DNA of 64,000 nucleotides. Source: Lachnospiraceae bacterium (GTDB lineage Bacteria; Bacillota; Clostridia; Lachnospirales; Lachnospiraceae). A program made the position numbers and the translations under genes. The notes below the pieces were generated by a model, which was not told where the DNA came from, did no database searches, and saw only the letters and a program-made list of their open reading frames with translations. The stretch covers positions 62,001 to 126,000 of the forward strand of contig JAGBMJ010000062.1 in the NCBI GenBank assembly GCA_017634975.1, read 5' to 3'. Of the stretch, positions 1 through 64,000 are shown piece after piece (the stretch's first letter is position 1; every line of letters starts with the position of its first letter).

Positions 1-1
1 T

Positions 2-127
2 GCCGGCGGGGCAAGGATCATAATAGAGGACAGCGGAGAGGAGTATCCTGTGTATCTCTACTGGGGTGATGGCGACAGTTATTATCTGAAACTGGTTCAG
101 GACGGTCAGGAGAACTGGTTTTATTGA
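2..127 (+). CDS. C-terminal end of an unidentified protein (partial)
   Basis: An open frame enters from the left edge and ends in TGA 12 bases before the next start codon. The visible 41 residues are acidic and aromatic, with a YPVYLYWGDGDSYYLKL stretch and a final NWFY. That looks like the last strands of a beta-rich domain. There are no diagnostic residues, so no function can be given. Short spacing and the same strand suggest it may be co-transcribed with the following dehydrogenase. Confidence 0.55.
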   Translation, partial: AGGARIIIEDSGEEYPVYLYWGDGDSYYLKLVQDGQENWFY

Positions 128-139
128 GAGAGGTGTGTT

Positions 140-1093
140 ATGAAGATCGTTATACTGGAACGGGGCACGATCGGCCCGGATGTGGATGTAAACGTGATCG
201 CTGAACTGGGGGAGACCGTGATCTATGACAATACGGAGCCGGAGCAGGTAGCGGAGCGGGTGAAGGATGCCGAGATCATCGTGGCGAACAAATGCCCGTT
301 AAATGAACAGACATTAAAAGATGCGCCGCTGGTCCGGTTCATCGAAGAGTTTGCCACCGGGTATGACAATATCGATCTGGAATACTGCCGGAGCCGTAAT
401 ATCGGTGTGGCAAATGTAAGTGACTACAGTACGCCTGCGGTGGTGCAGCATACCTTTGCGCTGGCACTGTATCTGCTGGAGCATCTGCCGCATTATGATC
501 AATATGTGAAACGGGGCGATTATGCCGCGCAGTCCCGTTTTACCTATTTCGGCATGCCATTTACGGAGCTGGCCGGCAAGACCTGGGGGATCGTGGGCAT
601 GGGACATATCGGACAGGGTGTTGCGGCAGTGGCAAAAGCATTCGGCTGCGAAGTGATCTGGTATTCCACCAGCGGTGCGCATGCCGTGGAAGGGTATCGG
701 CAGGTGGATCTGGCGACATTATTACGGGAAAGTGATTTTCTTTCCCTGCATTGTCCGCTGAACGAAAAGACACATCACCTGATCGATGGTGCGGCTTTGG
801 AGCAGATGAAACCGACCGCCATACTGATCAATGTGGCGCGGGGGAAAGTGGTGGATAATGCAGCACTTGCGAAGGCCTTGCAGAATAACGTGATCGCGGC
901 GGCCGGGCTGGATGTCGTGGAAGCGGAGCCGATCACGACGGATAATCCGCTGATGGCGATACAGGACAGCAACCGGCTGATCATCACGCCGCATATGGCA
1001 TGGGCCAGTGTGGAAGCCAGAAACCGTGTGGTCACGGAGGCATATAAAAACATCGAAGCGTTTCTGAGGGGCGAAAAAAGAAACCGGGTATGA
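140..1093 (+). CDS. D-isomer-specific 2-hydroxyacid dehydrogenase
   Basis: Cytosolic NAD-dependent oxidoreductase expected to interconvert a 2-keto acid and a D-2-hydroxy acid (glycerate/hydroxypyruvate-type or D-lactate-type). The 317 residues match the family's usual length. The Rossmann dinucleotide site GIVGMGHIGQG lies near residue 150. The catalytic triad is visible as Arg in NVARGKVVD, Glu in VVEAEP and His in TPHMAWAS. The ATG start follows a GAGAGG ribosome site. The substrate cannot be fixed from sequence, because this family covers serine biosynthesis, lactate and glyoxylate metabolism, and no pathway neighbours help. Confidence 0.88.
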   Translation: MKIVILERGTIGPDVDVNVIAELGETVIYDNTEPEQVAERVKDAEIIVANKCPLNEQTLKDAPLVRFIEEFATGYDNIDLEYCRSRNIGVANVSDYSTPAVVQHTFALALYLLEHLPHYDQYVKRGDYAAQSRFTYFGMPFTELAGKTWGIVGMGHIGQGVAAVAKAFGCEVIWYSTSGAHAVEGYRQVDLATLLRESDFLSLHCPLNEKTHHLIDGAALEQMKPTAILINVARGKVVDNAALAKALQNNVIAAAGLDVVEAEPITTDNPLMAIQDSNRLIITPHMAWASVEARNRVVTEAYKNIEAFLRGEKRNRV

Positions 1094-1122
1094 AAGATTG
1101 GTAAGAAAACAGGGAGAATGTA

Positions 1123-1151
1123 TTACAAAGAAAATATAAACATGATATAAT
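1123..1151 (+). promoter_or_regulatory. Sigma-A type promoter for the response-regulator gene
   Basis: TTACAA and TATAAT are separated by 17 bases in the gap after the dehydrogenase stop. The site would give a leader of about 75 bases before the ATG at 1234. Confidence 0.6.
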
Positions 1152-1233
1152 CAAAAAAATGCGTCTGAAAGCAGGGGATTCAGATCTGTATTATTACACT
1201 AAAATAATTGACACAACGAAAGGATCGGGGACT

Positions 1234-1938
1234 ATGACGCAGATCATGTTAATCGGCAGAGACAGGGCAACAGCAGATGAGATCATGGAGCATTTGGAGA
1301 TGCATCAGCTGAAAGTCACGCCGGAGACCTCGGCGGAGGCAGCACTGGCAGCGTTGAAACAGGATGCGGTGTATGCTGCTATGATCGTGGACGGGGAATT
1401 GCCCGGGATTGATATGGAACGGTTCATCGGAAAGGTAAGAAAGATTTCCAGGATACCTGTGGTCATGCTGACCGGGACGGAGAACGAGGCAGAGATGATC
1501 CGGGGATTTGAAAGCGGCGCGGATCTCTGCTGTGCAAAAACATTACCCGCCGGCATCTTTGCTGCACAGATCTTGGCATTGCTCCGGCTGCAGGAACGTG
1601 TGCAGAGCGAGGAAGTGCGTAAAGACGGTCTGCCGGAGATTCGGGGGATCCGTCTGGATCCGGTACGCCGGAGAGTAAGGGTACGTGGCAAAGAGAAGAA
1701 ATTTACACGGAAAGAATTTGATCTGCTGTATTTTCTGATGACACATCCGGAGGAAGTGTTTACCAAGGAAGATCTGTACCGCGAGGTGTGGAATGAGGAA
1801 GCCGTAGGCGGGATGGCAACGGTTGTTATGCATATCAAGAAGATACGCAATATCATAGAGGAAAGACCGGCACAGCCCACGATCATCAAGACCGAATGGG
1901 GTGTGGGGTATTACTTTACGAAAAATGAGCCGGAGTGA
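1234..1938 (+). CDS. OmpR/PhoB-type response regulator
   Basis: DNA-binding transcription factor with an N-terminal receiver domain (about residues 1-120) and a C-terminal winged-helix domain (about 135-232; note KFTRKEFDLLYFLMTHPEEVFTKEDL and the wing ending GVGYYF). The likely phospho-acceptor Asp sits in MIVDGELPG. The usual Lys-Pro pair of the receiver is Lys-Thr here (CAKTLP), so signalling may be atypical. I chose the ATG at 1234, 15 bases after an AAAGGA, over an upstream in-frame ATG at 1159 that adds 25 unrelated residues. No partner histidine kinase is adjacent, so it is an orphan or pairs with a distant kinase. The stop overlaps the next start, implying translational coupling. Confidence 0.85.
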   Translation: MTQIMLIGRDRATADEIMEHLEMHQLKVTPETSAEAALAALKQDAVYAAMIVDGELPGIDMERFIGKVRKISRIPVVMLTGTENEAEMIRGFESGADLCCAKTLPAGIFAAQILALLRLQERVQSEEVRKDGLPEIRGIRLDPVRRRVRVRGKEKKFTRKEFDLLYFLMTHPEEVFTKEDLYREVWNEEAVGGMATVVMHIKKIRNIIEERPAQPTIIKTEWGVGYYFTKNEPE

Positions 1939-2603
1939 TCGAACATATGGATCAGCGGATCGAGATCGTACACGAAGACGATGCAGTAATCGTCTGTCAT
2001 AAATATTCCGGGATCGCCGTGCAGACGGCAGCACCCGGACAGGCCGATATGGTAAGTGAGCTGAAAAAACACCTTGCAAAGCAGGGGGGCAGCAATCCGT
2101 ATCTGGCTGTGATCCACCGTCTGGATCAGCCGGTGGAAGGGCTTCTGGTATTTGCAAAGACAGAAGCCGCGGCAGCAGTACTTTCCAAACAGGTGCAGGA
2201 TCATGCATTCACCAAAGAATACACTGCCCTTGTCTACGGTAAAATGCCGCAGCAGCAGGACGAACTGACCGATCATCTGGTGAAGGATGCCCGCAGCAAC
2301 ACCTCACGGGTGGTATCGGAGAAAGATAAGAACGGCAAAAGATCGGTCCTGCATTACGAAGTGATCGAAGAGACGGAAAAGACGCAGACCCTGCGGATCC
2401 TGTTAAAGACCGGGCGGCACCATCAGATCCGGGTGCAGCTGTCCCATGCGGGCTGCCCGATCCTCGGGGATACCAGGTACGGAACCGAAGAAGCAAAAAG
2501 ATATGCATTGGAACAGGGGATAGGAAAGCTGTGCCTGTGTGCATCCCGGCTGGAATTTACACATCCGGTGACCGGAAAAAGGATGGAGTACAGCATAGGA
2601 TGA
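1935..2603 (+). CDS. RluA-family pseudouridine synthase
   Basis: Isomerises a uridine in rRNA or tRNA to pseudouridine. The catalytic motif is visible as HRLDQPVEGLLVFAKT near residue 60; Asp is the nucleophile. The usual Thr-Ser after the Asp is replaced by Pro-Val, a variant seen in less-characterised RluA relatives. At 222 residues it is a short form without an N-terminal S4 domain. The GTG start overlaps the stop of the regulator (GTGA arrangement); an ATG four codons in is the alternative. C-terminal RLLLKTGRHHQIRVQLSHAG matches the family's conserved strand-helix. The exact RNA target is not predictable. Confidence 0.85.
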   Translation: MIEHMDQRIEIVHEDDAVIVCHKYSGIAVQTAAPGQADMVSELKKHLAKQGGSNPYLAVIHRLDQPVEGLLVFAKTEAAAAVLSKQVQDHAFTKEYTALVYGKMPQQQDELTDHLVKDARSNTSRVVSEKDKNGKRSVLHYEVIEETEKTQTLRILLKTGRHHQIRVQLSHAGCPILGDTRYGTEEAKRYALEQGIGKLCLCASRLEFTHPVTGKRMEYSIG

Positions 2604-2619
2604 AGGAGGAGATCGGATC

Positions 2620-3051
2620 ATGGGAGGCTTGATCACAAAAGGGGCTGCCGACCGCCGGACAGTGACCCATGCGGAACTGGCAATGTGGAAAGAAGAGAGA
2701 GCGGAAGGGGTAAAGTTTCTGCATTATTGGGAATCCAAAGAAACGATGCAGGTATCGGATCCCGGAGATGAATATATCGTTTTTGTGGGGCGCAGCGATG
2801 TGATGACCGCAAAGATCTGGACTTTTCTGGATTATTCGACGGAACATAGGGCGTTTATCCTGCGGCCGGATGAGAAGACCCGATATGACCTGTCCGATAA
2901 GGAAGGGGTGCTTCTGCGCTTCCGTTTCCATGGGGAACTGCGCATCTTTAACAAGAACGGTCTGAAGGCGCTGGTGGATGCGGTGGATATGAGTGTCTTC
3001 CAGCATGCGGATGATGTGATCATCCGTATTGATGTGGCAAAGATGTTATAA
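2620..3051 (+). CDS. Uncharacterised 143-residue protein upstream of recU
   Basis: I do not recognise this family. The ATG follows AGGAGGAGA at good spacing and the next gene starts 15 bases after the stop, so it is very likely a real gene in one operon with recU. The protein is charged, soluble, without signal peptide or membrane segment. It appears alpha/beta, with EYIVFVGRSDVMTAKIW in the middle and IIRIDVAKML at the end. Its fixed position before recU could mean a role in recombination or division, but that is only context. Confidence 0.6.
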   Translation: MGGLITKGAADRRTVTHAELAMWKEERAEGVKFLHYWESKETMQVSDPGDEYIVFVGRSDVMTAKIWTFLDYSTEHRAFILRPDEKTRYDLSDKEGVLLRFRFHGELRIFNKNGLKALVDAVDMSVFQHADDVIIRIDVAKML

Positions 3052-3066
3052 CCGGAGGGGACGGAT

Positions 3067-3603
3067 GTGGGTACCTGGACAACACGGGGGCTTCGCGGCT
3101 CCACTCTGGAGGAAATGATCAACCGCACCAACGAAAAGTATCGGGAAAAGAAACTGGCTCTGGTACAGAAGATCCCGACACCGATCACTCCGATCAATAT
3201 CAATAAAGAGACTTCCCAGATCACATTGGCATATTTTGAACAGAAGAGTACGGTCGATTATATCGGTGCCGTACAGGGCATTCCCGTCTGCTTTGATGCA
3301 AAAGAATCGGCGACGGATACGTTTGCGCTGCAGAATATCCATGCGCATCAGGTGGAGTTTATGCGGGATTTTGAAGCGCAGGACGGCGTAGCGTTCCTTC
3401 TGATCTACTATACCGGCAGGGGCCAGCTGTATTACCTGCGTTTCTGTGATCTGATCCGTTTCTGGGAGCGGGCTCAAAAAGGAGGACGCAAGAGCTTTCG
3501 TTTTGATGAACTGGACCCGGATTATATCCTGCCGAAGCACCGGTCCCTGATGGTGCCGTATCTGGATATGATCAGCCGGGATCTGGATACCAGAGACGGA
3601 TAA
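3067..3603 (+). CDS. recU: Holliday junction resolvase RecU
   Basis: Structure-specific endonuclease that resolves four-way DNA junctions during recombination and chromosome segregation in Bacillota. Visible family features are the GLRGSTLEEMINRTNEKY N-terminus, the STVDYIGAVQGIPVCFDAKES nuclease core (acidic residues plus catalytic Lys), and ALQNIHAHQVEFM. 178 residues is close to the usual length. It starts with GTG after the GGAGGGG at the end of the previous gene's spacer. In Bacillus recU sits beside the penicillin-binding protein gene ponA; here it does not, and instead follows an unknown gene. Confidence 0.9.
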   Translation: MGTWTTRGLRGSTLEEMINRTNEKYREKKLALVQKIPTPITPININKETSQITLAYFEQKSTVDYIGAVQGIPVCFDAKESATDTFALQNIHAHQVEFMRDFEAQDGVAFLLIYYTGRGQLYYLRFCDLIRFWERAQKGGRKSFRFDELDPDYILPKHRSLMVPYLDMISRDLDTRDG

Positions 3604-3631
3604 CGCGGCTGCTGAATTGTAACAAAATTTC

Positions 3632-3660
3632 TTTTCATTCGTCAGGCGTTTTGCTATAAT
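3632..3660 (+). promoter_or_regulatory. Promoter for sirtuin-DUF951 genes
   Basis: TTTTCA, 17-base spacer, perfect TATAAT. It lies about 100 bases before the sirtuin start, leaving a leader of about 90 bases. Confidence 0.6.
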
Positions 3661-3757
3661 AGAGATTATGGAAAGACTTCCTTGCTGATCACAGTACGAA
3701 GGGCTGTGAATAGTAACACGCCATTCCGTACGAGGAGCCAAAACGGGGGTGACACAT

Positions 3758-4501
3758 ATGGCAGATATGACCATTCAGGAATTGCAGGATCTGATCGACG
3801 GATCCGATAATATTGTTTTTTTCGGCGGTGCCGGAGTGTCGACGGAAAGCGGGATCAAGGATTTTCGCAGCGTGGACGGACTCTATCATATGAAATTCAA
3901 ATATCCGCCCGAGACGATGCTTTCGCACACTTTCTACGTTACCCATAAAGAAGAGTTTTATGAGTTTTACAGAGATAAACTGCTGGAGTGTACCTGCGGC
4001 CCGAACCCGGCGAAACCTAACGCGGCGCATATCGCGCTTGCAAAACTGGAAGAAAAGGGTAAGCTGAAAGCCGTGATCACCCAGAATATCGATGGTCTGC
4101 ATCAGGCTGCCGGCAGCAGGACGGTTTATGAACTGCACGGCAGTGTACTTCGGAATTATTGTGAAAAATGCGGAAAGTCTTTTTCGGCAAAATATATGTA
4201 TGAGCAGAATGGGGTTCCGTATTGTGATGCCTGTCACGGCGATGTGAAGCCGGATGTGGTGCTCTATGAGGAAGGCCTGGATAATACAACGATGAACAAC
4301 GCGGTGAAGGCGATTCGGGATGCGGATATGCTGATCATCGGAGGGACGTCGCTGGTAGTGTATCCGGCGGCAGGACTGATCGATTATTATCGCGGGAAGA
4401 AACTGGTGCTGATCAACCGGGATGCCACGGCAAGGGACAGTGTTGCGGATTATACGATCCATGGCAGCATCGGAGAGATCTTTTCTCAGCTCAAGATCTG
4501 A
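3758..4501 (+). CDS. Sir2-family NAD-dependent protein deacylase
   Basis: Removes acyl groups from lysines using NAD. The NAD site is GGAGVSTESGIKDFRS (about residues 21-36). QNIDGLH and the catalytic His in LHGSV are present. Four zinc-binding cysteines form CEKC and CDAC. The C-terminal GTSLVVYPAAGL and LINRDAT complete the Rossmann fold. The length (247 residues) is typical of bacterial CobB/Sir2. The ATG at 3758 sits 8 bases after GGGGG; an upstream in-frame GTG is less well placed. The stop overlaps the ATG of the small DUF951 gene, so the two are translationally coupled. Confidence 0.93.
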   Translation: MADMTIQELQDLIDGSDNIVFFGGAGVSTESGIKDFRSVDGLYHMKFKYPPETMLSHTFYVTHKEEFYEFYRDKLLECTCGPNPAKPNAAHIALAKLEEKGKLKAVITQNIDGLHQAAGSRTVYELHGSVLRNYCEKCGKSFSAKYMYEQNGVPYCDACHGDVKPDVVLYEEGLDNTTMNNAVKAIRDADMLIIGGTSLVVYPAAGLIDYYRGKKLVLINRDATARDSVADYTIHGSIGEIFSQLKI

Positions 4502-4701
4502 TGGAACTGACCGTAGGCGATATCTTATATATGAAAAAGGCACATCCCTGCGGAGCCCATGAATGGGAACTGCTGCGGGTGGGGCAGGATCTGAAGATAA
4601 AGTGCTGTGGCTGCGGGCATCTGGTCATGGCACCGCGTCGGCAGATCGAGAAGAATATAAAAAAAATAATACAGGACCGGAACGGTTCTGAGAATCCGTA
4701 A
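4501..4701 (+). CDS. DUF951 family small protein
   Basis: A 66-residue protein conserved in Bacillota, usually encoded near replication or housekeeping genes; its function is unknown. It shows the family pattern: GDILYMKKAHPCG, then EWELLRVGQDLKIKCCGCGHLVMAPR. Two cysteine pairs (CG and CCGCG) could bind zinc. Basic residues at the C-terminus suggest nucleic acid contact, but that is inference. The ATGA overlap with the sirtuin stop means it depends on upstream translation. Confidence 0.85.
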   Translation: MELTVGDILYMKKAHPCGAHEWELLRVGQDLKIKCCGCGHLVMAPRRQIEKNIKKIIQDRNGSENP

Positions 4702-4724
4702 GAAACAACGAGGAAGTGTGTAAA

Positions 4725-5678
4725 ATGAAGGGCTGGCTGGTCAGAAACGAGTTTATCACAAGCGACAAATTCAAGGAACTGTTTGCGATGTTTTATAAGG
4801 CGGCGCTCCGCCTGGGAATTGAACTGACACAAAAATCCAACTCCGAGATCTGGACAATGCTTGGCTCCTGCGGTTATCGTTTGCAGGAGTTTTTCACCGT
4901 GGGCTGTCCGTTCCGGAAGAACGGGATGGAGCTGGTGGTGTCGGCAGAAGACATCGGTCTGGATGTTCCGGATTTTGTGCTGTTCTGGGATAAGGACATC
5001 CGTTTGGCGCAGGAACTGGAACGTCAGGGGATGAAAGTATTTAATCGGGCACAGGCGATCGCGGACTGTGATGATAAGGCTGTGACCTATATGAAACTGC
5101 GGGCGGCGGGGATACCGCAGCCGGATACCTATATTTCCCCGAAGAAGTTTCATCCGGATGGATTGTTTGACCGGAGAGCCCTCGAAACCGCAGCAGGCCA
5201 TCTGGGCTTTCCGCTGGTACTCAAGGAATGCTTCGGCTCCTTTGGTGAGCAGGTGTATTATGTACAGGATATGGCAACACTGCAGCGGTATGTGATGGAT
5301 CTGGGGGATCGTCCCTATCTGATCCAGCAGTACATACAGACTTCCCAGGGAAGGGATGTGCGTGTGGAAGTGGTCGGAGGCCGCGTGATCGCGGCGATGC
5401 TGCGCACCAATCCGTCCGACTACCGTTCCAATATTACAAATGGTGGCACGGCGCAGCCCTATACCGTCAATATGCAGCAGGCACAGCTGGCGATCGATGC
5501 GTGCCGTGCGCTGGGACTGGATTTCGGCGGTGTGGATATCCTCTTCGGACCGAATGAAATGCCCATCCTCTGTGAGGTAAATTCCAATGCGCATTTTAAG
5601 AATCTCTATGACTGTACCGGCGTAAATGCGGCAGAGGATATCATGGAGTATATCCAGAAGCAGATGACGAAAGAATGA
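4725..5678 (+). CDS. RimK-like ATP-grasp ligase
   Basis: ATP-grasp carboxylate-amine ligase, expected to form a peptide-like bond through an acyl-phosphate. Visible motifs: LVLKECFGSFGEQVYYV (ATP lid), VEVVGGRVIAAMLR, and the metal-binding CEVNSNAHFKNL at the end (E-x-N). 317 residues fits the RimK/LysX group. Possible roles include glutamylation of a protein or cofactor and amino-acid ligation; the acceptor cannot be read from sequence and no carrier protein is adjacent. I chose the ATG at 4725, 8 bases after AGGAAG, over an in-frame GTG three codons upstream. Confidence 0.82.
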   Translation: MKGWLVRNEFITSDKFKELFAMFYKAALRLGIELTQKSNSEIWTMLGSCGYRLQEFFTVGCPFRKNGMELVVSAEDIGLDVPDFVLFWDKDIRLAQELERQGMKVFNRAQAIADCDDKAVTYMKLRAAGIPQPDTYISPKKFHPDGLFDRRALETAAGHLGFPLVLKECFGSFGEQVYYVQDMATLQRYVMDLGDRPYLIQQYIQTSQGRDVRVEVVGGRVIAAMLRTNPSDYRSNITNGGTAQPYTVNMQQAQLAIDACRALGLDFGGVDILFGPNEMPILCEVNSNAHFKNLYDCTGVNAAEDIMEYIQKQMTKE

Positions 5679-5725
5679 CATATAGGGTACTATAGTATGC
5701 TCTTTTCTGTTCCGGAGGTCAGGGT

Positions 5726-7642
5726 ATGGGTAAGAGGAAGAACATCTGTCTGGTGACAAATATGCCTACGGAGTTCCACGGGCAGCATATATGTGATGGT
5801 GTGTTTGCGCAATGCCGGAAATACGGATATAATGTCGCTGTCTTTGCAATGATGAGCGAGTTTGATCTTTTCTATAAAGATCTGCTGGAAGGTGAAAAGA
5901 TAATCTATAATCTCCCTGATTTTTCACGATTTGACGGCATCGTGATCGACAGTGTTTCTTTTTTGGCGGAAAAGAGCAGGCCGATCGCAGAAGATATGTA
6001 TGCTCGCATCCGGGAATCCGGAGTGCCTTCCGTATGTATCAGCAGTCCCGTGGAAGGGATCCCGACGATCGAAAACAGTAATGATGAAGCGCTTCGCACG
6101 ATCTGCAGACACATAACCGATGTGCACAAATGCAGAAAAATCTGCATTCTGACGGGACCGAAGGGCAATCCGGAATCGGAAAACCGACTTCGGATATGGT
6201 TAGAGGAACTGGAAAAATGCGGCATTGCTGTTCCGGAAGAATATCGCATATATGGTGATTTCTGGTATACGAGCGGTGAAAAACTGGCAGAAGATATCGT
6301 AAACGGGCGGATCGAACGTCCGCAGGCCGTTCTTGCGGCCAGTGATCATATGGCATTGGGTGTGATCCAAAAACTGACGGAACTGGGAATACGGGTTCCG
6401 GGAGAGGTGATCGTAGCCGGTTTTGATCTGACCGATCAGGGCATGCTGGATACGATCCCGCTCACTTCCATTTCATCCAATTTTGCCGAATGTGCAGCGA
6501 AGGCGGTCGATCAGCTGACAGTCCGTATCGATCCGGAGCGGGAAATCGTCCCGTTTGTTCCGGATTACAAGGGTATGCTGCACATTGGAAAGAGCTGCGG
6601 TTGTGCGTATTCTGTCGATGAGGTAATGCGGATCATTCAACCTATGATGTACAGGACGCATCCGAACTACAGCCGGTTTGGCACCGAAGGTTTCATCGAT
6701 ATCGGACTGTTGATGGAAAATTACATCTTTGAGGGGCTGACCGGTTCGGAATCACCGGAAAAATGTATTGAGAATATCTTCGGATCCGCGTATTTGCTGG
6801 ATCCGTATCAGGAGTTTGCCCTTTGTCTGCGGGAAGACTGGCTGGATAAGGAAATGGATCCGGGTAACGGACTTCCAAAGCAGATGAAAATGGTACTGCG
6901 GCGAATGAATACGGGGGAAGGATTTTATACGAAAGAAAATGCCGTAACCTTTGATACTTCCCTGATGTTTCCTCCTATGTTTGAAGAGCGTGAGGAACCG
7001 TTTGCATACTATTTTTCACTGGTTCATTTTGGGAAAAACTGTTTCGGATATACCGTGCTCTGCCGGAAGATGCAGCATTTCCGCCAGTTCAACCTGGTCT
7101 ACCGCACCTGGCTTCGCTTTGTATGCTGCGCATTGGAAATGTCCCGCGCAAGGAATGCCTTATCGGAGCTGTCTGTCCGGGACAAGATGACCGGTCTGTA
7201 CAACCGGCGCGGTATGTCGGTAGCCTTGGCGGAGATGCAGAACAATGCCGGCGGGGAGGATCGCCTGTATGTGAGTGTGATCGATATGAACGGGCTGAAG
7301 CGGATCAATGACACCTATGGTCACAACGAGGGAGATCATAGTATCATCCGATTGAGCGAGGCGGTAAAGGCATTTGCCGGATCGGAGGAGATCTGCATCC
7401 GTGCCGGTGGTGATGAATTCTTTATCCTCGGTATCGGTGAATACGGTCACTTTGATGAGGCAGCGGCAACGGAGCGATTCCGACGCATACTGAAGGAGTG
7501 TACGGAAAAGGATCACAAAGAATATACCATTACCGCGAGCATCGGGTTTGCGATCAGCGAAAAAGGCGGACATCGCGATTTTAAAACGATATTGAGCCGC
7601 GCCGATGAGCAGATGTACCGGATGAAACGAGGCAGAGAGTAA
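5726..7642 (+). CDS. LacI-type sensor domain fused to GGDEF diguanylate cyclase
   Basis: A 638-residue cytosolic protein predicted to make cyclic di-GMP in response to a small ligand. Residues about 1-290 are a periplasmic-binding-protein-like domain of the LacI/GalR kind (RPQAVLAASDHMALGVIQKL, VPGEVIVAGFDLTD) but without a DNA-binding head or signal peptide. A middle region of about 170 residues is unassigned. The GGDEF domain starts near 475 (RDKMTGLYNRRGM); the active site is GGDEF at 561-565. No RxxD inhibitory site is seen five residues upstream, so product inhibition may be absent. The ATG follows GGAGG. It appears monocistronic, with a terminator 9 bases after the stop. Confidence 0.88.
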   Translation: MGKRKNICLVTNMPTEFHGQHICDGVFAQCRKYGYNVAVFAMMSEFDLFYKDLLEGEKIIYNLPDFSRFDGIVIDSVSFLAEKSRPIAEDMYARIRESGVPSVCISSPVEGIPTIENSNDEALRTICRHITDVHKCRKICILTGPKGNPESENRLRIWLEELEKCGIAVPEEYRIYGDFWYTSGEKLAEDIVNGRIERPQAVLAASDHMALGVIQKLTELGIRVPGEVIVAGFDLTDQGMLDTIPLTSISSNFAECAAKAVDQLTVRIDPEREIVPFVPDYKGMLHIGKSCGCAYSVDEVMRIIQPMMYRTHPNYSRFGTEGFIDIGLLMENYIFEGLTGSESPEKCIENIFGSAYLLDPYQEFALCLREDWLDKEMDPGNGLPKQMKMVLRRMNTGEGFYTKENAVTFDTSLMFPPMFEEREEPFAYYFSLVHFGKNCFGYTVLCRKMQHFRQFNLVYRTWLRFVCCALEMSRARNALSELSVRDKMTGLYNRRGMSVALAEMQNNAGGEDRLYVSVIDMNGLKRINDTYGHNEGDHSIIRLSEAVKAFAGSEEICIRAGGDEFFILGIGEYGHFDEAAATERFRRILKECTEKDHKEYTITASIGFAISEKGGHRDFKTILSRADEQMYRMKRGRE

Positions 7643-7650
7643 TGAGTGTT

Positions 7651-7680
7651 AAGGGTTCCGCAAGCGGAACCCTTATTTAC
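7651..7680 (+). terminator. Rho-independent terminator
   Basis: A perfect 11-base inverted repeat (AAGGGTTCCGC/GCGGAACCCTT) with a 2-base centre is followed by ATTTAC. It sits directly after the GGDEF gene. Confidence 0.7.
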
Positions 7681-7734
7681 TAGAATGATATTTTGTGATA
7701 CAATAAAGTAGATTAAGTATGTAAAGGTGAAGTC

Positions 7735-8394
7735 ATGGGAAAGCTGTACTGTCTGATGGGGAAGAGTGCCGGAGGGAAGGATACTGTGTTCCGGCGGCTT
7801 TTGGAAGATCAGACGCTGGGATTAAAGGAACTGGTGCCTTATACGACCCGGCCGATCCGGCAGGGGGAGCAGGAAGGCAGGGAGTATCATTTTACCGATA
7901 TCAACGGACTGGAAGCACTGAAAGCGCAGGGTAAAGTGATCGAATCCCGCGTGTATCATACGATCCATGGCGACTGGTACTATTTTACCGTGGATGACGG
8001 ACAGATGAATCCGGATGCAGGCGATTACCTGATGATCGGAACGCTGGAGGCATATACGCAGATCAAGGCATACTTCGCTCAAAAGGGACAGCCGGATCTG
8101 GTGGTACCCATCTATATCGAGGTGGAGGACGGACTGCGGCTGGAGCGGGCATTGGCCAGGGAACGGCAGCAGCGTGAACCGAAATACCGGGAGATGTGCC
8201 GGCGGTTTCTGGCGGACTGCGAGGACTTTTCGGAAGAGAAACTGACCGCAGCCGGGATCACGAGACGCTTTGATAATACGGATCTGGAGCGGTGTCTGGC
8301 AGAGGTAAAGGGGACAATAAATGGATCAGATCAGGATCGACCAGCTCTTACAACCGATGCGGCCGGAAACGGTGGCCAAAGCCCCGGAAGGTGA
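7735..8394 (+). CDS. Guanylate kinase-like P-loop protein
   Basis: Likely nucleoside monophosphate kinase of the guanylate kinase fold (GMP + ATP to GDP + ADP). The P-loop reads GKSAGGKDT instead of the usual GPSGVGKST-like form. [19 protein letters not shown] is the classic GMP-binding segment. The 219 residues include an extra C-terminal tail of about 25 residues rich in Gly/Asp/Gln that runs through the start of the next gene. A TACAAT box lies about 30 bases before the ATG. In Bacillus the thymidylate kinase gene heads this same cluster; here a Gmk-like gene does. It may be a second or divergent Gmk. Confidence 0.75.
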
Positions 8395-8764
8395 TCAGGG
8401 GTTTAAGTTTATTCTGGCCAGCAATATACAGGAATCGGAACTGCAGGAAAAACTCACGAGCCTGATGAGCGAGATCACGGCGCAGGGGGAGCGGATCGGA
8501 AAGAAAAAAGACATCCGCGATATGAAGAAATACCGGAGCCTGATCAAAGAGTTTATGAACGAAGTGGTGAACCGATCCCATGAATTTTCCCGTGAAAATT
8601 TTCTGGACAAGCGCGGGCGGCACAGGGTATACGGGATCGTGCGTCTGGTGGATGAGAATCTGGATGCGCTGGCGCAGGAACTGGTCAAGGATGAGCAGGA
8701 TAATATGGAGATCCTGGCAAAGATCGGAGAGATCCGGGGGCTTTTGCTGGATATCTTAACATAA
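8321..8764 (+). CDS. yaaR: YaaR family (DUF327) protein
   Basis: A 147-residue, highly charged helical protein of the conserved Bacillota YaaR family; function unknown. Family marks are the [22 protein letters not shown] segment and [25 protein letters not shown]. It overlaps the guanylate-kinase-like gene by 74 bases in another frame, more than a normal coupling overlap; its AAAGGGGACAATAA ribosome site supports the ATG. The yaaR-holB-ricT order matches Bacillus, which makes the assignment secure. Confidence 0.88.
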
Positions 8765-8782
8765 CACACGGGGGTAAAAGAC

Positions 8783-9775
8783 ATGAATTTTTCGGATATT
8801 GTCGGACAGGAGTCGATCAAGGAGCAGCTGCAGGGAGCGATCAGTACGGGACGGGTATCCCATGCGTATATCCTGTATGGTGAAGTGCGTTCCGGAAAAG
8901 AGTTTGTGGCAAAAGTTTTTGCGCAGTCACTTTTGTGTGAGAAGCCGGTGACCAAACAGGACGGCACGATCGAACCCTGCGGGGAATGTCATTCCTGCCG
9001 GCAGGCGGTGACCGCCAATCATCCGGATATCATATATGTACCGAGTACCATCGGTGTGGAAGAGATCCGTGATCGTATCGTGGAGACGGTACAGGTGAAG
9101 CCCTATCAGGGACCGTACAAGATCTACATCGTGGAAGAAGCGGAGAAGCTGACGGTACAGGCGCAAAATGTGCTGCTCAAGACGATCGAAGAGCCCCCGG
9201 CTTATGTAGTCTTTATCCTGCTGACCAGCTCTACGGAGGCTCTGCTTCCTACGATCTTAAGCCGCTGCGTACTGCTCAATATGCGTCCGGTGCGGGATGA
9301 TGAGATGCGTACCTATTTAATGGAGCAGCTGCATGTACCCGAGAGCCGTGCGGAGATCTGTATCGCATTTGCCCGCGGAAATATCGGCCGTGCCAAGGCA
9401 CTGGCAGCGAGCGAGGATTTTGACAAGATCCGTACCAATGCGCTGTCGCTGCTGAAGAATATTCACGAGATGGATACGGCGGATATCATGGAAGCACTCA
9501 AGAACATCCGGGAGTACGGTTTTGATATCAATGATTACCTGGATATCATGGCGGTATGGTACCGGGATATCCTGCTTTTTAAGGCAACACATGATATGAA
9601 CCATCTGATCTTCCGGGATGAGATCCAGAGCATACAGAAAGTAGCGCAGAGCAGCGATTACGAAGGGATCGAGGAAGTGATCCAGGCGCTGGAGGTGGCG
9701 AAGAGTCGCCTGCGTTCCAAGGTAAACTACGAGCTGACCATGGAACTCTTACTGCTTACGATAAAAGAGAATTAG
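8783..9775 (+). CDS. holB: DNA polymerase III delta' subunit
   Basis: Clamp-loader subunit that helps place the beta sliding clamp on DNA. It has the AAA+ fold with a P-loop-like YGEVRSGKEFVAK (residues about 32-44). The zinc module spans CEKP and CGECHSC. KIYIVEEAEKLTVQAQNVLLKTIEEPPAY is the conserved Walker-B-like/sensor region, and TILSRCVLL is the SRC motif. The 330 residues fit the family. A C-terminal helical domain follows. It is co-transcribed with ricT 14 bases downstream. Confidence 0.92.
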   Translation: MNFSDIVGQESIKEQLQGAISTGRVSHAYILYGEVRSGKEFVAKVFAQSLLCEKPVTKQDGTIEPCGECHSCRQAVTANHPDIIYVPSTIGVEEIRDRIVETVQVKPYQGPYKIYIVEEAEKLTVQAQNVLLKTIEEPPAYVVFILLTSSTEALLPTILSRCVLLNMRPVRDDEMRTYLMEQLHVPESRAEICIAFARGNIGRAKALAASEDFDKIRTNALSLLKNIHEMDTADIMEALKNIREYGFDINDYLDIMAVWYRDILLFKATHDMNHLIFRDEIQSIQKVAQSSDYEGIEEVIQALEVAKSRLRSKVNYELTMELLLLTIKEN

Positions 9776-9789
9776 GAGATTTTTAGCAA

Positions 9790-10728
9790 GTGAAAAAGAT
9801 TGTCAGTGTGCGCTTTCGCAGCGGAGGAAAGCCATATTATTTCGATCCGCTGGAGTTTGAACTGAAGCGCGGGAGCCACGTGATCGTAGAGACGGTGCGT
9901 GGCATAGAATACGGAACGGTCGTCGGTTCGATCCGTGAGGTGGAGGATGAAAAGATCCAGCAGCCCTTAAAGCCGATCATGCGTGTTGCCACTCCGAAGG
10001 ATGATGAGCAGGACGCGCAGAACCGTGAAAAGGAAAAGAGTGCGATCAGCGTTGCCAAAGAGAAGATCCGTAAGCATGAGCTGGATATGAAGCTGATCGA
10101 TGTAGAGTATACCTTTGACCGGAATAAGATCGTATTTTATTTTACGGCAGACGGACGAGTGGATTTCCGGGAGCTGGTCAAAGATCTGGCCGGTGTGTTC
10201 CATACCCGTATCGAGCTGCGCCAGATCGGCGTGCGGGATGCAACAAAGATGCTGGGCGGTCTTGGTTCCTGCGGGCGTGAATTGTGCTGCCATGCTTATA
10301 TGGCGGACTTTGTTCCCGTATCCATCAAGATGGCGAAGGAACAGAATCTGTCCCTGAATCCGGGCAAGATCTCCGGTATGTGCGGGCGCCTGATGTGCTG
10401 TCTGCAGTACGAATCGGATACCTATTCCTGGCTGAACCGCAAGCTGCCGCGGGTGGGAGACGATGTGACCACACCCTACGGCAATGTCGCGAAGGTACAG
10501 AGCGTGGATGTACTGCGTCAGCGGGTTCGTGTCATCGTAGATGTAAACGATGAAAAAGAGATCGAGGAATATGCGGTAGAGGAACTGAAGTTTACGAAGC
10601 GTCAGGGCGGCGGCAAGAACAACAAGAACGATCGCAAGAATGACCGGAACGACCGGAACAATCATGAAGAGAAGCTCAGCAAGGAAGAACTGAAGGAACT
10701 GGCAGAGCTGGAAAAGAAGGATAACTGA
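9790..10728 (+). CDS. ricT: RicT/YaaT, PSP1-domain protein
   Basis: In Bacillus this protein belongs to the RicA-RicF-RicT complex, which carries iron-sulphur clusters and controls RNA processing by RNase Y, competence and sporulation. The PSP1 domain covers about residues 1-180. The cluster-binding cysteines are visible as GSCGRELCC and GMCGRLMCCLQYE. A very basic, Asn/Lys/Asp-rich tail (about residues 275-300) is low complexity and may bind RNA. It starts with GTG after AGGAGA at 10 bases. RicA and RicF are not in this window. Confidence 0.9.
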   Translation: MKKIVSVRFRSGGKPYYFDPLEFELKRGSHVIVETVRGIEYGTVVGSIREVEDEKIQQPLKPIMRVATPKDDEQDAQNREKEKSAISVAKEKIRKHELDMKLIDVEYTFDRNKIVFYFTADGRVDFRELVKDLAGVFHTRIELRQIGVRDATKMLGGLGSCGRELCCHAYMADFVPVSIKMAKEQNLSLNPGKISGMCGRLMCCLQYESDTYSWLNRKLPRVGDDVTTPYGNVAKVQSVDVLRQRVRVIVDVNDEKEIEEYAVEELKFTKRQGGGKNNKNDRKNDRNDRNNHEEKLSKEELKELAELEKKDN

Positions 10729-10730
10729 GT

Positions 10731-11447
10731 TTGGAACGATTGGATGATCTGCAACTCAGCGGCTTAAAGATCCTCCAGGATCCGGAGCGTTTCTGCTTCG
10801 GAATGGATGCGGTGCTTCTGTCAGGATTTGTGCAGGTGCCGGATGGTGCGGCAGTATTGGATCTGTGCACCGGGACGGGGATCCTGCCGCTGCTGTTGAG
10901 TGCAAAGACGAAAGCGGGGCAGATCTCGGCGATCGAGATCCAGCCGGAGAGCGCGGATATGGCGCGCCGCAGCGTGGAACTCAATCATTTATCGGATCGC
11001 ATCCATATAGTAACAGGAGATATCAAAGAGGCAGACCGGCTGTTTGGCGCTGCCTCTTTTGCAGTGGTTACCTGCAATCCGCCTTATATCGCAGGCGGCA
11101 AGGGGCTGCAGAACCCCGGGGCACCCAAGGCGATCGCGCGGCACGAAGTGCTGTGCACCTTCCGTGATGTGGCAGAGCAGTCGGCAAAACTGCTTACCCC
11201 CGGCGGCAAGCTGTTTCTGGTGCACCGGCCGGACCGCCTGTCGGAACTGCTGGTGACCCTGACCGAATGCCGCATAGAGCCCAAACGTCTGCGGGTGGTC
11301 TATCCCTTTGCCGACAAGGCTCCCAATATGGTGCTGATCGAGGCGGCCCGCGGCGGCCGTCCGGGTATGACCGTCGAGAAGCCCCTCATCATTTACGATG
11401 CCCCGGGCCGGTACAGTGAGGAGATCAAGAGAGACTACGGGTTTTAA
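10731..11447 (+). CDS. trmN6: tRNA1(Val) adenine-N6-methyltransferase-like protein (YabB)
   Basis: SAM-dependent methyltransferase that modifies adenine 37 of tRNA1(Val) in the characterised E. coli homologue. The SAM site is VLDLCTGTGILPLLL. The catalytic N6-adenine motif NPPY appears in VTCNPPYIAGGKG, and the N-terminal FCFGMDAVLLSGF is typical of the group. The TTG start lies two bases after the ricT stop, with a weak ribosome site, so expression probably relies on coupling to ricT. 238 residues is the normal length. Confidence 0.87.
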   Translation: MERLDDLQLSGLKILQDPERFCFGMDAVLLSGFVQVPDGAAVLDLCTGTGILPLLLSAKTKAGQISAIEIQPESADMARRSVELNHLSDRIHIVTGDIKEADRLFGAASFAVVTCNPPYIAGGKGLQNPGAPKAIARHEVLCTFRDVAEQSAKLLTPGGKLFLVHRPDRLSELLVTLTECRIEPKRLRVVYPFADKAPNMVLIEAARGGRPGMTVEKPLIIYDAPGRYSEEIKRDYGF

Positions 11448-11448
11448 G

Positions 11449-11522
11449 GCGAGCCATGGGGACGGTTCTTGTGGCAACAAGATCAAAGATCTTTAGCCAC
11501 AAGAACCGTCCCCGTGGCTCAC
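11449..11522. repeat. GGGGACGGTTCT palindrome, copy 1
   Basis: A long imperfect hairpin with arms of about 27 bases (centred on ATGGGGACGGTTCTTGTGGC and its complement) around a 20-base loop. A nearly identical copy lies at 32340-32415 and half-copies at 32433-32490 and 56912-56938. It starts right after the trmN6 stop and ends just before the rsmI ribosome site. It looks like a REP/REPIN-type interspersed element. Confidence 0.85.
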
Positions 11523-11541
11523 CGGCCAAAGGAGAGGAAAT

Positions 11542-12384
11542 ATGACAGGTACACTATATCTGTGTGCGACCCCGATCGGAAATCTGGGGGATATCACGCA
11601 GCGGGTGCTGGATACCCTGCGGGAAGCAGATGTGATCGCGGCGGAGGATACCCGCAACAGCCTGCATCTGCTGAACCATTTTGATATCCATACCCCGATG
11701 ACGAGTTATCACGAATACAATAAGTATGACAAGGCGGAGACCCTGATCGGCAAACTGCAGGAGGGGCAGAACATCGCCCTGATCACGGATGCGGGGACCC
11801 CAGGGATTTCGGATCCGGGAGAAGTGCTGGTACGGCGGTGCCTGGAGGAGCAGATCCCGGTGACATCCCTGCCGGGGCCTGCGGCATGTATCACGGCGCT
11901 GACTTTGTCCGGACTGCCGACCAGGCGGTTTTGTTTTGAGGCATTTTTGCCGGCGGATAAAAAGGAGCGGCGGCAGATCCTGGAGGAACTGAAGCGGGAG
12001 ACGCGCACGATCATCCTGTACGAGGCGCCGCATCATCTGGTAAAGACATTAAAAGACCTGCACGAGGCTTTGGGGGAGCGCAAGATCACGATCTGTCGGG
12101 AACTGACGAAGCGTTTTGAGACGATCCTGCCGACCACGTTGGAGGCGGCTCTGGAGATGTACGGCAGCGAGGAACCCCGCGGGGAGTATGTACTGGTGCT
12201 GGCCGGTGCCGACCGGGAAGCTCTGGAAGCCGAGCAGCGGCAGCAGTACGAGGAGCTTACCATCCCCGAGCATGTGGCGCAGTACGAAGCCGGAGGGATG
12301 GACCACAAGGCAGCGCTGAAACAGGTGGCGCTGGACCGCGGCATTCCCAAGCGGGAAGTGTACGATGCGGTACATAAGAATTGA
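11542..12384 (+). CDS. rsmI: 16S rRNA cytidine-1402 2'-O-methyltransferase
   Basis: Methylates the ribose of C1402 in the decoding centre of 16S rRNA. It is a tetrapyrrole-methylase-fold enzyme with LYLCATPIGNLGDITQR at the N-terminus, AEDTRNSLHLL, ITDAGTPGISDPGEVLV (SAM pocket) and LPGPAA. CREL-TKRFE lies in the second half, and a C-terminal helical domain recognises RNA. The 280 residues match the family. The ATG follows GGAGAGGAAA. It is the last core gene before the AT-rich accessory island; no U-tract terminator was found, only two hairpins. Confidence 0.94.
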   Translation: MTGTLYLCATPIGNLGDITQRVLDTLREADVIAAEDTRNSLHLLNHFDIHTPMTSYHEYNKYDKAETLIGKLQEGQNIALITDAGTPGISDPGEVLVRRCLEEQIPVTSLPGPAACITALTLSGLPTRRFCFEAFLPADKKERRQILEELKRETRTIILYEAPHHLVKTLKDLHEALGERKITICRELTKRFETILPTTLEAALEMYGSEEPRGEYVLVLAGADREALEAEQRQQYEELTIPEHVAQYEAGGMDHKAALKQVALDRGIPKREVYDAVHKN

Positions 12385-12398
12385 CTTCAGCAGATTAT

Positions 12399-12431
12399 AT
12401 AGTAAACGCAATTAAAAATTGCGTTTACTAT
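12399..12431. other. Perfect 15-bp hairpin after rsmI
   Basis: ATAGTAAACGCAATT pairs perfectly with its complement around an AAA loop. No T-run follows on either side, so it is not a standard terminator. It marks the boundary between the core cluster and the accessory island. Confidence 0.6.
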
Positions 12432-12450
12432 GCCTCCGACGGATGCACAT

Positions 12451-12488
12451 GACCGCACAAGGAATATGGCCGCAAGCGGCCTGCGGTC
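12451..12488. other. Nested hairpin (GACCGCA...GGCCGCAAGCGGCC...TGCGGTC)
   Basis: An outer perfect 7-bp stem and an inner perfect 6-bp stem with an AA centre, joined by a one-sided 10-base bulge. It lies 20 bases upstream of a strong promoter. The role is unknown. Confidence 0.5.
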
Positions 12489-12511
12489 TGAATCATATAC
12501 CGCATATGTCA

Positions 12512-12540
12512 TTGAACAGGCTTTCCATATATGTTATGAT
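12512..12540 (+). promoter_or_regulatory. Promoter for DUF3791/DUF3990 locus
   Basis: TTGAAC, 17-base spacer, TATGAT. The transcript would carry a leader of about 60 bases before the GTG at 12608. Confidence 0.6.
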
Positions 12541-12607
12541 ATTACACGATTGGGGATAGCGTTACAGTCGGAAGCGGCAGGCACTATTATGGAGAGAGGG
12601 AGCGATC

Positions 12608-12823
12608 GTGAGCAAAGAGGTATTGGAATTCGTTATTTATATGATACATGCATGTGCGAAAAAATGGGGGGAGTCCCCATCAATGGTTTATCAGCAGATG
12701 TCTGAAGGAAACTGTATAAACAGTTATCTGGTGCCTCATTATGAGGTGCTTCATACCCAGGGTACAGAATCTGTTGTTGAGGATATTGAAGAGTATATAG
12801 GAATAAAGGGAGGTGCCGTATGA
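12608..12823 (+). CDS. DUF3791 family small protein, candidate antitoxin
   Basis: A 71-residue acidic protein with the DUF3791 pattern: an N-terminal helix (VLEFVIYMIHACAKKW), a short helix-turn region (SPSMVYQQMSEGNCINSYLVPHYEVLH) and an acidic end. The GTG start follows GGAGAGAGGG. Its stop overlaps the start of the DUF3990 gene by four bases, the tight coupling usual for toxin-antitoxin pairs. I infer an antitoxin-like role from pairing with an ADP-ribosyltransferase-like partner; no activity is proven from sequence. Confidence 0.72.
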   Translation: MSKEVLEFVIYMIHACAKKWGESPSMVYQQMSEGNCINSYLVPHYEVLHTQGTESVVEDIEEYIGIKGGAV

Positions 12824-13298
12824 TCGTATATCATGGTTCCTCAGAGATCGTTAAGAAGCCGGATGTGCTTCATTCATATAGAGCACTTGACTTTGGAAAA
12901 GGATTTTATGTGACAACCAATTATGAACAGGCGCAGAGGTGGGCAAGAAGAAAGGCTGATCTCTATCACAAAGATAAAGCATATGTGAACATATATGAAA
13001 TGGCGGAAGATAATACATTATTAAAGGTTAAAACATTTCCGGAAGATCTGCTTGAATGGATAGATTTTGTATGCAGATGCAGGGATGGAAAACGGATTAT
13101 CAGACATACGACATCATCAAGGGAAAGGTCGCCAATGATAAAGTATTCCGGGTTGTAGATCTATATCGTACAGGCATATGGGATAAGGAACGTGCAATCC
13201 ATGAGATAAAGGTTTATCCGGGATATGATCAGATTGCATTTATCAGTCAGATTGCGATTGATAAACTGCTTGTTTATAAATCGGCAGATGAGGTATAG
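12820..13298 (+). pseudogene. DUF3990 ADP-ribosyltransferase-like toxin candidate, frameshifted
   Basis: Two overlapping frames together encode one DUF3990 protein. The first part has MIVYHGSSEIV and LDFGKGFYVTTNYEQAQRWA, the layout of the ADP-ribosyltransferase fold (H-G, then G-F-Y-x-T and Q-A-x-x-W-A). The second part continues with YDIIKGKVANDKVFRVVDLY and ends IDKLLVYKSADEV. The break lies in the A-run at 13089-13092 (GGA AAA CGG): one missing A, or a -1 slip, restores the frame. Read as is, the first frame ends at 13158 after 112 residues. Possibilities are an inactivated toxin, a sequencing error in a homopolymer, or programmed slippage. Confidence 0.7.
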
Positions 13299-13301
13299 CT
13301 T

Positions 13302-13535
13302 ATGGATGGAGAAGTATTAGAGGATATATATCAGGAAAAGCTGGAAGAACGCCTTATAGAGTTCCTTTCAGAAAAGCATGGCATTGCTTATCAGACAGCG
13401 ATGGATGTTTATTATAAGAGTGAGCTTGCCGGAAAAATTCATGAGGGCAAGTATGGCATTCAATATCTGGATTATAAAGTATTGGCGGGTATTCTTGAGG
13501 AAACGGAGCCTGAGATCTTTAATTACAAAGGTTAG
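13302..13535 (+). CDS. Small protein, third member of the DUF3791/DUF3990 cluster
   Basis: A 77-residue acidic helical protein starting three bases after the reconstructed toxin stop. It contains LSEKHGIAYQTAMDVYYKS and GKYGIQYLDYKVLAGILEE, resembling the small proteins that flank DUF3990 genes. It may be a second antitoxin-like protein. No ribosome site stronger than GAGGTA is visible. There is no membrane segment or signal peptide. Confidence 0.6.
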   Translation: MDGEVLEDIYQEKLEERLIEFLSEKHGIAYQTAMDVYYKSELAGKIHEGKYGIQYLDYKVLAGILEETEPEIFNYKG

Positions 13536-13659
13536 AGATTTTGATGCAAAGATTTATAGTGAATTTGATGAAATGGCAAAATGTAGAGATGGTTGCCAAT
13601 TTGATCAAGAGAAGTCAGTCAATTACTTTCTGGGGGGGGTAGAAGTAGATGATATATAA
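13536..13659 (+). pseudogene. Possible 3' gene remnant
   Basis: An open frame without its own start reads VRDFDAKIYSEFDEMAK...DQEKSVNYFLGG and ends at 13659, inside the end of the convergent agrC-like gene. It looks like the tail of a once longer protein left by deletion. I do not recognise the family. The overlap with agrC argues against it being a working gene. Confidence 0.2.
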
Positions 13660-14972
13660 TCAAAAGGAAAAAGGTTGCCTACGGAGTCTCTAAATATGGG
13701 CAAAGCAATAGTAGTAATAAATGTGTTGTTTTCAATTTTTTGAAAATAGGAGCCATGATATTTATCGACAATGGTTTTGATATTTATGATTCCATAACCA
13801 TGGTCATGTGATGATATAGTAGTATCAGTGTCCGATATCGGGTTCTGTGTGTGAATAACGAAGAAGTGTTCTTGTGTTTTAATGCAAACTTTTATAAAGA
13901 ATTCATTTTTTGAACCTGTTCTTTTGAATTCGTTATAGATGTTATCTAACAGATTTCCTAGAATAATACATAAATCATAATCTTTTATTGGAATATCCGA
14001 ATAATCGATTTTCAGATCCAGATTGAAAGGGATGTTATTCTGACATGCAAAAGAATCACAACTTGTGAGAAGGCTGTCTATAACGAGATTACCCGTATTG
14101 ATTTTAAGCATTTCCTTTTCTATGCCGGCAGAATATTGACTGATAAAATCTATTATATCATCATAACGTTTCTGTTCAGCACAAAGAGAAACAAAATGAT
14201 TTATACGTCGCATTTCATGTACGAGTTTTCTTATATTTTTATATGAACCGGAAATACTTTCATATTTTTCGGATTGGAATTGGAGCTGCTTAGATTGAAA
14301 TAAAAGCTTTTCATTTTCCATAGACAATTTAAGGATATATTTTAAAAGAATATAATTGAAGATATTTAATAAAAGTACAAGCAGATAAAAGAAGAACACT
14401 GTTGTTTCCGATTCGTGCTGAATATAAAAATGAAATGGAAAAAGCGATAAAAACAGAATGGAAAATAAAGGTGTAGATATGTTCAAAAATAAAAGAGGCT
14501 GACGTATCTTGTAGTTATTTCTGTACTGAAGCGGAGTAAACAGCATTACTATCAAAAACAAGAATATACTTGAAATTAAGGTAATATAGGAATCTTGAAG
14601 TAAACTGTTTGTGCTGTTGAGTTCAGGATGAAAAGAGAGCAGAACTACAGCAGTGATAAATTCTGATAAAACAGCAAAAGTTTCATATACAACAGGTATC
14701 AGTAAATGGAATACACGTGTATTGGAGGAATAGAAAAGAGTGAGTATAATAGAAAGAGAAATATTCAAAATAATTGTGAATAACATTTTAGCAGATGTAT
14801 AGTTTCCGGAATTTAAAATCGTATTGATCAAAAAAACAATCTCGAAGAGAATAGATAGAATGAAATAGTATATACGTTGAGATTTCCCTTTGCTTAGGAA
14901 AAAGGAGTCGAAAAAAACTGTTTTAGTCAAAATATTGAAAAATGATGAAATGGTACAAAAAAGTGTATACAT
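13623..14972 (-). CDS. agrC: AgrC-like quorum-sensing histidine kinase
   Basis: Membrane sensor kinase for a peptide signal. The first about 210 residues hold six hydrophobic segments. A coiled-coil linker (ENEKLLFQSKQLQFQSEKYES) follows, then the phospho-acceptor His252 in KLVHEMRRINHF and a GHKL ATPase with the N-box LGNLLDNIYNEF and G-box GYGIINIKTIV. 449 residues is typical of AgrC/ComD-type kinases. It is the third gene of agrB-agrA-agrC, 15 bases after the regulator. Codon use is AT-rich, unlike the core genes. The last about 20 residues overlap a convergent remnant frame, so its C-terminus may be altered. Confidence 0.88.
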   Translation of the reverse strand: MYTLFCTISSFFNILTKTVFFDSFFLSKGKSQRIYYFILSILFEIVFLINTILNSGNYTSAKMLFTIILNISLSIILTLFYSSNTRVFHLLIPVVYETFAVLSEFITAVVLLSFHPELNSTNSLLQDSYITLISSIFLFLIVMLFTPLQYRNNYKIRQPLLFLNISTPLFSILFLSLFPFHFYIQHESETTVFFFYLLVLLLNIFNYILLKYILKLSMENEKLLFQSKQLQFQSEKYESISGSYKNIRKLVHEMRRINHFVSLCAEQKRYDDIIDFISQYSAGIEKEMLKINTGNLVIDSLLTSCDSFACQNNIPFNLDLKIDYSDIPIKDYDLCIILGNLLDNIYNEFKRTGSKNEFFIKVCIKTQEHFFVIHTQNPISDTDTTISSHDHGYGIINIKTIVDKYHGSYFQKIENNTFITTIALPIFRDSVGNLFPFDYISSTSTPPRK

Positions 14973-14987
14973 AGAAATATCTCCCGC

Positions 14988-15731
14988 TTAAAGAAGTAAT
15001 ATGTTTTGTGAAAACTGATCCATAAATGCTTTTCGATAATGTCTGCTTATCTCTATATATTCTTTGTTGCTTAGTTGCAAACAATCGTGTGTAAATTGAA
15101 GAACATGTCGCATATTAACTAAATAGTACTTATTTGCAAAGGAGAAACCATGATTTTGTAAATCTTCACCAACAGAAAGAATAGATTTTCCTGTTTCTGT
15201 AATCTCCTGGTTGTTGCAGTGGTAAGTCACTTTATCTCTTTCACCGCGATATGATTTTACATATATAATATCCTGGATTTTTAACAGGTTCCACTGGTCA
15301 CGATCCGTTTTTATACGTATCATAGAAGTATCATTTTGCATACAGGATATGATGGTATCCATTACACTTTGAAACCTTCGAAAAGAAACCTGTTTGTCCA
15401 GATAATGGGATGCCTGTACATCAAAACCCATTTGCATATAGACAGGATAATTACTTACAAAGACAATCCTTACATCCGGATCCGGAATGGAACGGATCGC
15501 TTTTGCGATATCAATACCGTTTCGATATGATTTTCCGAAAGAGAGTTCTACATCTAAAAAAATAATGTCATAATAGCCCGCATGTGAATAGTCTGCAATA
15601 AGAAGATCAGGATCCTGATAATGTTTGATATTGAATTCTATACCCGTTTCGAAGTGATAGTTTTCCAACAAAAGGTCGATGGTTTTGATACCATCCGGTT
15701 CATCATCGCATACTGCAGTATTAAGTGTCAT
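14988..15731 (-). CDS. agrA: AgrA-like LytTR response regulator
   Basis: Transcription factor with a receiver domain (acidic pair CDDEP at 8-12, phospho-acceptor Asp60 in DIIFLDVEL, Lys in HYLDKQ) and a C-terminal LytTR DNA-binding domain (about 140-240; ILYVKSYRGERDKVTYHC-type strands, FANKYYLVNMRHV). LytTR proteins bind paired 9-bp direct repeats. A matching pair lies at 16398-16427 between agrB and agrD. It overlaps agrB by 11 bases and precedes agrC, giving one minus-strand operon. Confidence 0.9.
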   Translation of the reverse strand: MTLNTAVCDDEPDGIKTIDLLLENYHFETGIEFNIKHYQDPDLLIADYSHAGYYDIIFLDVELSFGKSYRNGIDIAKAIRSIPDPDVRIVFVSNYPVYMQMGFDVQASHYLDKQVSFRRFQSVMDTIISCMQNDTSMIRIKTDRDQWNLLKIQDIIYVKSYRGERDKVTYHCNNQEITETGKSILSVGEDLQNHGFSFANKYYLVNMRHVLQFTHDCLQLSNKEYIEISRHYRKAFMDQFSQNILLL

Positions 15732-16308
15732 GAGAGTTCTCCTGAATTACCTGGATGTGTCGAGCAAAACAACTAATATTATTTATTATAACACAGAGCA
15801 ATATGGTTGTGTAATATTTTTTATAATTGAAAAAATATAAAATCAAAGAAATGAAAAATAAACAGAAAGAAAGGATTCTGCAAATAATAGTTGTCTTATT
15901 TAATGCAGCTGCACAAATCGTTTTATTCTTAGGCATGATCGGAATAAGAATGAAGGAAATAAGGAAATTAAATATTATAAGAAAAAGCCAGTATCTGAAT
16001 TCGATATCGCATAGAAACGGTATCATGAATATGGAGCTAATAGAAATGGAGTAGGTGAAAAACAGGCATGTAACGGGTGATTTGGTATGAAAACCACCGG
16101 AAAATGTTCTGAGTGGAAGTATAGTTACAAGAAAGACTATTGTTATTATAAGACGATGAAATACATATCCGATGACAAGCATATTGAAAATAAAAAGTAA
16201 ATGCGACAAAATGTAGGACAATCCATAAGAGAAAGAAACAACAGAATCATGCTCCAATTTCATGGTATCACTGATTATTTTTGTAATATGATCATCTATC
16301 TTGTTCAT
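15721..16308 (-). CDS. agrB: AgrB-like autoinducer-processing membrane protease
   Basis: Membrane cysteine endopeptidase that cuts the AgrD precursor and forms the thiolactone ring. The signature LRTFSGGFHTKSPVTC gives catalytic His74 and Cys81, with the same 7-residue spacing as the characterised Staphylococcus enzyme (His77/Cys84). Four to six hydrophobic segments cover the rest. The 195 residues fit the family. The start is supported by AGGAGTG 6 bases upstream. Its substrate AgrD is encoded divergently 200 bases away, an unusual arrangement since agrB and agrD are normally adjacent on one strand. Confidence 0.92.
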   Translation of the reverse strand: MNKIDDHITKIISDTMKLEHDSVVSFSYGLSYILSHLLFIFNMLVIGYVFHRLIITIVFLVTILPLRTFSGGFHTKSPVTCLFFTYSISISSIFMIPFLCDIEFRYWLFLIIFNFLISFILIPIMPKNKTICAAALNKTTIICRILSFCLFFISLILYFFNYKKYYTTILLCVIINNISCFARHIQVIQENSHDT

Positions 16309-16397
16309 GAAAACACTCCTAATTATAAGTTTATCATAAAACAGATCGAATACATGAAAGAGATCAAAAAATGCTTTTATATATGCAAATTATACAT

Positions 16398-16427
16398 ATG
16401 CATTTTCCGGGGGAATAAATACATTTT
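16398..16427. promoter_or_regulatory. Candidate LytTR (AgrA) binding site
   Basis: ATGCATTTT and ATACATTTT are direct repeats separated by 12 bases, giving a 21-bp period. This is the known geometry of LytTR-domain sites (two 9-bp repeats, 12 or 13 bases apart). It lies in the divergent agrB/agrD spacer, 81 bases before the agrD start, with a TTGCAA just after it. The repeat is seen in the sequence; binding is inferred. Confidence 0.5.
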
Positions 16428-16508
16428 TTGCAAGTTTCAGGTTTTGCCAATGGGATTGATGTAAGATGTAAGTGTAATAAAAACTTTCTGGAGGGGAGGT
16501 GGTAAAGG

Positions 16509-16667
16509 ATGAAAGGATTAATAGATAAGATCATTAGTAAAAACGCTTTTTGGATATGTGCAGTAGTGTTCTCTGCTTTGCCGTACATTTCAGAAAGTTG
16601 TCACGGGCTTTGGTATCAGCCCGAAGAACCGGAAGAGGTTCGTAGATTTTTGAACAGAAAGAGTTAA
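16509..16667 (+). CDS. agrD: AgrD-like cyclic autoinducer precursor
   Basis: A 52-residue precursor easily missed for its size. It has an amphipathic leader (MKGLIDKIISKNAFWICAVV), a hydrophobic stretch, Cys31, and the charged tail YQPEEPEEVRRFLNRKS. The QPEEPE tail right after a Cys-plus-four-residue block matches clostridial AgrD proteins, so the predicted thiolactone ring is CHGLW (residues 31-35), with AgrB cutting before Tyr36. A strong GAGGGGAGGT ribosome site lies 8 bases upstream. The next gene begins 29 bases after the stop, so peptide signal and secreted product are probably co-transcribed. Confidence 0.85.
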   Translation: MKGLIDKIISKNAFWICAVVFSALPYISESCHGLWYQPEEPEEVRRFLNRKS

Positions 16668-16696
16668 GAACATTATAAGAAAGAGAGGTATTTTTG

Positions 16697-17338
16697 ATGA
16701 AAAGATTATTTGGGTGTATTGTTTTGACTACGACGCTGGTGACAGGGAGCCTTTTGAATAGTCAGGTACATGCTGCAGATAGCAACGACACTGTTATTGA
16801 GCAGACATCCATGACATCATTGGGGAATGGAGAAGTACGACTGAGGTATTCAGAGTCTTTAGGATACTATTTGGAAAAAGATATTGATCAGGGACTGGAG
16901 TTTACTATCCTAGGGCAAGGAGACTATTCTCTTGCAAAAGATATTTTGACCGGAGAGTATTTTTTGATTTGCGGTGATACAGATGTTATCCTGAATAGCG
17001 AACGATCAAGGAATGAAAATTTGAAAATACAATTACCGGATCAAACAAGAGGGGGAAGTTATTCGAATCCAACAGATCAAATATCAAAGACAGTGAATGG
17101 AAGAACATTGACAGGTGTATGGTGGGGTGGAATATGGGAAGACATTGGAATTGCGGGACAAGTGGCAGCAGTTACAATCGCTACCTCTGGTTCGACACAA
17201 AGCAAGGCAAGCGTTAGGCCTGGATGGACAGCCAATTGGGTGAGTAGTGCATGGAAAGGTACTAATGTAAGAGCGGAAGTATGTGCATCATGCGGTGTTG
17301 GTGGAAATCAGGCCAAGTGGGATTTACAAGAGAATTAA
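16697..17338 (+). CDS. Secreted protein, candidate lactococcin 972-like bacteriocin
   Basis: A 213-residue exported protein with a clear signal peptide (MKRLFGCIVLTTTLVTGSLL, probable cleavage after VHAA). The C-terminal part is Trp/Gly-rich: GVWWGGIWED, then a segment with STQSKASVRPGWTANWVSSAWKG and ending CASCGVGGNQAKW. The spacing of small, Ser/Thr-rich and Trp residues recalls lactococcin 972 peptides, but it is much longer than that family and the match is loose. Support comes mainly from the next gene, a lactococcin-972-type associated membrane protein. The ATG follows GAGAGG. It lies directly behind agrD, implying quorum-controlled production. Confidence 0.55.
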   Translation: MKRLFGCIVLTTTLVTGSLLNSQVHAADSNDTVIEQTSMTSLGNGEVRLRYSESLGYYLEKDIDQGLEFTILGQGDYSLAKDILTGEYFLICGDTDVILNSERSRNENLKIQLPDQTRGGSYSNPTDQISKTVNGRTLTGVWWGGIWEDIGIAGQVAAVTIATSGSTQSKASVRPGWTANWVSSAWKGTNVRAEVCASCGVGGNQAKWDLQEN

Positions 17339-17432
17339 TTATTTCGGGAAGTGTATTTGATTTGATAGGAAAATACATTTCCCGTTTTTGACATTTATAA
17401 AGTAGATTCTAATGTGTAGAATGGGGATTATT

Positions 17433-19481
17433 ATGAAAAAGAGTAAAACATTTCTCTGTGTTATTCTATCCATAAATATAATTATTCTAACCATTTTTAT
17501 ATCAGTACTTTTTTTTAGGTATAATTATTTATCTTTGTTTACAATAAACAAGACAGTAATACAGATTTCTCTTTCTAATAATAGGTCATATTCTGTTTTT
17601 TACGATTGGCTTACAAAAAACAATTTATCAGCTATGAAACCGATCGTGGTTGCTGATGATAGATTAAATCTATATGTTGCGAATATATCGTCCATGGATG
17701 AAGTGGTTTTAAAAAAAGGTAGAATGCCTGGAGATGGAGAATTTCTTTGCGACTATAATACCGGGGATGAAAAACAGTCTGGATTGATTCGTCATTTTTT
17801 TCCGGGTTATGCTTTTAAAGTTTATGATTTGGGAGAAAATATTTTTTTTAACCAATCTGAAACGTTAATTATTAATACGATTGATAGTGACTTGCTTAAT
17901 GAACTCAATTCTATAATGGAAGAACAGGGGACAGACATAGAAATTGACAATTCATCGACGAATAATTTGATGATCATTCTGCTTTCGTCATTTTCGTTAT
18001 ATCAAATAATCTTGTCAACAATTATTTTACTATTATCAATTTGTTATGCGATTATAGTTGAAAAGAATTTATTGAAAAGGATTGATGAAAATGGATTAAG
18101 CAATTATATAAATAAAACTGCGGTTATAAAAGAAATTCTATGGAAAATGATTGGCAGTTCTTTTTGCTTATGCTCAGTATTCTGTTTATTAGAGACAAAT
18201 TATCGTGAATATATCGTAATTATTCTAATTGCAGTAACGATAAGTTCTCTAACATATTTGTTTATTATTGTTTCTACATACTTGGTTTCTTGTCGCTATA
18301 AAAAAAGGCAAATAAACACAGTGTGGATATATGTAGGTAATTATGTGGTAAAGTGTCTTTTACTGATTATAACTATTATTTCATTTTGTTATTCCACCAC
18401 TATTTGGAACCTGTTTGCTGATGAAATAAGAAATCATAGTAATTGGAAAAAATATAATAGTATATATTGTCTTGCTATTGCAGATGTTGGGCAAATATCG
18501 AATATGAAGATTGAGGCAGGCTTACTATCGAAAATTAAAAGTTTATATGATGTATTGGCTGTTGATTGTAATGCATTTATTATGGATGCAAACGATATAA
18601 ACTATATTGATCTTGCGAAAGAGGATATCCCATTAACGGGATTATTGACTAATGGTTTTCACACGCATATAACTGTAAGTCCCAATTATTTTATATATAA
18701 TCCGATAAAAACTACGGATGGAAAGGATGTTCTTTCAAAACTTGTAGTGTCTGAGGATACATTAAATATTTTGGTTCCTGAATCTAAGGCTTGTTTTTCA
18801 GAACAACTTAAAAAAGAATTTCTGGAATACTTTGAATTTAACAGATATGGGGTATATGATAGTATTTATAGCAAGTATACAAATGAGGGATCAAAGCAAA
18901 GACTTGAAGAATTGAAAATTAATATAATATATGTGGCAGATCATCAGGATTATTTTACTTTTTCTCCTGAGATTAGAATTAAAGAAAACAACCGGATAAA
19001 GGATCCAGTAGTAGTGGTATATACTAATAATTTTCATGATAGTTATATTTATTCCACAGCTACCAGATGTTTATATTTCAGTTATGATGGAAACAAAAAT
19101 GAGACAGATGGATATCTGGCATCTGTCATCGGAAAGAAAGAGATTGTGTTTGCGGTTCCTTTAGAGGAGGTGGTGAAGGAGAGAAGGACGAAGACATATC
19201 AGGCAGTATTATTAGGATTTGGTTCGATCTTATATATTGGTCTGGTATATATGCAAAATGAACTTTCTTATATTTACAGTATGAATAACAAAAGAAGATA
19301 TTTGTATATAAATGCGGCAATATCAGGTGTTATAGTTTCCTGTATGGTTATTATTACACGTATTACGAGAATTAGAGAAATAATAAATATAGATAGTGTA
19401 TGGAAAGCGGCCTTGTTCACATTAGCATTAGAAGCTTTATTCCTTGTATTAAAAAACAATATGATAAAAGCAACTTGCTGA
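17433..19481 (+). CDS. Bacteriocin-associated integral membrane protein
   Basis: A 682-residue membrane protein with one N-terminal segment, three to four segments around residues 175-330, a large extracytoplasmic domain, and three segments at the C-terminus. The region FNRYGVYDSIYSKYTNEG, IYVADHQDYFTFSPEI and KDPVVVVYTNNF fits the family that accompanies lactococcin 972-type bacteriocins, thought to act with an ABC ATPase in immunity or export. The ATG at 17433 has GGGGA 5 bases upstream; two in-frame ATGs further up are less well placed. Very AT-rich. The partner ATPase exists only as a remnant directly downstream. Confidence 0.72.
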   Translation: MKKSKTFLCVILSINIIILTIFISVLFFRYNYLSLFTINKTVIQISLSNNRSYSVFYDWLTKNNLSAMKPIVVADDRLNLYVANISSMDEVVLKKGRMPGDGEFLCDYNTGDEKQSGLIRHFFPGYAFKVYDLGENIFFNQSETLIINTIDSDLLNELNSIMEEQGTDIEIDNSSTNNLMIILLSSFSLYQIILSTIILLLSICYAIIVEKNLLKRIDENGLSNYINKTAVIKEILWKMIGSSFCLCSVFCLLETNYREYIVIILIAVTISSLTYLFIIVSTYLVSCRYKKRQINTVWIYVGNYVVKCLLLIITIISFCYSTTIWNLFADEIRNHSNWKKYNSIYCLAIADVGQISNMKIEAGLLSKIKSLYDVLAVDCNAFIMDANDINYIDLAKEDIPLTGLLTNGFHTHITVSPNYFIYNPIKTTDGKDVLSKLVVSEDTLNILVPESKACFSEQLKKEFLEYFEFNRYGVYDSIYSKYTNEGSKQRLEELKINIIYVADHQDYFTFSPEIRIKENNRIKDPVVVVYTNNFHDSYIYSTATRCLYFSYDGNKNETDGYLASVIGKKEIVFAVPLEEVVKERRTKTYQAVLLGFGSILYIGLVYMQNELSYIYSMNNKRRYLYINAAISGVIVSCMVIITRITRIREIINIDSVWKAALFTLALEALFLVLKNNMIKATC

Positions 19482-19663
19482 GTTTAGAAATAGAATAATA
19501 GGAATTGTTATGCAGGATTATGCTTTGATAGGACTATACTGTTATTGAGAATGTTCTTCTTCCATTGAATATAGATATACGTAATCCACAAGCTATGCTG
19601 GGGAGAATATCCGTCGTAGCATCAAAAAATCGGTTGTTGCAAGTTTTGGATATTTATGTATAA
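19471..19663 (+). pseudogene. Remnant of ABC transporter ATPase
   Basis: Translation reads FRNRIIGIVMQDYALI, then after a +1 shift near 19531 TVIENVLLPLNIDIRNPQ, and stops at 19663. IGIVMQDYALI is the Q-loop region of ABC ATPases, and TVIENVLLPL is the following conserved helix. Walker A and everything from the signature motif onward are gone. It overlaps the last codons of the membrane protein, where the ATPase gene is normally the next gene of such operons. So the third gene of the bacteriocin operon has been deleted at both ends. Confidence 0.75.
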
Positions 19664-19742
19664 CGATAAAGGTTGCATATGAATTCATCAAAATTTGAAA
19701 TAAAAAATAAAATACAAAATTGTATTAGACACTGATTGAAGT

Positions 19743-20738
19743 ATGGATATGGAAAACATTCAAAAATTAATAAAATCAATATGTGTGATAGGAACGTCAA
19801 TATGTTTATGCGGATGTTCAGAAAAAAACATAATAAACAATCAGAATAGCATTGATACGCTAAGTAATATTGATACTCAAATCCAGAGTTATCAAACAAT
19901 TAACTATTCGTATCAAAAACACCCGTGGGTTTTATTATATGACGACAAAGAATATGCATTCTTGAGTTATACCACTATTGAGATTTATGATGAGCCAAAC
20001 AATAATTTTACTCTGCTTAAACAAAGAGTTGAAGAATTTAATGAGCAACAAAAACAGGAATTAATAGATACGGATGACAAAAATATTATTAATAATCTTG
20101 GATATAAAAAAGAATATATATCTGATTTAGATCCTTATACTTTCAAACATACATATGACTTAATTCCATGTCGAGCAGATTCAGAAGTGTTTTCATATGT
20201 ATTATATGAGCAATGGTATACCGGTGGGGCCACTACCTCTGTATTCTGGCGACCGTATAATTTTGATTCTTCTTGTGGAAGGGATATAGATTTTTCGGAT
20301 GTAATAAAAAATGCGGATATAATTCCAGATATTATAGTTGAAAGAATAACAAAGATAAATGAACAACTCCCTGATCAACCAGAACCTATAAAACAGAGTC
20401 AGGATTCATGTATAACAAATATGTATATTATGAATCAGAATCGGGATTTTATAGCGGATGAACATATTAAAAAGATTCCGGTAGAGGATAGCTTTTACGA
20501 GTATCTTAGAGAGTGGAATACACCTGATGGGAAATATATGATATGGTTGTTGGATTATGATGGAGTCTGGTTCTTTTTTGGCGGTTCGGAGAATAGAGCG
20601 TATGGAATAAAAATTTTGTATGAAGAATATCCAGACATATTCTTTGATGGTTATTTCCATTCTAATCCAAATGGAGATATAACGTCACAGGTGACAGAAA
20701 TTCAAGAAGCCGAGAAGCAAATAAGATATTTACATTAA
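19743..20738 (+). CDS. Lipoprotein with DUF3298-like domain
   Basis: A 331-residue predicted lipoprotein: the short signal peptide ends in the lipobox SICLCGCS (Cys near residue 25). The later region EQWYTGGATTSVFWRPYNFDSSCGRDIDFSDVI is the DUF3298 pattern found with DUF4163 in Clostridia cell-surface proteins, sometimes linked to anti-sigma factors or peptidoglycan. Function unknown. AT-rich like its neighbours. Two start codons (19743 and 19749) have only weak ribosome sites. Its place after the bacteriocin genes might suggest immunity, but nothing in the protein shows this. Confidence 0.7.
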   Translation: MDMENIQKLIKSICVIGTSICLCGCSEKNIINNQNSIDTLSNIDTQIQSYQTINYSYQKHPWVLLYDDKEYAFLSYTTIEIYDEPNNNFTLLKQRVEEFNEQQKQELIDTDDKNIINNLGYKKEYISDLDPYTFKHTYDLIPCRADSEVFSYVLYEQWYTGGATTSVFWRPYNFDSSCGRDIDFSDVIKNADIIPDIIVERITKINEQLPDQPEPIKQSQDSCITNMYIMNQNRDFIADEHIKKIPVEDSFYEYLREWNTPDGKYMIWLLDYDGVWFFFGGSENRAYGIKILYEEYPDIFFDGYFHSNPNGDITSQVTEIQEAEKQIRYLH

Positions 20739-20851
20739 GTTAGATTTGTTTTAATATTTTCTACCTGTAAACGAAAAAAATAGGCGTCATAAAAGAAATG
20801 AAAATAAGAAACGAATGGATTTTGAGAATACAAAAGCAACCTTTGCGTTGA

Positions 20852-20989
20852 GCTCCCGGTGAAAAAGGTGCTGTTTTCTTTCAAACTGTAGATCTATCCG
20901 ACTTGAAAGACAGGATCAAGATGACAAATGACGGGCATAATTATGTAATAATGGCATTGAATGGGCTCGTTATATCTGCTATGATATAA
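20852..20989 (+). pseudogene. Short unidentified gene fragment
   Basis: In a 294-base gap, a frame preceded by an in-frame TGA reads APGEKGAVFFQTVDLSDLKD and ends LNGLVISAMI at TAA. It has no start codon or ribosome site. It resembles the C-terminal end of a real protein left by deletion. The rest of the gap shows nothing recognisable. Confidence 0.25.
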
Positions 20990-21032
20990 AGGCAACAAGA
21001 AGTATTATTGGCATCAAAAGGTGGAGTCGGAT

Positions 21033-22703
21033 ATGTCGATACAGATACGGGCATCTTATGACAGTTTTCGTGATCTGAGGGAAAACAATGCATACTATGT
21101 TGATAAAACGGATGTGATAGAGGAATACCTGCTTCGTAAATTTGACAAAGCAGTTCTTTTTGCGCGCCCACGCAGATTCGGAAAGACCTTGACAATGACG
21201 ATGTTTCGGGATTTTTTGGATATCCGGCAGGACAGCCGGAAGATCTTTACCGGGTTGAAGGTTATGGACTGTCCGGAAGTGGTAGATGGCTACATGAATC
21301 AGTATCCGGTGGTATTCCTGTCGCTGAAAGAGGTATTTGGAGACAGTTTTGAGATCATTCAGGATAACTTACGGCTCACCATTTCCAGAGTATGTAAATC
21401 TTTTTCGTTTCTGTCGGAAAGCAAGGAAGTGGATGAAGATGACAAGTCTGTATTTGCGCTTTTAAAGCAGCAGAAAGCGGATGATGTAAATACGGTCGCA
21501 TCTTTGGATTTTTTAGCAAGAATGCTTTATGATCATTTCCATAAGCAGGTATTTGTGATCATTGATGAATATGATGTGCCTATGGCTAAGGCTTTGGGTA
21601 CCCCGGCATATGAGAAGGTCAGAGATATGATCGAACATATGCTTAGTTTTGTGTGTAAAACAAATGAGAATATTAAGGCAGTCATCTTATCCGGTTGTTT
21701 GTATACGGTCAAAAACAGTACATATACGGGAGTAAACAATATTATCCCGCAAACCGTACTTTCCACAAATTATGCTTCAGCGATCGGTTTTACAGATAGA
21801 GATGTACGGATCATATTGAAGGATGCAGATCTTTCAGATTGTTACGAAACGGTAGCTGAATGGTATGATGGATATATCTTTGGCAAGGAAAAAATGTATT
21901 GTCCCTGGGATGTGCTCTTATATGTCCGTTCAAAACTGGATGGCTCTTATAGCGAGGCGATGGGACCGGAAAACTATTGGGCGAATACGTCGGAGACATC
22001 TCAGAGTATCATTAAAGGTTTTCTTGGTAAGACGACCGGAGTGAATGAAAGTTTTGAGCAATTGCTGGCCGGAAACAGTATTGATTGCACTATAAAAGAG
22101 AGTTTGCCATACCATCAGATCTTTGAAAACGGGGACAATCTGTGGTCTGCACTTCTTGAGACAGGTTACCTGACCAAGGCGGTTATGGAAAAATCAACAT
22201 TGTTGCCGCTTCGGATTCCCAATAAAGAGATTATGGATGTTTTTCGGCATGAAGTATGGGAATATTTTAAAGATAAGGTCGATAATGCATATGTAAGCGA
22301 TCTTATGAATGCATTGTGGGCGGGTGAAATCGATAAGGCACAGGCTGCGTTGGGACAGATATTAGAAGCTTCGATGTCTTTTTACCATGAATATCATGAG
22401 TATAGTTATCATCTGATTCTGGATGGTTTTTTTACCGGAAGAGGCTACAGGGTGCAATCGGAGAGGGAAACCGGATATGGGCGCAGTGATCTGATCGTTC
22501 CAGATCCTGCCAGAAACAGATGCCTTTTATTGGAGTTAAAGCATGTGAAGGAAGAGACGGATATGGAGAAGGCGCTTAACGAAGCGCGCAGCCAGATTGT
22601 AGATAACCGGTATGAAAGTGTACTTAAGTACGAAGGATATACGAAGTGTATTCGGTACGGTATGGCATTTTATGATAAAAAGTGCCGGATCCGAATGGTG
22701 TGA
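21033..22703 (+). CDS. AAA-ATPase-like protein with C-terminal PD-(D/E)XK nuclease-like domain
   Basis: A 556-residue protein of the large AAA-ATPase-like/DUF1703 group, often present in many copies in gut anaerobes. The N-terminus has YDSFRDLRENNAYYVDKTDVIEEYL and a Walker-A-like ARPRRFGKTLTMTM. Walker B is VFVIIDEYDVPMAKA. The C-terminal DGFFTGRGYRVQSERETGYGRSDLIVPD and CLLLELKHVK carry the acidic and Lys residues of the restriction-endonuclease fold. The cellular role of the family is unknown; defence or mobile-element roles have been suggested. The ATG at 21033 follows GGTGGAG; an upstream GTG is the alternative. Confidence 0.85.
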   Translation: MSIQIRASYDSFRDLRENNAYYVDKTDVIEEYLLRKFDKAVLFARPRRFGKTLTMTMFRDFLDIRQDSRKIFTGLKVMDCPEVVDGYMNQYPVVFLSLKEVFGDSFEIIQDNLRLTISRVCKSFSFLSESKEVDEDDKSVFALLKQQKADDVNTVASLDFLARMLYDHFHKQVFVIIDEYDVPMAKALGTPAYEKVRDMIEHMLSFVCKTNENIKAVILSGCLYTVKNSTYTGVNNIIPQTVLSTNYASAIGFTDRDVRIILKDADLSDCYETVAEWYDGYIFGKEKMYCPWDVLLYVRSKLDGSYSEAMGPENYWANTSETSQSIIKGFLGKTTGVNESFEQLLAGNSIDCTIKESLPYHQIFENGDNLWSALLETGYLTKAVMEKSTLLPLRIPNKEIMDVFRHEVWEYFKDKVDNAYVSDLMNALWAGEIDKAQAALGQILEASMSFYHEYHEYSYHLILDGFFTGRGYRVQSERETGYGRSDLIVPDPARNRCLLLELKHVKEETDMEKALNEARSQIVDNRYESVLKYEGYTKCIRYGMAFYDKKCRIRMV

Positions 22704-22712
22704 AATTTCTGG

Positions 22713-22741
22713 TTGACAAAATATAGGGCACTGCATATACT
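22713..22741 (+). promoter_or_regulatory. Strong promoter for acyl carrier protein
   Basis: TTGACA, 17 bases, TATACT. It lies 67 bases before the ATG and right after the AAA-ATPase stop, marking the return to core genes. Confidence 0.75.
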
Positions 22742-22808
22742 TTTTTCATACAAGAAACAATACGGGCGCGGTCATTCGGGCCGGCGCAGAGATTAAAGGA
22801 GAAGGGTT

Positions 22809-23048
22809 ATGCTGGAAAAAGTAGCGGAATTGATCCGGTCACAGTTGCACATTTCGGAAAGTACGGTGATCAGCGAGGAGACCAATTTTAAAGAGGATCT
22901 GCGTGCGGATTCTTTTGAGCTGATGGAGCTGATCATGGCCGTAGAAGATGAGTACGGTATCAAGGTAGAGGATGAAGATCTGGAGAAGTTTGAGACCGTA
23001 GGCGATGTGCTGAACTATATCAAGGAAAAAGGGATCGATTTCGACTGA
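22809..23048 (+). CDS. Acyl carrier protein
   Basis: A 79-residue acidic four-helix carrier that holds acyl chains on 4'-phosphopantetheine. The attachment Ser is in RADSFELMELIMAVEDEYG; the usual DSL is DSF here. It is followed by the family's EDLEKFETVGDVLNYI. AAAGGAGAAGG gives a good ribosome site. No fatty acid synthesis genes are adjacent, and the next gene is an aminotransferase, so it could serve fatty acid synthesis or a specialised pathway. A terminator follows at once, so it is monocistronic. Confidence 0.9.
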   Translation: MLEKVAELIRSQLHISESTVISEETNFKEDLRADSFELMELIMAVEDEYGIKVEDEDLEKFETVGDVLNYIKEKGIDFD

Positions 23049-23083
23049 TCCCGGAAGCAGAGTATCACAAAGTGGTTTGCCGG

Positions 23084-23116
23084 ATCCCCTCAAGTTTGAG
23101 GGGATTTTACTTTTTC
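23084..23116 (+). terminator. Terminator after acyl carrier protein
   Basis: ATCCCCTCAA/TTGAGGGGAT, a perfect 10-bp stem, followed by TTTACTTTTTC. Confidence 0.8.
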
Positions 23117-23222
23117 GGGGTGTTATGGTAAACTTCTCTACATGCACAGATGCCCTGAAACAGGGAAAAGAAGCTGTGGTCACAGCCTTTTGGGCCGTGA
23201 TCGTAAAAGAAAGGCAATCATT

Positions 23223-24323
23223 ATGGAAAATATTATGACCAACCGGCTGGACCGGGGGTTTTACAGATATCAGGAAGAGTTTGAGGCGGCAGCGCTGCGG
23301 GTGCTGCGCTCCGGCTGGTATATCATGGGGAAGGAACTGGAAGCTTTTGAGGAAGCTTACGCGGCCTTTACCGGTGCAAAGTACTGTGTGGGCGTGGGCA
23401 ACGGACTGGATGCTCTGTATCTGGCCTGCCGGGCCATCGGCATTTCCGAAGGGGACGAGGTCATCGTACAGGGCAATACCTTTATTGCCAGTGTGATGGG
23501 CATCACGATGGCGGGCGGTACCCCGGTTTTTACGGAACCGGATGAATACTATATGATCGATACGGAGCGGATCGAAGAGGCGATCACGGAGAAGACCAAA
23601 GCGGTTATGGTGGTGCATCTGTATGGTCAGACCGCGAAGATGCGCGAGATTCAGGCGATCTGCAAAAAGCATGGCCTGAAATTGATCGAGGATTGTGCCC
23701 AGTCCCATGGTGCGCACTGGGACGGACAGATGACCGGAACCTTTGGGGATATCGGGTGTTTTTCCTTCTATCCCTCCAAAAATCTGGGAGCCTTCGGAGA
23801 CGGCGGTGCCATCGTGACAAACAGCGAAGCCTATAAGGACCGCATCCGGCAGCTGCGTAACTACGGCAGCAGCGTGCGGTATCACAACAAAGAAGTGGGT
23901 GTCAACTCCCGTCTGGATGAGATGCAGGCAGCCCTTCTTTCGGTCCGCTTAAAACATATGAAGGAACTGACTGAAGAGCGAAAGGCGCTGGCAGCAGCCT
24001 ACGATGCGGGGATCAACAATCCGCTGATCACGAAGCCGGCGATCCGGGAAGGTGCCGAGCATGTGTATCACCAGTATGTGATCCGCTGCGAAAAGAGGGA
24101 GGCGCTGATCCGGCATTTAAAGGAGCAGGGCATCGATACGATCATCCATTATCCGATCCCGCCGCATTTGTCGGAGGCCTACGCTTATCTGGGCATCCCG
24201 AAGGGATCACTGCCCATAACGGAACATTATGCGGACACCGTACTGTCGATCCCGATGTACAACGGATTGACCAAAGAAGAGCAGGCGCGCGTGATCGCGG
24301 CACTGAATGGCTATGCAGGATAG
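23223..24323 (+). CDS. DegT/DnrJ/EryC1/StrS-type sugar aminotransferase
   Basis: PLP-dependent enzyme that transfers an amino group to a keto-sugar nucleotide, used for cell-surface or secondary-metabolite sugars. The PLP lysine is in FSFYPSKNLGAFGDGGA. The N-terminal GVGNGLDALYLACRAIG, IEDCAQSHGAHW and C-terminal IHYPIPPHLSEAY/LSIPMYNGL are family marks. 366 residues is normal. I chose the ATG at 23223 (AAAGG upstream) over a longer frame that adds 27 unlikely residues. No other sugar-nucleotide genes are nearby, so its substrate is unknown. Confidence 0.88.
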   Translation: MENIMTNRLDRGFYRYQEEFEAAALRVLRSGWYIMGKELEAFEEAYAAFTGAKYCVGVGNGLDALYLACRAIGISEGDEVIVQGNTFIASVMGITMAGGTPVFTEPDEYYMIDTERIEEAITEKTKAVMVVHLYGQTAKMREIQAICKKHGLKLIEDCAQSHGAHWDGQMTGTFGDIGCFSFYPSKNLGAFGDGGAIVTNSEAYKDRIRQLRNYGSSVRYHNKEVGVNSRLDEMQAALLSVRLKHMKELTEERKALAAAYDAGINNPLITKPAIREGAEHVYHQYVIRCEKREALIRHLKEQGIDTIIHYPIPPHLSEAYAYLGIPKGSLPITEHYADTVLSIPMYNGLTKEEQARVIAALNGYAG

Positions 24324-24390
24324 GCAGGTATATGATCCGGGTGTTTAAAACCGTTATACCTGCGAATGTTTTAGATAAAGGATACAGAAT

Positions 24391-25809
24391 TTGATCAACA
24401 GAACATTACATACGATCACTCCGGAGATGCTGCCGGAGGAGGCTCGGGATATATTACAAAAACTGAATGAAGCCGGATACGAGGCCTTTATCGTGGGCGG
24501 CTGTGTGCGGGACTGTCTGCTGGGGAAGATGCCGGCGGACTGGGATATCACCACATCGGCACGACCGGAAGAGGTGAAAGCGGTGTTTGCGCATACCGTG
24601 GATACCGGACTGCAGCATGGTACGGTCACGGTCATGCAGCGGACGAACGGAAAGCTGACCGGCTATGAAGTGACGACCTACCGGATCGACGGGGAATATG
24701 AGGATGCCAGACATCCGAAGGAAGTGACCTTTACCGCGGAACTGGCGGAGGACCTGAAACGCCGCGATTTTACGATCAACGCGATGGCATACCACCCAAA
24801 GGCCGGTTTGCAGGATCTGTTTCACGGACGGGAGGATCTGGAAAACGGTGTGATCCGCTGCGTCGGCGAAGCAAAGGAGCGGTTTACCGAGGATGCGCTG
24901 CGCATGATGCGGGCGATCCGTTTTGCGGCGCAGCTGGATGCCACGATCGAACCCGCAACATGGGAGGCGATCCGTGCTCTGGCACCGAATATCGAAAAGG
25001 TAAGTGCCGAACGGATCCGGGTCGAGATGGAGAAACTTCTGGTGAGCGACCATCCGGAGCACTTCCGACTGTTCTATGAGAGCGGCCTGACGGCGCATTT
25101 TCTGCCGGAATGGGATGCCACGATGACTACGACGCAGGAAAACCCGCACCATTGCTATACTGTGGGGGAACACATCCTGCATACGCTGATGAGTACGGAT
25201 CTGGAGGGGATGAAGCAGGAAGACCTGCCGGGCGGATTTGAGCGGAACCGGCGGATCCTGCGGCTGACCATGCTCTTTCATGATATCGCCAAGCCGTTGA
25301 CCAAGACCATCGACGCAGAGGGGATCTGCCATTTCCATGGGCATCCGGAAAGAGGCGCGGAGATGACGGAAGAGATCCTGAAACGTCTCAAATACGATAA
25401 CGATACCATCCGTATGGTAAGCGGTCTGGTGCGTACGCATGAAGGGCGTTTTGAAGCGACCAGACGTTTGCTGCGCCGGGCGATCAACCGCTACGGTGAG
25501 GAGCAGTTTCCACTGTATTTCTATGTGCAGGAGGCAGATACCATGGGGCAGAGTATGTTCCTGCGGGAAGAAAAGCTGGAGCGGATCGCACAGCTCAGAG
25601 AGCTTTACAAAGAGATCCTCGCGCGGAAGGAAGCGGTATCTCTGAAGGATCTGGCCGTTAAAGGCGCGGATCTGATCAAAGCCGGCGTACAGCCCGGACC
25701 GCAGCTGGGCGAGCTATTGCAGCAGATGCTGGAGGACGTGCTGGAGGAACCGGAGCACAACGATAAGGAATATCTGCTGGCGAAGTATGTGAATAAAGCA
25801 GTAGATTAA
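24391..25809 (+). CDS. cca: CCA-adding tRNA nucleotidyltransferase
   Basis: Adds or repairs the CCA end of tRNA. The class II nucleotidyltransferase head is plain: FIVGGCVRDCLLGKMPADWDITTSARPEEV, with the catalytic DWD, followed by GTVTV and the RRDFTINAMAYHP recognition motif. An HD-type domain follows (LFHDIAKP, HFHGHPERGAEM). The length of 472 residues includes this HD domain, as in many Clostridia. It starts with TTG, 7 bases after AAAGGA. The next gene begins 8 bases after the stop. Confidence 0.93.
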   Translation: MINRTLHTITPEMLPEEARDILQKLNEAGYEAFIVGGCVRDCLLGKMPADWDITTSARPEEVKAVFAHTVDTGLQHGTVTVMQRTNGKLTGYEVTTYRIDGEYEDARHPKEVTFTAELAEDLKRRDFTINAMAYHPKAGLQDLFHGREDLENGVIRCVGEAKERFTEDALRMMRAIRFAAQLDATIEPATWEAIRALAPNIEKVSAERIRVEMEKLLVSDHPEHFRLFYESGLTAHFLPEWDATMTTTQENPHHCYTVGEHILHTLMSTDLEGMKQEDLPGGFERNRRILRLTMLFHDIAKPLTKTIDAEGICHFHGHPERGAEMTEEILKRLKYDNDTIRMVSGLVRTHEGRFEATRRLLRRAINRYGEEQFPLYFYVQEADTMGQSMFLREEKLERIAQLRELYKEILARKEAVSLKDLAVKGADLIKAGVQPGPQLGELLQQMLEDVLEEPEHNDKEYLLAKYVNKAVD

Positions 25810-25817
25810 CAGGTGAA

Positions 25818-27437
25818 ATGAATACCCCTTACGTTCCCGATAGATTTGAATATGTCGAACTTCAGATTAATATGCGAACAGAGAGATCATCCGAAAACCG
25901 AATACGCAACAGAATCGGCAGGAAGGCTATGACCGCCACCTGCCTTTTGTGCATGTGCTGTTCGCTGTCTGCATGTGTGCCGCAGAAACCGGTGCAGCAG
26001 CAGACACCGCAGACCGGATTTTTGCCGGCACTTCCGGGAAACTACGATTCCATAGATACCGCGGTTCTTGTCAAAAAAGATACTGCAAATATGAAACTGA
26101 CCTTCCTGAATCTGGAACTCGGGAAGTATTATACACTGAATTATGACGGCGCCACTACCTATAAGGACCGCTATGACCAGGCGCTGTCCCTGGCACAGGT
26201 GGACGAAGGGGACGTCGTGGATGTGACGTTTATGCGGGAGCAGAAACGACTGAACAGCCTGCAGGCTGCGGCGGAAGGGTTTTCTTTTGATCAGGTGAGC
26301 AATCTGGTGATGGATGCCGGCGGCAGGCATGTGGAACTGCAGAATGAGAGCTATACGATCAGTGAGGATGCCGTCGTCTTTACCCAGGACGGCAGGGGAG
26401 AGCTGATGGATGTGAATCCGGCAGATACGCTGACGATCGCCGGAGTAGGGCATACGATCTACAGTGTGCGCATTGAAAAAGGGCACGGTTATCTGCGGCT
26501 GGAGAATGCCTCCTATTTTGAGGGAGGATGGATCCAGATCGGAGACCGGAACGTCCATCAGATCACGAAAGATATGCTGCTGGCCGTACCGGAGGGGAGC
26601 TACACCGTAACGGTGTCCAATAAGGGTTCCGGTGGGAGCGAAGCCGTGACGATCGCCAGGAATCAGGAGATCAGCCTGGATGCTTCGGGCTGGATCACGG
26701 AGCCGGTGTTTGGAAAAGTGGTTTTTACTCTTTCCCCGGACTTCGCGAAGGTGTATATCGACGGGGATGCGATCGATGCCTCCAGGCCGTTGGAATTGAG
26801 CTACGGATTGCACCAGATGGTGGCAGTTGCGGAGAATTATGAGACCGTGAGCCGCTATATACGCGTGGCTGAAGAGAAGGCAAATCTGAATATAACTTTG
26901 GAATACAAAGGAGCGGCTTCGGAGAATTCGGCTTCGGAAAACGAAGCGCCGACGCTACTGACGGAAGAGCCGGCGACGGTGGCACCGACCCTTCTGGACG
27001 AGGGAGGGGCATTTACAACCAGTGGGAATCAGCTTCCTGCGGCGACGGTTACCGGTATGCCGACACCGGCAGTCAATGCACCGACGGTCACCACGCCGAC
27101 GGTACCGACCCCGCAGACACAGCTGCCTTCACCCACCCCGACCATAACGCCGACTCCGACAGGCCATCCGAATGTGGCTCAGCCTGCCTCGGTATCGGCA
27201 AATGATGTGGTCTCGGCAGACGGTTACCGTGTCTACGTGGATGCACCCGCAGGTGTAGAAGTATATAAGGACGGGGCATATATCGGTATTTCACCGATCA
27301 GCTTTGCCAAGAAGCAGGGGATCTATACGATCACGCTCCGGCGGGACGGATATCAGACCAGAAGCTATACCGTGGAGATCGACGGGGAAAAAAGCAATGT
27401 GAACTATTCCTTCTCGGAACTCGTGGAGATCCGGTAA
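25818..27437 (+). CDS. PEGA-domain lipoprotein
   Basis: A surface protein of up to 539 residues. A basic N-region is followed by the lipobox-like [12 protein letters not shown]. The central part is beta-rich; one PEGA-like repeat ([11 protein letters not shown]...[15 protein letters not shown]) lies near residue 305. A Pro/Thr/Ala-rich linker spans about 360-450. A clear PEGA domain closes the protein ([22 protein letters not shown]). PEGA domains are linked to cell-envelope binding. The true start may be the ATG at 25872 or even 25929, which gives a short lipoprotein signal. The partner protein is unknown. Confidence 0.75.
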
Positions 27438-27448
27438 CAAAAAATGGA

Positions 27449-27477
27449 TTGACAAGGTACGGGAAATAGCTTATAAA
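27449..27477 (+). promoter_or_regulatory. hup promoter
   Basis: TTGACA, 17 bases, TATAAA, starting a dozen bases after the PEGA-protein stop. Confidence 0.75.
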
Positions 27478-27537
27478 TATTCTTGCGGCGCTTTTTTCGG
27501 GGCCGTAAGAAAAAACAACAGGAGGAGAGATTTAACA

Positions 27538-27810
27538 ATGAACAAAACAGAACTGATCGCAGCAATCGCTGATAAGGCAGGCCTGACAAAGAAGGATGCA
27601 GAGGAAGTGGTAAACGCATTTACCGAAACCGTAACCAAGGCTCTGAAGAAGGGTGACAAGGTTCAGCTGGTTGGCTTTGGTACTTTTGAAGTAACCAAGA
27701 GAGGCGCTCGTACAGGCCGTAATCCGCAGACCGGTGAGACCATGAAGATCGCAGCTACCAAGGCTCCGAAGTTCAAGCCGGGCAAGGCATTCAAGGATGC
27801 TCTGAACTAA
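27538..27810 (+). CDS. hup: HU-family DNA-binding protein
   Basis: A small basic histone-like protein that bends and compacts DNA as a dimer. All family features are present: [44 protein letters not shown] (the DNA-embracing arm) and [15 protein letters not shown]. It has 90 residues. AGGAGGAGA lies 9 bases upstream. Strong promoter, strong ribosome site and own terminator fit high expression. Confidence 0.97.
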
Positions 27811-27842
27811 TCTGTTAATCTACGATAGATAGGTTCTTTACG

Positions 27843-27870
27843 GGGTGTGCCTGAGGGTGCACCCTTTTTT
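27843..27870 (+). terminator. Terminator between hup and rqcP
   Basis: GGGTGTGCC/GGTGCACCC stem with two G-U pairs and a TGAG loop, followed by six Ts. Read-through would feed rqcP, which has no clear promoter of its own. Confidence 0.7.
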
Positions 27871-27891
27871 GACCTTACAGGGGAGAGAAAA

Positions 27892-28131
27892 ATGAGATTG
27901 GATAAGTTTTTGAAGGTGTCGCGTCTGATCAAGAGACGTACTGTGGCAAATGAAGCCTGTGATGCCGGACGTGTGCAGATCAACGGCCGTGTGGCTAAGG
28001 CTTCCGTGGATGTAAAAGTAGGGGATGAGATCGCCATCGCTTTCGGTAACAAAGAGACGAAAGTGCGCGTACTGTCCCTGCAGGAGAGTGTGCGCAAAGA
28101 AGATGCTGAGAATATGTTTGAATATATTTGA
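27892..28131 (+). CDS. rqcP: RqcP, S4-domain ribosome-rescue factor
   Basis: A 79-residue S4 RNA-binding protein (YabO family). In Bacillus, RqcP works with RqcH on stalled 50S subunits to add alanine tails. The whole chain is the S4 motif: MRLDKFLKVSRLIKRRTVANEACDAGRV then INGRVAKASVDVKVGD. The ATG follows GGGGAGAGAAA; a longer frame from 27847 would run through the terminator and is rejected. The hup-rqcP-divIC order is conserved in Clostridia. Confidence 0.92.
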   Translation: MRLDKFLKVSRLIKRRTVANEACDAGRVQINGRVAKASVDVKVGDEIAIAFGNKETKVRVLSLQESVRKEDAENMFEYI

Positions 28132-28145
28132 ATATATCTGAACTC

Positions 28146-28174
28146 TTGACAGATACGGTTGCTCGTTTTATGAT
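28146..28174 (+). promoter_or_regulatory. divIC promoter
   Basis: TTGACA, 17 bases, TATGAT, 67 bases before the divIC start. Confidence 0.7.
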
Positions 28175-28240
28175 AAAAGATACGAATTATGTAAACAAAA
28201 AGTAAGAAAAATGTAATGATATTAAGCTGAGGCGAAGTCT

Positions 28241-28552
28241 ATGGCGCAGAAAGTAGCGGCCTTTCGGAGACCGAAGAAAAAAGGACATTTGGGAGTGGTA
28301 CTGGTACTGATCACACTGGTGGTCTTTGTCGGACTGTTCGGATATAACAGCCTGCTGCTGCGCAGACAGGAGCAGCAGCTGGATGCGGAGATCTCGTCCC
28401 TGAACGATAAGATGGTGTATGAACAGGAGCGGACGCAGGAACTGGAGCAGTTTGAGACATACACCCATACCAAAAAATATGCAGAAGAAGTCGCAAAGGA
28501 AAAGCTTGGATATGTGTACGAAGGCGAGATCGTCTTTCAGAAAGACGAGTAA
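28241..28552 (+). CDS. divIC: Septum formation initiator (DivIC/FtsB family)
   Basis: A small bitopic division protein. It has a basic cytoplasmic N-terminus (MAQKVAAFRRPKKKGH), one transmembrane segment (VVLVLITLVVFVGLFG), an extracellular coiled coil (LLLRRQEQQLDAEISSLNDK) and the terminal KEKLGYVYEGEIVF motif that is conserved in the family. Its length of 103 residues is typical. It lies eight bases before tilS and is in one transcript with it. Confidence 0.92.
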   Translation: MAQKVAAFRRPKKKGHLGVVLVLITLVVFVGLFGYNSLLLRRQEQQLDAEISSLNDKMVYEQERTQELEQFETYTHTKKYAEEVAKEKLGYVYEGEIVFQKDE

Positions 28553-28559
28553 GCTTTGA

Positions 28560-29570
28560 ATGGATCAGAGCAGGGATAAACTGGAACAACGGATCAAAGA
28601 TTTTATTGAAACACATGGTATGATCGCACCGGGGGATACGATACTGATGGGAGTATCGGGAGGGGCGGATTCCGTGTGTCTTTTTTTGCTGTTATGGAAG
28701 CTGTACCGGGATAGTGGAGTGAAGCTTTGTGTGATGCACATCAACCACCATCTGCGGGAGGATGCGGCAGAAGATGCAGCCTTTGTACAGGAGCTCTGTG
28801 ACCGCACCGGCGTGCCCTGTGTGCAGGCGGATGTAGATGTGGAAGGTTATCTGCGGGAGCATAAGGTGTCTTCGACCGAGGAAGCGGCGCGGATACTGCG
28901 CTACGAAGCATTCCGGAAGTATCTGGCGGAGCTGCCCGGAGATGCGGAACATAAGAAACTGGCGGTGGCCCATACCCTGAATGATAATGCCGAGACCGTA
29001 CTGCATCATCTGTTCCGCGGGAGCGGTCTGAAAGGTCTGGGTGGTATGCAGCCGAAACGGGGAGAGCTGATTCGGCCGCTGCTCTGTGTGAACCGTGATG
29101 CGGTGGAAACTTATTTAAGAAAGACAGGGCAGAGCTGGCGTACGGACAGTACCAATGAGGGAGATGACTATGCCAGAAACCGTATCCGTCATCACATCCT
29201 GCCGCTGGCAGAAAAGGAAGTAAATGCACAGGCGGCGGAGCATATCCACATAGCGGCGCAGCAGCTGAGCGCCGCGGAGGATTTTGTCTGTGCGAGCCTG
29301 CAGACCGCCTATGATGCTGTGGTAATCGGACAGAAAGACGGCGTACGGATCGACCGGGAGGCGTTCCGGAAGCTGCATCCGTATCTGCAGGAACGTCTGG
29401 CCCTCCGTTGCATGCAGGAAGTGAGCGGCTGTGCAAAGGATATTACGGCGCGCCATGTGCATATCTTTCTCGGTCTCTTTACCCTTCCCTGCGGCAAAAT
29501 GCTGGATCTGCCCCATGGGCTCTTTGCCCTTAGACAGCGGGAATATATTGAACTTTTAAGGAAAAACTGA
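28560..29570 (+). CDS. tilS: tRNA(Ile)-lysidine synthetase, short form
   Basis: Attaches lysine to C34 of the AUA-reading tRNA(Ile), changing its decoding. The PP-loop ATP site is GVSGGADSVCLFLLLW near residue 30. MHINHHLREDA and AVAHTLNDNAETVLHHLFRGSGLKGLGGM are the catalytic core; RNRIRHHILPL follows. At 336 residues it lacks most of the C-terminal tRNA-binding domain of the usual 430-480-residue enzyme, like the short archetype in Aquifex. No frameshift is visible downstream, so the short form seems natural. Confidence 0.9.
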   Translation: MDQSRDKLEQRIKDFIETHGMIAPGDTILMGVSGGADSVCLFLLLWKLYRDSGVKLCVMHINHHLREDAAEDAAFVQELCDRTGVPCVQADVDVEGYLREHKVSSTEEAARILRYEAFRKYLAELPGDAEHKKLAVAHTLNDNAETVLHHLFRGSGLKGLGGMQPKRGELIRPLLCVNRDAVETYLRKTGQSWRTDSTNEGDDYARNRIRHHILPLAEKEVNAQAAEHIHIAAQQLSAAEDFVCASLQTAYDAVVIGQKDGVRIDREAFRKLHPYLQERLALRCMQEVSGCAKDITARHVHIFLGLFTLPCGKMLDLPHGLFALRQREYIELLRKN

Positions 29571-29615
29571 TAAAATTATTACTTCGGGGGTATCATTTTT
29601 TGGGAGGTATGTCTT

Positions 29616-30143
29616 ATGGCAGATACGATAAAGGTACTGATCAGTGAAGAACAGGTAAAGGAACGCATCAAAGAGCTGGGAGCCCGGATCAGCAGGGAAT
29701 ACGAAGGCAAAAGCCTGCACCTGATCTGTATTCTCAAGGGAAGCATCTTTTTTACATGTGAGCTGGCGCGTTACATTACCGTTCCGGTGACCCTTGATTT
29801 CATCACGGTATCCAGTTACGGAAACGGCAAGACGTCCACGGGGAAGGTAAGTATCGTCCGTGATCTGACCGAAGGGATCCAGGCCAGAGATGTGCTGGTG
29901 ATCGAGGATATCGTCGATACCGGGCGTACCCTCTCCTACCTGATGGAGATGCTCAAGGAGCGCAACCCCGCTTCCATCAAGCTCTGCACACTGTTAGATA
30001 AGCCGAACCGCCGCACCCATCCGGTGGATGTGGAATACGTGGGCTTTGAGGTGCCGGATGAGTTCATTGTGGGCTGGGGGTTGGATTATGCCCAGAATTA
30101 CAGAAATCTTCCCTACATCGGCATACTTGGCGATGAGGAATGA
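29616..30143 (+). CDS. hpt: Hypoxanthine phosphoribosyltransferase
   Basis: Purine salvage enzyme joining hypoxanthine or guanine to PRPP. The PRPP loop is VLVIEDIVDTGRTLSYL. LICILKGSIFFTCELAR and VTLDFITVSSYGNGKTSTG are family segments, and VEYVGFEVPDEFIVGWGLDYAQNYRNLPYIG closes the active site. It has 175 residues. TGGGAGGT is the ribosome site. It is placed between tilS and ftsH as in most Bacillota. Confidence 0.95.
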   Translation: MADTIKVLISEEQVKERIKELGARISREYEGKSLHLICILKGSIFFTCELARYITVPVTLDFITVSSYGNGKTSTGKVSIVRDLTEGIQARDVLVIEDIVDTGRTLSYLMEMLKERNPASIKLCTLLDKPNRRTHPVDVEYVGFEVPDEFIVGWGLDYAQNYRNLPYIGILGDEE

Positions 30144-30175
30144 TATAAGATGTATAAATATATTAAAGGAGACGA

Positions 30176-31993
30176 ATGTTGAAAAAGCAGAATCAAAGCT
30201 TTGTCTTTCTGGTGATCGTCCTGCTGCTTGCGGCGGCGATCTGGGTGAGTTTTTCCACCAGACAGTCGAGCAACTACACAAAAGAAGCATTTGAAGATGC
30301 TGTCGCGAACGGTGATGTCGTAAGTATTACGATCGCACAGAACAAAGAGGTGCCTACGGGTACCATTCAGGTGGCGCTGAGTAACGGCGCAGTCCGGCAG
30401 TTTCACGCAACGGATGTGCGCGAGATCGAGTCCTTTGCAAAGGAACACAGTATCGCAGTGAAGGTCAATGATGTACCGGCAGACAACTGGTTTCTGATCT
30501 ATGTGCTGCCTTCCCTGCTGGTTTTGATCCTCTTCGTATTTTTCTTCAGCTCTATGATGAGCAATCAGGGTGGCGGCGGCAACAGCCGTATGATGAATTT
30601 CGGCAAGAGCCGTGCCCAGCTGATCCAGGACTGCAAAGTCACTTTTGAGGATGTAGCCGGTCTGCAGGAGGAAAAGGATGATCTGGATGAGATCGTGGAT
30701 TTTCTGAAAAAACCGGAGAAATACACCGAGGTGGGTGCCCGTATTCCGAAGGGTGTATTGCTGGAGGGGCGCCCGGGTACCGGTAAGACCTTGCTGGCAA
30801 AGGCGATCGCCGGAGAGGCGAAAGTACCGTTTTTCTCCATTTCAGGGTCCGATTTTGTGGAAATGTTTGTCGGCGTAGGTGCTTCCCGTGTGCGTGACCT
30901 TTTCAGTGAGGCAAAGAAGAATGCACCGTGTATCATCTTTATCGATGAGATCGATGCGGTAGCCAGACGACGCGGTACCGGTATGGGCGGCGGACATGAC
31001 GAACGTGAGCAGACCCTGAACCAGCTGCTGGTAGAGATGGATGGTTTCGGTGTTAACGAAGGGATCATCGTGCTGGCGGCGACCAACCGTGTGGATATTC
31101 TGGATCCGGCGATCCTTCGCCCGGGACGTTTTGACCGCAAGATCACGGTCAGCGCTCCGGATGTACAGGGACGTGAGGATATCCTGAAAGTACATTCCAA
31201 GAATAAGCCGCTGGGATCCGATGTGGATCTGAAAGAGGTGGCGAGAAGTACTTCCGGCTTTACCGGTGCGGATCTGGAGAACCTGCTGAATGAGGCGGCG
31301 ATCAAAGCGGCCAAGGATGAGAGAAAGTTCCTGAATGCAGAGGATATCAAGAAATCCTTTATCAAGGTGGGGATCGGTACGGAGAAGCGCAGTCATATCA
31401 TCTCGGACCGGGACAAGAAGATCACGGCATACCACGAATCCGGCCACGCGATCCTGATGCATCTGCTGCCCCTGACGGGGTCGGTTTATACCGTATCCAT
31501 CATTCCTACCGGTGAGGGCGCTGCAGGCTATATGATGCCGGTACCGGACAACGACGATATGCACCAGACGAAGGAGCAGATCCGTCAGCGTCTGATGGTA
31601 ACTCTGGGTGGTCGTGTGGCGGAGGAACTGATCTTTGACGATGTGACGACAGGTGCATCTTCTGATATTAAAAAGGCGACGCAGAACGCGCGCAGTATGG
31701 TAACGCGTTTCGGTATGTCTTCCCTGGGACTGATCTGCTACGAGAACGATGAGGAGGAAGTATTTATCGGCCGTGATCTGGCGCACGCAAAGACGACCAG
31801 CGAGGCCAAGGCGGCCGAGATCGATGCAGAGGTAAAGCGCATTATTGATGAGTGCCACGACGAAGCGAGCCGTATTCTCGAAGAGAATATTGAAATACTG
31901 CACCGCTGTGCAAAGCTTCTGATCGAGAAAGAACGTATCAGCCGGGATGAGTTTGAATCGCTGTTTCAGCAGCCTGCAGCCGGCACTTTGTAA
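30176..31993 (+). CDS. ftsH: ATP-dependent zinc metalloprotease FtsH
   Basis: Membrane-anchored AAA+ protease that removes misfolded and regulatory membrane proteins. Two transmembrane segments (residues about 8-25 and 105-127) flank an external domain. The AAA module has Walker A at 198-205, Walker [28 protein letters not shown], and arginine fingers in LRPGRFDR. The zinc site is HESGH (420-424). Walker A reads GRPGTGKT, where nearly all FtsH have GPPGTGKT; Arg199 is unusual. AAAGGAGA supports the start. The 605 residues are on the short side, with little C-terminal tail. Confidence 0.96.
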
Positions 31994-32011
31994 ATGCCAG
32001 AACAATCAGTA

Positions 32012-32046
32012 AGGGGGTTCCGGGATCCGGAACCTCCTATTTTATT
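32012..32046 (+). terminator. ftsH terminator
   Basis: A 12-bp stem (AGGGGGTTCCGG/CCGGAACCTCCT) with GAT loop, then ATTTTATT. Confidence 0.8.
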
Positions 32047-32129
32047 GGGAATTACGGCGCTTTTTACAGTATTTGAAAAAGTGCACAAAGAAATGGTAGA
32101 GAGTTTGTAAATTTTGTTTATTTTGAGAA

Positions 32130-32157
32130 TAGACATATTATGGGGGTCTGCTATAAT
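32130..32157 (+). promoter_or_regulatory. Promoter of candidate small RNA
   Basis: TAGACA, 16 bases, perfect TATAAT, in a gene-free stretch with no start codon and ribosome site behind it. The nearest downstream gene is on the other strand. Confidence 0.5.
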
Positions 32158-32163
32158 GCATAT

Positions 32164-32255
32164 TGTAACCCCCAATACATTTATAGTTTTTTGCTATAAC
32201 CCCATAAGAAAGAAATACCTTCTCTGAAAATGACAGTTTACACTGTCATTTTTAC
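32164..32255 (+). ncRNA. Candidate small RNA, about 90 nt
   Basis: Between a TATAAT promoter and a perfect 11-bp terminator hairpin (AAAATGACAGT/ACTGTCATTTT, TTAC loop) there is no plausible ORF. The RNA would carry two C-rich single-stranded stretches (AACCCCCAAT and TAACCCCAT), the type of sequence Bacillota sRNAs use to cover Shine-Dalgarno sites, and a small TATAG/CTATA stem. Exact ends are estimates. A second terminator follows about 20 bases later. Confidence 0.4.
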
Positions 32256-32273
32256 TTTATACGGATATTTCCA

Positions 32274-32308
32274 GGCAGAGGCTGGTCTGGTCTCTGCCTT
32301 TTTGTTTG
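32274..32308 (+). terminator. Second terminator downstream of the candidate sRNA
   Basis: GGCAGAG/CTCTGCC stem, 11-base loop, then TTTTTGTTTG. Confidence 0.7.
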
Positions 32309-32339
32309 TCAAATTCCGGTTTATCGAAATGTAGCGGTC

Positions 32340-32415
32340 GGTGAGCCATGGGGACGGTTCTTGTGGCAACAAGATCGAAGATCTTTAGCCACAAGAACCG
32401 TCCCCATGGCTCGCC
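32340..32415. repeat. GGGGACGGTTCT palindrome, copy 2
   Basis: Nearly identical to the element at 11449-11522 over its whole length, including the 20-base loop with AAGATCTTTA; only a few bases differ. Confidence 0.85.
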
Positions 32416-32432
32416 ATAAACTGGAATTTGGA

Positions 32433-32490
32433 TGAGCCGGAGAACCGTCCCTATGGCTTGTTTTGAGCCGGAGAACCGTCCCTGTGGTCA
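32433..32490. repeat. Two tandem half-copies of the palindrome
   Basis: GAGCCGGAGAACCGTCCCTATGGCTT-like unit occurs twice about 31 bases apart, each equal to the right arm of the full palindrome. They lie between copy 2 and the next terminator. Confidence 0.75.
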
Positions 32491-32512
32491 GTCCCCCTGT
32501 CCTCGTTGGGGG

Positions 32513-32542
32513 AAAAAAAAGCCGGGAGCGAAAAGCTCCCGG
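32513..32542 (-). terminator. Terminator of the zinc-ribbon protein gene
   Basis: On the minus strand, CCGGGAGC/GCTCCCGG with a TTTTC loop precedes a run of eight Ts. Confidence 0.85.
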
Positions 32543-32572
32543 TTCTATGTTGAGGGGGTATGGAGATAACAA

Positions 32573-34189
32573 TTACTCGTCGGCTTCTTCGTAAACCGGA
32601 GTCGGTTCCGGCTTCTTGACACCGAGGATATCGGATGCCCAGTAGAAGTCTGTGATGATGTTGCTGTACTCGTTGACGTTCAGTTTGGTGAAGTTGCCGG
32701 ACTGAAGAGTACCAACGGTCCAGATCAGAGCATCGGTATTGTCTTCCATCGGATAAACCTCTGCTTCTTCACCGTGTTTGTAGATGGTCAGGTTTACGCC
32801 GTTAGCACCCATTGCAGAGCTTCTGGAACCGGACTGTGCAGTCGTGGTATCCAGTACGTAGAAGGTCTGAGCTGCAGCGGAATCGGCATCCTTCAAAAGG
32901 ATCGCTTCTACGCCGGACTTGCCTGTGTGGTCATCATAGATGAAGCTTCCGTTTGCATTGCTGGTATGGGTCACATTGACATATTCCTTCAGTTCGGAGT
33001 TGAATGCACACAGGTCAAGATCCAGTTTTTCGTCATTCCAATCCAGTACCACATAAGCTTCGCCCTCTGCCGGAGTAGGCATCAGATATAAGGTAAACGA
33101 TCCGCCGTCCTGTGTCACGTCGATCGCCTTTGAAACCGTGCTGTGATCTGCGGAGCTGCACTTGACGATGAAGTCACCGCAGGGGAAGTTCTGCTGGGTA
33201 TAGATACCGTATTCATCACTCTTTGCAGTGATATACGGATCGTTCGGATTCTGGCTGTTAACTGCAAAGATCTGAATATCCACATTGCCCATCTCGGTAT
33301 CTTCGATGAAGGACTTGGTACGGATGGTCAGGGTGCTGTACTGATGCTCTAAGGTGCGGTCCAGAAGCAGATCATACATCATCGTGTTTTCGTCCAGAGT
33401 GATGGATTCTTTCAGGTCTGCATAACCCTTCTTGGAAATGTGCAGCGTGTAGTTTCCCGGTTCGATATTGGTCATTGCTGCAAAACCGTCGTTCTTGGAA
33501 ATCACAGTGCGTACAGATTCTCCCTTTTCGTTGAGCAGCTCTACATTTGCATCGCTTACCGGTCCGAAGAGATCGTTTACAGCGATCGTAACCTTTTTCT
33601 GGGTTGCCGGAGTAGCGATAACCGTCGGGTCTTCGGATACGTAGTCCGGATCTGCGTAATGCTCGTACGGTACGGAGTTTCTGCCGGAATTCTTTTCGGT
33701 CTGTGTTCTCTCGCTGCCGTTGGAGTCAGCTGCCATACCATCCTTGGATCCGAAAATACCACCCAGGGCTATTGCCAGAATGCCTACGCCTGCGATCGGA
33801 AGAATGATCGGTAAAATGGATTTCTTCTTTGGCTCTTCCGGAACGTAACGTGCATCGGAAAAAAGATCTTTTGTGATATCCTTAGGAGTCGGCGGAAGCG
33901 GACGGTTGATGAAACTGTTGGAATCAGCTTCTGCCGTCTGGCTGGTGCCTCCCTGCTGTGTTGTGCTGTTCTGTGCATTATTCATCGGCACATGATAAAC
34001 CGGAGCACCGTCCAGAGACTGAAAACCGACCGGTTTTGCCGGAGTCGTCTCTACCGGATCAGCCGGTGCGAATGCACTGCGTACAGAATCCATAGATACT
34101 TCATTTTCGGCCTGTCCTACGACAGCGCCGCATTTGGGACAATACTTCATCCCCATCCCCATAATGTGTCCGCATTTGCTACATACCAT
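32573..34189 (-). CDS. Zinc-ribbon membrane protein with beta-sandwich repeats
   Basis: A 538-residue protein. It begins with a zinc ribbon (CSKCGHIMGMGMKYCPKCG), followed by a Pro/Thr/Gln-rich cytoplasmic linker and one transmembrane segment (ILPIILPIAGVGILAIALGGIFG, about 125-147). The external part has carboxypeptidase-regulatory-like modules (GPVSDANVELLNEKGESVRT...GNYTLHISKKGYADLKES), a second such module, and a final Asp/Ala-rich domain of about 160 residues. This layout is common in Clostridia and may sense or bind the envelope, but its role is unknown. Ribosome site GGGAGG; it has its own terminator. Confidence 0.8.
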   Translation of the reverse strand: MVCSKCGHIMGMGMKYCPKCGAVVGQAENEVSMDSVRSAFAPADPVETTPAKPVGFQSLDGAPVYHVPMNNAQNSTTQQGGTSQTAEADSNSFINRPLPPTPKDITKDLFSDARYVPEEPKKKSILPIILPIAGVGILAIALGGIFGSKDGMAADSNGSERTQTEKNSGRNSVPYEHYADPDYVSEDPTVIATPATQKKVTIAVNDLFGPVSDANVELLNEKGESVRTVISKNDGFAAMTNIEPGNYTLHISKKGYADLKESITLDENTMMYDLLLDRTLEHQYSTLTIRTKSFIEDTEMGNVDIQIFAVNSQNPNDPYITAKSDEYGIYTQQNFPCGDFIVKCSSADHSTVSKAIDVTQDGGSFTLYLMPTPAEGEAYVVLDWNDEKLDLDLCAFNSELKEYVNVTHTSNANGSFIYDDHTGKSGVEAILLKDADSAAAQTFYVLDTTTAQSGSRSSAMGANGVNLTIYKHGEEAEVYPMEDNTDALIWTVGTLQSGNFTKLNVNEYSNIITDFYWASDILGVKKPEPTPVYEEADE

Positions 34190-34524
34190 TTTAAATACCT
34201 CCCTTTTGCCCTTGAGGGCTTCGTTAACCTATGTATTTTTTGACCGTTCATAAACGTAGCATGAAACAGATCTATTGTCAATTGTGTTGCAAAAGAAAGT
34301 TTAAATTTATCAAAAATACACAAAAAACAAAAAGGAAAGAGCTTTCTTTTTTAGTGAAAGCATTTACATGGAAGGTTGCGCTCTTCTTTATTATAAATGC
34401 CGTTATCGTATTTCATAGAAATATCAGTTTTTTATAAAATAATTTAACAGATATATAGCAGATCGAATTATGGAAAAATAGAAGAAAATCGCTCGATGTC
34501 TGCAATTATGCGAAAAATCGAGAA

Positions 34525-34560
34525 TTTAGAAAATAGTAAACAAATTTAGGAAATACTAAA
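34525..34560 (+). promoter_or_regulatory. Tandem arabinan-regulon operator, site 1
   Basis: TTTAGAAAATAGTAAA and TTTAGGAAATACTAAA lie exactly 20 bp apart, two helical turns, in a 460-base divergent spacer. The proximal copy ends 7 bases before a -35 box. The same element in the same position occurs at 37469-37484, and a variant at 42921-42936. Placement upstream of -35 suggests an activator. The rest of the spacer is AT-rich without ORFs. Confidence 0.7.
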
Positions 34561-34567
34561 ATAAATA

Positions 34568-34596
34568 TTGACAGAGAGCATTCATGGATTTAATAT
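34568..34596 (+). promoter_or_regulatory. Promoter for the first GH43 gene
   Basis: TTGACA, 17 bases, TAATAT. It gives a leader of about 50 bases. Confidence 0.65.
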
Positions 34597-34651
34597 TTAC
34601 TTATAATGCAGTAACCGAAAACTATTATGAGAAAAAAGAGAGGTGGCAGCC

Positions 34652-35629
34652 ATGCAGAACCGGAACGGCAGAAGGACAGCATACAATACCGCATTGATCG
34701 AACAGAGAGCAGATCCTTATGTGTTGCAGGCAGAGGACGGGACGTATTATTTTACGGCATCGGTACCGGATTATGATCGTATCGTATTGCGCCATGCAGA
34801 TACATTGACGGGACTGGCGGATGCGGAGGAGACGGTTATCTGGGTGCGGCATGAAGAGGGGAATATGAGCCGGCATATCTGGGCGCCGGAGCTGCATTAT
34901 ATCGATGGCAGATGGTACATCTATTTTGCCGCATCCAGACAGGATGATATCTGGAGACTGCGTCCGTATATCCTGTGCTGCGAAGGGCAGGATCCGATGA
35001 AGGATGCCTGGAAGGAGCTGGGCAAGATCCAGCGCAGTGATGATGATATCTATTCCTTCCGTGCCTTTTCTCTGGACGCGACGGTATTTCAGAACAAGGG
35101 AAAATGGTATTTTGTCTGGGCGGAGAAAGTGAGTGTGGGTATTCAGATCTCCAATCTGTATATTGCGGAGATGGAGAGTCCGGTCAAGTTAAAGACGGCG
35201 CAGGTATTGCTTACCACGCCGGACTATGCCTGGGAACGCAGGGATATCTGGGTAAATGAAGGCCCGGCCGTTCTGCGGCACAATGGGCGTATTTATCTGA
35301 CTTATTCGGCAAGTGCGACCGGCGAATGCTATTGTATGGGTATGCTGAGCATCGGTGAGGAGGAAGATCTGCTCGATCCGCGCGCCTGGAAAAAGGAAAA
35401 GCAGCCGGTATTGGCTTCCGACCGGGAAAAGGGATTCTACGGACCCGGGCATAACTGCTTTACCAAACTGCCAGACGGTACGGATGTATGCATTTATCAT
35501 GCGAGAACGTATGCCGAGATCGAGGGGGATCCGCTTTACGATCCCAACCGTCACGCATTTGCCATGAAAGTGGAATGGGACGAGAACGGTGACCCGGTGT
35601 TTGATTACCGAAACAATCTGGCGCAGTGA
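34652..35629 (+). CDS. GH43 glycosidase, likely alpha-L-arabinofuranosidase
   Basis: A 325-residue five-bladed propeller enzyme of family GH43, without signal peptide, so cytosolic. The catalytic triad is visible: base Asp21 in RADPYV, modulator Asp142 in SLDATVF, acid Glu203 in VNEGPAVL. IWAPELHYIDGRWYIYFAAS is a family hallmark, and YGPGHN carries the conserved His. It probably trims imported arabino-oligosaccharides. The ATG at 34652 is 8 bases after GAGAGG; a GTG three codons earlier is less likely. It is first of a plus-strand operon with the secreted arabinanase 50 bases behind. Confidence 0.88.
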   Translation: MQNRNGRRTAYNTALIEQRADPYVLQAEDGTYYFTASVPDYDRIVLRHADTLTGLADAEETVIWVRHEEGNMSRHIWAPELHYIDGRWYIYFAASRQDDIWRLRPYILCCEGQDPMKDAWKELGKIQRSDDDIYSFRAFSLDATVFQNKGKWYFVWAEKVSVGIQISNLYIAEMESPVKLKTAQVLLTTPDYAWERRDIWVNEGPAVLRHNGRIYLTYSASATGECYCMGMLSIGEEEDLLDPRAWKKEKQPVLASDREKGFYGPGHNCFTKLPDGTDVCIYHARTYAEIEGDPLYDPNRHAFAMKVEWDENGDPVFDYRNNLAQ

Positions 35630-35679
35630 ATATTTGATAACGGTTGCAATATCTGCAGCAGACAGTGGGAGGATAAGGG

Positions 35680-37221
35680 ATGCGGGAGCGGACAGGATGG
35701 CGGAAAAACGGGATCCGGTATGCGGGAGCGGCCGGCATACTCGGATTGCTTTTGTGCGGATGCAATACAGGGGAGGCGACAGCTCTGCAGGAGCGTGTGG
35801 AGACACCTGTTTTGGAGGCACCTATGGAAATCACGATAAAAACCGGAAACTATAAAAACGGTATTTCCTGCCATGATCCGCAGATCCTGTATGCAAACGG
35901 CACCTACTATATGACAGGTTCGCATCAGGTGCTGGCAAAGTCGCAGGACCTGAAGGAGTGGCAGTATAACGGCAATAAGATGTTCTCCAATATCTACAGC
36001 GGCGATCTGCCGGCGTTTGCCTACGTGGGCAAGAACGATCAGGGGGACTATTCGGTCTGGGCATCCAATCTGTATTACAACGAAACGATGGGAAAGTATC
36101 TGATGTATTTCTGCACCAGTTCCACCTATATCAAATCCACTCTGGCGCTGGCGGTGTCAGATACGCCGGACGGACCGTATACCTATACGGATACCCTGTT
36201 GTATTCCGGATTTGAAACGTCCACGGTAGATCAGACGGATGTAAAGGCGGTGCTGGGAGAAGATGCGGACATCGACCGGTATTTTAAGTATGGCGGATAT
36301 GATAACAAAAAATGGCCGAACTGCATCGATCCGGCTATTATTGAAGACACGGACGGAAAAACCTGGATGATCTACGGGTCATGGTCGGGCGGATTGTTTT
36401 TGCTTCAGATCGATCCGGCGACAGGACTGCCGATCCATCCGGAAGCGGATGAGGCAAACGGAGTGGATCCGTATTTCGGTTATCATCTGATCGGCGGCGG
36501 TCATCATGCGTGCGAGGGGCCGTATCTGACCTATTCCCCGGAGACCGGGTACTACTATCTGTTTGCGTCTTTTGGCGGGCTGAACCGTGAAGAAGGCTAT
36601 CAGATCCGGCAGTTCCGCAGCGCGTCGATCACCGGACCGTATTTGGATGCGGCAGGGCAGCTGATGGGAGATCAGGAAAACTATATGAGCTACGGACTCA
36701 AAATGATGGGAAATTATAAACTTCCCAGTCTGGAGACGGCCTATATGGCGCCGGGCGGTCAGTCGGTATTTACCGGAGCAGACGGAGATACCTATCTGGT
36801 CTATCATCAGCGTTTTGATCAGGGGACGGAATATCATGAGCCCCGGGTGCACAAGATCTTTATGAACCGGGATGGATGGTATGTTGCAGCGCCGTTTGAA
36901 TACCAGGGTGAGAAGCTTTCGGAGAGCGGCTATGATACGGCAGGGATCCGCGGAACGTTCTATGTGCTCGATCATGAACAGGATGTGGGAAATCTGATCC
37001 ATACGGCAGAGGAATGCAGCTTCGAAAACGGTGTGATCCGCGGTGCATTTGAAGGCAGTTATGAAGTGGCGGAAGGCAGCTGCGATATCCGCATCACGAT
37101 CCATGGGAAAGAGTATTGCGGTGTGATCGTGGAGATGACCGATGAGGCAGGCAATGATACCCTTTGCATCACGGCGGCCGGTGCGGACAACCGTAGCATC
37201 TGGGCAGTGCAGTACCGGTAA
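35680..37221 (+). CDS. GH43 arabinan endo-1,5-alpha-L-arabinosidase, lipoprotein
   Basis: A 513-residue cell-surface enzyme that cuts arabinan chains. The signal peptide ends in the lipobox GLLLCGC (Cys28). The propeller has base Asp66 in SCHDPQ, modulator Asp217 in NCIDPAI and acid Glu279 in HHACEGPYL. The last about 110 residues form the lipocalin-like GH43 C-terminal domain. It is paralogous to the enzyme part of the 1093-residue fusion at 43043 (shared GLFLLQIDPATGL-like, GPYLTY...TGYYYLFASFG segments). GGGAGGATAAGGG is the ribosome site. It is followed by a strong terminator. Confidence 0.9.
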   Translation: MRERTGWRKNGIRYAGAAGILGLLLCGCNTGEATALQERVETPVLEAPMEITIKTGNYKNGISCHDPQILYANGTYYMTGSHQVLAKSQDLKEWQYNGNKMFSNIYSGDLPAFAYVGKNDQGDYSVWASNLYYNETMGKYLMYFCTSSTYIKSTLALAVSDTPDGPYTYTDTLLYSGFETSTVDQTDVKAVLGEDADIDRYFKYGGYDNKKWPNCIDPAIIEDTDGKTWMIYGSWSGGLFLLQIDPATGLPIHPEADEANGVDPYFGYHLIGGGHHACEGPYLTYSPETGYYYLFASFGGLNREEGYQIRQFRSASITGPYLDAAGQLMGDQENYMSYGLKMMGNYKLPSLETAYMAPGGQSVFTGADGDTYLVYHQRFDQGTEYHEPRVHKIFMNRDGWYVAAPFEYQGEKLSESGYDTAGIRGTFYVLDHEQDVGNLIHTAEECSFENGVIRGAFEGSYEVAEGSCDIRITIHGKEYCGVIVEMTDEAGNDTLCITAAGADNRSIWAVQYR

Positions 37222-37296
37222 AACAGTACAATATTTATGATGAGCTAAAATAATTTATCTGACACAAGAGAAAAGATCCGATCGCCGACAGGGAAA

Positions 37297-37346
37297 AACG
37301 ATCCGGCAGCCCGCATTTTTTGCAGGCTGCCGGATCGTTGCATTTT
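37297..37346 (+). terminator. Terminator of the first GH43 operon
   Basis: A perfect 15-bp stem (AACGATCCGGCAGCC and complement) with a T-rich loop, then GCATTTTTG. Confidence 0.85.
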
Positions 37347-37448
37347 TGAGAAAAGCATTATAAGTTATAGTATTTTATGGTATACAAGTATACAGAAGAA
37401 TTTCTTTAGGCACATTGTTGTATAAATAAAATCAAAAATATACAACAC

Positions 37449-37484
37449 TTACAAAAGTATTAAAATAGTTTAGTAAATACTAAA
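37449..37484 (+). promoter_or_regulatory. Arabinan-regulon operator, site 2
   Basis: TTTAGTAAATACTAAA, a near-perfect palindrome, ends 7 bases before the -35 box. A weaker match, TTACAAAAGTATTAAA, lies 20 bp upstream. The geometry is identical to the site at 34525-34560. Confidence 0.7.
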
Positions 37485-37491
37485 ATAATTA

Positions 37492-37520
37492 TTGACACGC
37501 TAAAAAGGAAAGGGTAAGAT
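37492..37520 (+). promoter_or_regulatory. Promoter for the ABC importer operon
   Basis: TTGACA, 17 bases, TAAGAT. The leader is about 55 bases before the binding-protein start. Confidence 0.65.
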
Positions 37521-37582
37521 AGAATTATCAAAAACCGGTGCAAAGTAAGTTTGCACACCAGATTATTCAGGAGGAAAATGAA

Positions 37583-39064
37583 ATGAAGAAGAGATTGTTG
37601 GCATTATCTTCGGCATTGATGCTTACCGCCACCATGATCGGTTGCGGCAACATTGCTACCGTAGAAGAAACCGGCGAAGCCGAGCCTGTTGCGGCACAGA
37701 CAGGGACCGATGGCGGCGCAGCGACACCGGACAGCGGATCCAGTGCAGATTCCCTGACCGGTAACGGGGACAAGACGATCAAGGTATTCCTGTATATGCA
37801 GGAGCATGAAAAAGAGATCTACAAGGGGCTGGTAGAACAGTTCGTGGCAGACCATAAGGATGAGATCAAGGAAGTAAAGTTTGAGATCACTACACAGGAC
37901 GAGTATAATCAGAAGATGATCGCAAACATGACCGCAGGCGATCTTCCCGATGTGTTCTATGTAGGACCGGCAGCTGTCCGCTCTTATGTAGACAACGGTT
38001 ATGTACTTCCGCTGGATTCCTATGTGGACAGTGCAACGATCGATAAGATCTGGGGTACCACGCAGACGATCTACCGTTACGACGGCAAGAATGTGGGAAG
38101 CGGTTCCCTGTATGCTCTGCCGAAGGATCTTTCCTGCTTTGCATTTGCGTACAACCAGGATCTGTTCGATGCGGCAGGTCTGGAGTATCCGGATCCGAAC
38201 AAGCCGTATACCTATGACGAGTTTATCGAAGTATGCGAGAAGCTGACCATCGATAAGGATGGCGACGGCGAGATCGATCAGTGGGGCGTTGCCAATGCCG
38301 ATCAGTTCGGTATGACACCGTATCTGTACAGCAACGGCGTAAAGTTCTTAAATGATGATATGACAAAGGTAAATGTTGCAAACAATCCGGCAATGGAAAG
38401 AGCGCTCACCTTCTATACCGACCTGACACTGAACGGTCTGACACCGTCTGTAGATCAGGATACGGCACTTGGCGGTTACCAGAGATGGCTGGATGGCCAG
38501 ATCGGTTTCTATGCCTGCGGCACCTGGGATGTGGCAGCGTTTATGGATCCGAACACCTTCCCGTATAAGTGGAATCTGTGCGGCTGGCCGGTAGGACCGG
38601 ATGGTGACGGCAGATCACATACCTGGATGGGCTCCGTAGGTTACTGTGTTTCCAAGAATACCGAAAATCCGGATCTGTGCGCAGAGCTGATCGCACGGCT
38701 CTCCACCAGTGAAGAGGGACAGAAGGCCGTATCCGGTATCACGACCGGCAACTCCATCCAGCTCCCGAATATCGTGGATCTGGCTTATGGTGAATTCAAA
38801 ACTGCGGTAGCAGACGGTACCGTACCGTATGCATCCAACGTAGATGTGATCTTTGGTTACTTTGACAGCAACGATCATTATGCGGCAGCACTTCAGGAAA
38901 CCGACTATACCTACAACGGTGAGTGGTTCGATCCGTTCTGGCAGGGTGTTTCCAATATCAAGCGCGGCAATATCTCCGTGCAGGAATTCCTGCAGCAGGT
39001 AGAGCCGGAGATGCAGACTGCACTGGATAATGCGATCGAACTGCAGAATTCCGCTACAAACTGA
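37583..39064 (+). CDS. Sugar ABC transporter substrate-binding lipoprotein
   Basis: A 493-residue CUT1-type extracellular solute-binding protein. Lipobox TMIGCGN follows the signal peptide (MKKRLLALSSALMLTATM), then an Ala/Asp/Gly linker. The mature part has IKVFLYMQEHEKEIYKGLVEQF, MTAGDLPDVFYVGPAAV, and YALPKDLSCFAFAYNQDLFDAAGLEYP, all typical of family 1 binding proteins. Between two GH43 genes and the operator shared with them, it most likely binds arabino-oligosaccharides. AGGAGGAAA precedes the ATG; a longer frame from 37538 is rejected. Confidence 0.9.
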   Translation: MKKRLLALSSALMLTATMIGCGNIATVEETGEAEPVAAQTGTDGGAATPDSGSSADSLTGNGDKTIKVFLYMQEHEKEIYKGLVEQFVADHKDEIKEVKFEITTQDEYNQKMIANMTAGDLPDVFYVGPAAVRSYVDNGYVLPLDSYVDSATIDKIWGTTQTIYRYDGKNVGSGSLYALPKDLSCFAFAYNQDLFDAAGLEYPDPNKPYTYDEFIEVCEKLTIDKDGDGEIDQWGVANADQFGMTPYLYSNGVKFLNDDMTKVNVANNPAMERALTFYTDLTLNGLTPSVDQDTALGGYQRWLDGQIGFYACGTWDVAAFMDPNTFPYKWNLCGWPVGPDGDGRSHTWMGSVGYCVSKNTENPDLCAELIARLSTSEEGQKAVSGITTGNSIQLPNIVDLAYGEFKTAVADGTVPYASNVDVIFGYFDSNDHYAAALQETDYTYNGEWFDPFWQGVSNIKRGNISVQEFLQQVEPEMQTALDNAIELQNSATN

Positions 39065-39079
39065 TCCGTAATTGAATAG

Positions 39080-39115
39080 GGCCCCTTTGTGAAAATGAAG
39101 GGGCCTTATTTTATA
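39080..39115 (+). terminator. Intra-operon terminator/attenuator
   Basis: GGCCCCTT/AAGGGGCC stem, 10-base loop, then TTATTTTAT, between the binding-protein gene and its permeases. Partial read-through would give more binding protein than permease; it may also protect the upstream mRNA end. Confidence 0.7.
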
Positions 39116-39134
39116 CCAAAAAGAGGGAAACGAA

Positions 39135-40061
39135 ATGGCAAGAAGAAAACAAAAAAAGGTGAAGGTAAAGCTGTCGCAGATGGCAAAACGGGAGGAACGA
39201 TGGGCGTGGCTGTTCATTGTGGCACCTTTTCTGGGCTTCATGCTTTTTATGGCATATCCGATCGTGTTTGCGCTGATCGCAAGTATGAGCCGCTGGACCG
39301 GACTCAATTCTCTTTGGGGAAACATGGCCGGGCTGCGAAATTATAAAGAGATCCTCTCGGATGTCAAATTCTGGAGAGCGATGGGAACCACGATCATCTA
39401 TATGATCGGTATTCCGATCGGTATGATCCTGGGTCTGACTTTGGCGATGGGACTGAACCGTCTGAACAAGAGCCGCAGGGTATTTATGACGATGTACTAT
39501 GTACCGGTGGTTTCTTCCCTGGTAGCGGTATCCATCCTGTGGGCGTGGGTATTCAACTATGACTATGGCCTGTTAAATTCTATCTTTAAAGTACTGACCG
39601 GAAAGCATGGTCCGAACTGGCTGGGGGATGAAACGATGATCAAGATCTCTATGATCATCTTTATGACCTGGAAAGGTCTGGGAAGCTCCATTATCCTGTA
39701 TCTGGCCGGTTTGCAGAGTATTCCGAAAGACTATTACGAGGCAGCGATGATCGACGGTGCCAATGCGTGGGAAAAATTCAAAGCCATCACGTTACCTCTG
39801 ATCTCGCCGGTTACGTTTTACATATTGATCACCAGTCTGATCGGCGGTTTCCAGGTGTTTGTAGAGGTACAGGTCATGGCGGCAAACGGCGGACCGAATT
39901 ACAGTGCTGCTACCGTAGTATTCTATCTGTATGATAAAGCGTTCAAGAACGGTCAGCTCGGTTACGGAAGTGCGGTAGCCGTGATCCTGGCGGTCATCAT
40001 CTTTATCATTACGGCGCTGAACTTCTACGGACAGAACAAATGGGTCAAGACCATAGATTAA
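39135..40061 (+). CDS. Sugar ABC transporter permease 1
   Basis: Six-helix inner-membrane subunit of a CUT1 importer (UgpA/MalF type). A basic N-terminus (MARRKQKKVKVKLSQMAKREER) is followed by hydrophobic segments. The cytoplasmic EAA loop, which contacts the ATPase, is YYEAAMIDGANAWEKFKAITLPLISP. 308 residues. GAGGGAAAC lies before the ATG. No ATPase gene is in this operon; CUT1 systems often use a shared MsmX-like ATPase encoded elsewhere. Confidence 0.92.
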   Translation: MARRKQKKVKVKLSQMAKREERWAWLFIVAPFLGFMLFMAYPIVFALIASMSRWTGLNSLWGNMAGLRNYKEILSDVKFWRAMGTTIIYMIGIPIGMILGLTLAMGLNRLNKSRRVFMTMYYVPVVSSLVAVSILWAWVFNYDYGLLNSIFKVLTGKHGPNWLGDETMIKISMIIFMTWKGLGSSIILYLAGLQSIPKDYYEAAMIDGANAWEKFKAITLPLISPVTFYILITSLIGGFQVFVEVQVMAANGGPNYSAATVVFYLYDKAFKNGQLGYGSAVAVILAVIIFIITALNFYGQNKWVKTID

Positions 40062-40074
40062 GGAGGTGGGAAGC

Positions 40075-40947
40075 GTGGCTGAAATAAAGGTAAAAACCTT
40101 AAATGAAAAAAAGAAAGTAAACAGCAAAAAGGCTGCGGAAATCGTTATTTTTATCCTGCTGGCCTGCGGCGCGGCGATCATGGTGTTCCCGCTGATCTAT
40201 ATGGTGGCCACTTCGTTTATGACAAAGAACCAGATCTTATCCGGCAAACTGTCGATCTTTCCGGATCCGATCCTGATCGGAAAATATTCGCAGGTGCTCA
40301 AGAAAGGTGAGTTTATCAGCGGTATCTTTAATACGATCAAAGTGGAGATCCCGGTGCTGCTCATCGGTGGATTTACTTCTTCCCTGGCGGCATTTGCGTT
40401 TGCCAAGATGGAGTTTCGCGGTAAAACGGCTCTGTTCCTGGCATTGCTGGCAACGATCATGATCCCCTTTGCGGTGGTTATGATCCCGCAGTACGTATTG
40501 TTTACCAAGCTGAAATGGACCAATTCCCTGCTCCCGCTGATCATCCCGGGATGTTTCGGAAATGTGAGCATGATCTTTTTCCTGCGGCAGAACCTCTACA
40601 GCATCCCTAAGGATCTGATGGAGGCAGCCAAACTGGACGGATGTAACTATTTTATGACATACTGGAAGATCTTCCTTCCGCTGATGAAGGGAGCACTCGG
40701 TACCCAGCTGATGCTGTGGTTTATGGGGATCTGGAATGATTACCTGGCACCGACCATCTTCCTGCGTGACGAGAAGACCTGGACCCTGCAGGTGGTGATC
40801 CGGTCCTTCAACTCCTATTATGCGATCCAGAGCGATTATGCTTTGATCATGGCGGCGTCCGTTATTGCAATGCTGCCAACCTTACTGCTGTTCTTTATCT
40901 TCCAGCGCGTGATCATTGAATCGATCGCGATCAGCGGTATCAAATAA
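40075..40947 (+). CDS. Sugar ABC transporter permease 2
   Basis: Second permease (UgpE/MalG type), with six predicted helices and the EAA loop LMEAAKLDGCNYFMTYWKIFLPLMKG. The GTG at 40075 lies 8 bases after AGGAGG, better than the in-frame GTG that overlaps this site. 290 residues. It ends in IAISGIK, a typical MalG-like end. It forms the heterodimer pore with the upstream permease. Confidence 0.92.
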   Translation: MAEIKVKTLNEKKKVNSKKAAEIVIFILLACGAAIMVFPLIYMVATSFMTKNQILSGKLSIFPDPILIGKYSQVLKKGEFISGIFNTIKVEIPVLLIGGFTSSLAAFAFAKMEFRGKTALFLALLATIMIPFAVVMIPQYVLFTKLKWTNSLLPLIIPGCFGNVSMIFFLRQNLYSIPKDLMEAAKLDGCNYFMTYWKIFLPLMKGALGTQLMLWFMGIWNDYLAPTIFLRDEKTWTLQVVIRSFNSYYAIQSDYALIMAASVIAMLPTLLLFFIFQRVIIESIAISGIK

Positions 40948-40973
40948 AGACAGTAGTACCTCCTTCTATGTGT

Positions 40974-41017
40974 GCGCCGCTTCAAAATCGTAAGGTTTCG
41001 GGAGCGGCGCGTTTGTT
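40974..41017 (+). terminator. Terminator after the permeases
   Basis: GCGCCGCT/AGCGGCGC stem with a 21-base loop, then GTTTGTTT. Confidence 0.65.
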
Positions 41018-41113
41018 TCCGGGGAAAGATTCTGCTATACTGTCTGTATAGTGGAAGAGATAATAATGATGACCCGGTTTCACGGATGCGAAAGGAAGGT
41101 ATGAAAAAGAGAT

Positions 41114-41761
41114 ATGTCTTACGATAATCCGGTCATACGATTTTTGAATAAGTTAACGGATCTGATCTTTTTGAACTTTTTGTTTTTGCTTTGTTCCCTT
41201 CCGATCGTGACGATGGGAGCGGCACTGACGGCCATGTATGCGGTCAATCTGCGTTCGGTCCGGGAGGGAGACGGCTATGTGGCGAAACGTTTCTTTAAAG
41301 CATTTAAAGAAAACTTCATGCAGGCGACGGCGGCCTGGCTGATGGTTCTGCTTGCTGCGGGCATCCTGTTTCTGGATATCCGTTTCTGGCAGGCAAGTGG
41401 TATCGGCGGTATGGCCCAAATGATGCTGTTGCTTTCCGGGATCCTGGCGCTGATCCTGTGGATGATCTCGCTTTGGGTGTTTCCGGTGATCGCCAAGATG
41501 CGGGACAGACTGATGGTGCAGATCGTCAATGCTGCCAAAATGACTTTTGCGTTTTTTCTGCCGCATACACTCGTCTGTATGATCTTATGTGCAGGTGCTG
41601 CTTATCTGGCGACGATCAGCGTGAGTGTCTTGATGCTGATGGCGGTATTCGGGATCGCATTCATTAACTGGATCTGCTGTTTCTTTTTCTACAAGGGATT
41701 TGCCAGAGTCATAAAAGAAGAACCTATCGGGGAAGAGGATTATCTCTATCCGCACGGATAG
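41114..41761 (+). CDS. DUF624 (YesL-like) membrane protein
   Basis: A 215-residue membrane protein with about five hydrophobic segments. NPVIRFLNKLTDLIFLNFLFLLCSLPIVTMGAALTAMY is the family's defining N-terminus. DUF624 proteins sit beside CUT1 sugar importers throughout Bacillota; their role is unknown, possibly transporter assembly. An internal stretch WMISLWVFPVIAKM is also typical. It has its own start after GGAAGGT, and a TATACT box lies about 75 bases upstream, inside a CTATAC/GTATAG inverted repeat. Confidence 0.88.
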   Translation: MSYDNPVIRFLNKLTDLIFLNFLFLLCSLPIVTMGAALTAMYAVNLRSVREGDGYVAKRFFKAFKENFMQATAAWLMVLLAAGILFLDIRFWQASGIGGMAQMMLLLSGILALILWMISLWVFPVIAKMRDRLMVQIVNAAKMTFAFFLPHTLVCMILCAGAAYLATISVSVLMLMAVFGIAFINWICCFFFYKGFARVIKEEPIGEEDYLYPHG

Positions 41762-41818
41762 GTTCTTATAAAGGTTCCTTCGGATCAAATGCTGTGCGCA
41801 AAAAATGTGCACGGCATT

Positions 41819-42736
41819 TTATTTTTCGGGCGAGTAACTGATACTTACTTTAATGTCCTGCGCATAATTGCCAAAAGTGCTGCCGAAGATGGTCAGGCCG
41901 CCGATGTGTGCGGCGTCGTCCTTGATTTCCATCCGGAAGGTAAATTTGCTGTTGATGTTGCTCTTAAATTGTTCAATGGTGACATCCGAGATTTTCAGGC
42001 CATCAATATAGGTGCCGGTTTTGTTGATCACCAGCAGTTTTAAAAGGCCGTACTGATTCCAGTTTGGGAACCACCAGTCCGGTGTAAAGATACCGCGTAC
42101 ATCACCGAAATCCCCGGGTGAGGTCCAGGTGCCCAGCTCGATGCCGTTAAGGGAAAAGGTGATGTCGGAAGGCCAGTTGCTGTTGATGCCGGGGGCTTCC
42201 GAAGAAAGCTCTGCCGAGATCATGATCTGTGTGATCTCCTGCAGGGACGGGATGAAGTTCGGGATCTCGTATTCCACGAAACCGCGGGTAAACCAGAGAA
42301 TGTCGGCATTGTAGTGGTCGGGGTGCGCAAAGTAGCGTGTGTCGTCTACTTCACCGATCAGGGCAGAAGAGGTGGAAAGCCCGCAGGTCGGGTATACTTT
42401 GTAATCGGAATAGTGTCCGACCTTTAAACTGGTTGTATAGACGTTCTGGTCGACTTCTTCGGAGTTCAGTTCGATCAGGACTTTGTCCATGGTCAGCGTG
42501 CAGATCTTCTGGTTTCCGTGCCCCTGAGAATCATTGGACGTGGTGATCACGCCGCACGATTCGAGTTTTTTGATATGATTGGTGATCGCACCGTTGGTGA
42601 TCTTCAGCTCCCGCGCGATCTCATTCATATTCATATGCTTGTTTTTCAGTAAAAGCTTGATGATGTCAATGCGGACATCGGAGCCCAATGCCTTAAACAG
42701 CTCTACCGCATTATCCAGGGATGTGATGTGTTGCAT
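41819..42736 (-). CDS. Winged-helix (ArsR-like) regulator with large C-terminal sensor domain
   Basis: A 305-residue transcription factor. The N-terminus is an ArsR-type winged helix: DNAVELFKALGSDVRIDIIKLLLK, MNMNEIARELKITNGAITNHIKKLESCGVI. The rest (about 85-305) is a beta-rich domain of unknown family (IGEVDDTRYFAHPDHYNADILWFTRGFVEYEIPN, WPSDITFSLNGIELGTWTSPGDFG) that may bind a sugar. It carries no ArsR metal-site cysteines. The ATG at 42736 has GGAG 8 bases upstream; an upstream TTG would add 19 residues. Encoded among the arabinan genes, it is the best candidate to bind the shared operator. Confidence 0.82.
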   Translation of the reverse strand: MQHITSLDNAVELFKALGSDVRIDIIKLLLKNKHMNMNEIARELKITNGAITNHIKKLESCGVITTSNDSQGHGNQKICTLTMDKVLIELNSEEVDQNVYTTSLKVGHYSDYKVYPTCGLSTSSALIGEVDDTRYFAHPDHYNADILWFTRGFVEYEIPNFIPSLQEITQIMISAELSSEAPGINSNWPSDITFSLNGIELGTWTSPGDFGDVRGIFTPDWWFPNWNQYGLLKLLVINKTGTYIDGLKISDVTIEQFKSNINSKFTFRMEIKDDAAHIGGLTIFGSTFGNYAQDIKVSISYSPEK

Positions 42737-42792
42737 AAACAGCTTCTCCGATAGTAAAATTATTTCCTGTTTTTTGTAAGGATCTATATACA

Positions 42793-42821
42793 AATATAGT
42801 GAAAAACGGGGGGACGGTCAA
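42793..42821 (-). promoter_or_regulatory. Promoter of the winged-helix regulator
   Basis: On the minus strand TTGACC, 17 bases, TATATT. It gives a leader of about 50 bases. Confidence 0.65.
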
Positions 42822-42898
42822 GGGATTACAGACAGATTTTTTAAAAAAACATAAAATAATTTTTATATCAGGCAAATGCCACAATAAGACTGGAAGGA

Positions 42899-42936
42899 TT
42901 TAGTATCAACTGTCTAAAACTTTAGGTAAACATAAA
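42899..42936 (+). promoter_or_regulatory. Arabinan-regulon operator, site 3
   Basis: TTTAGGTAAACATAAA ends 7 bases before the -35 box, as in sites 1 and 2. Upstream lies a split relative, TTTAGT-N9-CTAAA. The 306-base divergent spacer holds this element and two promoters. Confidence 0.55.
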
Positions 42937-42943
42937 CTTCGTG

Positions 42944-42972
42944 TTGAAATCTATGAAAAAAACGTATATAAT
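42944..42972 (+). promoter_or_regulatory. Promoter of the GGDEF-EAL-LamG-GH43 gene
   Basis: TTGAAA, 17 bases, perfect TATAAT, 70 bases before the ATG. Confidence 0.7.
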
Positions 42973-43042
42973 TGAATAAAAACTAAATTAGATTATATGA
43001 AATTAAAATAAAATGTGACGCAGCGTTCTTTGGGGAGGGCGT

Positions 43043-46000
43043 ATGGATCGTGATCACAATACGGAAAAAGAAAATTACGATTATCTGACCGGTTTATATA
43101 ACCGGAAGGGTATGTACGAATTGTGGAATGACAGGATCTCTGCTCAGAGATCTGTACAGGTGCTGTTTCTGGATCTGGATAATTTCAAAAGCGTAAATGA
43201 TATATACGGGCATAAGATCGGAGACCGGACTTTGATACGTACCGGGGAGATTCTGGTACAGAGTGTGCGGCAGACGGATCTGGTGATCCGTCTTGGCGGG
43301 GATGAGTTTGTTATTATGATTCCCGGAGAAAAGAAACGGGAAGATCTGCAGAGAATGGCGGACCGGCTTCTGGGGGATCTGCAGGCGGAGGGGACGCAGG
43401 ACAAGGCTTTTGGTGTGATCTCGGCCAGCATCGGGATCGTCTGCAATGCCGATACGTCGGAAGGGATCGACAAACTGCTTTCCTACAGCGATACGGCAAT
43501 GTATTATGCCAAAAATGCAGGAAAAAACCGCTATATCTTTTTTGACGATTATGCTGACCGGATCCGGGTGGAGCGTGAGATCGAGAGTACCGTGGAAACC
43601 GCGCTGGAGGAAGGCAGGTTCCATATGCTGTACTATCCGGTGATCCATCTGCAGAATGCAAAGATCATGCGCAGCGTTGCTGTGGCTGTCTGGGAAAAGC
43701 AAAACGGCGAGATCCTGTACCGGTCGCAGTATGAACAGATATTGGAAAAAAGCGGATTTATCCGGAAAGTGGATATATTTGCGTTTGAGCAGCTATGCAG
43801 GGATTATGCAAAGATCCGACAGGCAGCAGGAGGGGAAAGCGTGGTCGGAATACGCTTATCCCGACTGACACTGGAAAAAAATGCCGTGCAGGTTCTGCGG
43901 GGTATAACGCAGAAATACGGCGTTCCGGAAGAAGCATTGGAATTGCTGGTAGACGAATGTTTTCTTGGGGGACGCAGTACGGAACTGCTGCGGAAAAGCA
44001 TAAACGAATTGAAAGAAGCCGGTTTTTCATTAGGTCTGATGAATTTCGGAGAGGACTTTTCCTCCTTCCGTTTTTTGGAAAATCTGCCGGTCTCAACGGT
44101 CTTTTTTGACAGTGAATACGTGATGAATGAAAAGGAAGAGGAGCGTAAAAATATTCTCTATACCCTTTTTCATCTGACACGGAATATGCGTTTGCTTAGT
44201 GTGGGACAGGGTGTCAGGAACGCAGAGGATGCAGTGTTTCTTTTGAAAAACGGCTGCGACGGGGCAACCGGTCCTTTGTATGGAGAGCGCCGCTCTTTAG
44301 AGGAATATACGGAATATCTTTCCGGGATCGTCGAGCAGGAAAATATGTACCATTACGATTTTCTGCACGATTATGCAACAACGCAGGGGGCGTATCCCGG
44401 CAGACCGGTTGGAGGCGGCGTGGAACGGATCCCCGGGATATCGGATGTACGGGGCGGTGTGCGTTTCGGCGGCGGCCCGGTAAATACAAATCTGCTGGAA
44501 TTTCCGGGAGAACTCCTTACGAATGGCAGCTTCAGCATTACGATGTGGGTACGGCCGAGGGAAGTGCAGGACTGGATCAGTGTTTTTTATGCACGGATGC
44601 AGAATGGTTTTATCTCATTTATGCCTTCAGTAAGCGGCAATGTATGCATGTTCCGCATGCACGCGGATGGCGATGTACCGTGGACGGATGTGATGACCGA
44701 TTCGCTCCCGATCGGTAAATGGAGCTATATTGTGCTGGTTTATGATGCCTTCAGCGATATGATACGTCTGTTTGTGGATGGTGAACTGGCCGGTATGAAA
44801 GGATCGGTGCCGAAGATCGGGGAGAGTTCCCGGATCTGTGTCGGGGGGGACTGCTATCAGGTCTCGTACCGGGGGGATGTGTCAGCGCTCAGCTTTTATG
44901 GCAGTGCACTGACGGAGGAAGAGGTCCGCAGGCATTATCTGCAGTACAAGGAAGAGGCTGGTTTTTCCGGGGATGAAGAGGCGGATATACAGACAGAGTA
45001 TGTGACGCATGATCCGGCGATCTTTGAAGATCCTGTCTCCGGGAAGTTTTATATCTATGGTACCCATGCAAAAGGCATGGTTTCCGGGGATCTGGAACAC
45101 TGGGAATCGCTGCCGAAGATCGTGACGGTACCGGAGGAGGCAACGGCCTGGACCGGATCGACGGATGTGTGGGCGCCGGATATCGTGAAAGTTGGAGAAG
45201 AATATCGTCTGTATTGTTCCAATTCGAGCTGGGGAGTACAGCAATCCTGCATCTTTCTGGCAGTATCGGACCGGGCGGAAGGCCCTTTTCTGCCGCGGGG
45301 GGTAGTTCTGAAAACCGATGATACCCTGGATGTGAACGGGATCGATGCCAATATCATTACAGATCATGAGACGGGAGAGCAGTATATGCTCTACGGCTCC
45401 TTTTGGGGAGGGGTTCATCTGCTCCCGCTGGAAAAAGAAAGCGGCCTGGCAAGAGACCGTGGTGCTGACGGGAACGGTGTGGGCAGTCTGCGGCTTACGG
45501 CGGGATATAAGGAGGGAATGCAGATCGGTGATCTTTCACTGGAGGAGCAGGAACGCCGGCGCGGGATCTGTCTGGCCAGACGTCCTCTTTGGACGGACGG
45601 GGCGATCGAGGGGCCGTATATGGTCTATTGTAAGGAAACCGGTTACTATTATCTGTTTGTTTCCTTTGGTTCCCTGCAAAGTGATTATAATATCCGGATC
45701 GGGCGCAGCCGCAGGGTGTCCGGACCGTTTCTGGATTATTTCGGAAAAGATCTGGCAGATATCGACGATCCGGACTGCAGCCGCGGTCTGATGATCAGTG
45801 CCGGTTATCGCTGGCTGACGGGGATGCCGTATATGGGTCCGGGGCATAACTCCGTTCTGCAAAGAAAGAACGGGGAGATCTTTATGGTGTTTCATATCCG
45901 GCGGATGCGTTATCTGGAACAGGAATGCGGTAACGGACTTTTGCAGATCCGCCGCCTGTATCCTACGCCGGATGGCTGGCTGATCGCCGGTGCACAGCCA

Positions 46001-46324
46001 TATGCAAGAGAAGCCTACCCGATCGCAGAACCGGCTATGATCCCGGGAGCGTACGAGCGGATCGAGCTGCGGCCTTCGATCCCACAGGGCATCATGCAGG
46101 CCAATCCCCTTATGCTCTGCGAGGATGGACGTCTGGAATGCTGTTCGGTTCGCGGACGATGGAGACAGACCGATGCCGATACGCTGGAGTTTACCTATGG
46201 TCCGATCACCGAATATGTCCATATAGAGTACGGACTGGATCACGATATCAACCGTACCACGGTATTGCTGACCGGACTGAACAGCCGCGGCATCTGTACC
46301 TGGGCAAAGAAACAGTTGCAGTAA
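43043..46324 (+). CDS. GGDEF-EAL-LamG-GH43 fusion: diguanylate cyclase joined to arabinanase
   Basis: One uninterrupted 1093-residue protein. Residues about 10-170: GGDEF domain (YDYLTGLYNRKGM, LFLDLDNFKSVNDIYGHKIGD) with intact GGDEF (85-89) and the RxxD inhibitory site R76-D79 at the canonical distance. About 175-430: EAL-like domain without the EAL motif (AVAVWEK in its place) and with MNFGEDFSS for DDFGTGYSS, so probably not an active phosphodiesterase. About 465-635: LamG/concanavalin-like domain (GSFSITMWVRPREVQDW, LFVDGELAG). About 650-985: GH43 with base Asp657 (HDPAI), modulator Asp768 (NGIDANI), acid Glu856 (IEGPYM) and GPGHNS. About 990-1090: GH43 C-terminal domain. No signal peptide or membrane segment. 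Start supported by GGGGAGGG. It has the arabinan operator. Confidence 0.9.
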   Translation: MDRDHNTEKENYDYLTGLYNRKGMYELWNDRISAQRSVQVLFLDLDNFKSVNDIYGHKIGDRTLIRTGEILVQSVRQTDLVIRLGGDEFVIMIPGEKKREDLQRMADRLLGDLQAEGTQDKAFGVISASIGIVCNADTSEGIDKLLSYSDTAMYYAKNAGKNRYIFFDDYADRIRVEREIESTVETALEEGRFHMLYYPVIHLQNAKIMRSVAVAVWEKQNGEILYRSQYEQILEKSGFIRKVDIFAFEQLCRDYAKIRQAAGGESVVGIRLSRLTLEKNAVQVLRGITQKYGVPEEALELLVDECFLGGRSTELLRKSINELKEAGFSLGLMNFGEDFSSFRFLENLPVSTVFFDSEYVMNEKEEERKNILYTLFHLTRNMRLLSVGQGVRNAEDAVFLLKNGCDGATGPLYGERRSLEEYTEYLSGIVEQENMYHYDFLHDYATTQGAYPGRPVGGGVERIPGISDVRGGVRFGGGPVNTNLLEFPGELLTNGSFSITMWVRPREVQDWISVFYARMQNGFISFMPSVSGNVCMFRMHADGDVPWTDVMTDSLPIGKWSYIVLVYDAFSDMIRLFVDGELAGMKGSVPKIGESSRICVGGDCYQVSYRGDVSALSFYGSALTEEEVRRHYLQYKEEAGFSGDEEADIQTEYVTHDPAIFEDPVSGKFYIYGTHAKGMVSGDLEHWESLPKIVTVPEEATAWTGSTDVWAPDIVKVGEEYRLYCSNSSWGVQQSCIFLAVSDRAEGPFLPRGVVLKTDDTLDVNGIDANIITDHETGEQYMLYGSFWGGVHLLPLEKESGLARDRGADGNGVGSLRLTAGYKEGMQIGDLSLEEQERRRGICLARRPLWTDGAIEGPYMVYCKETGYYYLFVSFGSLQSDYNIRIGRSRRVSGPFLDYFGKDLADIDDPDCSRGLMISAGYRWLTGMPYMGPGHNSVLQRKNGEIFMVFHIRRMRYLEQECGNGLLQIRRLYPTPDGWLIAGAQPYAREAYPIAEPAMIPGAYERIELRPSIPQGIMQANPLMLCEDGRLECCSVRGRWRQTDADTLEFTYGPITEYVHIEYGLDHDINRTTVLLTGLNSRGICTWAKKQLQ

Positions 46325-46572
46325 AGCATTAAAAAAGACCGGCCGGCGGGAGGCTTGCTCCCGAAGAATCGACGGACAGCTAAAAAATATCGGGTATACG
46401 GAACAAAACCACCCCTTGTTTTTTCGGGTACTATAATATAGAATGGAAATGTTGTTGGGGCAAATTGCATTCGCAATCGATTTTTGCTTTATGGAAGCTG
46501 CTCTGCAATTTTCATAAAGCAGGCAAGAACGTTTATTAATCCTACAAATTTTATTAAGGAAGGAGAAAGAAG

Positions 46573-47409
46573 TTGGACAAGAAAGCACTGATGATCGCTG
46601 CAAACAAAGTAAGACAGGGTATCATTACGGGTGTTTATAACGCAAAGTGCGGACATCCGGGCGGATCTCTCTCAGCGGCGGAGATCTTTACCTACCTGTA
46701 TTTTGAGGAGATGAATATCGATCCGAAGAATCCGAAGATGGAGGATCGTGACCGTTTCGTTCTTTCCAAAGGACATGTGGCACCGGGACTGTATTCCACA
46801 CTGGCAAACCGCGGATTCTTTGATGTAGAGGCATTGAAGACCCTGCGTCACACAGGCTCCTTCCTGCAGGGACATCCGGATATGAAGGGTGTACCGGGCG
46901 TGGATATGTCTTCCGGATCTCTGGGACAGGGACTTTCCGTAGCAGTCGGTATGGCGCTGGCAGCAAGACTGCAGAACAAGGACTATCGTGTATACTGTCT
47001 GACCGGTGACGGTGAGATCGAAGAGGGCCAGATCTGGGAAGCTGCGATGTTTGCAGGTCACAGAAAGCTGGACAATCTGGTAGTTTTCGTAGATAACAAT
47101 AACCTGCAGATCGACGGTTCTCTGGATGAGGTATGTTCTCCGAATCCGATCGACAAGAAGTTTGAAGCATTCAACTTCTATGTACAGGTGATCAACGGTA
47201 ACGATTTCGACGAGATCGCGCAGGCACTGAAGAATGCCAGAGAGCATAAAGGACAGCCGGCAGCTATCGTTGCCAAGACCCTGAAGGGCAAAGGCGTATC
47301 CTATATGGAGAACTCCTGTGGCTGGCATGGTAAGGCACCGAATGCAGAGGAGTATGAGATTGCAATGAAGGAACTGAAAGAGGAGGAAGCAGCGTTATGT
47401 CAGATGTAA
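46573..47409 (+). CDS. Transketolase, N-terminal subunit
   Basis: Split transketolase half that binds thiamine diphosphate pyrophosphate and Mg. GHPGGSLSAAEI, DRFVLSKGHVAPGLYSTLA and the TPP motif GDGEIEEGQIWEAAMFAGHRKLDNLVVFVDNN are plain. 278 residues. It starts with TTG after AAGGAAGGAG. The enzyme moves two-carbon units between pentose and other sugar phosphates, which is where arabinose carbon goes after AraD. The 248-base upstream gap has a TATAAT at 46432 but no convincing -35 box. It overlaps the partner gene by 13 bases. Confidence 0.94.
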   Translation: MDKKALMIAANKVRQGIITGVYNAKCGHPGGSLSAAEIFTYLYFEEMNIDPKNPKMEDRDRFVLSKGHVAPGLYSTLANRGFFDVEALKTLRHTGSFLQGHPDMKGVPGVDMSSGSLGQGLSVAVGMALAARLQNKDYRVYCLTGDGEIEEGQIWEAAMFAGHRKLDNLVVFVDNNNLQIDGSLDEVCSPNPIDKKFEAFNFYVQVINGNDFDEIAQALKNAREHKGQPAAIVAKTLKGKGVSYMENSCGWHGKAPNAEEYEIAMKELKEEEAALCQM

Positions 47410-48335
47410 AGAAGATCGCAACCAGAGATAGTTACGGTAATGCGCTGGCTGAGCTGGGCGCAGAGTTCCCGAACCTTTATGTGCTGGATGCCGATCTGGC
47501 AGCAGCAACCAAGACCAGTACTTTTAAGAAAGCTTTTCCGGAGCGTCATATCGACTGCGGTATCGCAGAGGCAAATATGACCGGTATCGCAGCAGGTCTT
47601 GCTACCTGCGGTATCGTTCCGTTTATCAGCAGTTTTGCTATGTTTGCGGCAGGCCGTAACTTTGAGCAGGTACGCAACTCCATCGGTTATCCGCACCTGA
47701 ATGTCAAGATCGGTGCAACACACGCAGGTATCTCCGTTGGTGAGGACGGTGCGAGCCACCAGTGCAACGAAGATATGGCTCTGATGCGCTCCATCCCGGG
47801 CATGGTCGTGATCTGCCCGAGCGATGATGTGGAAGCAAAGGCTGCTGTTCGCGCAGCATACGAATATAATGGTCCGGTATATCTGCGTTTCGGCCGCTTC
47901 GGTGTGCCCGTGATCAATGACAATGCAGATTATAAGTTCGAGATCGGTAAGGGTATCACATTAAAAGACGGTTCCGATATCACCATCGTAGCAACCGGTC
48001 TGTGTGTATCCCAGGCTCTGGAAGCAGCAGAGACGCTGGCAGCAGAAGGCGTAAGCGCACGCGTGATCAACATCCACACCGTAAAGCCGCTGGATGAAGA
48101 GCTGATCATCAAGGCTGCAAAAGAGACGAAGATGCTCTTTACCGTAGAGGAACATTCCATCATCGGGGGCTTAGGCAGCGCTGTTTGTGAATGCCTGGCA
48201 GAGAATCATCCGACAAAGGTAGTACGTATCGGTATGCGTGACCGTTTCGGCGAGTCCGGTCCGGCTGCAGAGCTGATCCACAAGTATGGTCTGGATGCGG
48301 AAGGCATCGTAAAGACCGTAAAAGAGAATATTTAA
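47397..48335 (+). CDS. Transketolase, C-terminal subunit
   Basis: Second half of the split enzyme, with the pyrimidine-binding and C-terminal domains. The N-terminus ATRDSYGNALAELG, then DCGIAEANMTGIAAGLA with the catalytic Glu, and HAGISVGEDGASHQCNEDMALMRSIPGM are family marks. VEEHSIIGGLGSAV and FGESG lie near the end. 312 residues. It is translationally coupled to the N-terminal subunit. A terminator follows 18 bases after the stop. Confidence 0.94.
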   Translation: MSDVKKIATRDSYGNALAELGAEFPNLYVLDADLAAATKTSTFKKAFPERHIDCGIAEANMTGIAAGLATCGIVPFISSFAMFAAGRNFEQVRNSIGYPHLNVKIGATHAGISVGEDGASHQCNEDMALMRSIPGMVVICPSDDVEAKAAVRAAYEYNGPVYLRFGRFGVPVINDNADYKFEIGKGITLKDGSDITIVATGLCVSQALEAAETLAAEGVSARVINIHTVKPLDEELIIKAAKETKMLFTVEEHSIIGGLGSAVCECLAENHPTKVVRIGMRDRFGESGPAAELIHKYGLDAEGIVKTVKENI

Positions 48336-48353
48336 CAAACTGTTTAAGACCGG

Positions 48354-48386
48354 CTTCCCCCTCTGTTTCAGGGGGAAGTCTTTTCT
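48354..48386 (+). terminator. Transketolase terminator
   Basis: CTTCCCCCT/AGGGGGAAG stem, 7-base loop, then TCTTTTCT. Confidence 0.8.
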
Positions 48387-48498
48387 ATGGCTTGTAAGAA
48401 TACAAGCCATAAAACCCTCCGGGGGATGCGCACTCGCGCGAATGGAATATGTTGCTATCGCAACCGCGCTCGGCGCCAGCGTTCTGTAGACAGAACGC
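48387..48498. other. Two further hairpins in the kinase leader region
   Basis: ATGGCTTGTA/TACAAGCCAT (48387-48410, AGAA loop) and GCGTTCTGT/ACAGAACGC (48479-48498, AG centre) are both perfect. The sequence between is GC-rich with no gene. They may be mRNA structures or old insertion traces. Confidence 0.5.
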
Positions 48499-48509
48499 TT
48501 ATTTACAGG

Positions 48510-48523
48510 TGAAAACGCTTCCA
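48510..48523 (+). promoter_or_regulatory. Candidate CcpA cre site
   Basis: TGAAAACGCTTCCA matches the cre consensus TGWAANCGNTNWCA at all but one position. It lies 19 bases before the kinase ATG, where bound CcpA would block transcription when preferred sugars are present. Confidence 0.5.
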
Positions 48524-48541
48524 AAAAAGAGGAGAAAGAAT

Positions 48542-50125
48542 ATGAAAGATATCATTGAAAGCGGAAAGACGGCACTCGGTATCGAGTTTGGCTCCACCAG
48601 GATCAAGGCGGTCCTGATCGATGAAAAGGGTGCGACACTGGCATCCGGCAGCCATGGCTGGGAAAACCAGTACGAAAACGGCATATGGACCTATAGTCTG
48701 GATATGATCTGGAACGGTCTGCAGGATGCTTATAAAGACCTGAAGGCAGATGTGCAGAAGCAGTATGGCGTGAGCCTTAAGAAGATCGGTTCCATCGGTT
48801 TCTCCGCTATGATGCATGGCTATATGGCGTTTGATAAAGAAGGCGAGCTGCTGGTGCCGTTCCGTACCTGGCGTAACACGACCACCGAAGAGGCGGCATC
48901 GAAACTGACCAAGGCGCTCGGCTTCAATATCCCGCAGCGCTGGAGCATTTCCCATCTGTACCAGGCGATCCTGAATAAGGAAGAGCATGTGAAAGATATC
49001 ACCTTCTTCACCACACTGGCGGGCTATATCCACTGGAAACTGACCGGTGAGAAGGTATTGGGTGTGGGCGATGCATCGGGTATGTTCCCGATCGACAGTA
49101 CGACCGGAGATTACAATAAGGCTTATGTGGCGAAATTCGACGAGATGATCGCGCCGTGCGGTTTTGCATGGAAGCTGGAAGATATCCTGCCGAAGTCACT
49201 CTCTGCAGGAGAGGCAGCAGGTACGCTGACGGCGGAAGGCGCAAAGCTGCTGGATGTGAGCGGTGAGCTGGAAGCCGGCATCCCGTTGTGTCCGCCGGAA
49301 GGAGATGCAGGTACCGGTATGGTAGCGACCAACAGTGTGGCGGTACGCACCGGTAATGTATCCGCAGGTACTTCCGTATTTGCGATGATCGTTATGGAAA
49401 AAGCGCTGAAGGGTGTACATGAAGAGATCGATGTGGTGACTACGCCGGAAGGTAAGGATGTGGCGATGGTACACTGCAATAACTGTACTTCCGAGATCAA
49501 TGCGTGGGCAAAACTGTTTGCGCAGTATTCCGAAGCGGTCGGACAGCCGGTGGATATGGACAAGCTTTATACCACGATGTTTACCGCAACCATGAGCGGT
49601 GCACCGGACTGCGGCGGCCTGATGGGCTTCAATTATTTCTCCGGAGAGCCGGTAACAGGCTTTGCCGAGGGACGTCCGGTCTTTGCACGTTCCGTGAATG
49701 CAGATTTCAGCTTTGCAAACTTTATGCGTCTGCAGCTGTTCTCCGCACTCAGCACTTTGAAGTATGGTATGGACATCCTGTTTAAGGAAGAAGACGTGAA
49801 GGTAGACTGCCTGTACGGTCACGGCGGATACTTCAAGACGAAGGAAGCCGGACAGCGCATCCTCTCTGCAGCAGTCAACGGTCCGGTGACCGTAATGGAG
49901 ACGGCAGGCGAAGGCGGCGCATGGGGTATTGCTTTGCTTGCACTGTATCTGACGAAGAAGAGCGGCTCCCTTTCCGATTTCTTAAAGAACGAGATCTTTG
50001 CCGGACAGGAAGGCAGCACCGTGACCGCTACTGCGGAAGAGGTGGCAGGCTTCGACCGGTTTATGCAGGCCTTTGTAAAGGCGCTGCCTCTGGAGAAAGC
50101 AGCGATCGAAAGTATTGCGGAATAA
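48542..50125 (+). CDS. FGGY-family pentulose kinase, likely L-ribulokinase
   Basis: Phosphorylates a ketopentose. The FGGY fold shows [17 protein letters not shown] (phosphate 1), [37 protein letters not shown], and the C-terminal [28 protein letters not shown] (adenosine loop). The 527 residues fit xylulokinase/ribulokinase. Pairing with araD directly downstream makes L-ribulose the most likely substrate. I chose the ATG at 48542 after GAGGAGA; a longer frame starting at 48449 runs through hairpins and the cre-like site and is rejected. Confidence 0.82.
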
Positions 50126-50140
50126 ATAATGATACATCTC

Positions 50141-50187
50141 CTGGCTTCCCCCTGGGGGGAGCTGTCAGCACAGCTGACGGATGAGGG
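50141..50187. repeat. Interspersed palindromic element between kinase and araD
   Basis: CTTCCCCCTGGGGGGAG hairpin joined to GCTGTCAGCACAGCTGAC and GGATGAGG. I recall closely similar sequences spread through gut Clostridia genomes, but only one copy is in this window. Confidence 0.5.
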
Positions 50188-50217
50188 ATTAAATCAAGCA
50201 TTTGAAAGGAACGGATC

Positions 50218-50913
50218 ATGTTAGAAGAACTCAAAGAAAAAGTATATTTAGCAAATATGGAACTCCCCAAGCGTCACCTGGTGACCTATACCTGGGGCAA
50301 TGTCAGCCAGATCGACCGGGCTTCCGGCCTGTTTGTCATCAAGCCGAGCGGTGTGGATTACGAGACGATGACACCGGAAGATATGGTCGTAATGGATCTG
50401 GACGGCAATCGTGTGGAAGGCCGTTACAAGCCGTCTTCCGATACACCGACGCATCTGGAACTGTACAAAAAGTACGAAGGCATTGGCGGCGTGGTACATA
50501 CCCATTCTCCGGAAGCAACCTCGTGGGCACAGGCCGGTCGCAGCATCCCGCTGTACGGTACGACACATGCAGATTATTTCTTCGGTGAGATCCCCTGCGC
50601 CAGAAGCCTGACTCCGGAAGAGATCAATGGTGCTTACGAAACCAATACCGGTCTGGTGATCATCGAGACTTTTGAGAAGCTGGGGATCAACCCGCTCTAT
50701 ACACCGGGCGTATTGTGCACCAACCACGGCCCGTTCACCTGGGGCAAGGATGCTTTTGAAGCCGTACACAATGCGGTGGTACTGGAAGAAGTAGCCAAGA
50801 TGGCGCTCAAGACAGAGCTGATCAATCCGCAGGTAAAACCGGCACCGGACTGCATCCGCGACAAGCATTTCTTCCGTAAGCATGGAGAGAATGCTTATTA
50901 CGGACAGAACTGA
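50218..50913 (+). CDS. araD: L-ribulose-5-phosphate 4-epimerase
   Basis: Converts L-ribulose-5-phosphate to D-xylulose-5-phosphate, joining arabinose use to the pentose phosphate pathway. This is a class II aldolase fold: [31 protein letters not shown], the zinc-binding [14 protein letters not shown], and the third His in [22 protein letters not shown]. 231 residues, as in E. coli AraD. GAAAGGA precedes the ATG. No araA or araC-type gene is present in the window. Confidence 0.95.
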
Positions 50914-50941
50914 GAATGCGGATATCGTTATAGGAGATTCT

Positions 50942-51484
50942 ATGGGATTGTTCGATCTGTTCCGGAAAAAGAAGCCGGAGAATACAGAGCAGGATAGTAA
51001 CAAAAAAGCAGCGGCCGACCGGATCGTATTATCCGGAGTAATGCATACGATCGACGATGAAATGGGTTATGCCTACGAGATCGATGATACATTCCGGCAA
51101 ACGAAATCGCATGCTGCCGAAGTGGAGACGCTGGCGGTATATGCCTACGGAAAAGAGGACTGGACGGAAGCGGATCAACCCAGTGTGTTCGTACTGACGG
51201 ATGACCGGATTCTGGATGCGATCGAAGAGTATAAGGAAAAGGGAACCGTAAGCGATGTGCTGCAGTATGAGGCAGCGGACGGAATGCTTCTGTTTCGTGC
51301 GGTGATGGAATATTATGGCGACCGGATCTATTATTATGCTTTTGAAATGGAACGGGAAGAGGATGAATGGCAGCTGGGGCTGTGTATGATGTATCCGGCA
51401 GCCTATGAAAATACCGAAAACGAAGCGATACTGAAACGTGTTCTGGACGAGGCGGCTAAGACATTCCGGGTATATGATGAATGA
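50942..51484 (+). CDS. Uncharacterised 180-residue soluble protein
   Basis: I do not recognise a named family. It begins MGLFDLFRKKKPE, an N-terminus seen in many small Clostridia proteins that may bind membranes. An acidic alpha/beta domain follows (VLSGVMHTIDDEMGYAYEIDD, FVLTDDRILDAIEEYKEK, RAVMEYYGDRIYYYAFEMEREEDEW). There is no signal peptide. Ribosome site AGGAG; a longer frame from 50882 overlaps araD and is rejected. It is coupled to the next small gene by a short overlap. Confidence 0.65.
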   Translation: MGLFDLFRKKKPENTEQDSNKKAAADRIVLSGVMHTIDDEMGYAYEIDDTFRQTKSHAAEVETLAVYAYGKEDWTEADQPSVFVLTDDRILDAIEEYKEKGTVSDVLQYEAADGMLLFRAVMEYYGDRIYYYAFEMEREEDEWQLGLCMMYPAAYENTENEAILKRVLDEAAKTFRVYDE

Positions 51485-51746
51485 TAATGAAAATACAAAC
51501 CATAAGATCTGCCGCAAATGCCTGATCGCAGCACAGGCGGAAGCGGTGGATCTTGCAGCGGAAATGGATCGTTTCCTGGCTATGCTCAAACCTGAAGATA
51601 TGGCCGGGGACGATCTTTTTTCCAAGCGCATTTCTATTTGCAAAGATTGTTCTTATCTTCTGGGGGCAACCTGTAATGCCTGTGGATGTTACGTGGAATT
51701 CCGCGCGAATGTGAAACACAGCAACTGTCCGAAGAAGAAGTGGTAA
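51474..51746 (+). CDS. Cysteine-rich small protein (DUF6171-like)
   Basis: A 90-residue protein with two cysteine clusters: CRKC near the start, then CKDCSYLLGATCNACGCYVEFRA and a final NCPKKKW. The pattern suggests zinc binding and fits the small DUF6171 proteins of Clostridia. Start at either of two adjacent ATGs that overlap the previous stop. No function is known. Confidence 0.7.
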   Translation: MMNDNENTNHKICRKCLIAAQAEAVDLAAEMDRFLAMLKPEDMAGDDLFSKRISICKDCSYLLGATCNACGCYVEFRANVKHSNCPKKKW

Positions 51747-51888
51747 CGATTTATCTATGATAAATATTTCAAAAATCCCATAAAATTATCCGGCATCTTT
51801 CGTATCTTCAACATCTGATACAGAAAACAGGGAGACAAAAGAAATCAAAAGGTCTTCAAAACAACAGATATCACGGGAGGATACGGAT

Positions 51889-53646
51889 ATGAAGAAAAGG
51901 AATTTTGCAGTTGCATTACTGATGTGCATCACGCTGGCAGGCTGTGGAAATGCAGCGCCGTCAAGAGGAATGCTGGCAGCCAATGTGCTTAGCGGAGAGG
52001 CGACACCGACACCTACACCGGCAAGGCAGTACAGCCAACGTGAGATTGATGCCCGGATCAAGGAAGTGGGCGAGCGTTATGATGGTCTGTATTCCTATGA
52101 TTACGATTACTCGAATGGTGGGATGATGTTTTCGGCTGCGGTGTGCACAGAGGAGTGTGATGCGGAAGCGGTATCCGGAGGAGCAACGCAGTCTGTGTCA
52201 AACGGTAATACCGGCTATATCGGAGTTACGCAGGATGTGGACTGGAATACCGAGAATTACAATGCGGTCAAAGAATCCGGTTTTGTTTCCGTAAATACCC
52301 AGCCGTTCTCGACCTTCGGTGCGGATGTGGATACTGCAGTATATTCCAACTTCCGCCGCAGCGTATATGAGAACGACGGCTTCGGGATCAGCGGTGATGC
52401 GATCCGTATCGAGGAAATGGTCAATTACTTTAACTATGACTATGCAAAGCCGGCGGATGGAGAAAAGTTCGGTGTAGTAACAGATCTGGCACCGTGTCCG
52501 TGGAATGATGATACCCTGCTGCTCCGTGTGGGTGTGAGAGCGGAAGAGATCGCACCGGAAAAGGGCAGCAATATCGTCTTTCTGATCGATACCTCCGGTT
52601 CGATGTTTGATAACAATAAGCTGCCGCTGGCGCAGGAAGCCTTCAAAACCCTGCAGGCGCAGCTGACGCAGAATGACACCGTATCGATCGTTACCTATGC
52701 CGGCAGCAGTGAAGTGGCACTGGAAGGTGCGCGCGGTGATGAGCATCAGAAGATCGTGGATGCGATCGATGAACTGGAAGCATATGGCTCGACCAATGGA
52801 GAAGGCGGCATCAAAAAAGCTTATGAGATTGCAGAGAAATACTTTATTGAGGGCGGCAATAACCGCGTGATCCTGGCAACCGACGGGGATCTGAATGTAG
52901 GTGTTTCTTCCGAAGCAGGTCTGATCGAGCTGGTCGAAGAAGAACGGGAGACCGGTGTGTTCCTGTCCTGCCTGGGCTTCGGCAGCGGCAACTATCAGGA
53001 TGACAAGATGGAAGCACTGGCAGATCATGGAAACGGCAACTATGCATTTGTGGACTGCACTGCAGAGGCAGAGCGTGTATTAAAAGATGAGATGTGGTCC
53101 ACCCTATTTACCGTAGCAAAGGATGTGAAGTTCCAGGTGGAGTTTAATCCCGCACAGGTGAAGGGCTATCGTCTGGTCGGATATGAAAACCGCAAGATGG
53201 CAGCGGAAGACTTTGCAGATGATACGAAGGACGGCGGTGAAGTCGGCTCGGATCAGTGTGTGACCGTATTGTACGAAGTGGTATTGAACGATTCGGCATT
53301 TGAGATCCCGGGTGTGGATTCCCGTTACGGTAATGATGCAGCCGGTGCAGCCGACAGTGATGAACTGCTGGCAGTCAATATCCGCTACAAGGAGCCGGAC
53401 AGTAATACCAGTGAACTGCGGACATATCCGGTGACCAAAGATATGATCAGCGATACGATGGATGATGATACTTCCTGGGCAGCCGGTGTGGCACAGTTCG
53501 GAATGCTTTTGAGAGAATCCGAATTTGCCGGTACTTCCACCTACGAAGATATCATTGACCGCCTGAAACAGGACCCGAAAGTGATGACGGATGACTTCCG
53601 CGCAGAGTTCTTATACATTGCGGAAAAAGTGGCTCAGGATAACTAA
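51889..53646 (+). CDS. VWA-domain lipoprotein (YfbK-like)
   Basis: A 585-residue surface lipoprotein; lipobox TLAGCGN after MKKRNFAVALLMCI. A Thr/Pro/Ala spacer is followed by the N-terminal domain of the VWA/DUF3520 family (VNTQPFSTFGADVDTAVYSNFRR, IRIEEMVNYFNYDY). The von Willebrand A domain comes next, with the metal site DTSGS in IVFLIDTSGSMFDNNKLPLA. VILATDGDLNVGVSSEAG follows. A beta-rich C-terminal domain ends in DFRAEFLYIAEKVA. Such proteins probably bind other proteins in a metal-dependent way; the partner is unknown. GGGAGGATACGG precedes the ATG. Confidence 0.9.
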   Translation: MKKRNFAVALLMCITLAGCGNAAPSRGMLAANVLSGEATPTPTPARQYSQREIDARIKEVGERYDGLYSYDYDYSNGGMMFSAAVCTEECDAEAVSGGATQSVSNGNTGYIGVTQDVDWNTENYNAVKESGFVSVNTQPFSTFGADVDTAVYSNFRRSVYENDGFGISGDAIRIEEMVNYFNYDYAKPADGEKFGVVTDLAPCPWNDDTLLLRVGVRAEEIAPEKGSNIVFLIDTSGSMFDNNKLPLAQEAFKTLQAQLTQNDTVSIVTYAGSSEVALEGARGDEHQKIVDAIDELEAYGSTNGEGGIKKAYEIAEKYFIEGGNNRVILATDGDLNVGVSSEAGLIELVEEERETGVFLSCLGFGSGNYQDDKMEALADHGNGNYAFVDCTAEAERVLKDEMWSTLFTVAKDVKFQVEFNPAQVKGYRLVGYENRKMAAEDFADDTKDGGEVGSDQCVTVLYEVVLNDSAFEIPGVDSRYGNDAAGAADSDELLAVNIRYKEPDSNTSELRTYPVTKDMISDTMDDDTSWAAGVAQFGMLLRESEFAGTSTYEDIIDRLKQDPKVMTDDFRAEFLYIAEKVAQDN

Positions 53647-53667
53647 TCGAAGCCGAAAATTAAAAAA

Positions 53668-53697
53668 GGCCTTCCCCGAAAAGGGAAGGTCATTTTG
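53668..53697. terminator. Bidirectional terminator between VWA and TIR genes
   Basis: GGCCTTCCC/GGGAAGGTC stem with CGAAAA loop, A-run on one side and CATTTT on the other, serving two convergent genes. Confidence 0.7.
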
Positions 53698-53707
53698 GTT
53701 TATAACC

Positions 53708-56700
53708 TTAGTTGATATTGTATTCTACCTTTTCTGCGTTACTCAGCTCTGCGCCCGGGAACTGGCGCTCGGTCTCTTCGATGAGCATCTCGTAATCTTT
53801 GTAACCTATGCGGTACACGTTGCCGTCTATATATTGGATAAAGCGGTTCGTATCTTTGATATAAGCAACACAGTCCGGCACCTGGGCACAGAGGCCGTAA
53901 TTCTCCGTATCGATCAGATACAGGCTGTAGCCGGTGAGCAAAGCAAGCTTGCCATCCGCTTCATCCGGAAGAAGGAGTTTGATATAAGAATCCGTGTAAA
54001 AAGAGTTTATGTACTCCTGTTTCTTCAGATCCCAGATACGGAATATAAAATCATTTCCATGGAGAAACAGATAGTGGCTGTCTTCCGAAAAACGGAGCAG
54101 AGTCCCGGAAGTCATATGCATCGGCAGACCGCCGCTGATCTCCTCTGTCTGTGTATCCAGGATCCAAACTTTTTGATCCTTGCAGTGCATCGCGATATAC
54201 CGTCCGTCGGGAGACCGGCTCAGATATTCCATACCGAAATAATCCGAAACTTCCTGCAGCCGTTCATCTTCAAAAACGTGTTTTTCTCCGGTAGACAGGT
54301 TTGCAACATACAGGTTTTGGTCTTTTTCGGAAATACACAGAGTATTGCCGTCCTCGGAAGGGATCGCCGATCCGACAGGTGTTTCCGTCGCCGTCTGATA
54401 AATACAGCTTCTGTTTTTCAGATCCACAACATAGAGATTGACTCCATTCCATAAAGTGCAATAGTATCCGTTTCTCGAAACCTGTATTTTTGAGATCGAG
54501 GAGTCATCGATTCCCAGATCGGTGAGGGGCAGTGTTTCATCCGTTCCGGCAATCGGGTCGACAAAGCGGAGCGCGTCACGGCAGGCAATGATAAAGGTGT
54601 TTTCGCAGAATGTTGTCTTCATCGGATATCTGCCGTCATTGTCCGATTGAAAGATCTGATTGCCATCGGGATCATAATACTGGTACGCGATATCAGTGCC
54701 GATACCGGACAGGACATAGTAATTGCTGCCCGGTGCTGTTCCTGCCGTAAGCAGCTGCGGCTCGGTCGCCGGAAGTGTTTCCAGATCCGGAGCCTTCTGA
54801 TAATCCAGAACAAAGAGGTTTTTACCAAAGTTTTCACGGGCGATGAAGGCATGATCGACCGCTATGAGATCTACCATACTCTGTATATGTTTGTTGTCGC
54901 TGTCATCATAGAGACGGCCGATCTCCGGATTGAAAAGATAAACATCTCCGTTCGTACATGCAATATAACCGGTAGCAGCATTTTTGCCGAGCATCATCGA
55001 AATGGCATCCGTCGGAAGCGCCATCTCTGCGATGATGCTGCCGTCTGCTTCATCAAAGGAAATTGCTTTGTCTTCTGCCGTTACGACGATGCTGGTCCGT
55101 TCTCCGTCATCTACCGGATACGTATGAGACCGGATCAGTATATGGTAATTGCTCAGATTGAAAATGTCCGGATCTACCGTTTTGGACCACAGTTTTGTTC
55201 CGTCCGGGGCAAAGAGATCAAGCGTGATCGATCTCATATCTTTGGCTATGGAATAGTCATCCGGGCAGGAGAGCGCTGCGATATTTCCGTTATTGGTAAA
55301 GCAAAAATGGATCAGATGAGAATCGGATAATACGATATTCTGATGGTTACCGGTGTCGCTCTGCAGGATCGTAGCAGTAACCGGGATACCCGTTTCGTTA
55401 TCATGTCCGACCACAAACAGTCCGGCATCTGCATTGTAGAGGCTTTCACCGATAAAAGCTCCGGACGAAATATCATCACATTTGGAAACGATAGTGCCAT
55501 CGTGTAGATCCAGTGTCCAGACCGTGCCGGTATCTAAGAGAAAGGCCAGTTTTCGTTCCGTATCGATTGCGCCGCCGATCAGACTGGTGCTTCCGGGGGT
55601 ATCGATACTGTACTTCAGCTGTCCGGATCCGTCATAGGCATAAAAATGCCTGGAGGTCATAATGTAGATGTTGTCTTCATCTGCATCCGCGAGCTGCACC
55701 TTATCATAGTAATTGTCACTGATCATGGGAGGGATGCAAAGGATCTCTTCCCAGGAAGCAGTATCCCAGATATGTACATTGCTGCCGTCATCCAGAGAGA
55801 TCAGACGGCTGCCGTTTCGGTTTTTCCTATACGCTGATACCGGAAGGTCATGCTCCAGATTTTTGTAGAATGATCGGTTCTGACCGTTATCATAAACATG
55901 CAGGGCACTGCTTAAGGCATATTCGGCTTCGGCTACGTAGGGACGGTAATCACCGGGCGAAGGGAGCCCTGCACAGGCTACCAGAGCCGCCTGTTTGCGA
56001 TAGCCGTCTGACAGCAGGTTCATTGCCGAAGATGCATAAAAGCGTGACTGGTTGATCTGCCGGTCACGGTTTTCCTGCATGTAATCAATTGCGAGCTTTG
56101 AATTTTCGCTGGTCAGGGATCGCTGCTGCTGGTTCATCTCTTCCATTTCCCGTGCTACGGAAGCATTGTAGATACCGAAAGCCGTACCGGCTCCGCCGAT
56201 GAGCAGAGCGGAGGTGGTTACATAAGCGATCGCTTTATGCACGAGCCGTTCGCGATGACGCTGTCTCAGATCATCGAAGGAACAGCCGATCAGCGGGGCA
56301 GCCAGACGCAAAAGTTCTGTTTTAAACTTTCGGTTGCGTTCCTTTCGGGAGGCACCACGGATATCTGCCGCCAAAGGTTCTATAGGGCTGCCATTTTCGT
56401 CAGAAAGGAGCATCGGAGGAAAGCTGTCGTCCGGTTCGCCGTCGATCAGGATCGCCAGAATATGGGAATGATCATGCAGTGAGATGAAAGTTTCGATCTC
56501 CTTCTGCACCCATTCGGATCCTGGAGTTTCCGGTGAACATACGACGATCAGAAATTCGGATTCTTCCAGAGCGGCATTAATCTCTTCGGTCAGATTGCTG
56601 CCGATGGGAAGTTCTTCCTGATCACGGAAGACACGGCGGATCTTCTTTTTGCCGGTCTTTTTCTGCACGGCGGCAGGAATGGAAAACGTCTCCAGTCCGC

Positions 56701-56770
56701 GGTGGAGCTTCTTTGCGATCTCCATATCCAGCGGCGCATGCCGGTAGCTGATAAAAGCATCGTATTTCAT
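53708..56770 (-). CDS. TIR-domain protein with membrane segment and beta-propeller
   Basis: A 1020-residue protein. Residues 1-150 are a TIR domain: YDAFISYRHAPLDMEIAKKLHRGLE, RDQEELPIGSNLTEEINAALEESEFLIVVCSP, and SEWVQKEIE, where Glu91 (or Glu86) would be the NADase catalytic residue. One transmembrane segment spans about 179-200, then a coiled coil. From about 250 onward there are WD40/quinoprotein-like repeats (DDGSNVHIWDTASWEEIL, NDFIFRIWDLKKQEYINSF), probably outside the cell. Bacterial TIR domains often deplete NAD in defence or signalling; which applies here is not shown. It has its own promoter with an overlapping inverted repeat. Confidence 0.85.
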   Translation of the reverse strand: MKYDAFISYRHAPLDMEIAKKLHRGLETFSIPAAVQKKTGKKKIRRVFRDQEELPIGSNLTEEINAALEESEFLIVVCSPETPGSEWVQKEIETFISLHDHSHILAILIDGEPDDSFPPMLLSDENGSPIEPLAADIRGASRKERNRKFKTELLRLAAPLIGCSFDDLRQRHRERLVHKAIAYVTTSALLIGGAGTAFGIYNASVAREMEEMNQQQRSLTSENSKLAIDYMQENRDRQINQSRFYASSAMNLLSDGYRKQAALVACAGLPSPGDYRPYVAEAEYALSSALHVYDNGQNRSFYKNLEHDLPVSAYRKNRNGSRLISLDDGSNVHIWDTASWEEILCIPPMISDNYYDKVQLADADEDNIYIMTSRHFYAYDGSGQLKYSIDTPGSTSLIGGAIDTERKLAFLLDTGTVWTLDLHDGTIVSKCDDISSGAFIGESLYNADAGLFVVGHDNETGIPVTATILQSDTGNHQNIVLSDSHLIHFCFTNNGNIAALSCPDDYSIAKDMRSITLDLFAPDGTKLWSKTVDPDIFNLSNYHILIRSHTYPVDDGERTSIVVTAEDKAISFDEADGSIIAEMALPTDAISMMLGKNAATGYIACTNGDVYLFNPEIGRLYDDSDNKHIQSMVDLIAVDHAFIARENFGKNLFVLDYQKAPDLETLPATEPQLLTAGTAPGSNYYVLSGIGTDIAYQYYDPDGNQIFQSDNDGRYPMKTTFCENTFIIACRDALRFVDPIAGTDETLPLTDLGIDDSSISKIQVSRNGYYCTLWNGVNLYVVDLKNRSCIYQTATETPVGSAIPSEDGNTLCISEKDQNLYVANLSTGEKHVFEDERLQEVSDYFGMEYLSRSPDGRYIAMHCKDQKVWILDTQTEEISGGLPMHMTSGTLLRFSEDSHYLFLHGNDFIFRIWDLKKQEYINSFYTDSYIKLLLPDEADGKLALLTGYSLYLIDTENYGLCAQVPDCVAYIKDTNRFIQYIDGNVYRIGYKDYEMLIEETERQFPGAELSNAEKVEYNIN

Positions 56771-56849
56771 AAGTCTGTCCTCGGTATTGGCGTGCCTCCT
56801 GTACGTGGCAGGAATGTTTATACAGAATTCATTTTGTTACTGGTTTATG

Positions 56850-56880
56850 CTCAATAATGGAAATGATTTCCATTATTGAG
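56850..56880. promoter_or_regulatory. Perfect inverted repeat overlapping the TIR promoter
   Basis: CTCAATAATGGAAA and its exact complement flank TGA. The right arm overlaps the minus-strand -10 box, so a bound repressor would block transcription. No T-run follows, so it is not a terminator. Confidence 0.65.
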
Positions 56881-56907
56881 TATAACAAATAATGCCGCAG
56901 ATTTCAA
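56879..56907 (-). promoter_or_regulatory. Promoter of the TIR gene
   Basis: On the minus strand TTGAAA, 17 bases, TATACT. The leader is about 100 bases. Confidence 0.6.
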
Positions 56908-56911
56908 AAAA

Positions 56912-56938
56912 AACCACAAGGTCCGTCCCCATGGTTCT
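56912..56938. repeat. Degenerate half-copy of the GGGGACGGTTCT element
   Basis: ACCACAAGGTCCGTCCCCATGGTTCT equals the right arm of the palindromes at 11449 and 32340 with a few changes. Confidence 0.65.
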
Positions 56939-56957
56939 GAATTTTTAAAAAAAGATG

Positions 56958-57043
56958 TTGACATACTACGACAGGCGTGGTATAAAGATACTACGACAGG
57001 CATAGTACGACAGACGTTGCAATGATAGACGTACTACGACAGA
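56958..57043 (+). promoter_or_regulatory. Promoter and PadR operator array
   Basis: TTGACA, 17 bases, TATAAA (56958-56986). The spacer is itself a TACTACGACAGG repeat. Further copies start at 56989 (TACTACGACAGG), 57003 (TAGTACGACAGA) and 57032 (TACTACGACAGA). TACTA...TAGTA half-sites form palindromes. The position across spacer and transcript start fits autorepression by the PadR protein encoded next. Confidence 0.7.
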
Positions 57044-57080
57044 TGAATATAAAAGAAGACAAAGGAGGTGAGCAGGAGCT

Positions 57081-57425
57081 ATGGTAGAGATCAGCAGTGA
57101 TGTGATCCGCGGTTACAATGATACGATGATATTGTATATCCTGCGGAAAGCGCCGTCCTACGGTTATGAGATCTCCAAGCAGATCAAACAGCTGAGCGAC
57201 GGGAAGTATATTATCAAAGAAACAACACTGTATTCCGCATTTACGCGAATGGAAAAGAACGGCTACATTGAGTCGTTCACGGCAGCCCCGGAAGCGGATG
57301 GCGGCGGAAAACGCCGGACGTATTACCGGATCACGGGAATGGGACAGCAATACTACAAAGAAAAATGTGAGGAATGGAATCTGACGAAAGAAGTGGTGGA
57401 ACACTTTATTTCTGTAGAGGACTGA
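57081..57425 (+). CDS. PadR-family transcriptional regulator
   Basis: A 114-residue winged-helix repressor. Family marks are DTMILYILRKAPSYGYEISKQIKQLSDGKYIIKETTLYSAFTRMEKNGYIES and the wing GGGKRRTYYRITGMGQQYYKEK, followed by the dimerisation helix. AAAGGAGGTGAG precedes the ATG. Such proteins usually repress their own operon and respond to lipophilic or antimicrobial compounds. It is first of a three-gene operon with a HAAS-domain membrane protein and a DUF4097 protein, a common envelope-stress arrangement in Bacillota. Confidence 0.93.
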   Translation: MVEISSDVIRGYNDTMILYILRKAPSYGYEISKQIKQLSDGKYIIKETTLYSAFTRMEKNGYIESFTAAPEADGGGKRRTYYRITGMGQQYYKEKCEEWNLTKEVVEHFISVED

Positions 57426-57441
57426 TAGGGAGGAAACCTGA

Positions 57442-58434
57442 ATGGAAACGATCAAAAACTATCTGGAAGCGATGTTCGCAAATCTTCCGCGTACACCGGA
57501 AGTGATCAAGGCGAAAGATGAGCTGTGGCAGATGATGGAAGACAAATACAATGAGTTGCGTGCGGAAGGCCGCAGCGAGAATGAAGCAGTAGGCATCGTG
57601 ATCTCGGAATTCGGCAATCTGGATGAGCTGGCAGAAACACTCGGTCTGGAGAAAGCCGTTGAGGAAAGCCACGAACTGATGGAACTGGAACCGCGCAGAC
57701 AGCTCTGTATGGATGAGGTGCGGGATTTCCTGCACGCTCAGATGGCAAGAGGAAGTATGACCGGTATCGGCGTGATGTTCTGCATCACCTGCCCGATCTG
57801 GGCGATCCTGCTGGGCGATACGTTCTTGGAAGGCATCGGAGTGCTTCTTTTGCTGGCCCAGATCGCACTTGCAGTCGGGATGTTCGTATTTGCGGCAAAC
57901 CGTCACGCCAGATGGAAGTACATCTATAAGGAACCATGCAGCGTCGATTATGCCACTGCAGAATATGTGGCTTCCGAAAAGGAACGATACAATCCGGGGC
58001 TGAGGGGCCAGAGAACGATGGGAATCCTGCTGTGCGCACTCTGCTGGGTACCGGCAATGTTGTTTGATACCATCGGACTTACCAGGCTGCCGGTCATGGA
58101 CAATATCGTAGCGGTGATGCTTCTGCTTATGGTAGGCGTTGGTGTGTTCTTTATCGTCAACAGCAGCATCGTGAGGGACAGCTTTGAAAAGATCCTGAAG
58201 CTGAACGATGAAAAGACGATGAGCAGTCAGTTTGTGGAAGCGCAGAAAGTGCTCTATGAAAATCCCCGTCTCAACAATCTGATGAGTGTGTACTGGCCGA
58301 CGATCACATGCATCTACTTAAGCTACAGCTTCCTGACCTTTAACTGGGGCAGCAGCTGGCTGATCTGGCCGATCGCGGGGATCGTGCACTCGGTGATCAG
58401 GAAGAATATGGGAAGCAATGGAAAGCAGGCGTAA
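57442..58434 (+). CDS. HAAS/permease-prefix-domain membrane protein
   Basis: A 330-residue protein. The N-terminal helical HAAS domain (about 1-75) has RTPEVIKAKDELWQMMEDKYNELRAEGRSENEAVGIVISEFGNLDELAETLG, the pattern regularly found beside PadR genes and thought to touch PadR. The rest has four predicted membrane segments with a cytoplasmic loop of about 60 residues. It starts 17 bases after the PadR stop with GGGAGGAAA. The exact role is unknown, but co-occurrence suggests control of membrane homeostasis. Confidence 0.85.
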   Translation: METIKNYLEAMFANLPRTPEVIKAKDELWQMMEDKYNELRAEGRSENEAVGIVISEFGNLDELAETLGLEKAVEESHELMELEPRRQLCMDEVRDFLHAQMARGSMTGIGVMFCITCPIWAILLGDTFLEGIGVLLLLAQIALAVGMFVFAANRHARWKYIYKEPCSVDYATAEYVASEKERYNPGLRGQRTMGILLCALCWVPAMLFDTIGLTRLPVMDNIVAVMLLLMVGVGVFFIVNSSIVRDSFEKILKLNDEKTMSSQFVEAQKVLYENPRLNNLMSVYWPTITCIYLSYSFLTFNWGSSWLIWPIAGIVHSVIRKNMGSNGKQA

Positions 58435-58452
58435 CGATAGGAGGATATCGTA

Positions 58453-59340
58453 ATGAAAGAAAAGAGTTTTAACAGAGGAGCATATATGGCGGTGATCACC
58501 GTGATCACAGTCTGCAGCATTATTCTGGGATCACTGATCCATCTGGGCGGGCTGTTCTGGAGGATTCCGGGGGTATTCGGTTTCGGAAGCCATGTCGGTG
58601 AGGGTACGATCAGCGGTGTCGATTCGATCGGTACCTTTGCTGCTGCAAAGATCGAAATGGATGCCGGCACTCTGACGATCGTGAAGGGCAGCGAATACAA
58701 GCTGGAGTTTGACGGATACCCGCAGGGGAAAGAGCCGCATTGGGAAATGAAGGGTGATACCCTGGTGCTGACACAGAAAATGGGAAAAGGTCTGAATCTG
58801 AAGACCATGGGGAACTTAAATTGCAGCGTAACCCTGACGATCCCGGAGAATGCAAACCCGGATATGGATATCAGACTGGCTATGGGCAGCGCAGACATCA
58901 GTGATCTGGCGTTTGGTACGATGAGCCTGGATCTGGATATGGGATCCTGCCAGCTCTCCGATTGCAGCATGAGCGGATGCATCGTAGATGCCGATATGGG
59001 ATCCTGCACCTTTACGGACTGTTCGATGCTGGGCTGCAATATGGATGCGGATATGGGTGAGATCACACTGAAAAGCTGCAGCTTTACCGATGGTACGTTT
59101 GATGCGGATATGGGCAACATCAAATTGACGGATGCAGCATTTACTTCGGCGGACTGCAAATCGGATATGGGAAATGTTGAGGTATCCGGCAGTTTTTCCG
59201 ATCTGAAGGCAGAGTGCTCTATGGGTACGGTAAAGGTAACAACGGATGCGGGAAGCGAAAATGCTTCCATGGATCTGAAAACGGATATGGGCAAGGTCAC
59301 TGTGAATGGTGAGAACCGTGGCAGTGAATATAAAAAATAA
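58453..59340 (+). CDS. DUF4097-type membrane-anchored repeat protein
   Basis: A 295-residue protein with one N-terminal membrane segment (MAVITVITVCSIILGSLIHLG) and a long external beta-helix-like part. From about residue 140 a unit with DMG spaced every 18-22 residues repeats about eight times (LDMGSCQLSDCSMSGCIV, ADMGSCTFTDCSMLGCNM, ADMGEITLKSCSF). These are DUF4097 turns, forming a right-handed beta solenoid. Several cysteines at equal spacing could stack. It is last gene of the PadR operon, with GGAGGATATC before the ATG and a terminator behind. Confidence 0.85.
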   Translation: MKEKSFNRGAYMAVITVITVCSIILGSLIHLGGLFWRIPGVFGFGSHVGEGTISGVDSIGTFAAAKIEMDAGTLTIVKGSEYKLEFDGYPQGKEPHWEMKGDTLVLTQKMGKGLNLKTMGNLNCSVTLTIPENANPDMDIRLAMGSADISDLAFGTMSLDLDMGSCQLSDCSMSGCIVDADMGSCTFTDCSMLGCNMDADMGEITLKSCSFTDGTFDADMGNIKLTDAAFTSADCKSDMGNVEVSGSFSDLKAECSMGTVKVTTDAGSENASMDLKTDMGKVTVNGENRGSEYKK

Positions 59341-59362
59341 AAGCTGATCGTTTCCACTTGCC

Positions 59363-59414
59363 AAAGTCTTCCGAGTCTAGTAAAATTAGGCGTTAGGAAG
59401 ACTTTTTTATTTTT
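59363..59414 (+). terminator. Terminator of the PadR operon
   Basis: AAAGTCTTCC/GGAAGACTTT perfect 10-bp stem with a 23-base loop, then TTTATTTTT. Confidence 0.75.
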
Positions 59415-59499
59415 ATAGGAATGTTCGTGATTCTTATAAAAAAGCGCTTCGGGGGAAGCATAGCTTTTTACATTATTTCGGAAATGAAGGAGATTGATC

Positions 59500-60465
59500 A
59501 TGGCAGAACAGAAAAAACCCTTGGTAACAAACATTTGGACAGCGGATCCTTCCGCACACGTATTCAACGACAAGATCTACATCTATCCGTCCCATGACCT
59601 GGCACATGATGGTGAAGATAATGATAACGGCGATGAGTATATGATGGAAGACTATCACATCCTTTCACTGGACAACCTTGACGCGGAGTGCGTGGATAAC
59701 GGCGAGGCACTGCATATGAAGGATGTGCCCTGGGTGAGCAAGCAGATGTGGGCACCGGACTGTGCGTTCAAGGATGGCAAGTATTATCTGTATTTTCCGG
59801 CACGCGATAAGGACGGCATCTTCCATATCGGTGTGGCAGTAAGCGATAAGCCGGAAGGCCCGTTCAAGGCAGAAGATGACTATATTCCGGGCTCCTACAG
59901 CATCGATCCGGCAGTCCTGGTAGACGATGACGGAAGAGCATATCTCTACAACGGCGGTCTGTGGGGCGGTCAGCTGGAGAAATGGAAGACCGGCAAGTTT
60001 GATCCGGAAGGCGGCGAAAATGCAAAGGATGAGCCGGAGGTGCGTCCTCTGGTAGCAGAGCTTGCGGATAATATGAAGGAGTTCAAGGGCGAGTATCAGC
60101 ACATCGTGATCCTGGATGAGAACGGCGAGGAGATCAAGGCCGGCGATGAGGATCGCAGATACTTCGAAGGACCGTGGATGCATAAATACAATGGAAAGTA
60201 CTACTTCTCCTATTCCACCGGTACCACCCATTATCTGGTATACGCAACCGGTGACAGCCCGATGGGACCGTTCACATACCAGGGACGTATCCTGGAGCCG
60301 GTCATTGGCTGGACCACACATCACTCCATCGTGGAGTATCACGGCAAGTGGTATCTGTTCTATCATGACTGCGAGCTGTCCGGCGGTATCAACCACAGAC
60401 GTACCGTGAAGTTTATGGAACTGAAGTATGATGAGAACGGCAAGATCATCACGATGACACCGTAA
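59500..60465 (+). CDS. GH43 glycosidase (xylosidase/arabinofuranosidase type)
   Basis: A 321-residue cytosolic GH43 enzyme. The triad is base Asp16 in WTADPSAHVF, modulator Asp136 in SIDPAVL, and acid Glu223 in RRYFEGPWM. QMWAPDCAFKDGKYYLYFPARDKDG and GWTTHHSIVEYHGKWYLFYHDCELSGG, carrying the conserved His, are typical. It probably cleaves short xylo- or arabinoxylo-oligosaccharides; sequence alone does not separate these. GAAGGAG precedes the ATG at 59500. A weak cre-like AAAAAGCGCTTCGG lies about 50 bases upstream. Followed by a strong terminator. Confidence 0.88.
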   Translation: MAEQKKPLVTNIWTADPSAHVFNDKIYIYPSHDLAHDGEDNDNGDEYMMEDYHILSLDNLDAECVDNGEALHMKDVPWVSKQMWAPDCAFKDGKYYLYFPARDKDGIFHIGVAVSDKPEGPFKAEDDYIPGSYSIDPAVLVDDDGRAYLYNGGLWGGQLEKWKTGKFDPEGGENAKDEPEVRPLVAELADNMKEFKGEYQHIVILDENGEEIKAGDEDRRYFEGPWMHKYNGKYYFSYSTGTTHYLVYATGDSPMGPFTYQGRILEPVIGWTTHHSIVEYHGKWYLFYHDCELSGGINHRRTVKFMELKYDENGKIITMTP

Positions 60466-60487
60466 TCTTATATCTGCGAAGTTTATA

Positions 60488-60530
60488 CTGCCCGGGATCA
60501 TGAACGGTTCCCGGGCAGTTTTTTCTTTTC
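60488..60530 (+). terminator. Terminator after GH43
   Basis: CTGCCCGGGA/TCCCGGGCAG stem, 11-base loop, TTTTTTCTTTT. Confidence 0.9.
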
Positions 60531-60555
60531 AAGAGTTCGGAAGCCGTGTTATAAT
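60527..60555 (+). promoter_or_regulatory. Promoter of the alpha/beta hydrolase gene
   Basis: TTTCAA, 17 bases, TATAAT, about 40 bases before the ATG; it abuts the preceding terminator. Confidence 0.55.
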
Positions 60556-60595
60556 CGTTTTACACGAATTAAGTTTACCCGGAGACGAATAAGTA

Positions 60596-61408
60596 ATGAA
60601 GATCCTAATTATCAGTCTGTCTGCGGCTGTGGTCAGCTATCTGCTGGCAGCCGGGATAATCATGTTTTTGGTTAAGGTCCTCAAAAGAGGGACAAACCAT
60701 ACCAAAAAAGAAAGATTTCTGGAGATCCTTTCGGTATGGATCGCACTTTATGTATTCGGCGGTATCGGCTATTTTTCGATTTATACACATTGCGGAGAAA
60801 AAGCTCTGGAGGCATTGCAGAGTGATGAACGTGTGACGATATCAGAGATAGACAGAGCCTGGCTGTTTGACGGTCCGGGAACGAGCGATGTGCTGGTCTT
60901 TTATCCCGGCGCGAAGGTGGATGAGAAGGCGTATGCGCCGTTGTGCCGGCGGCTGGCAGAAGGCGGGCTCGACTGTATCGTGGTAGAGATGCCGCTGCAT
61001 ATGGCTTTTACGGAGCGATGGGCAGCAGGCCGCTATCGCTCACAGTATGATTACGCGCATTGGTATCTGGGTGGACATTCCCTGGGTGGAGCGATGGCGG
61101 CAGCCTATGCGGCGCAGAACGCGATGCACTGGGATGGTCTGGTATTGCTGGCAGCCTATTCGGTTGATCCGTTGCCGCAGATGAAGTGCTGCTCGGTATA
61201 CGGAGATCAGGATGGGGTGATGAACCGGGAGAACTATGAGGCAGGGAAATCTTTTTGGCCTGAAGGTGCCAAAGAGCTGGTGATCGCCGGCGGCAATCAT
61301 GCACAGTTCGGCGATTACGGTGCGCAGCGCGGCGACGGAGAAGCCACCATCTCCGCAGAAGAACAGCTGTCGTTGACAGCGGATTTTATCGAATCCACAT
61401 TAAAATAA
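60596..61408 (+). CDS. Alpha/beta-hydrolase, membrane-anchored
   Basis: A 270-residue protein with two N-terminal hydrophobic segments (about 5-25 and 45-62) and an external hydrolase domain. The nucleophile elbow is YLGGHSLGGAMAAAYAAQ (Ser in GHSLGG). The oxyanion part is VLVFYPGAKVDEKAYAPLCRRLAEGGLDCIVVEMPL; Asp in YGDQDGVMN and His in GGNHAQFGDYG complete the triad. It fits the esterase/lipase group that includes PF12695-like hydrolases. The substrate is unknown. Confidence 0.85.
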   Translation: MKILIISLSAAVVSYLLAAGIIMFLVKVLKRGTNHTKKERFLEILSVWIALYVFGGIGYFSIYTHCGEKALEALQSDERVTISEIDRAWLFDGPGTSDVLVFYPGAKVDEKAYAPLCRRLAEGGLDCIVVEMPLHMAFTERWAAGRYRSQYDYAHWYLGGHSLGGAMAAAYAAQNAMHWDGLVLLAAYSVDPLPQMKCCSVYGDQDGVMNRENYEAGKSFWPEGAKELVIAGGNHAQFGDYGAQRGDGEATISAEEQLSLTADFIESTLK

Positions 61409-61412
61409 ATAT

Positions 61413-61443
61413 AACGGTTCCGGACCATCGGTTCCGAACCGTT
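61413..61443. terminator. Possible bidirectional terminator
   Basis: AACGGTTC/GAACCGTT stem with a partly paired 15-base loop between two convergent genes; T-runs are weak. Confidence 0.4.
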
Positions 61444-61457
61444 ACTGAGAGGGATCC

Positions 61458-62282
61458 TTATGCCGCATATCTTATCAGTAATGCATAGCATTCATTGATT
61501 TTTTTGCACATTTCTTCGGAACCATCCGGATTATCCGGGTGGTATTTTTTTAACAGCTGGTTTCTGCGCTGTTTGATCTCGTCTGCGGTAAAAGGAATGT
61601 CCACGCCGAAAAAAGCCTTGGCTTCCTCCAGGCGGGCATTGACAGTGGAAGTGTGATAGTGGCGATGGGTATGTTCGGATGTGCGTTGGCTGGTGTTATT
61701 CTTCCGGTTGTCTGTTTCGTTGGATGCACTACTCCGGGAATCGGATCGGTTATCATTATGCTTTTCATCGTTGAAATCATATTTACCGGAACTGTCACGT
61801 TTTGCAGATCCGTGACTTTGAGCAGAATGATCTTGTGCAGATCCCGGATTTTTGACGGGCTCTTTTTCAGAACAATGGCTGTTTTCAAAAGGATCGGTAT
61901 CCACCTTTGTATTTTTGTTTTGGAAAGATTCTGTTTTCATGTTATCCAGCAATTTTCGGCATTGTTCATAACTGCTGCAGAACGGATAGGTGATCATCTC
62001 GCCAAAAGCAAGCACAGTATCGCTATGCCGGCGTAACAGGGAAAACAGAAACGAAAAGACCGTCACCAGACCTGTCCCGGCCAGGATCAGTAGAAACGTA
62101 TTGATCCCACGGAATTGCCATAGAATAATGCCTGCCGGAATAAGTACGATCGCCAGCAGGATCATATCGGAAAGAGACCGGTTCTTCCGAAGACTGCGAA
62201 AACACTTATGCAGCTTTGCACCCGGCGTGGCCAGGATCATTTCGATATATAAAAAGCAGATATTCAGATGTTCTTCCCGCAT
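61458..62282 (-). CDS. Membrane protein with C-terminal J domain
   Basis: A 274-residue protein. The two membrane segments (about 38-55 and 62-83) lie near the N-terminus. A low-complexity Ser/Asn/Asp/His-rich linker of about 100 residues follows (110-215). The C-terminal J domain has ARLEEAKAFFGVDIPFTADEIKQRRNQLLKKYHPDNPDG, with the HPD motif that activates DnaK ATPase. It would recruit DnaK to the membrane. Ribosome site GGAG at 8 bases. No dnaK gene is nearby. Confidence 0.82.
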   Translation of the reverse strand: MREEHLNICFLYIEMILATPGAKLHKCFRSLRKNRSLSDMILLAIVLIPAGIILWQFRGINTFLLILAGTGLVTVFSFLFSLLRRHSDTVLAFGEMITYPFCSSYEQCRKLLDNMKTESFQNKNTKVDTDPFENSHCSEKEPVKNPGSAQDHSAQSHGSAKRDSSGKYDFNDEKHNDNRSDSRSSASNETDNRKNNTSQRTSEHTHRHYHTSTVNARLEEAKAFFGVDIPFTADEIKQRRNQLLKKYHPDNPDGSEEMCKKINECYALLIRYAA

Positions 62283-62488
62283 AGGCCATACTCCGTTTTG
62301 TTAAAAGATCTATCTGATATATCGGCAGATACCGTCGGTATCTGTAGTGGAAAAGCAGCGGAGCGGAGCAATATCTGCATAGCAGCAAGGGTAGATAAAA
62401 CGTATAATCATGCTTAGGAACAGTTCCTTAGTCGCGTATTTATGCGGAAACGCAGGACGATTCGGAAGAGATATAGGGAGGAAGGGGA

Positions 62489-64000
62489 ATGGCGATTTAC
62501 AAAGATCATCCGTTATTGAAAATGGACTATCCCGATGTGGATGTGATCCGCGTGGGAGATATCTATTATATGGTCTCTACCACGATGTATTTTATGCCGG
62601 GGTGTGAGATCCTGCGGTCCTATGATCTGGTGCACTGGGAGCATGCGGCGTATGTGTATGAGCGGCTGGATTCCACTCCGGCGCAGTGTCTGGAAGGGGA
62701 AGATAATATCTACGGACAGGGGATGTGGGCGGCAAGCCTGCGTTATCACAACGGGAAGTATTACATTGTTTTTGTAGCGAATGATACTCATAAGACGTAT
62801 CTGTATCAGTCGGAGCGGATCGAAGGGCCGTGGGCAAAGAGTGAGATCGAAGGGTTTTATCATGATAATTCCCTTCTGTTTGATGATGACGGCAGAGTGT
62901 ATATTGTGTACGGAAATACCGATGTACACCTGACAGAACTGAAAGCGGACCTGAGTGGGCCCAAAGAAGGCGGCATTGATCGTGTGATCGTTGATAACAG
63001 TAAAGATGAGGTGTACCTTGGTTATGAGGGCTCGCACATCTATAAGATCAACGGTAAGTATTATGTGTTCTTTATCAATATCCCGAAATCCACGGGACGC
63101 CGGACGGAAAGTTGTTTTGTGGCGGACACTTTGGAAGGTGAATTTACCGGCGTTAAGGTGATGGACGATGACAGAGGTTACTGCGGAAGTGGTGTGGCTC
63201 AGGGTGGTATCGTAGATACCCCGGACGGCAGGTGGTATGCGATCCTGTTCCAGGACAGCGGTGCCGTGGGACGCATTCCGGTATTGATGCCGGTGCATTG
63301 GAAGGAAGACAGTATCTTTCCGGTATTCGGAGACGATGGTGTGATCACGATGGAATTTGAAGTGCCGGACGGAAAGCCGGGCTATGGTTATGAGCCGTTG
63401 TCTGGCAGTGATGATTTTAAGGATCCGGTTGCCGGAAAAGAAAAGCGTTTTACGGAGAGTTTCGGATTTAAGAGTTTCTGGCAGTTTTCGCATGAGCCGG
63501 ATCTGTCTTTGGTGGAACATGACTGCGAGAGCGGCAGCGTAAAGATCACAACGGACAAGATCAGTAAAAATCTGATGCAGGCGAAAAATACACTGACTCA
63601 GCGCACTATGTATCCGACCTGTGCGGCAGAGATCACGGTGGATGGCAGCGGATTAAAGGATGGAGATTATGCGGGGCTGTGCATGCTGCAGGGGGCGTAT
63701 GCTTTTGTTGCGCTGACCCGCAGAGGCGATAAATATTATCTGGTGATGAAGAACCGCAAACCGGCAGAAGGGTTATGGGGAGAACGTCACGATAAAGAAC
63801 CGGGCGATGAGCAGGCAGCGATGGAATTGAGTGTTTCGAAGATCACGCTTCGTGCAGAAGCCGACTTTACCTTGATGAAGGATACGGTACAGATGTATTA
63901 TATCGAAGACGGTCAGAAGAAACCTTTCGGTCCGGAAAGCAAACTGCGATTCAAACTGGATCACTTTACCGGTGCCCGCTTCGGACTCTTTGTATACTCT
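62489..64000 (+). CDS. GH43 beta-xylosidase-like enzyme (5' part, runs off the window)
   Basis: 504 residues are visible and the frame is open at the edge. The GH43 propeller covers about 1-305: base Asp16 in DYPDVDVI, modulator Asp126 in YHDNSLLFDDDG, acid Glu180 in GYEGSHIYK. YYMVSTTMYFMPGCEILRSYDLVHWEH and QGMWAASLRYHNGKYYIVF fit the beta-xylosidase/arabinofuranosidase subgroup. The C-terminal part (from about 330) is a beta-sandwich of the GH43 C2 type (FGFKSFWQFSHEPD). No signal peptide, so intracellular. GGGAGGAAGGGGA precedes the ATG. The 206-base spacer upstream has a CAGATACC/GGTATCTG hairpin at 62326-62344. Confidence 0.88.
   Translation, partial: MAIYKDHPLLKMDYPDVDVIRVGDIYYMVSTTMYFMPGCEILRSYDLVHWEHAAYVYERLDSTPAQCLEGEDNIYGQGMWAASLRYHNGKYYIVFVANDTHKTYLYQSERIEGPWAKSEIEGFYHDNSLLFDDDGRVYIVYGNTDVHLTELKADLSGPKEGGIDRVIVDNSKDEVYLGYEGSHIYKINGKYYVFFINIPKSTGRRTESCFVADTLEGEFTGVKVMDDDRGYCGSGVAQGGIVDTPDGRWYAILFQDSGAVGRIPVLMPVHWKEDSIFPVFGDDGVITMEFEVPDGKPGYGYEPLSGSDDFKDPVAGKEKRFTESFGFKSFWQFSHEPDLSLVEHDCESGSVKITTDKISKNLMQAKNTLTQRTMYPTCAAEITVDGSGLKDGDYAGLCMLQGAYAFVALTRRGDKYYLVMKNRKPAEGLWGERHDKEPGDEQAAMELSVSKITLRAEADFTLMKDTVQMYYIEDGQKKPFGPESKLRFKLDHFTGARFGLFVYS

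Follow-up and report, generated by a model that had tools for sequence, protein, structure and literature searches.

A Lachnospiraceae protein joining GGDEF, degenerate EAL, LamG and GH43 domains: a candidate intracellular sensor of arabinan fragments

The occurrence of a cyclase-type GGDEF domain and an arabinanase-type GH43 domain on one polypeptide raises the question of what the two could do for each other. To our knowledge, the signals that feed c-di-GMP in fibre-degrading members of the gut-dwelling family Lachnospiraceae are largely open. The gene considered here lies on the forward strand at positions 43043–46324 of a 64-kb stretch of Lachnospiraceae DNA (the window). It starts with ATG and contains 1093 codons with no internal stop, in agreement with the original prediction of a single uninterrupted frame. 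The proposed Pfam search places all five domains above their curated cut-offs, namely GGDEF (residues 11–163, 43073–43531, E 1.4e-38), EAL (residues 184–414, 43592–44284, E 2.1e-30), Laminin_G_3 (residues 483–628, E 1.4e-18) within a LamG or concanavalin-like region delimited by Pfam, profile and model (residues 425–643, 44315–44971), GH43 (about residues 655–985, 45005–45997), matched in two stretches of which the best covers residues 655–790 (E 2.4e-29), and GH43_C (residues 987–1088, 46001–46306, E 5.8e-7), which is the C-terminal domain predicted to follow the GH43. No strongly hydrophobic segment is present in the protein (highest mean 19-residue hydropathy 1.15). The full-length model has a pTM of 0.47, so contacts and arrangement of the domains are not readable from it.

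The proposed search for full-architecture homologues in other Lachnospiraceae revealed the same layout at six more loci, all from other assemblies and spread over two genera or more: three congeners at 74%, G074 at 49–50%, L110 (1096 aa) and L109, which is cut by a contig end. The GGDEF-EAL-LamG part alone is matched strongly at least 21 times, by proteins from 16 of 397 Lachnospiraceae genomes (best seven candidates per genome scored; matches weaker than 1e-40, the next best being 2e-20, excluded on E-value). Outside the family, the samples of the order and class contain none of like strength. Scanning the named genomes with the single full-length fusion protein gave no match, while the LamG alignment found 17 loci, 14 of which carry the GGDEF-EAL-LamG family; three weak LamG loci (L120–L122) were kept out of the counts. 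The fusion belongs to one clade of this family (clade A), and a second clade has an intact EAL domain (8–10 of 10 positions kept). Clade A is represented by 16 loci in view: the join is present at 7, and of the 9 unfused loci 7 have an adjoining GH43 gene and 2 have none in view. Neighbouring GH43 genes were sought by phmmer with the fusion's own GH43, which misses the short GH43 type, so gene starts were read as well in calling L118 and L090 "none in view". Over the whole family, a separate GH43 lies within 10 kb at no fewer than 8 of 21 loci, scored by hand, where a random-placement model expects 2.4 (P 1.4e-3). The other 13 loci have none among the matches listed, and the ligand there may therefore be another glycan or none.

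The GH43 of the fusion was predicted to possess three catalytic acids, and Asp657, Asp768 and Glu856 are indeed present; together with His935, they are kept in 7/7 fused proteins, and we take the four to be the catalytic and metal-site residues. From its homologues and its locus, this domain is predicted to cleave alpha-1,5-arabinan. A 32-residue insert (about residues 808–839, 45464–45559), delimited in the GH43 alignment, is found in all seven fused proteins, whereas 13 of 17 standalone cytosolic GH43s lack it and the remaining four have a shorter, different one; in the full-length model, residues 806–827 of this area have pLDDT below 50. The fused GH43s cluster with four cytosolic GH43s whose genes adjoin those of unfused cyclases (support 100/99), the pattern of a "Rosetta stone" fusion. 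The trees of GGDEF-EAL-LamG and of GH43 are both compatible with a single origin of the join. The former left out L109, the G129:C22 copy (stops), the G312:C131 copy (contig-cut) and L106–L108, L111, L115 and L116, taken as same as G016, G014, G030, G074, G129 and G402; the latter used 12 hand-chosen standalone loci.

The LamG-like assignment was not only borne out but also sharpened, as the best solved relative of the LamG profile is an arabinan-binding module, Domain4 of the arabinanase AbnA (E 4e-18; next other protein 6.3e-6). According to PMC9110388, Domain4 binds arabinan with Kd values of 7.7 and 11.1 uM, and its crystal held arabinopentaose. Two family members searched singly match it at E 4.6e-9 and 7.3e-9. 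All three control LamG domains match Domain4 too (E 7.1e-8, 8.8e-29 and 1.6e-11), so the kinship by itself is no proof of ligand; two of these three score better with another structure. The region is modelled as almost all-beta (pLDDT 91.6), and 14 of its columns are invariant in 22/22 aligned proteins, W547 and D549 being invariant throughout.

Judged by gene content, the surroundings of the fusion are an arabinan-type locus. Upstream on the same strand lie a short GH43 (34643–35629, by family match), probably an exo-acting arabinosidase and by eye lacking a signal peptide, and a GH43 with GH43_C (35680–37221), probably a secreted endo-arabinanase given its lipobox-like N-terminus, read by eye. 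These are followed by an ABC solute-binding protein (37538–39064), an ABC permease (39135–40061), a second permease read by eye (40066–40947) and a DUF624 (YesL-like) protein (41114–41761). An ArsR-type winged-helix regulator with HTH_24 and HTH_5 matches (41819–42793, reverse strand) is divergent from the fusion. Downstream, again on the forward strand, are split transketolase genes (46573–48335; first part by scan, second by eye), an FGGY-family sugar kinase (48449–50125) and a member of the class II aldolase family, presumably AraD-like (50218–50913); the assignments without further remark are domain matches. Of 35 genomes of the genus, the four that encode the secreted arabinanase are also the four with the fusion. 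No arabinan genes accompany the G074 fusion in the 19.9 kb read.

A promoter-like TTGAAA-17-TATAAT (11/12) precedes the fusion at 42944–42972 (+) as a consensus match only, such sites numbering 8 in the region against 5.9 expected. It is followed at 42972–42987 (+) by an operator-like box with 3 mismatches to TTTAGTAAATACTAAA. This pattern was derived from a palindrome in front of the importer genes (37469–37484, +), and the pattern search also places two boxes (2 and 1 mismatches; 34525–34560, +) and a third (3 mismatches; 34589, +) upstream of the short GH43. In total, the window contains 7 matches at 5 places against 0.46 expected, a count attained by 0 of 100 shuffles. Every match sits before the short GH43, the importer or the fusion, the importer place being the pattern's own source. 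A 3-mismatch box also precedes the fusion in G014, G016 and G030, and none was found before the unfused cyclases or before the fusions of G074 and L110. Operator-like boxes connect the fusion gene with the arabinan importer and with one hydrolase, the ArsR-type regulator being the candidate binder. No known RNA element was detected in the 64-kb window by Rfam at the gathering threshold.

The reading that we prefer, with a probability of roughly 0.53, is that the fusion is a cytosolic, arabinan-dedicated diguanylate cyclase which responds to arabino-oligosaccharides and carries its own ligand-removing hydrolase. Arabinan would be cut outside the cell by the secreted GH43, and the resulting arabino-oligosaccharides would be carried in by the ABC importer; importer, hydrolases and fusion would be switched jointly by the ArsR-type regulator. 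Inside the cell, the oligosaccharide would be bound by the LamG domain (as well as by the cleft of the GH43), and binding would alter the pairing of GGDEF domains and raise c-di-GMP, the degenerate EAL domain serving as a structural linker rather than a phosphodiesterase. The attached GH43 would then cut the bound oligosaccharide, so the signal would fade as the sugar is used.

A serious competitor, though an unlikely one on balance, is that cyclase and arabinanase are independent activities fused for co-expression or placement without allostery, in which case the cyclase may merely report that the locus is on. The occurrence of unfused pairs as neighbouring genes, the boxes that the fusion gene has in common with its locus and the low confidence of the modelled LamG–GH43 segment (residues 646–655) are all consistent with this. 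However, every unfused cyclase aligned retains the LamG domain, and its retention, its kinship to a sugar-binding module and its 14 invariant columns are easier to reconcile with a response to ligand than with simple co-expression.

The original prediction had offered two directions of control, sugar setting c-di-GMP synthesis or c-di-GMP gating the hydrolase. Comparison favours the former, because most homologues seen have GGDEF-EAL-LamG without GH43 on the chain, because the cyclase site is kept where the EAL site is not, and because an arabinan-binding module is among the relatives of the LamG domain. The GGDEF motif stands at residues 85–89, and all 17 positions of the cyclase site (RxGGDEF, metal aspartates, substrate residues) are intact in the window protein and in 15/15 complete clade-A proteins, fused and unfused; dN/dS of the GGDEF domain is about 0.19 between the window protein and G016. 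For the EAL domain, the phosphodiesterase residues (EAL, N, ExTE, DD, K, EGVE, Q) form a list of 10 positions, defined by the motifs in relative G254, which we assume to be canonical. The window protein keeps 1 of these and the 15 complete clade-A proteins 1–3, which bears out the predicted degeneracy, and an active phosphodiesterase is rejected on residues. Within the near-identical trio G014/G016/G030, EAL dN/dS is 0.37–0.75 on few changes, so EAL constraint is weaker evidence.

Degenerate EAL domains serve as receptors in other proteins, and a reversed control, in which binding of c-di-GMP or GTP by the GGDEF or the degenerate EAL domain gates the arabinanase, would also accommodate the LapD model among the NCBIfam matches (score far below its cut-off) and the RxxD at residues 76–79. 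It is nevertheless improbable, as the canonical EAL positions are nearly all gone and lend no support to the suggested c-di-GMP or GTP sensor, and just 4 of the 21 other aligned proteins carry a GH43 on the same chain. The RxxD itself is present as predicted but is missing from the other 7 of 8 clade proteins compared; it is thus not a conserved part, and a conserved feedback site is rejected. Loss of the EAL residues could also suggest a catalytically dead GGDEF-EAL half that acts as a mere dimer scaffold for a sugar-binding hydrolase, but the intact cyclase positions and the low GGDEF dN/dS make this very improbable. An artificial join of two genes through assembly or contamination, conceivable for a fragmented assembly with an estimated contamination of 7.46%, is refuted by the six fused loci of other assemblies, homologues being found both fused and unfused.

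Returning to the sugar-responsive cyclase, its possible output in the source genome is attachment, because one of the genome's five c-di-GMP-I riboswitches lies some 70 bases upstream of a prepilin-type gene; three PilZ matches are also present. A tentative extension, doubtful but worth considering, is a self-erasing sensor which reads intracellular arabino-oligosaccharides, makes c-di-GMP and destroys its ligand; c-di-GMP would in this way follow the influx of plant polysaccharide and reset once the sugar is gone. The protein would then be the fused end-member of a set of Lachnospiraceae glycan-reading c-di-GMP enzymes with cytosolic relatives of carbohydrate-binding modules. If the proposal is correct, imported polysaccharide would be coupled to a decision on attachment or motility in fibre-degrading Lachnospiraceae, and a relative of carbohydrate-binding modules would have been co-opted for sensing inside the cell. 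Comparison of fused with unfused relatives suggests that the fusion may turn intracellular arabinan fragments into a lifestyle signal, and it offers a candidate ligand, an enzyme and a family with both forms for comparison.

The claim that no system of this layout has been described is not contradicted in the literature searched; PMC5457731, considered because it links GGDEF with glycosidases, concerns a HAMP-GGDEF protein and is unrelated. The GGDEF-EAL core resembles dual-domain enzymes (best solved match "Motility regulator" 4RNF, presumably MorA, E 2.2e-48). In contrast to these, the fusion has no visible membrane segment, a C-terminal LamG and, in the fused form, a hydrolase, and the EAL site is lost in its clade. 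The unfused GGDEF-EAL-LamG proteins (L112–L119, L090 and the EAL-intact clade) share its first three domains but lack GH43 on the chain. AbnA of Geobacillus stearothermophilus (5HO0, 5HON; PMC9110388), an extracellular GH43 arabinanase, shares the GH43, a Domain2 that aligns with the GH43_C part and the concanavalin-like Domain4; however, it is secreted, has another domain order and carries no signalling domains. The LamG-GH43-GH43_C order of the C-terminal half recurs in L082, an arabinanase from another family of the order (non-LamG domains by eye), but a signal-peptide-like N-terminus takes the place of GGDEF-EAL there, whereas the fused GH43 clusters with cytosolic GH43s in a tree without L082. 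The neighbour of the L082 gene looks like one for a solute-binding protein.

The gene at window positions 43043-46324 (+) is a single unbroken open reading frame of 1093 codons with an ATG start. Its product contains GGDEF, EAL, Laminin_G_3, GH43 and GH43_C domains in this order, all over the curated Pfam cut-offs, which bears out the original prediction that a diguanylate cyclase, an EAL domain, a LamG domain and a GH43 enzyme are joined in one protein. Mean hydropathy over 19 residues peaks at only 1.15, a value that gives no sign of a signal peptide or membrane helix, so that all domains should be cytosolic.

The search for homologues of full architecture, proposed with the original prediction, found fused proteins in three congeners, in G074 (same family, other genus) and at two loci from named genomes, L110 and L109; these like-built fusions rule out an assembly artefact. 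Within the genus, a fusion match reaches E 1e-60 or better in 4 of the 35 genomes, including that of the window. The proteins of the other three congeners share 74% identity with the window protein over residues 9-1092 and have an open frame of 1101 codons. The G074 frame is 1093 codons long, with 55% identity in the C-terminal part and 49-50% overall, the L110 protein has 1096 aa, and the L109 frame, truncated by the contig start, has 729 aa. The three congeners are Lachnospiraceae (one from sheep rumen, one from sheep omasum, one without stated source); other named-genome assemblies with matches are Lachnospiraceae (one from roe deer rumen), Roseburia, Butyrivibrio, Clostridium, Bacillus and Clostridiales metagenome assemblies. 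Between the window and the congener G016, dN/dS, taken as the ratio of computed values with synonymous sites near saturation, is ~0.19 for GGDEF, 0.12 for EAL, 0.08 for both LamG and GH43 and 0.04 for GH43_C. Among the near-identical congeners (G014, G016 and G030) it is 0.17-0.25 for the whole protein and 0.37-0.75, from few changes, for the EAL part. The full-length fusion is matched once in the window's genome, where contig pairs C42/C106, C11/C102 and C108/C123 carry matches of equal score, in line with the reported contamination of 7.46%.

The fusion belongs to a wider GGDEF-EAL-LamG family. An alignment search with the LamG region, scoring at most 7 candidates per genome, gave 21 matches at E <1e-40 in 16 of the 397 genomes of the bacterial family (next best 2e-20). 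Outside that family the best match was 4.6e-17 (392 genomes of the order sampled, family members included), and in the class sample (391 genomes) only the window's own genome passed 1e-20. The 21 matches comprise 19 complete proteins, one with stops and one truncated by a contig end. EAL and LamG are present in all 22 aligned proteins (the 19 complete ones and the three congeners); for GGDEF there is no match in G251 and a weak one in G312b. The family tree (29 rows, midpoint root) separates two groups at 100/100 support. Group A (15 complete proteins including that of the window) keeps 17/17 GGDEF positions and 1-3/10 EAL positions, and is therefore predicted to make c-di-GMP only. Group B (14 proteins) keeps 8-10/10 EAL positions; GGDEF or GGDEY is kept in 12 of them, among which G318 has two other changes, and is lost in G251 and G312b. 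A family copy at L100 3307-4728 (G129:C22) has internal stop codons, so some copies decay.

GH43 genes also accompany unfused members. The 16 group A loci in view (the window, L090 and 14 from named genomes) include 7 fused, 7 unfused with an adjoining GH43 gene and two, L118 and L090, with no GH43 gene in view around the unfused cyclase. At L112, L113, L114 and L115 the cyclase gene is convergent with a GH43 gene lacking an evident signal peptide; at L116, L117 and L119 it is followed by one, and L112 and L113 have both arrangements. Six fused rows form one group (100/99) in the GGDEF-EAL-LamG tree and seven (100/100) in the GH43 tree, which fits a single origin of the fusion. The latter seven fall in an 11-row clade (100/99) with four cytosolic GH43s adjoining unfused group A cyclases, which points to a partnership of the two genes that predates their joining. 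A fifth cyclase-neighbour GH43, from a contig-cut G312 locus, is placed elsewhere. The fused GH43s have a 32-residue insert, absent in 13 of 17 standalone cytosolic GH43s and replaced by a shorter, different one in four. Across the whole family, a separate GH43 lies no more than 10 kb away at at least 8 of 21 loci, where 2.4 would be expected (P 1.4e-3; scored by hand among the matches listed and GH43 match counts), and hence the arabinan link, strong in group A, is partial in group B. At L038 351-3001 (G312:C131), one strand encodes in succession the LamG end of a family protein, a 253-aa product that has no Pfam match but looks like part of a GH43, and a GH43 without signal peptide. The EAL-intact members L091 and L092 adjoin a gene that reads, by eye, like phosphoketolase (pentose breakdown).

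The gene content of the window cluster shows an arabinan-type locus. Its upstream part encodes a short GH43, a lipoprotein-like GH43 with GH43_C, a solute-binding protein, permeases, DUF624 and an ArsR-type regulator; the fusion is followed by transketolase, FGGY kinase and a class II aldolase family protein (the second permease and second transketolase part were read by eye). Two further GH43 matches lie near the window end, at 59701-60444 (+) and 62507-63313 (+). The secreted arabinanase and the fusion occur in precisely the same 4 of 35 genus genomes, which counts as one event because these are close relatives. A similar cluster in G402 contains an unfused family protein and, nearby, a methyl-accepting chemotaxis protein in which HAMP and MCPsignal domains are recognised (L047 1937-4030, -).

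A palindromic box, TTTAGTAAATACTAAA, has 7 matches (both strands counted, <=3 mismatches) at five places in the window, against 0.46 expected; 0 of 100 shuffles reach 7. Three places are 5' of the short GH43, one 5' of the fusion and one 5' of the importer, whose promoter is the source of the pattern. Boxes precede the same three genes in G014, and the fusion in G016 and G030. Ten of 18 sources scanned have no box, and L110, L112, L113 and L099 have it before other genes; thus no box precedes the unfused cyclases, nor the G074 and L110 fusions. As a candidate to bind the box, the ArsR-type protein is the obvious choice.

The family LamG profile matches, among solved structures, best with Domain4 (5HON, E 4e-18; next other protein 6.3e-6) of AbnA, the extracellular arabinanase of Geobacillus stearothermophilus. 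Domain4 is reported to hold arabinopentaose in a concave cleft and, as an isolated domain, to bind arabinan (Kd 7.7 and 11.1 uM), and AbnA W758 to touch the catalytic domain in a closed state (PMC9110388). The invariant W547 of the family aligns with W758. All three LamG controls from outside the family also match 5HON. Two, from cellulase-like and GH43-like multidomain proteins (by eye), score better with the S-layer structure 4QVS (3e-13 vs 7.1e-8 and 2.9e-18 vs 1.6e-11 for 5HON), and the third, whose host reads as a LamG-GH43 arabinanase, matches 5HON at 8.8e-29. As a control without 5HON preference reaches 1.6e-11, match strength alone does not support arabinan. The preference for 5HON over 4QVS favours arabinan as ligand: 4e-18 vs 1.2e-4 for the family profile, 7.3e-9 vs 6.4e-3 for L093, and 4.6e-9 for the window LamG, with 4QVS absent at 0.001.

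Cyclases with ligand-binding input domains are already known; new here is a cytosolic relative of a carbohydrate module as cyclase input, with a fused hydrolase. Among the titles and abstract openings listed from a full-text library with a minority of subscription papers and no bioRxiv preprints, nothing concerns this architecture. The observation of the fusion stands: its domain architecture, its conservation, its genomic linkage and the state of its key residues are shown. A broader family and the Rosetta-stone join raise it above mere curiosity. For activity, ligand and coupling our best inference is that imported arabino-oligosaccharides would bind LamG, that bound LamG might shift GGDEF pairing so that c-di-GMP rises, and that GH43 on the same chain would remove the ligand. 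The structure models give no help on coupling: that of the isolated LamG domain is good (pLDDT 91.6, pTM 0.90), but the full chain is not reliably arranged (pLDDT 79.7, pTM 0.47).

The window's genome has five c-di-GMP-I riboswitches and three PilZ matches. One riboswitch ends ~70 bases ahead of a gene whose product carries a prepilin N_methyl motif (L133 7444-8279, G000:C123, -), and the stretch also contains a flagellin gene; for the other four no clear target is in view. Two of these are neighbours at a contig end (L134 2834-3178, G000:C126), where the target gene is out of view. The window also encodes, at 5726-7642 (+), a 638-aa protein joining Peripla_BP_3 (LacI-type binding) to GGDEF, possibly a second sugar-reading cyclase.
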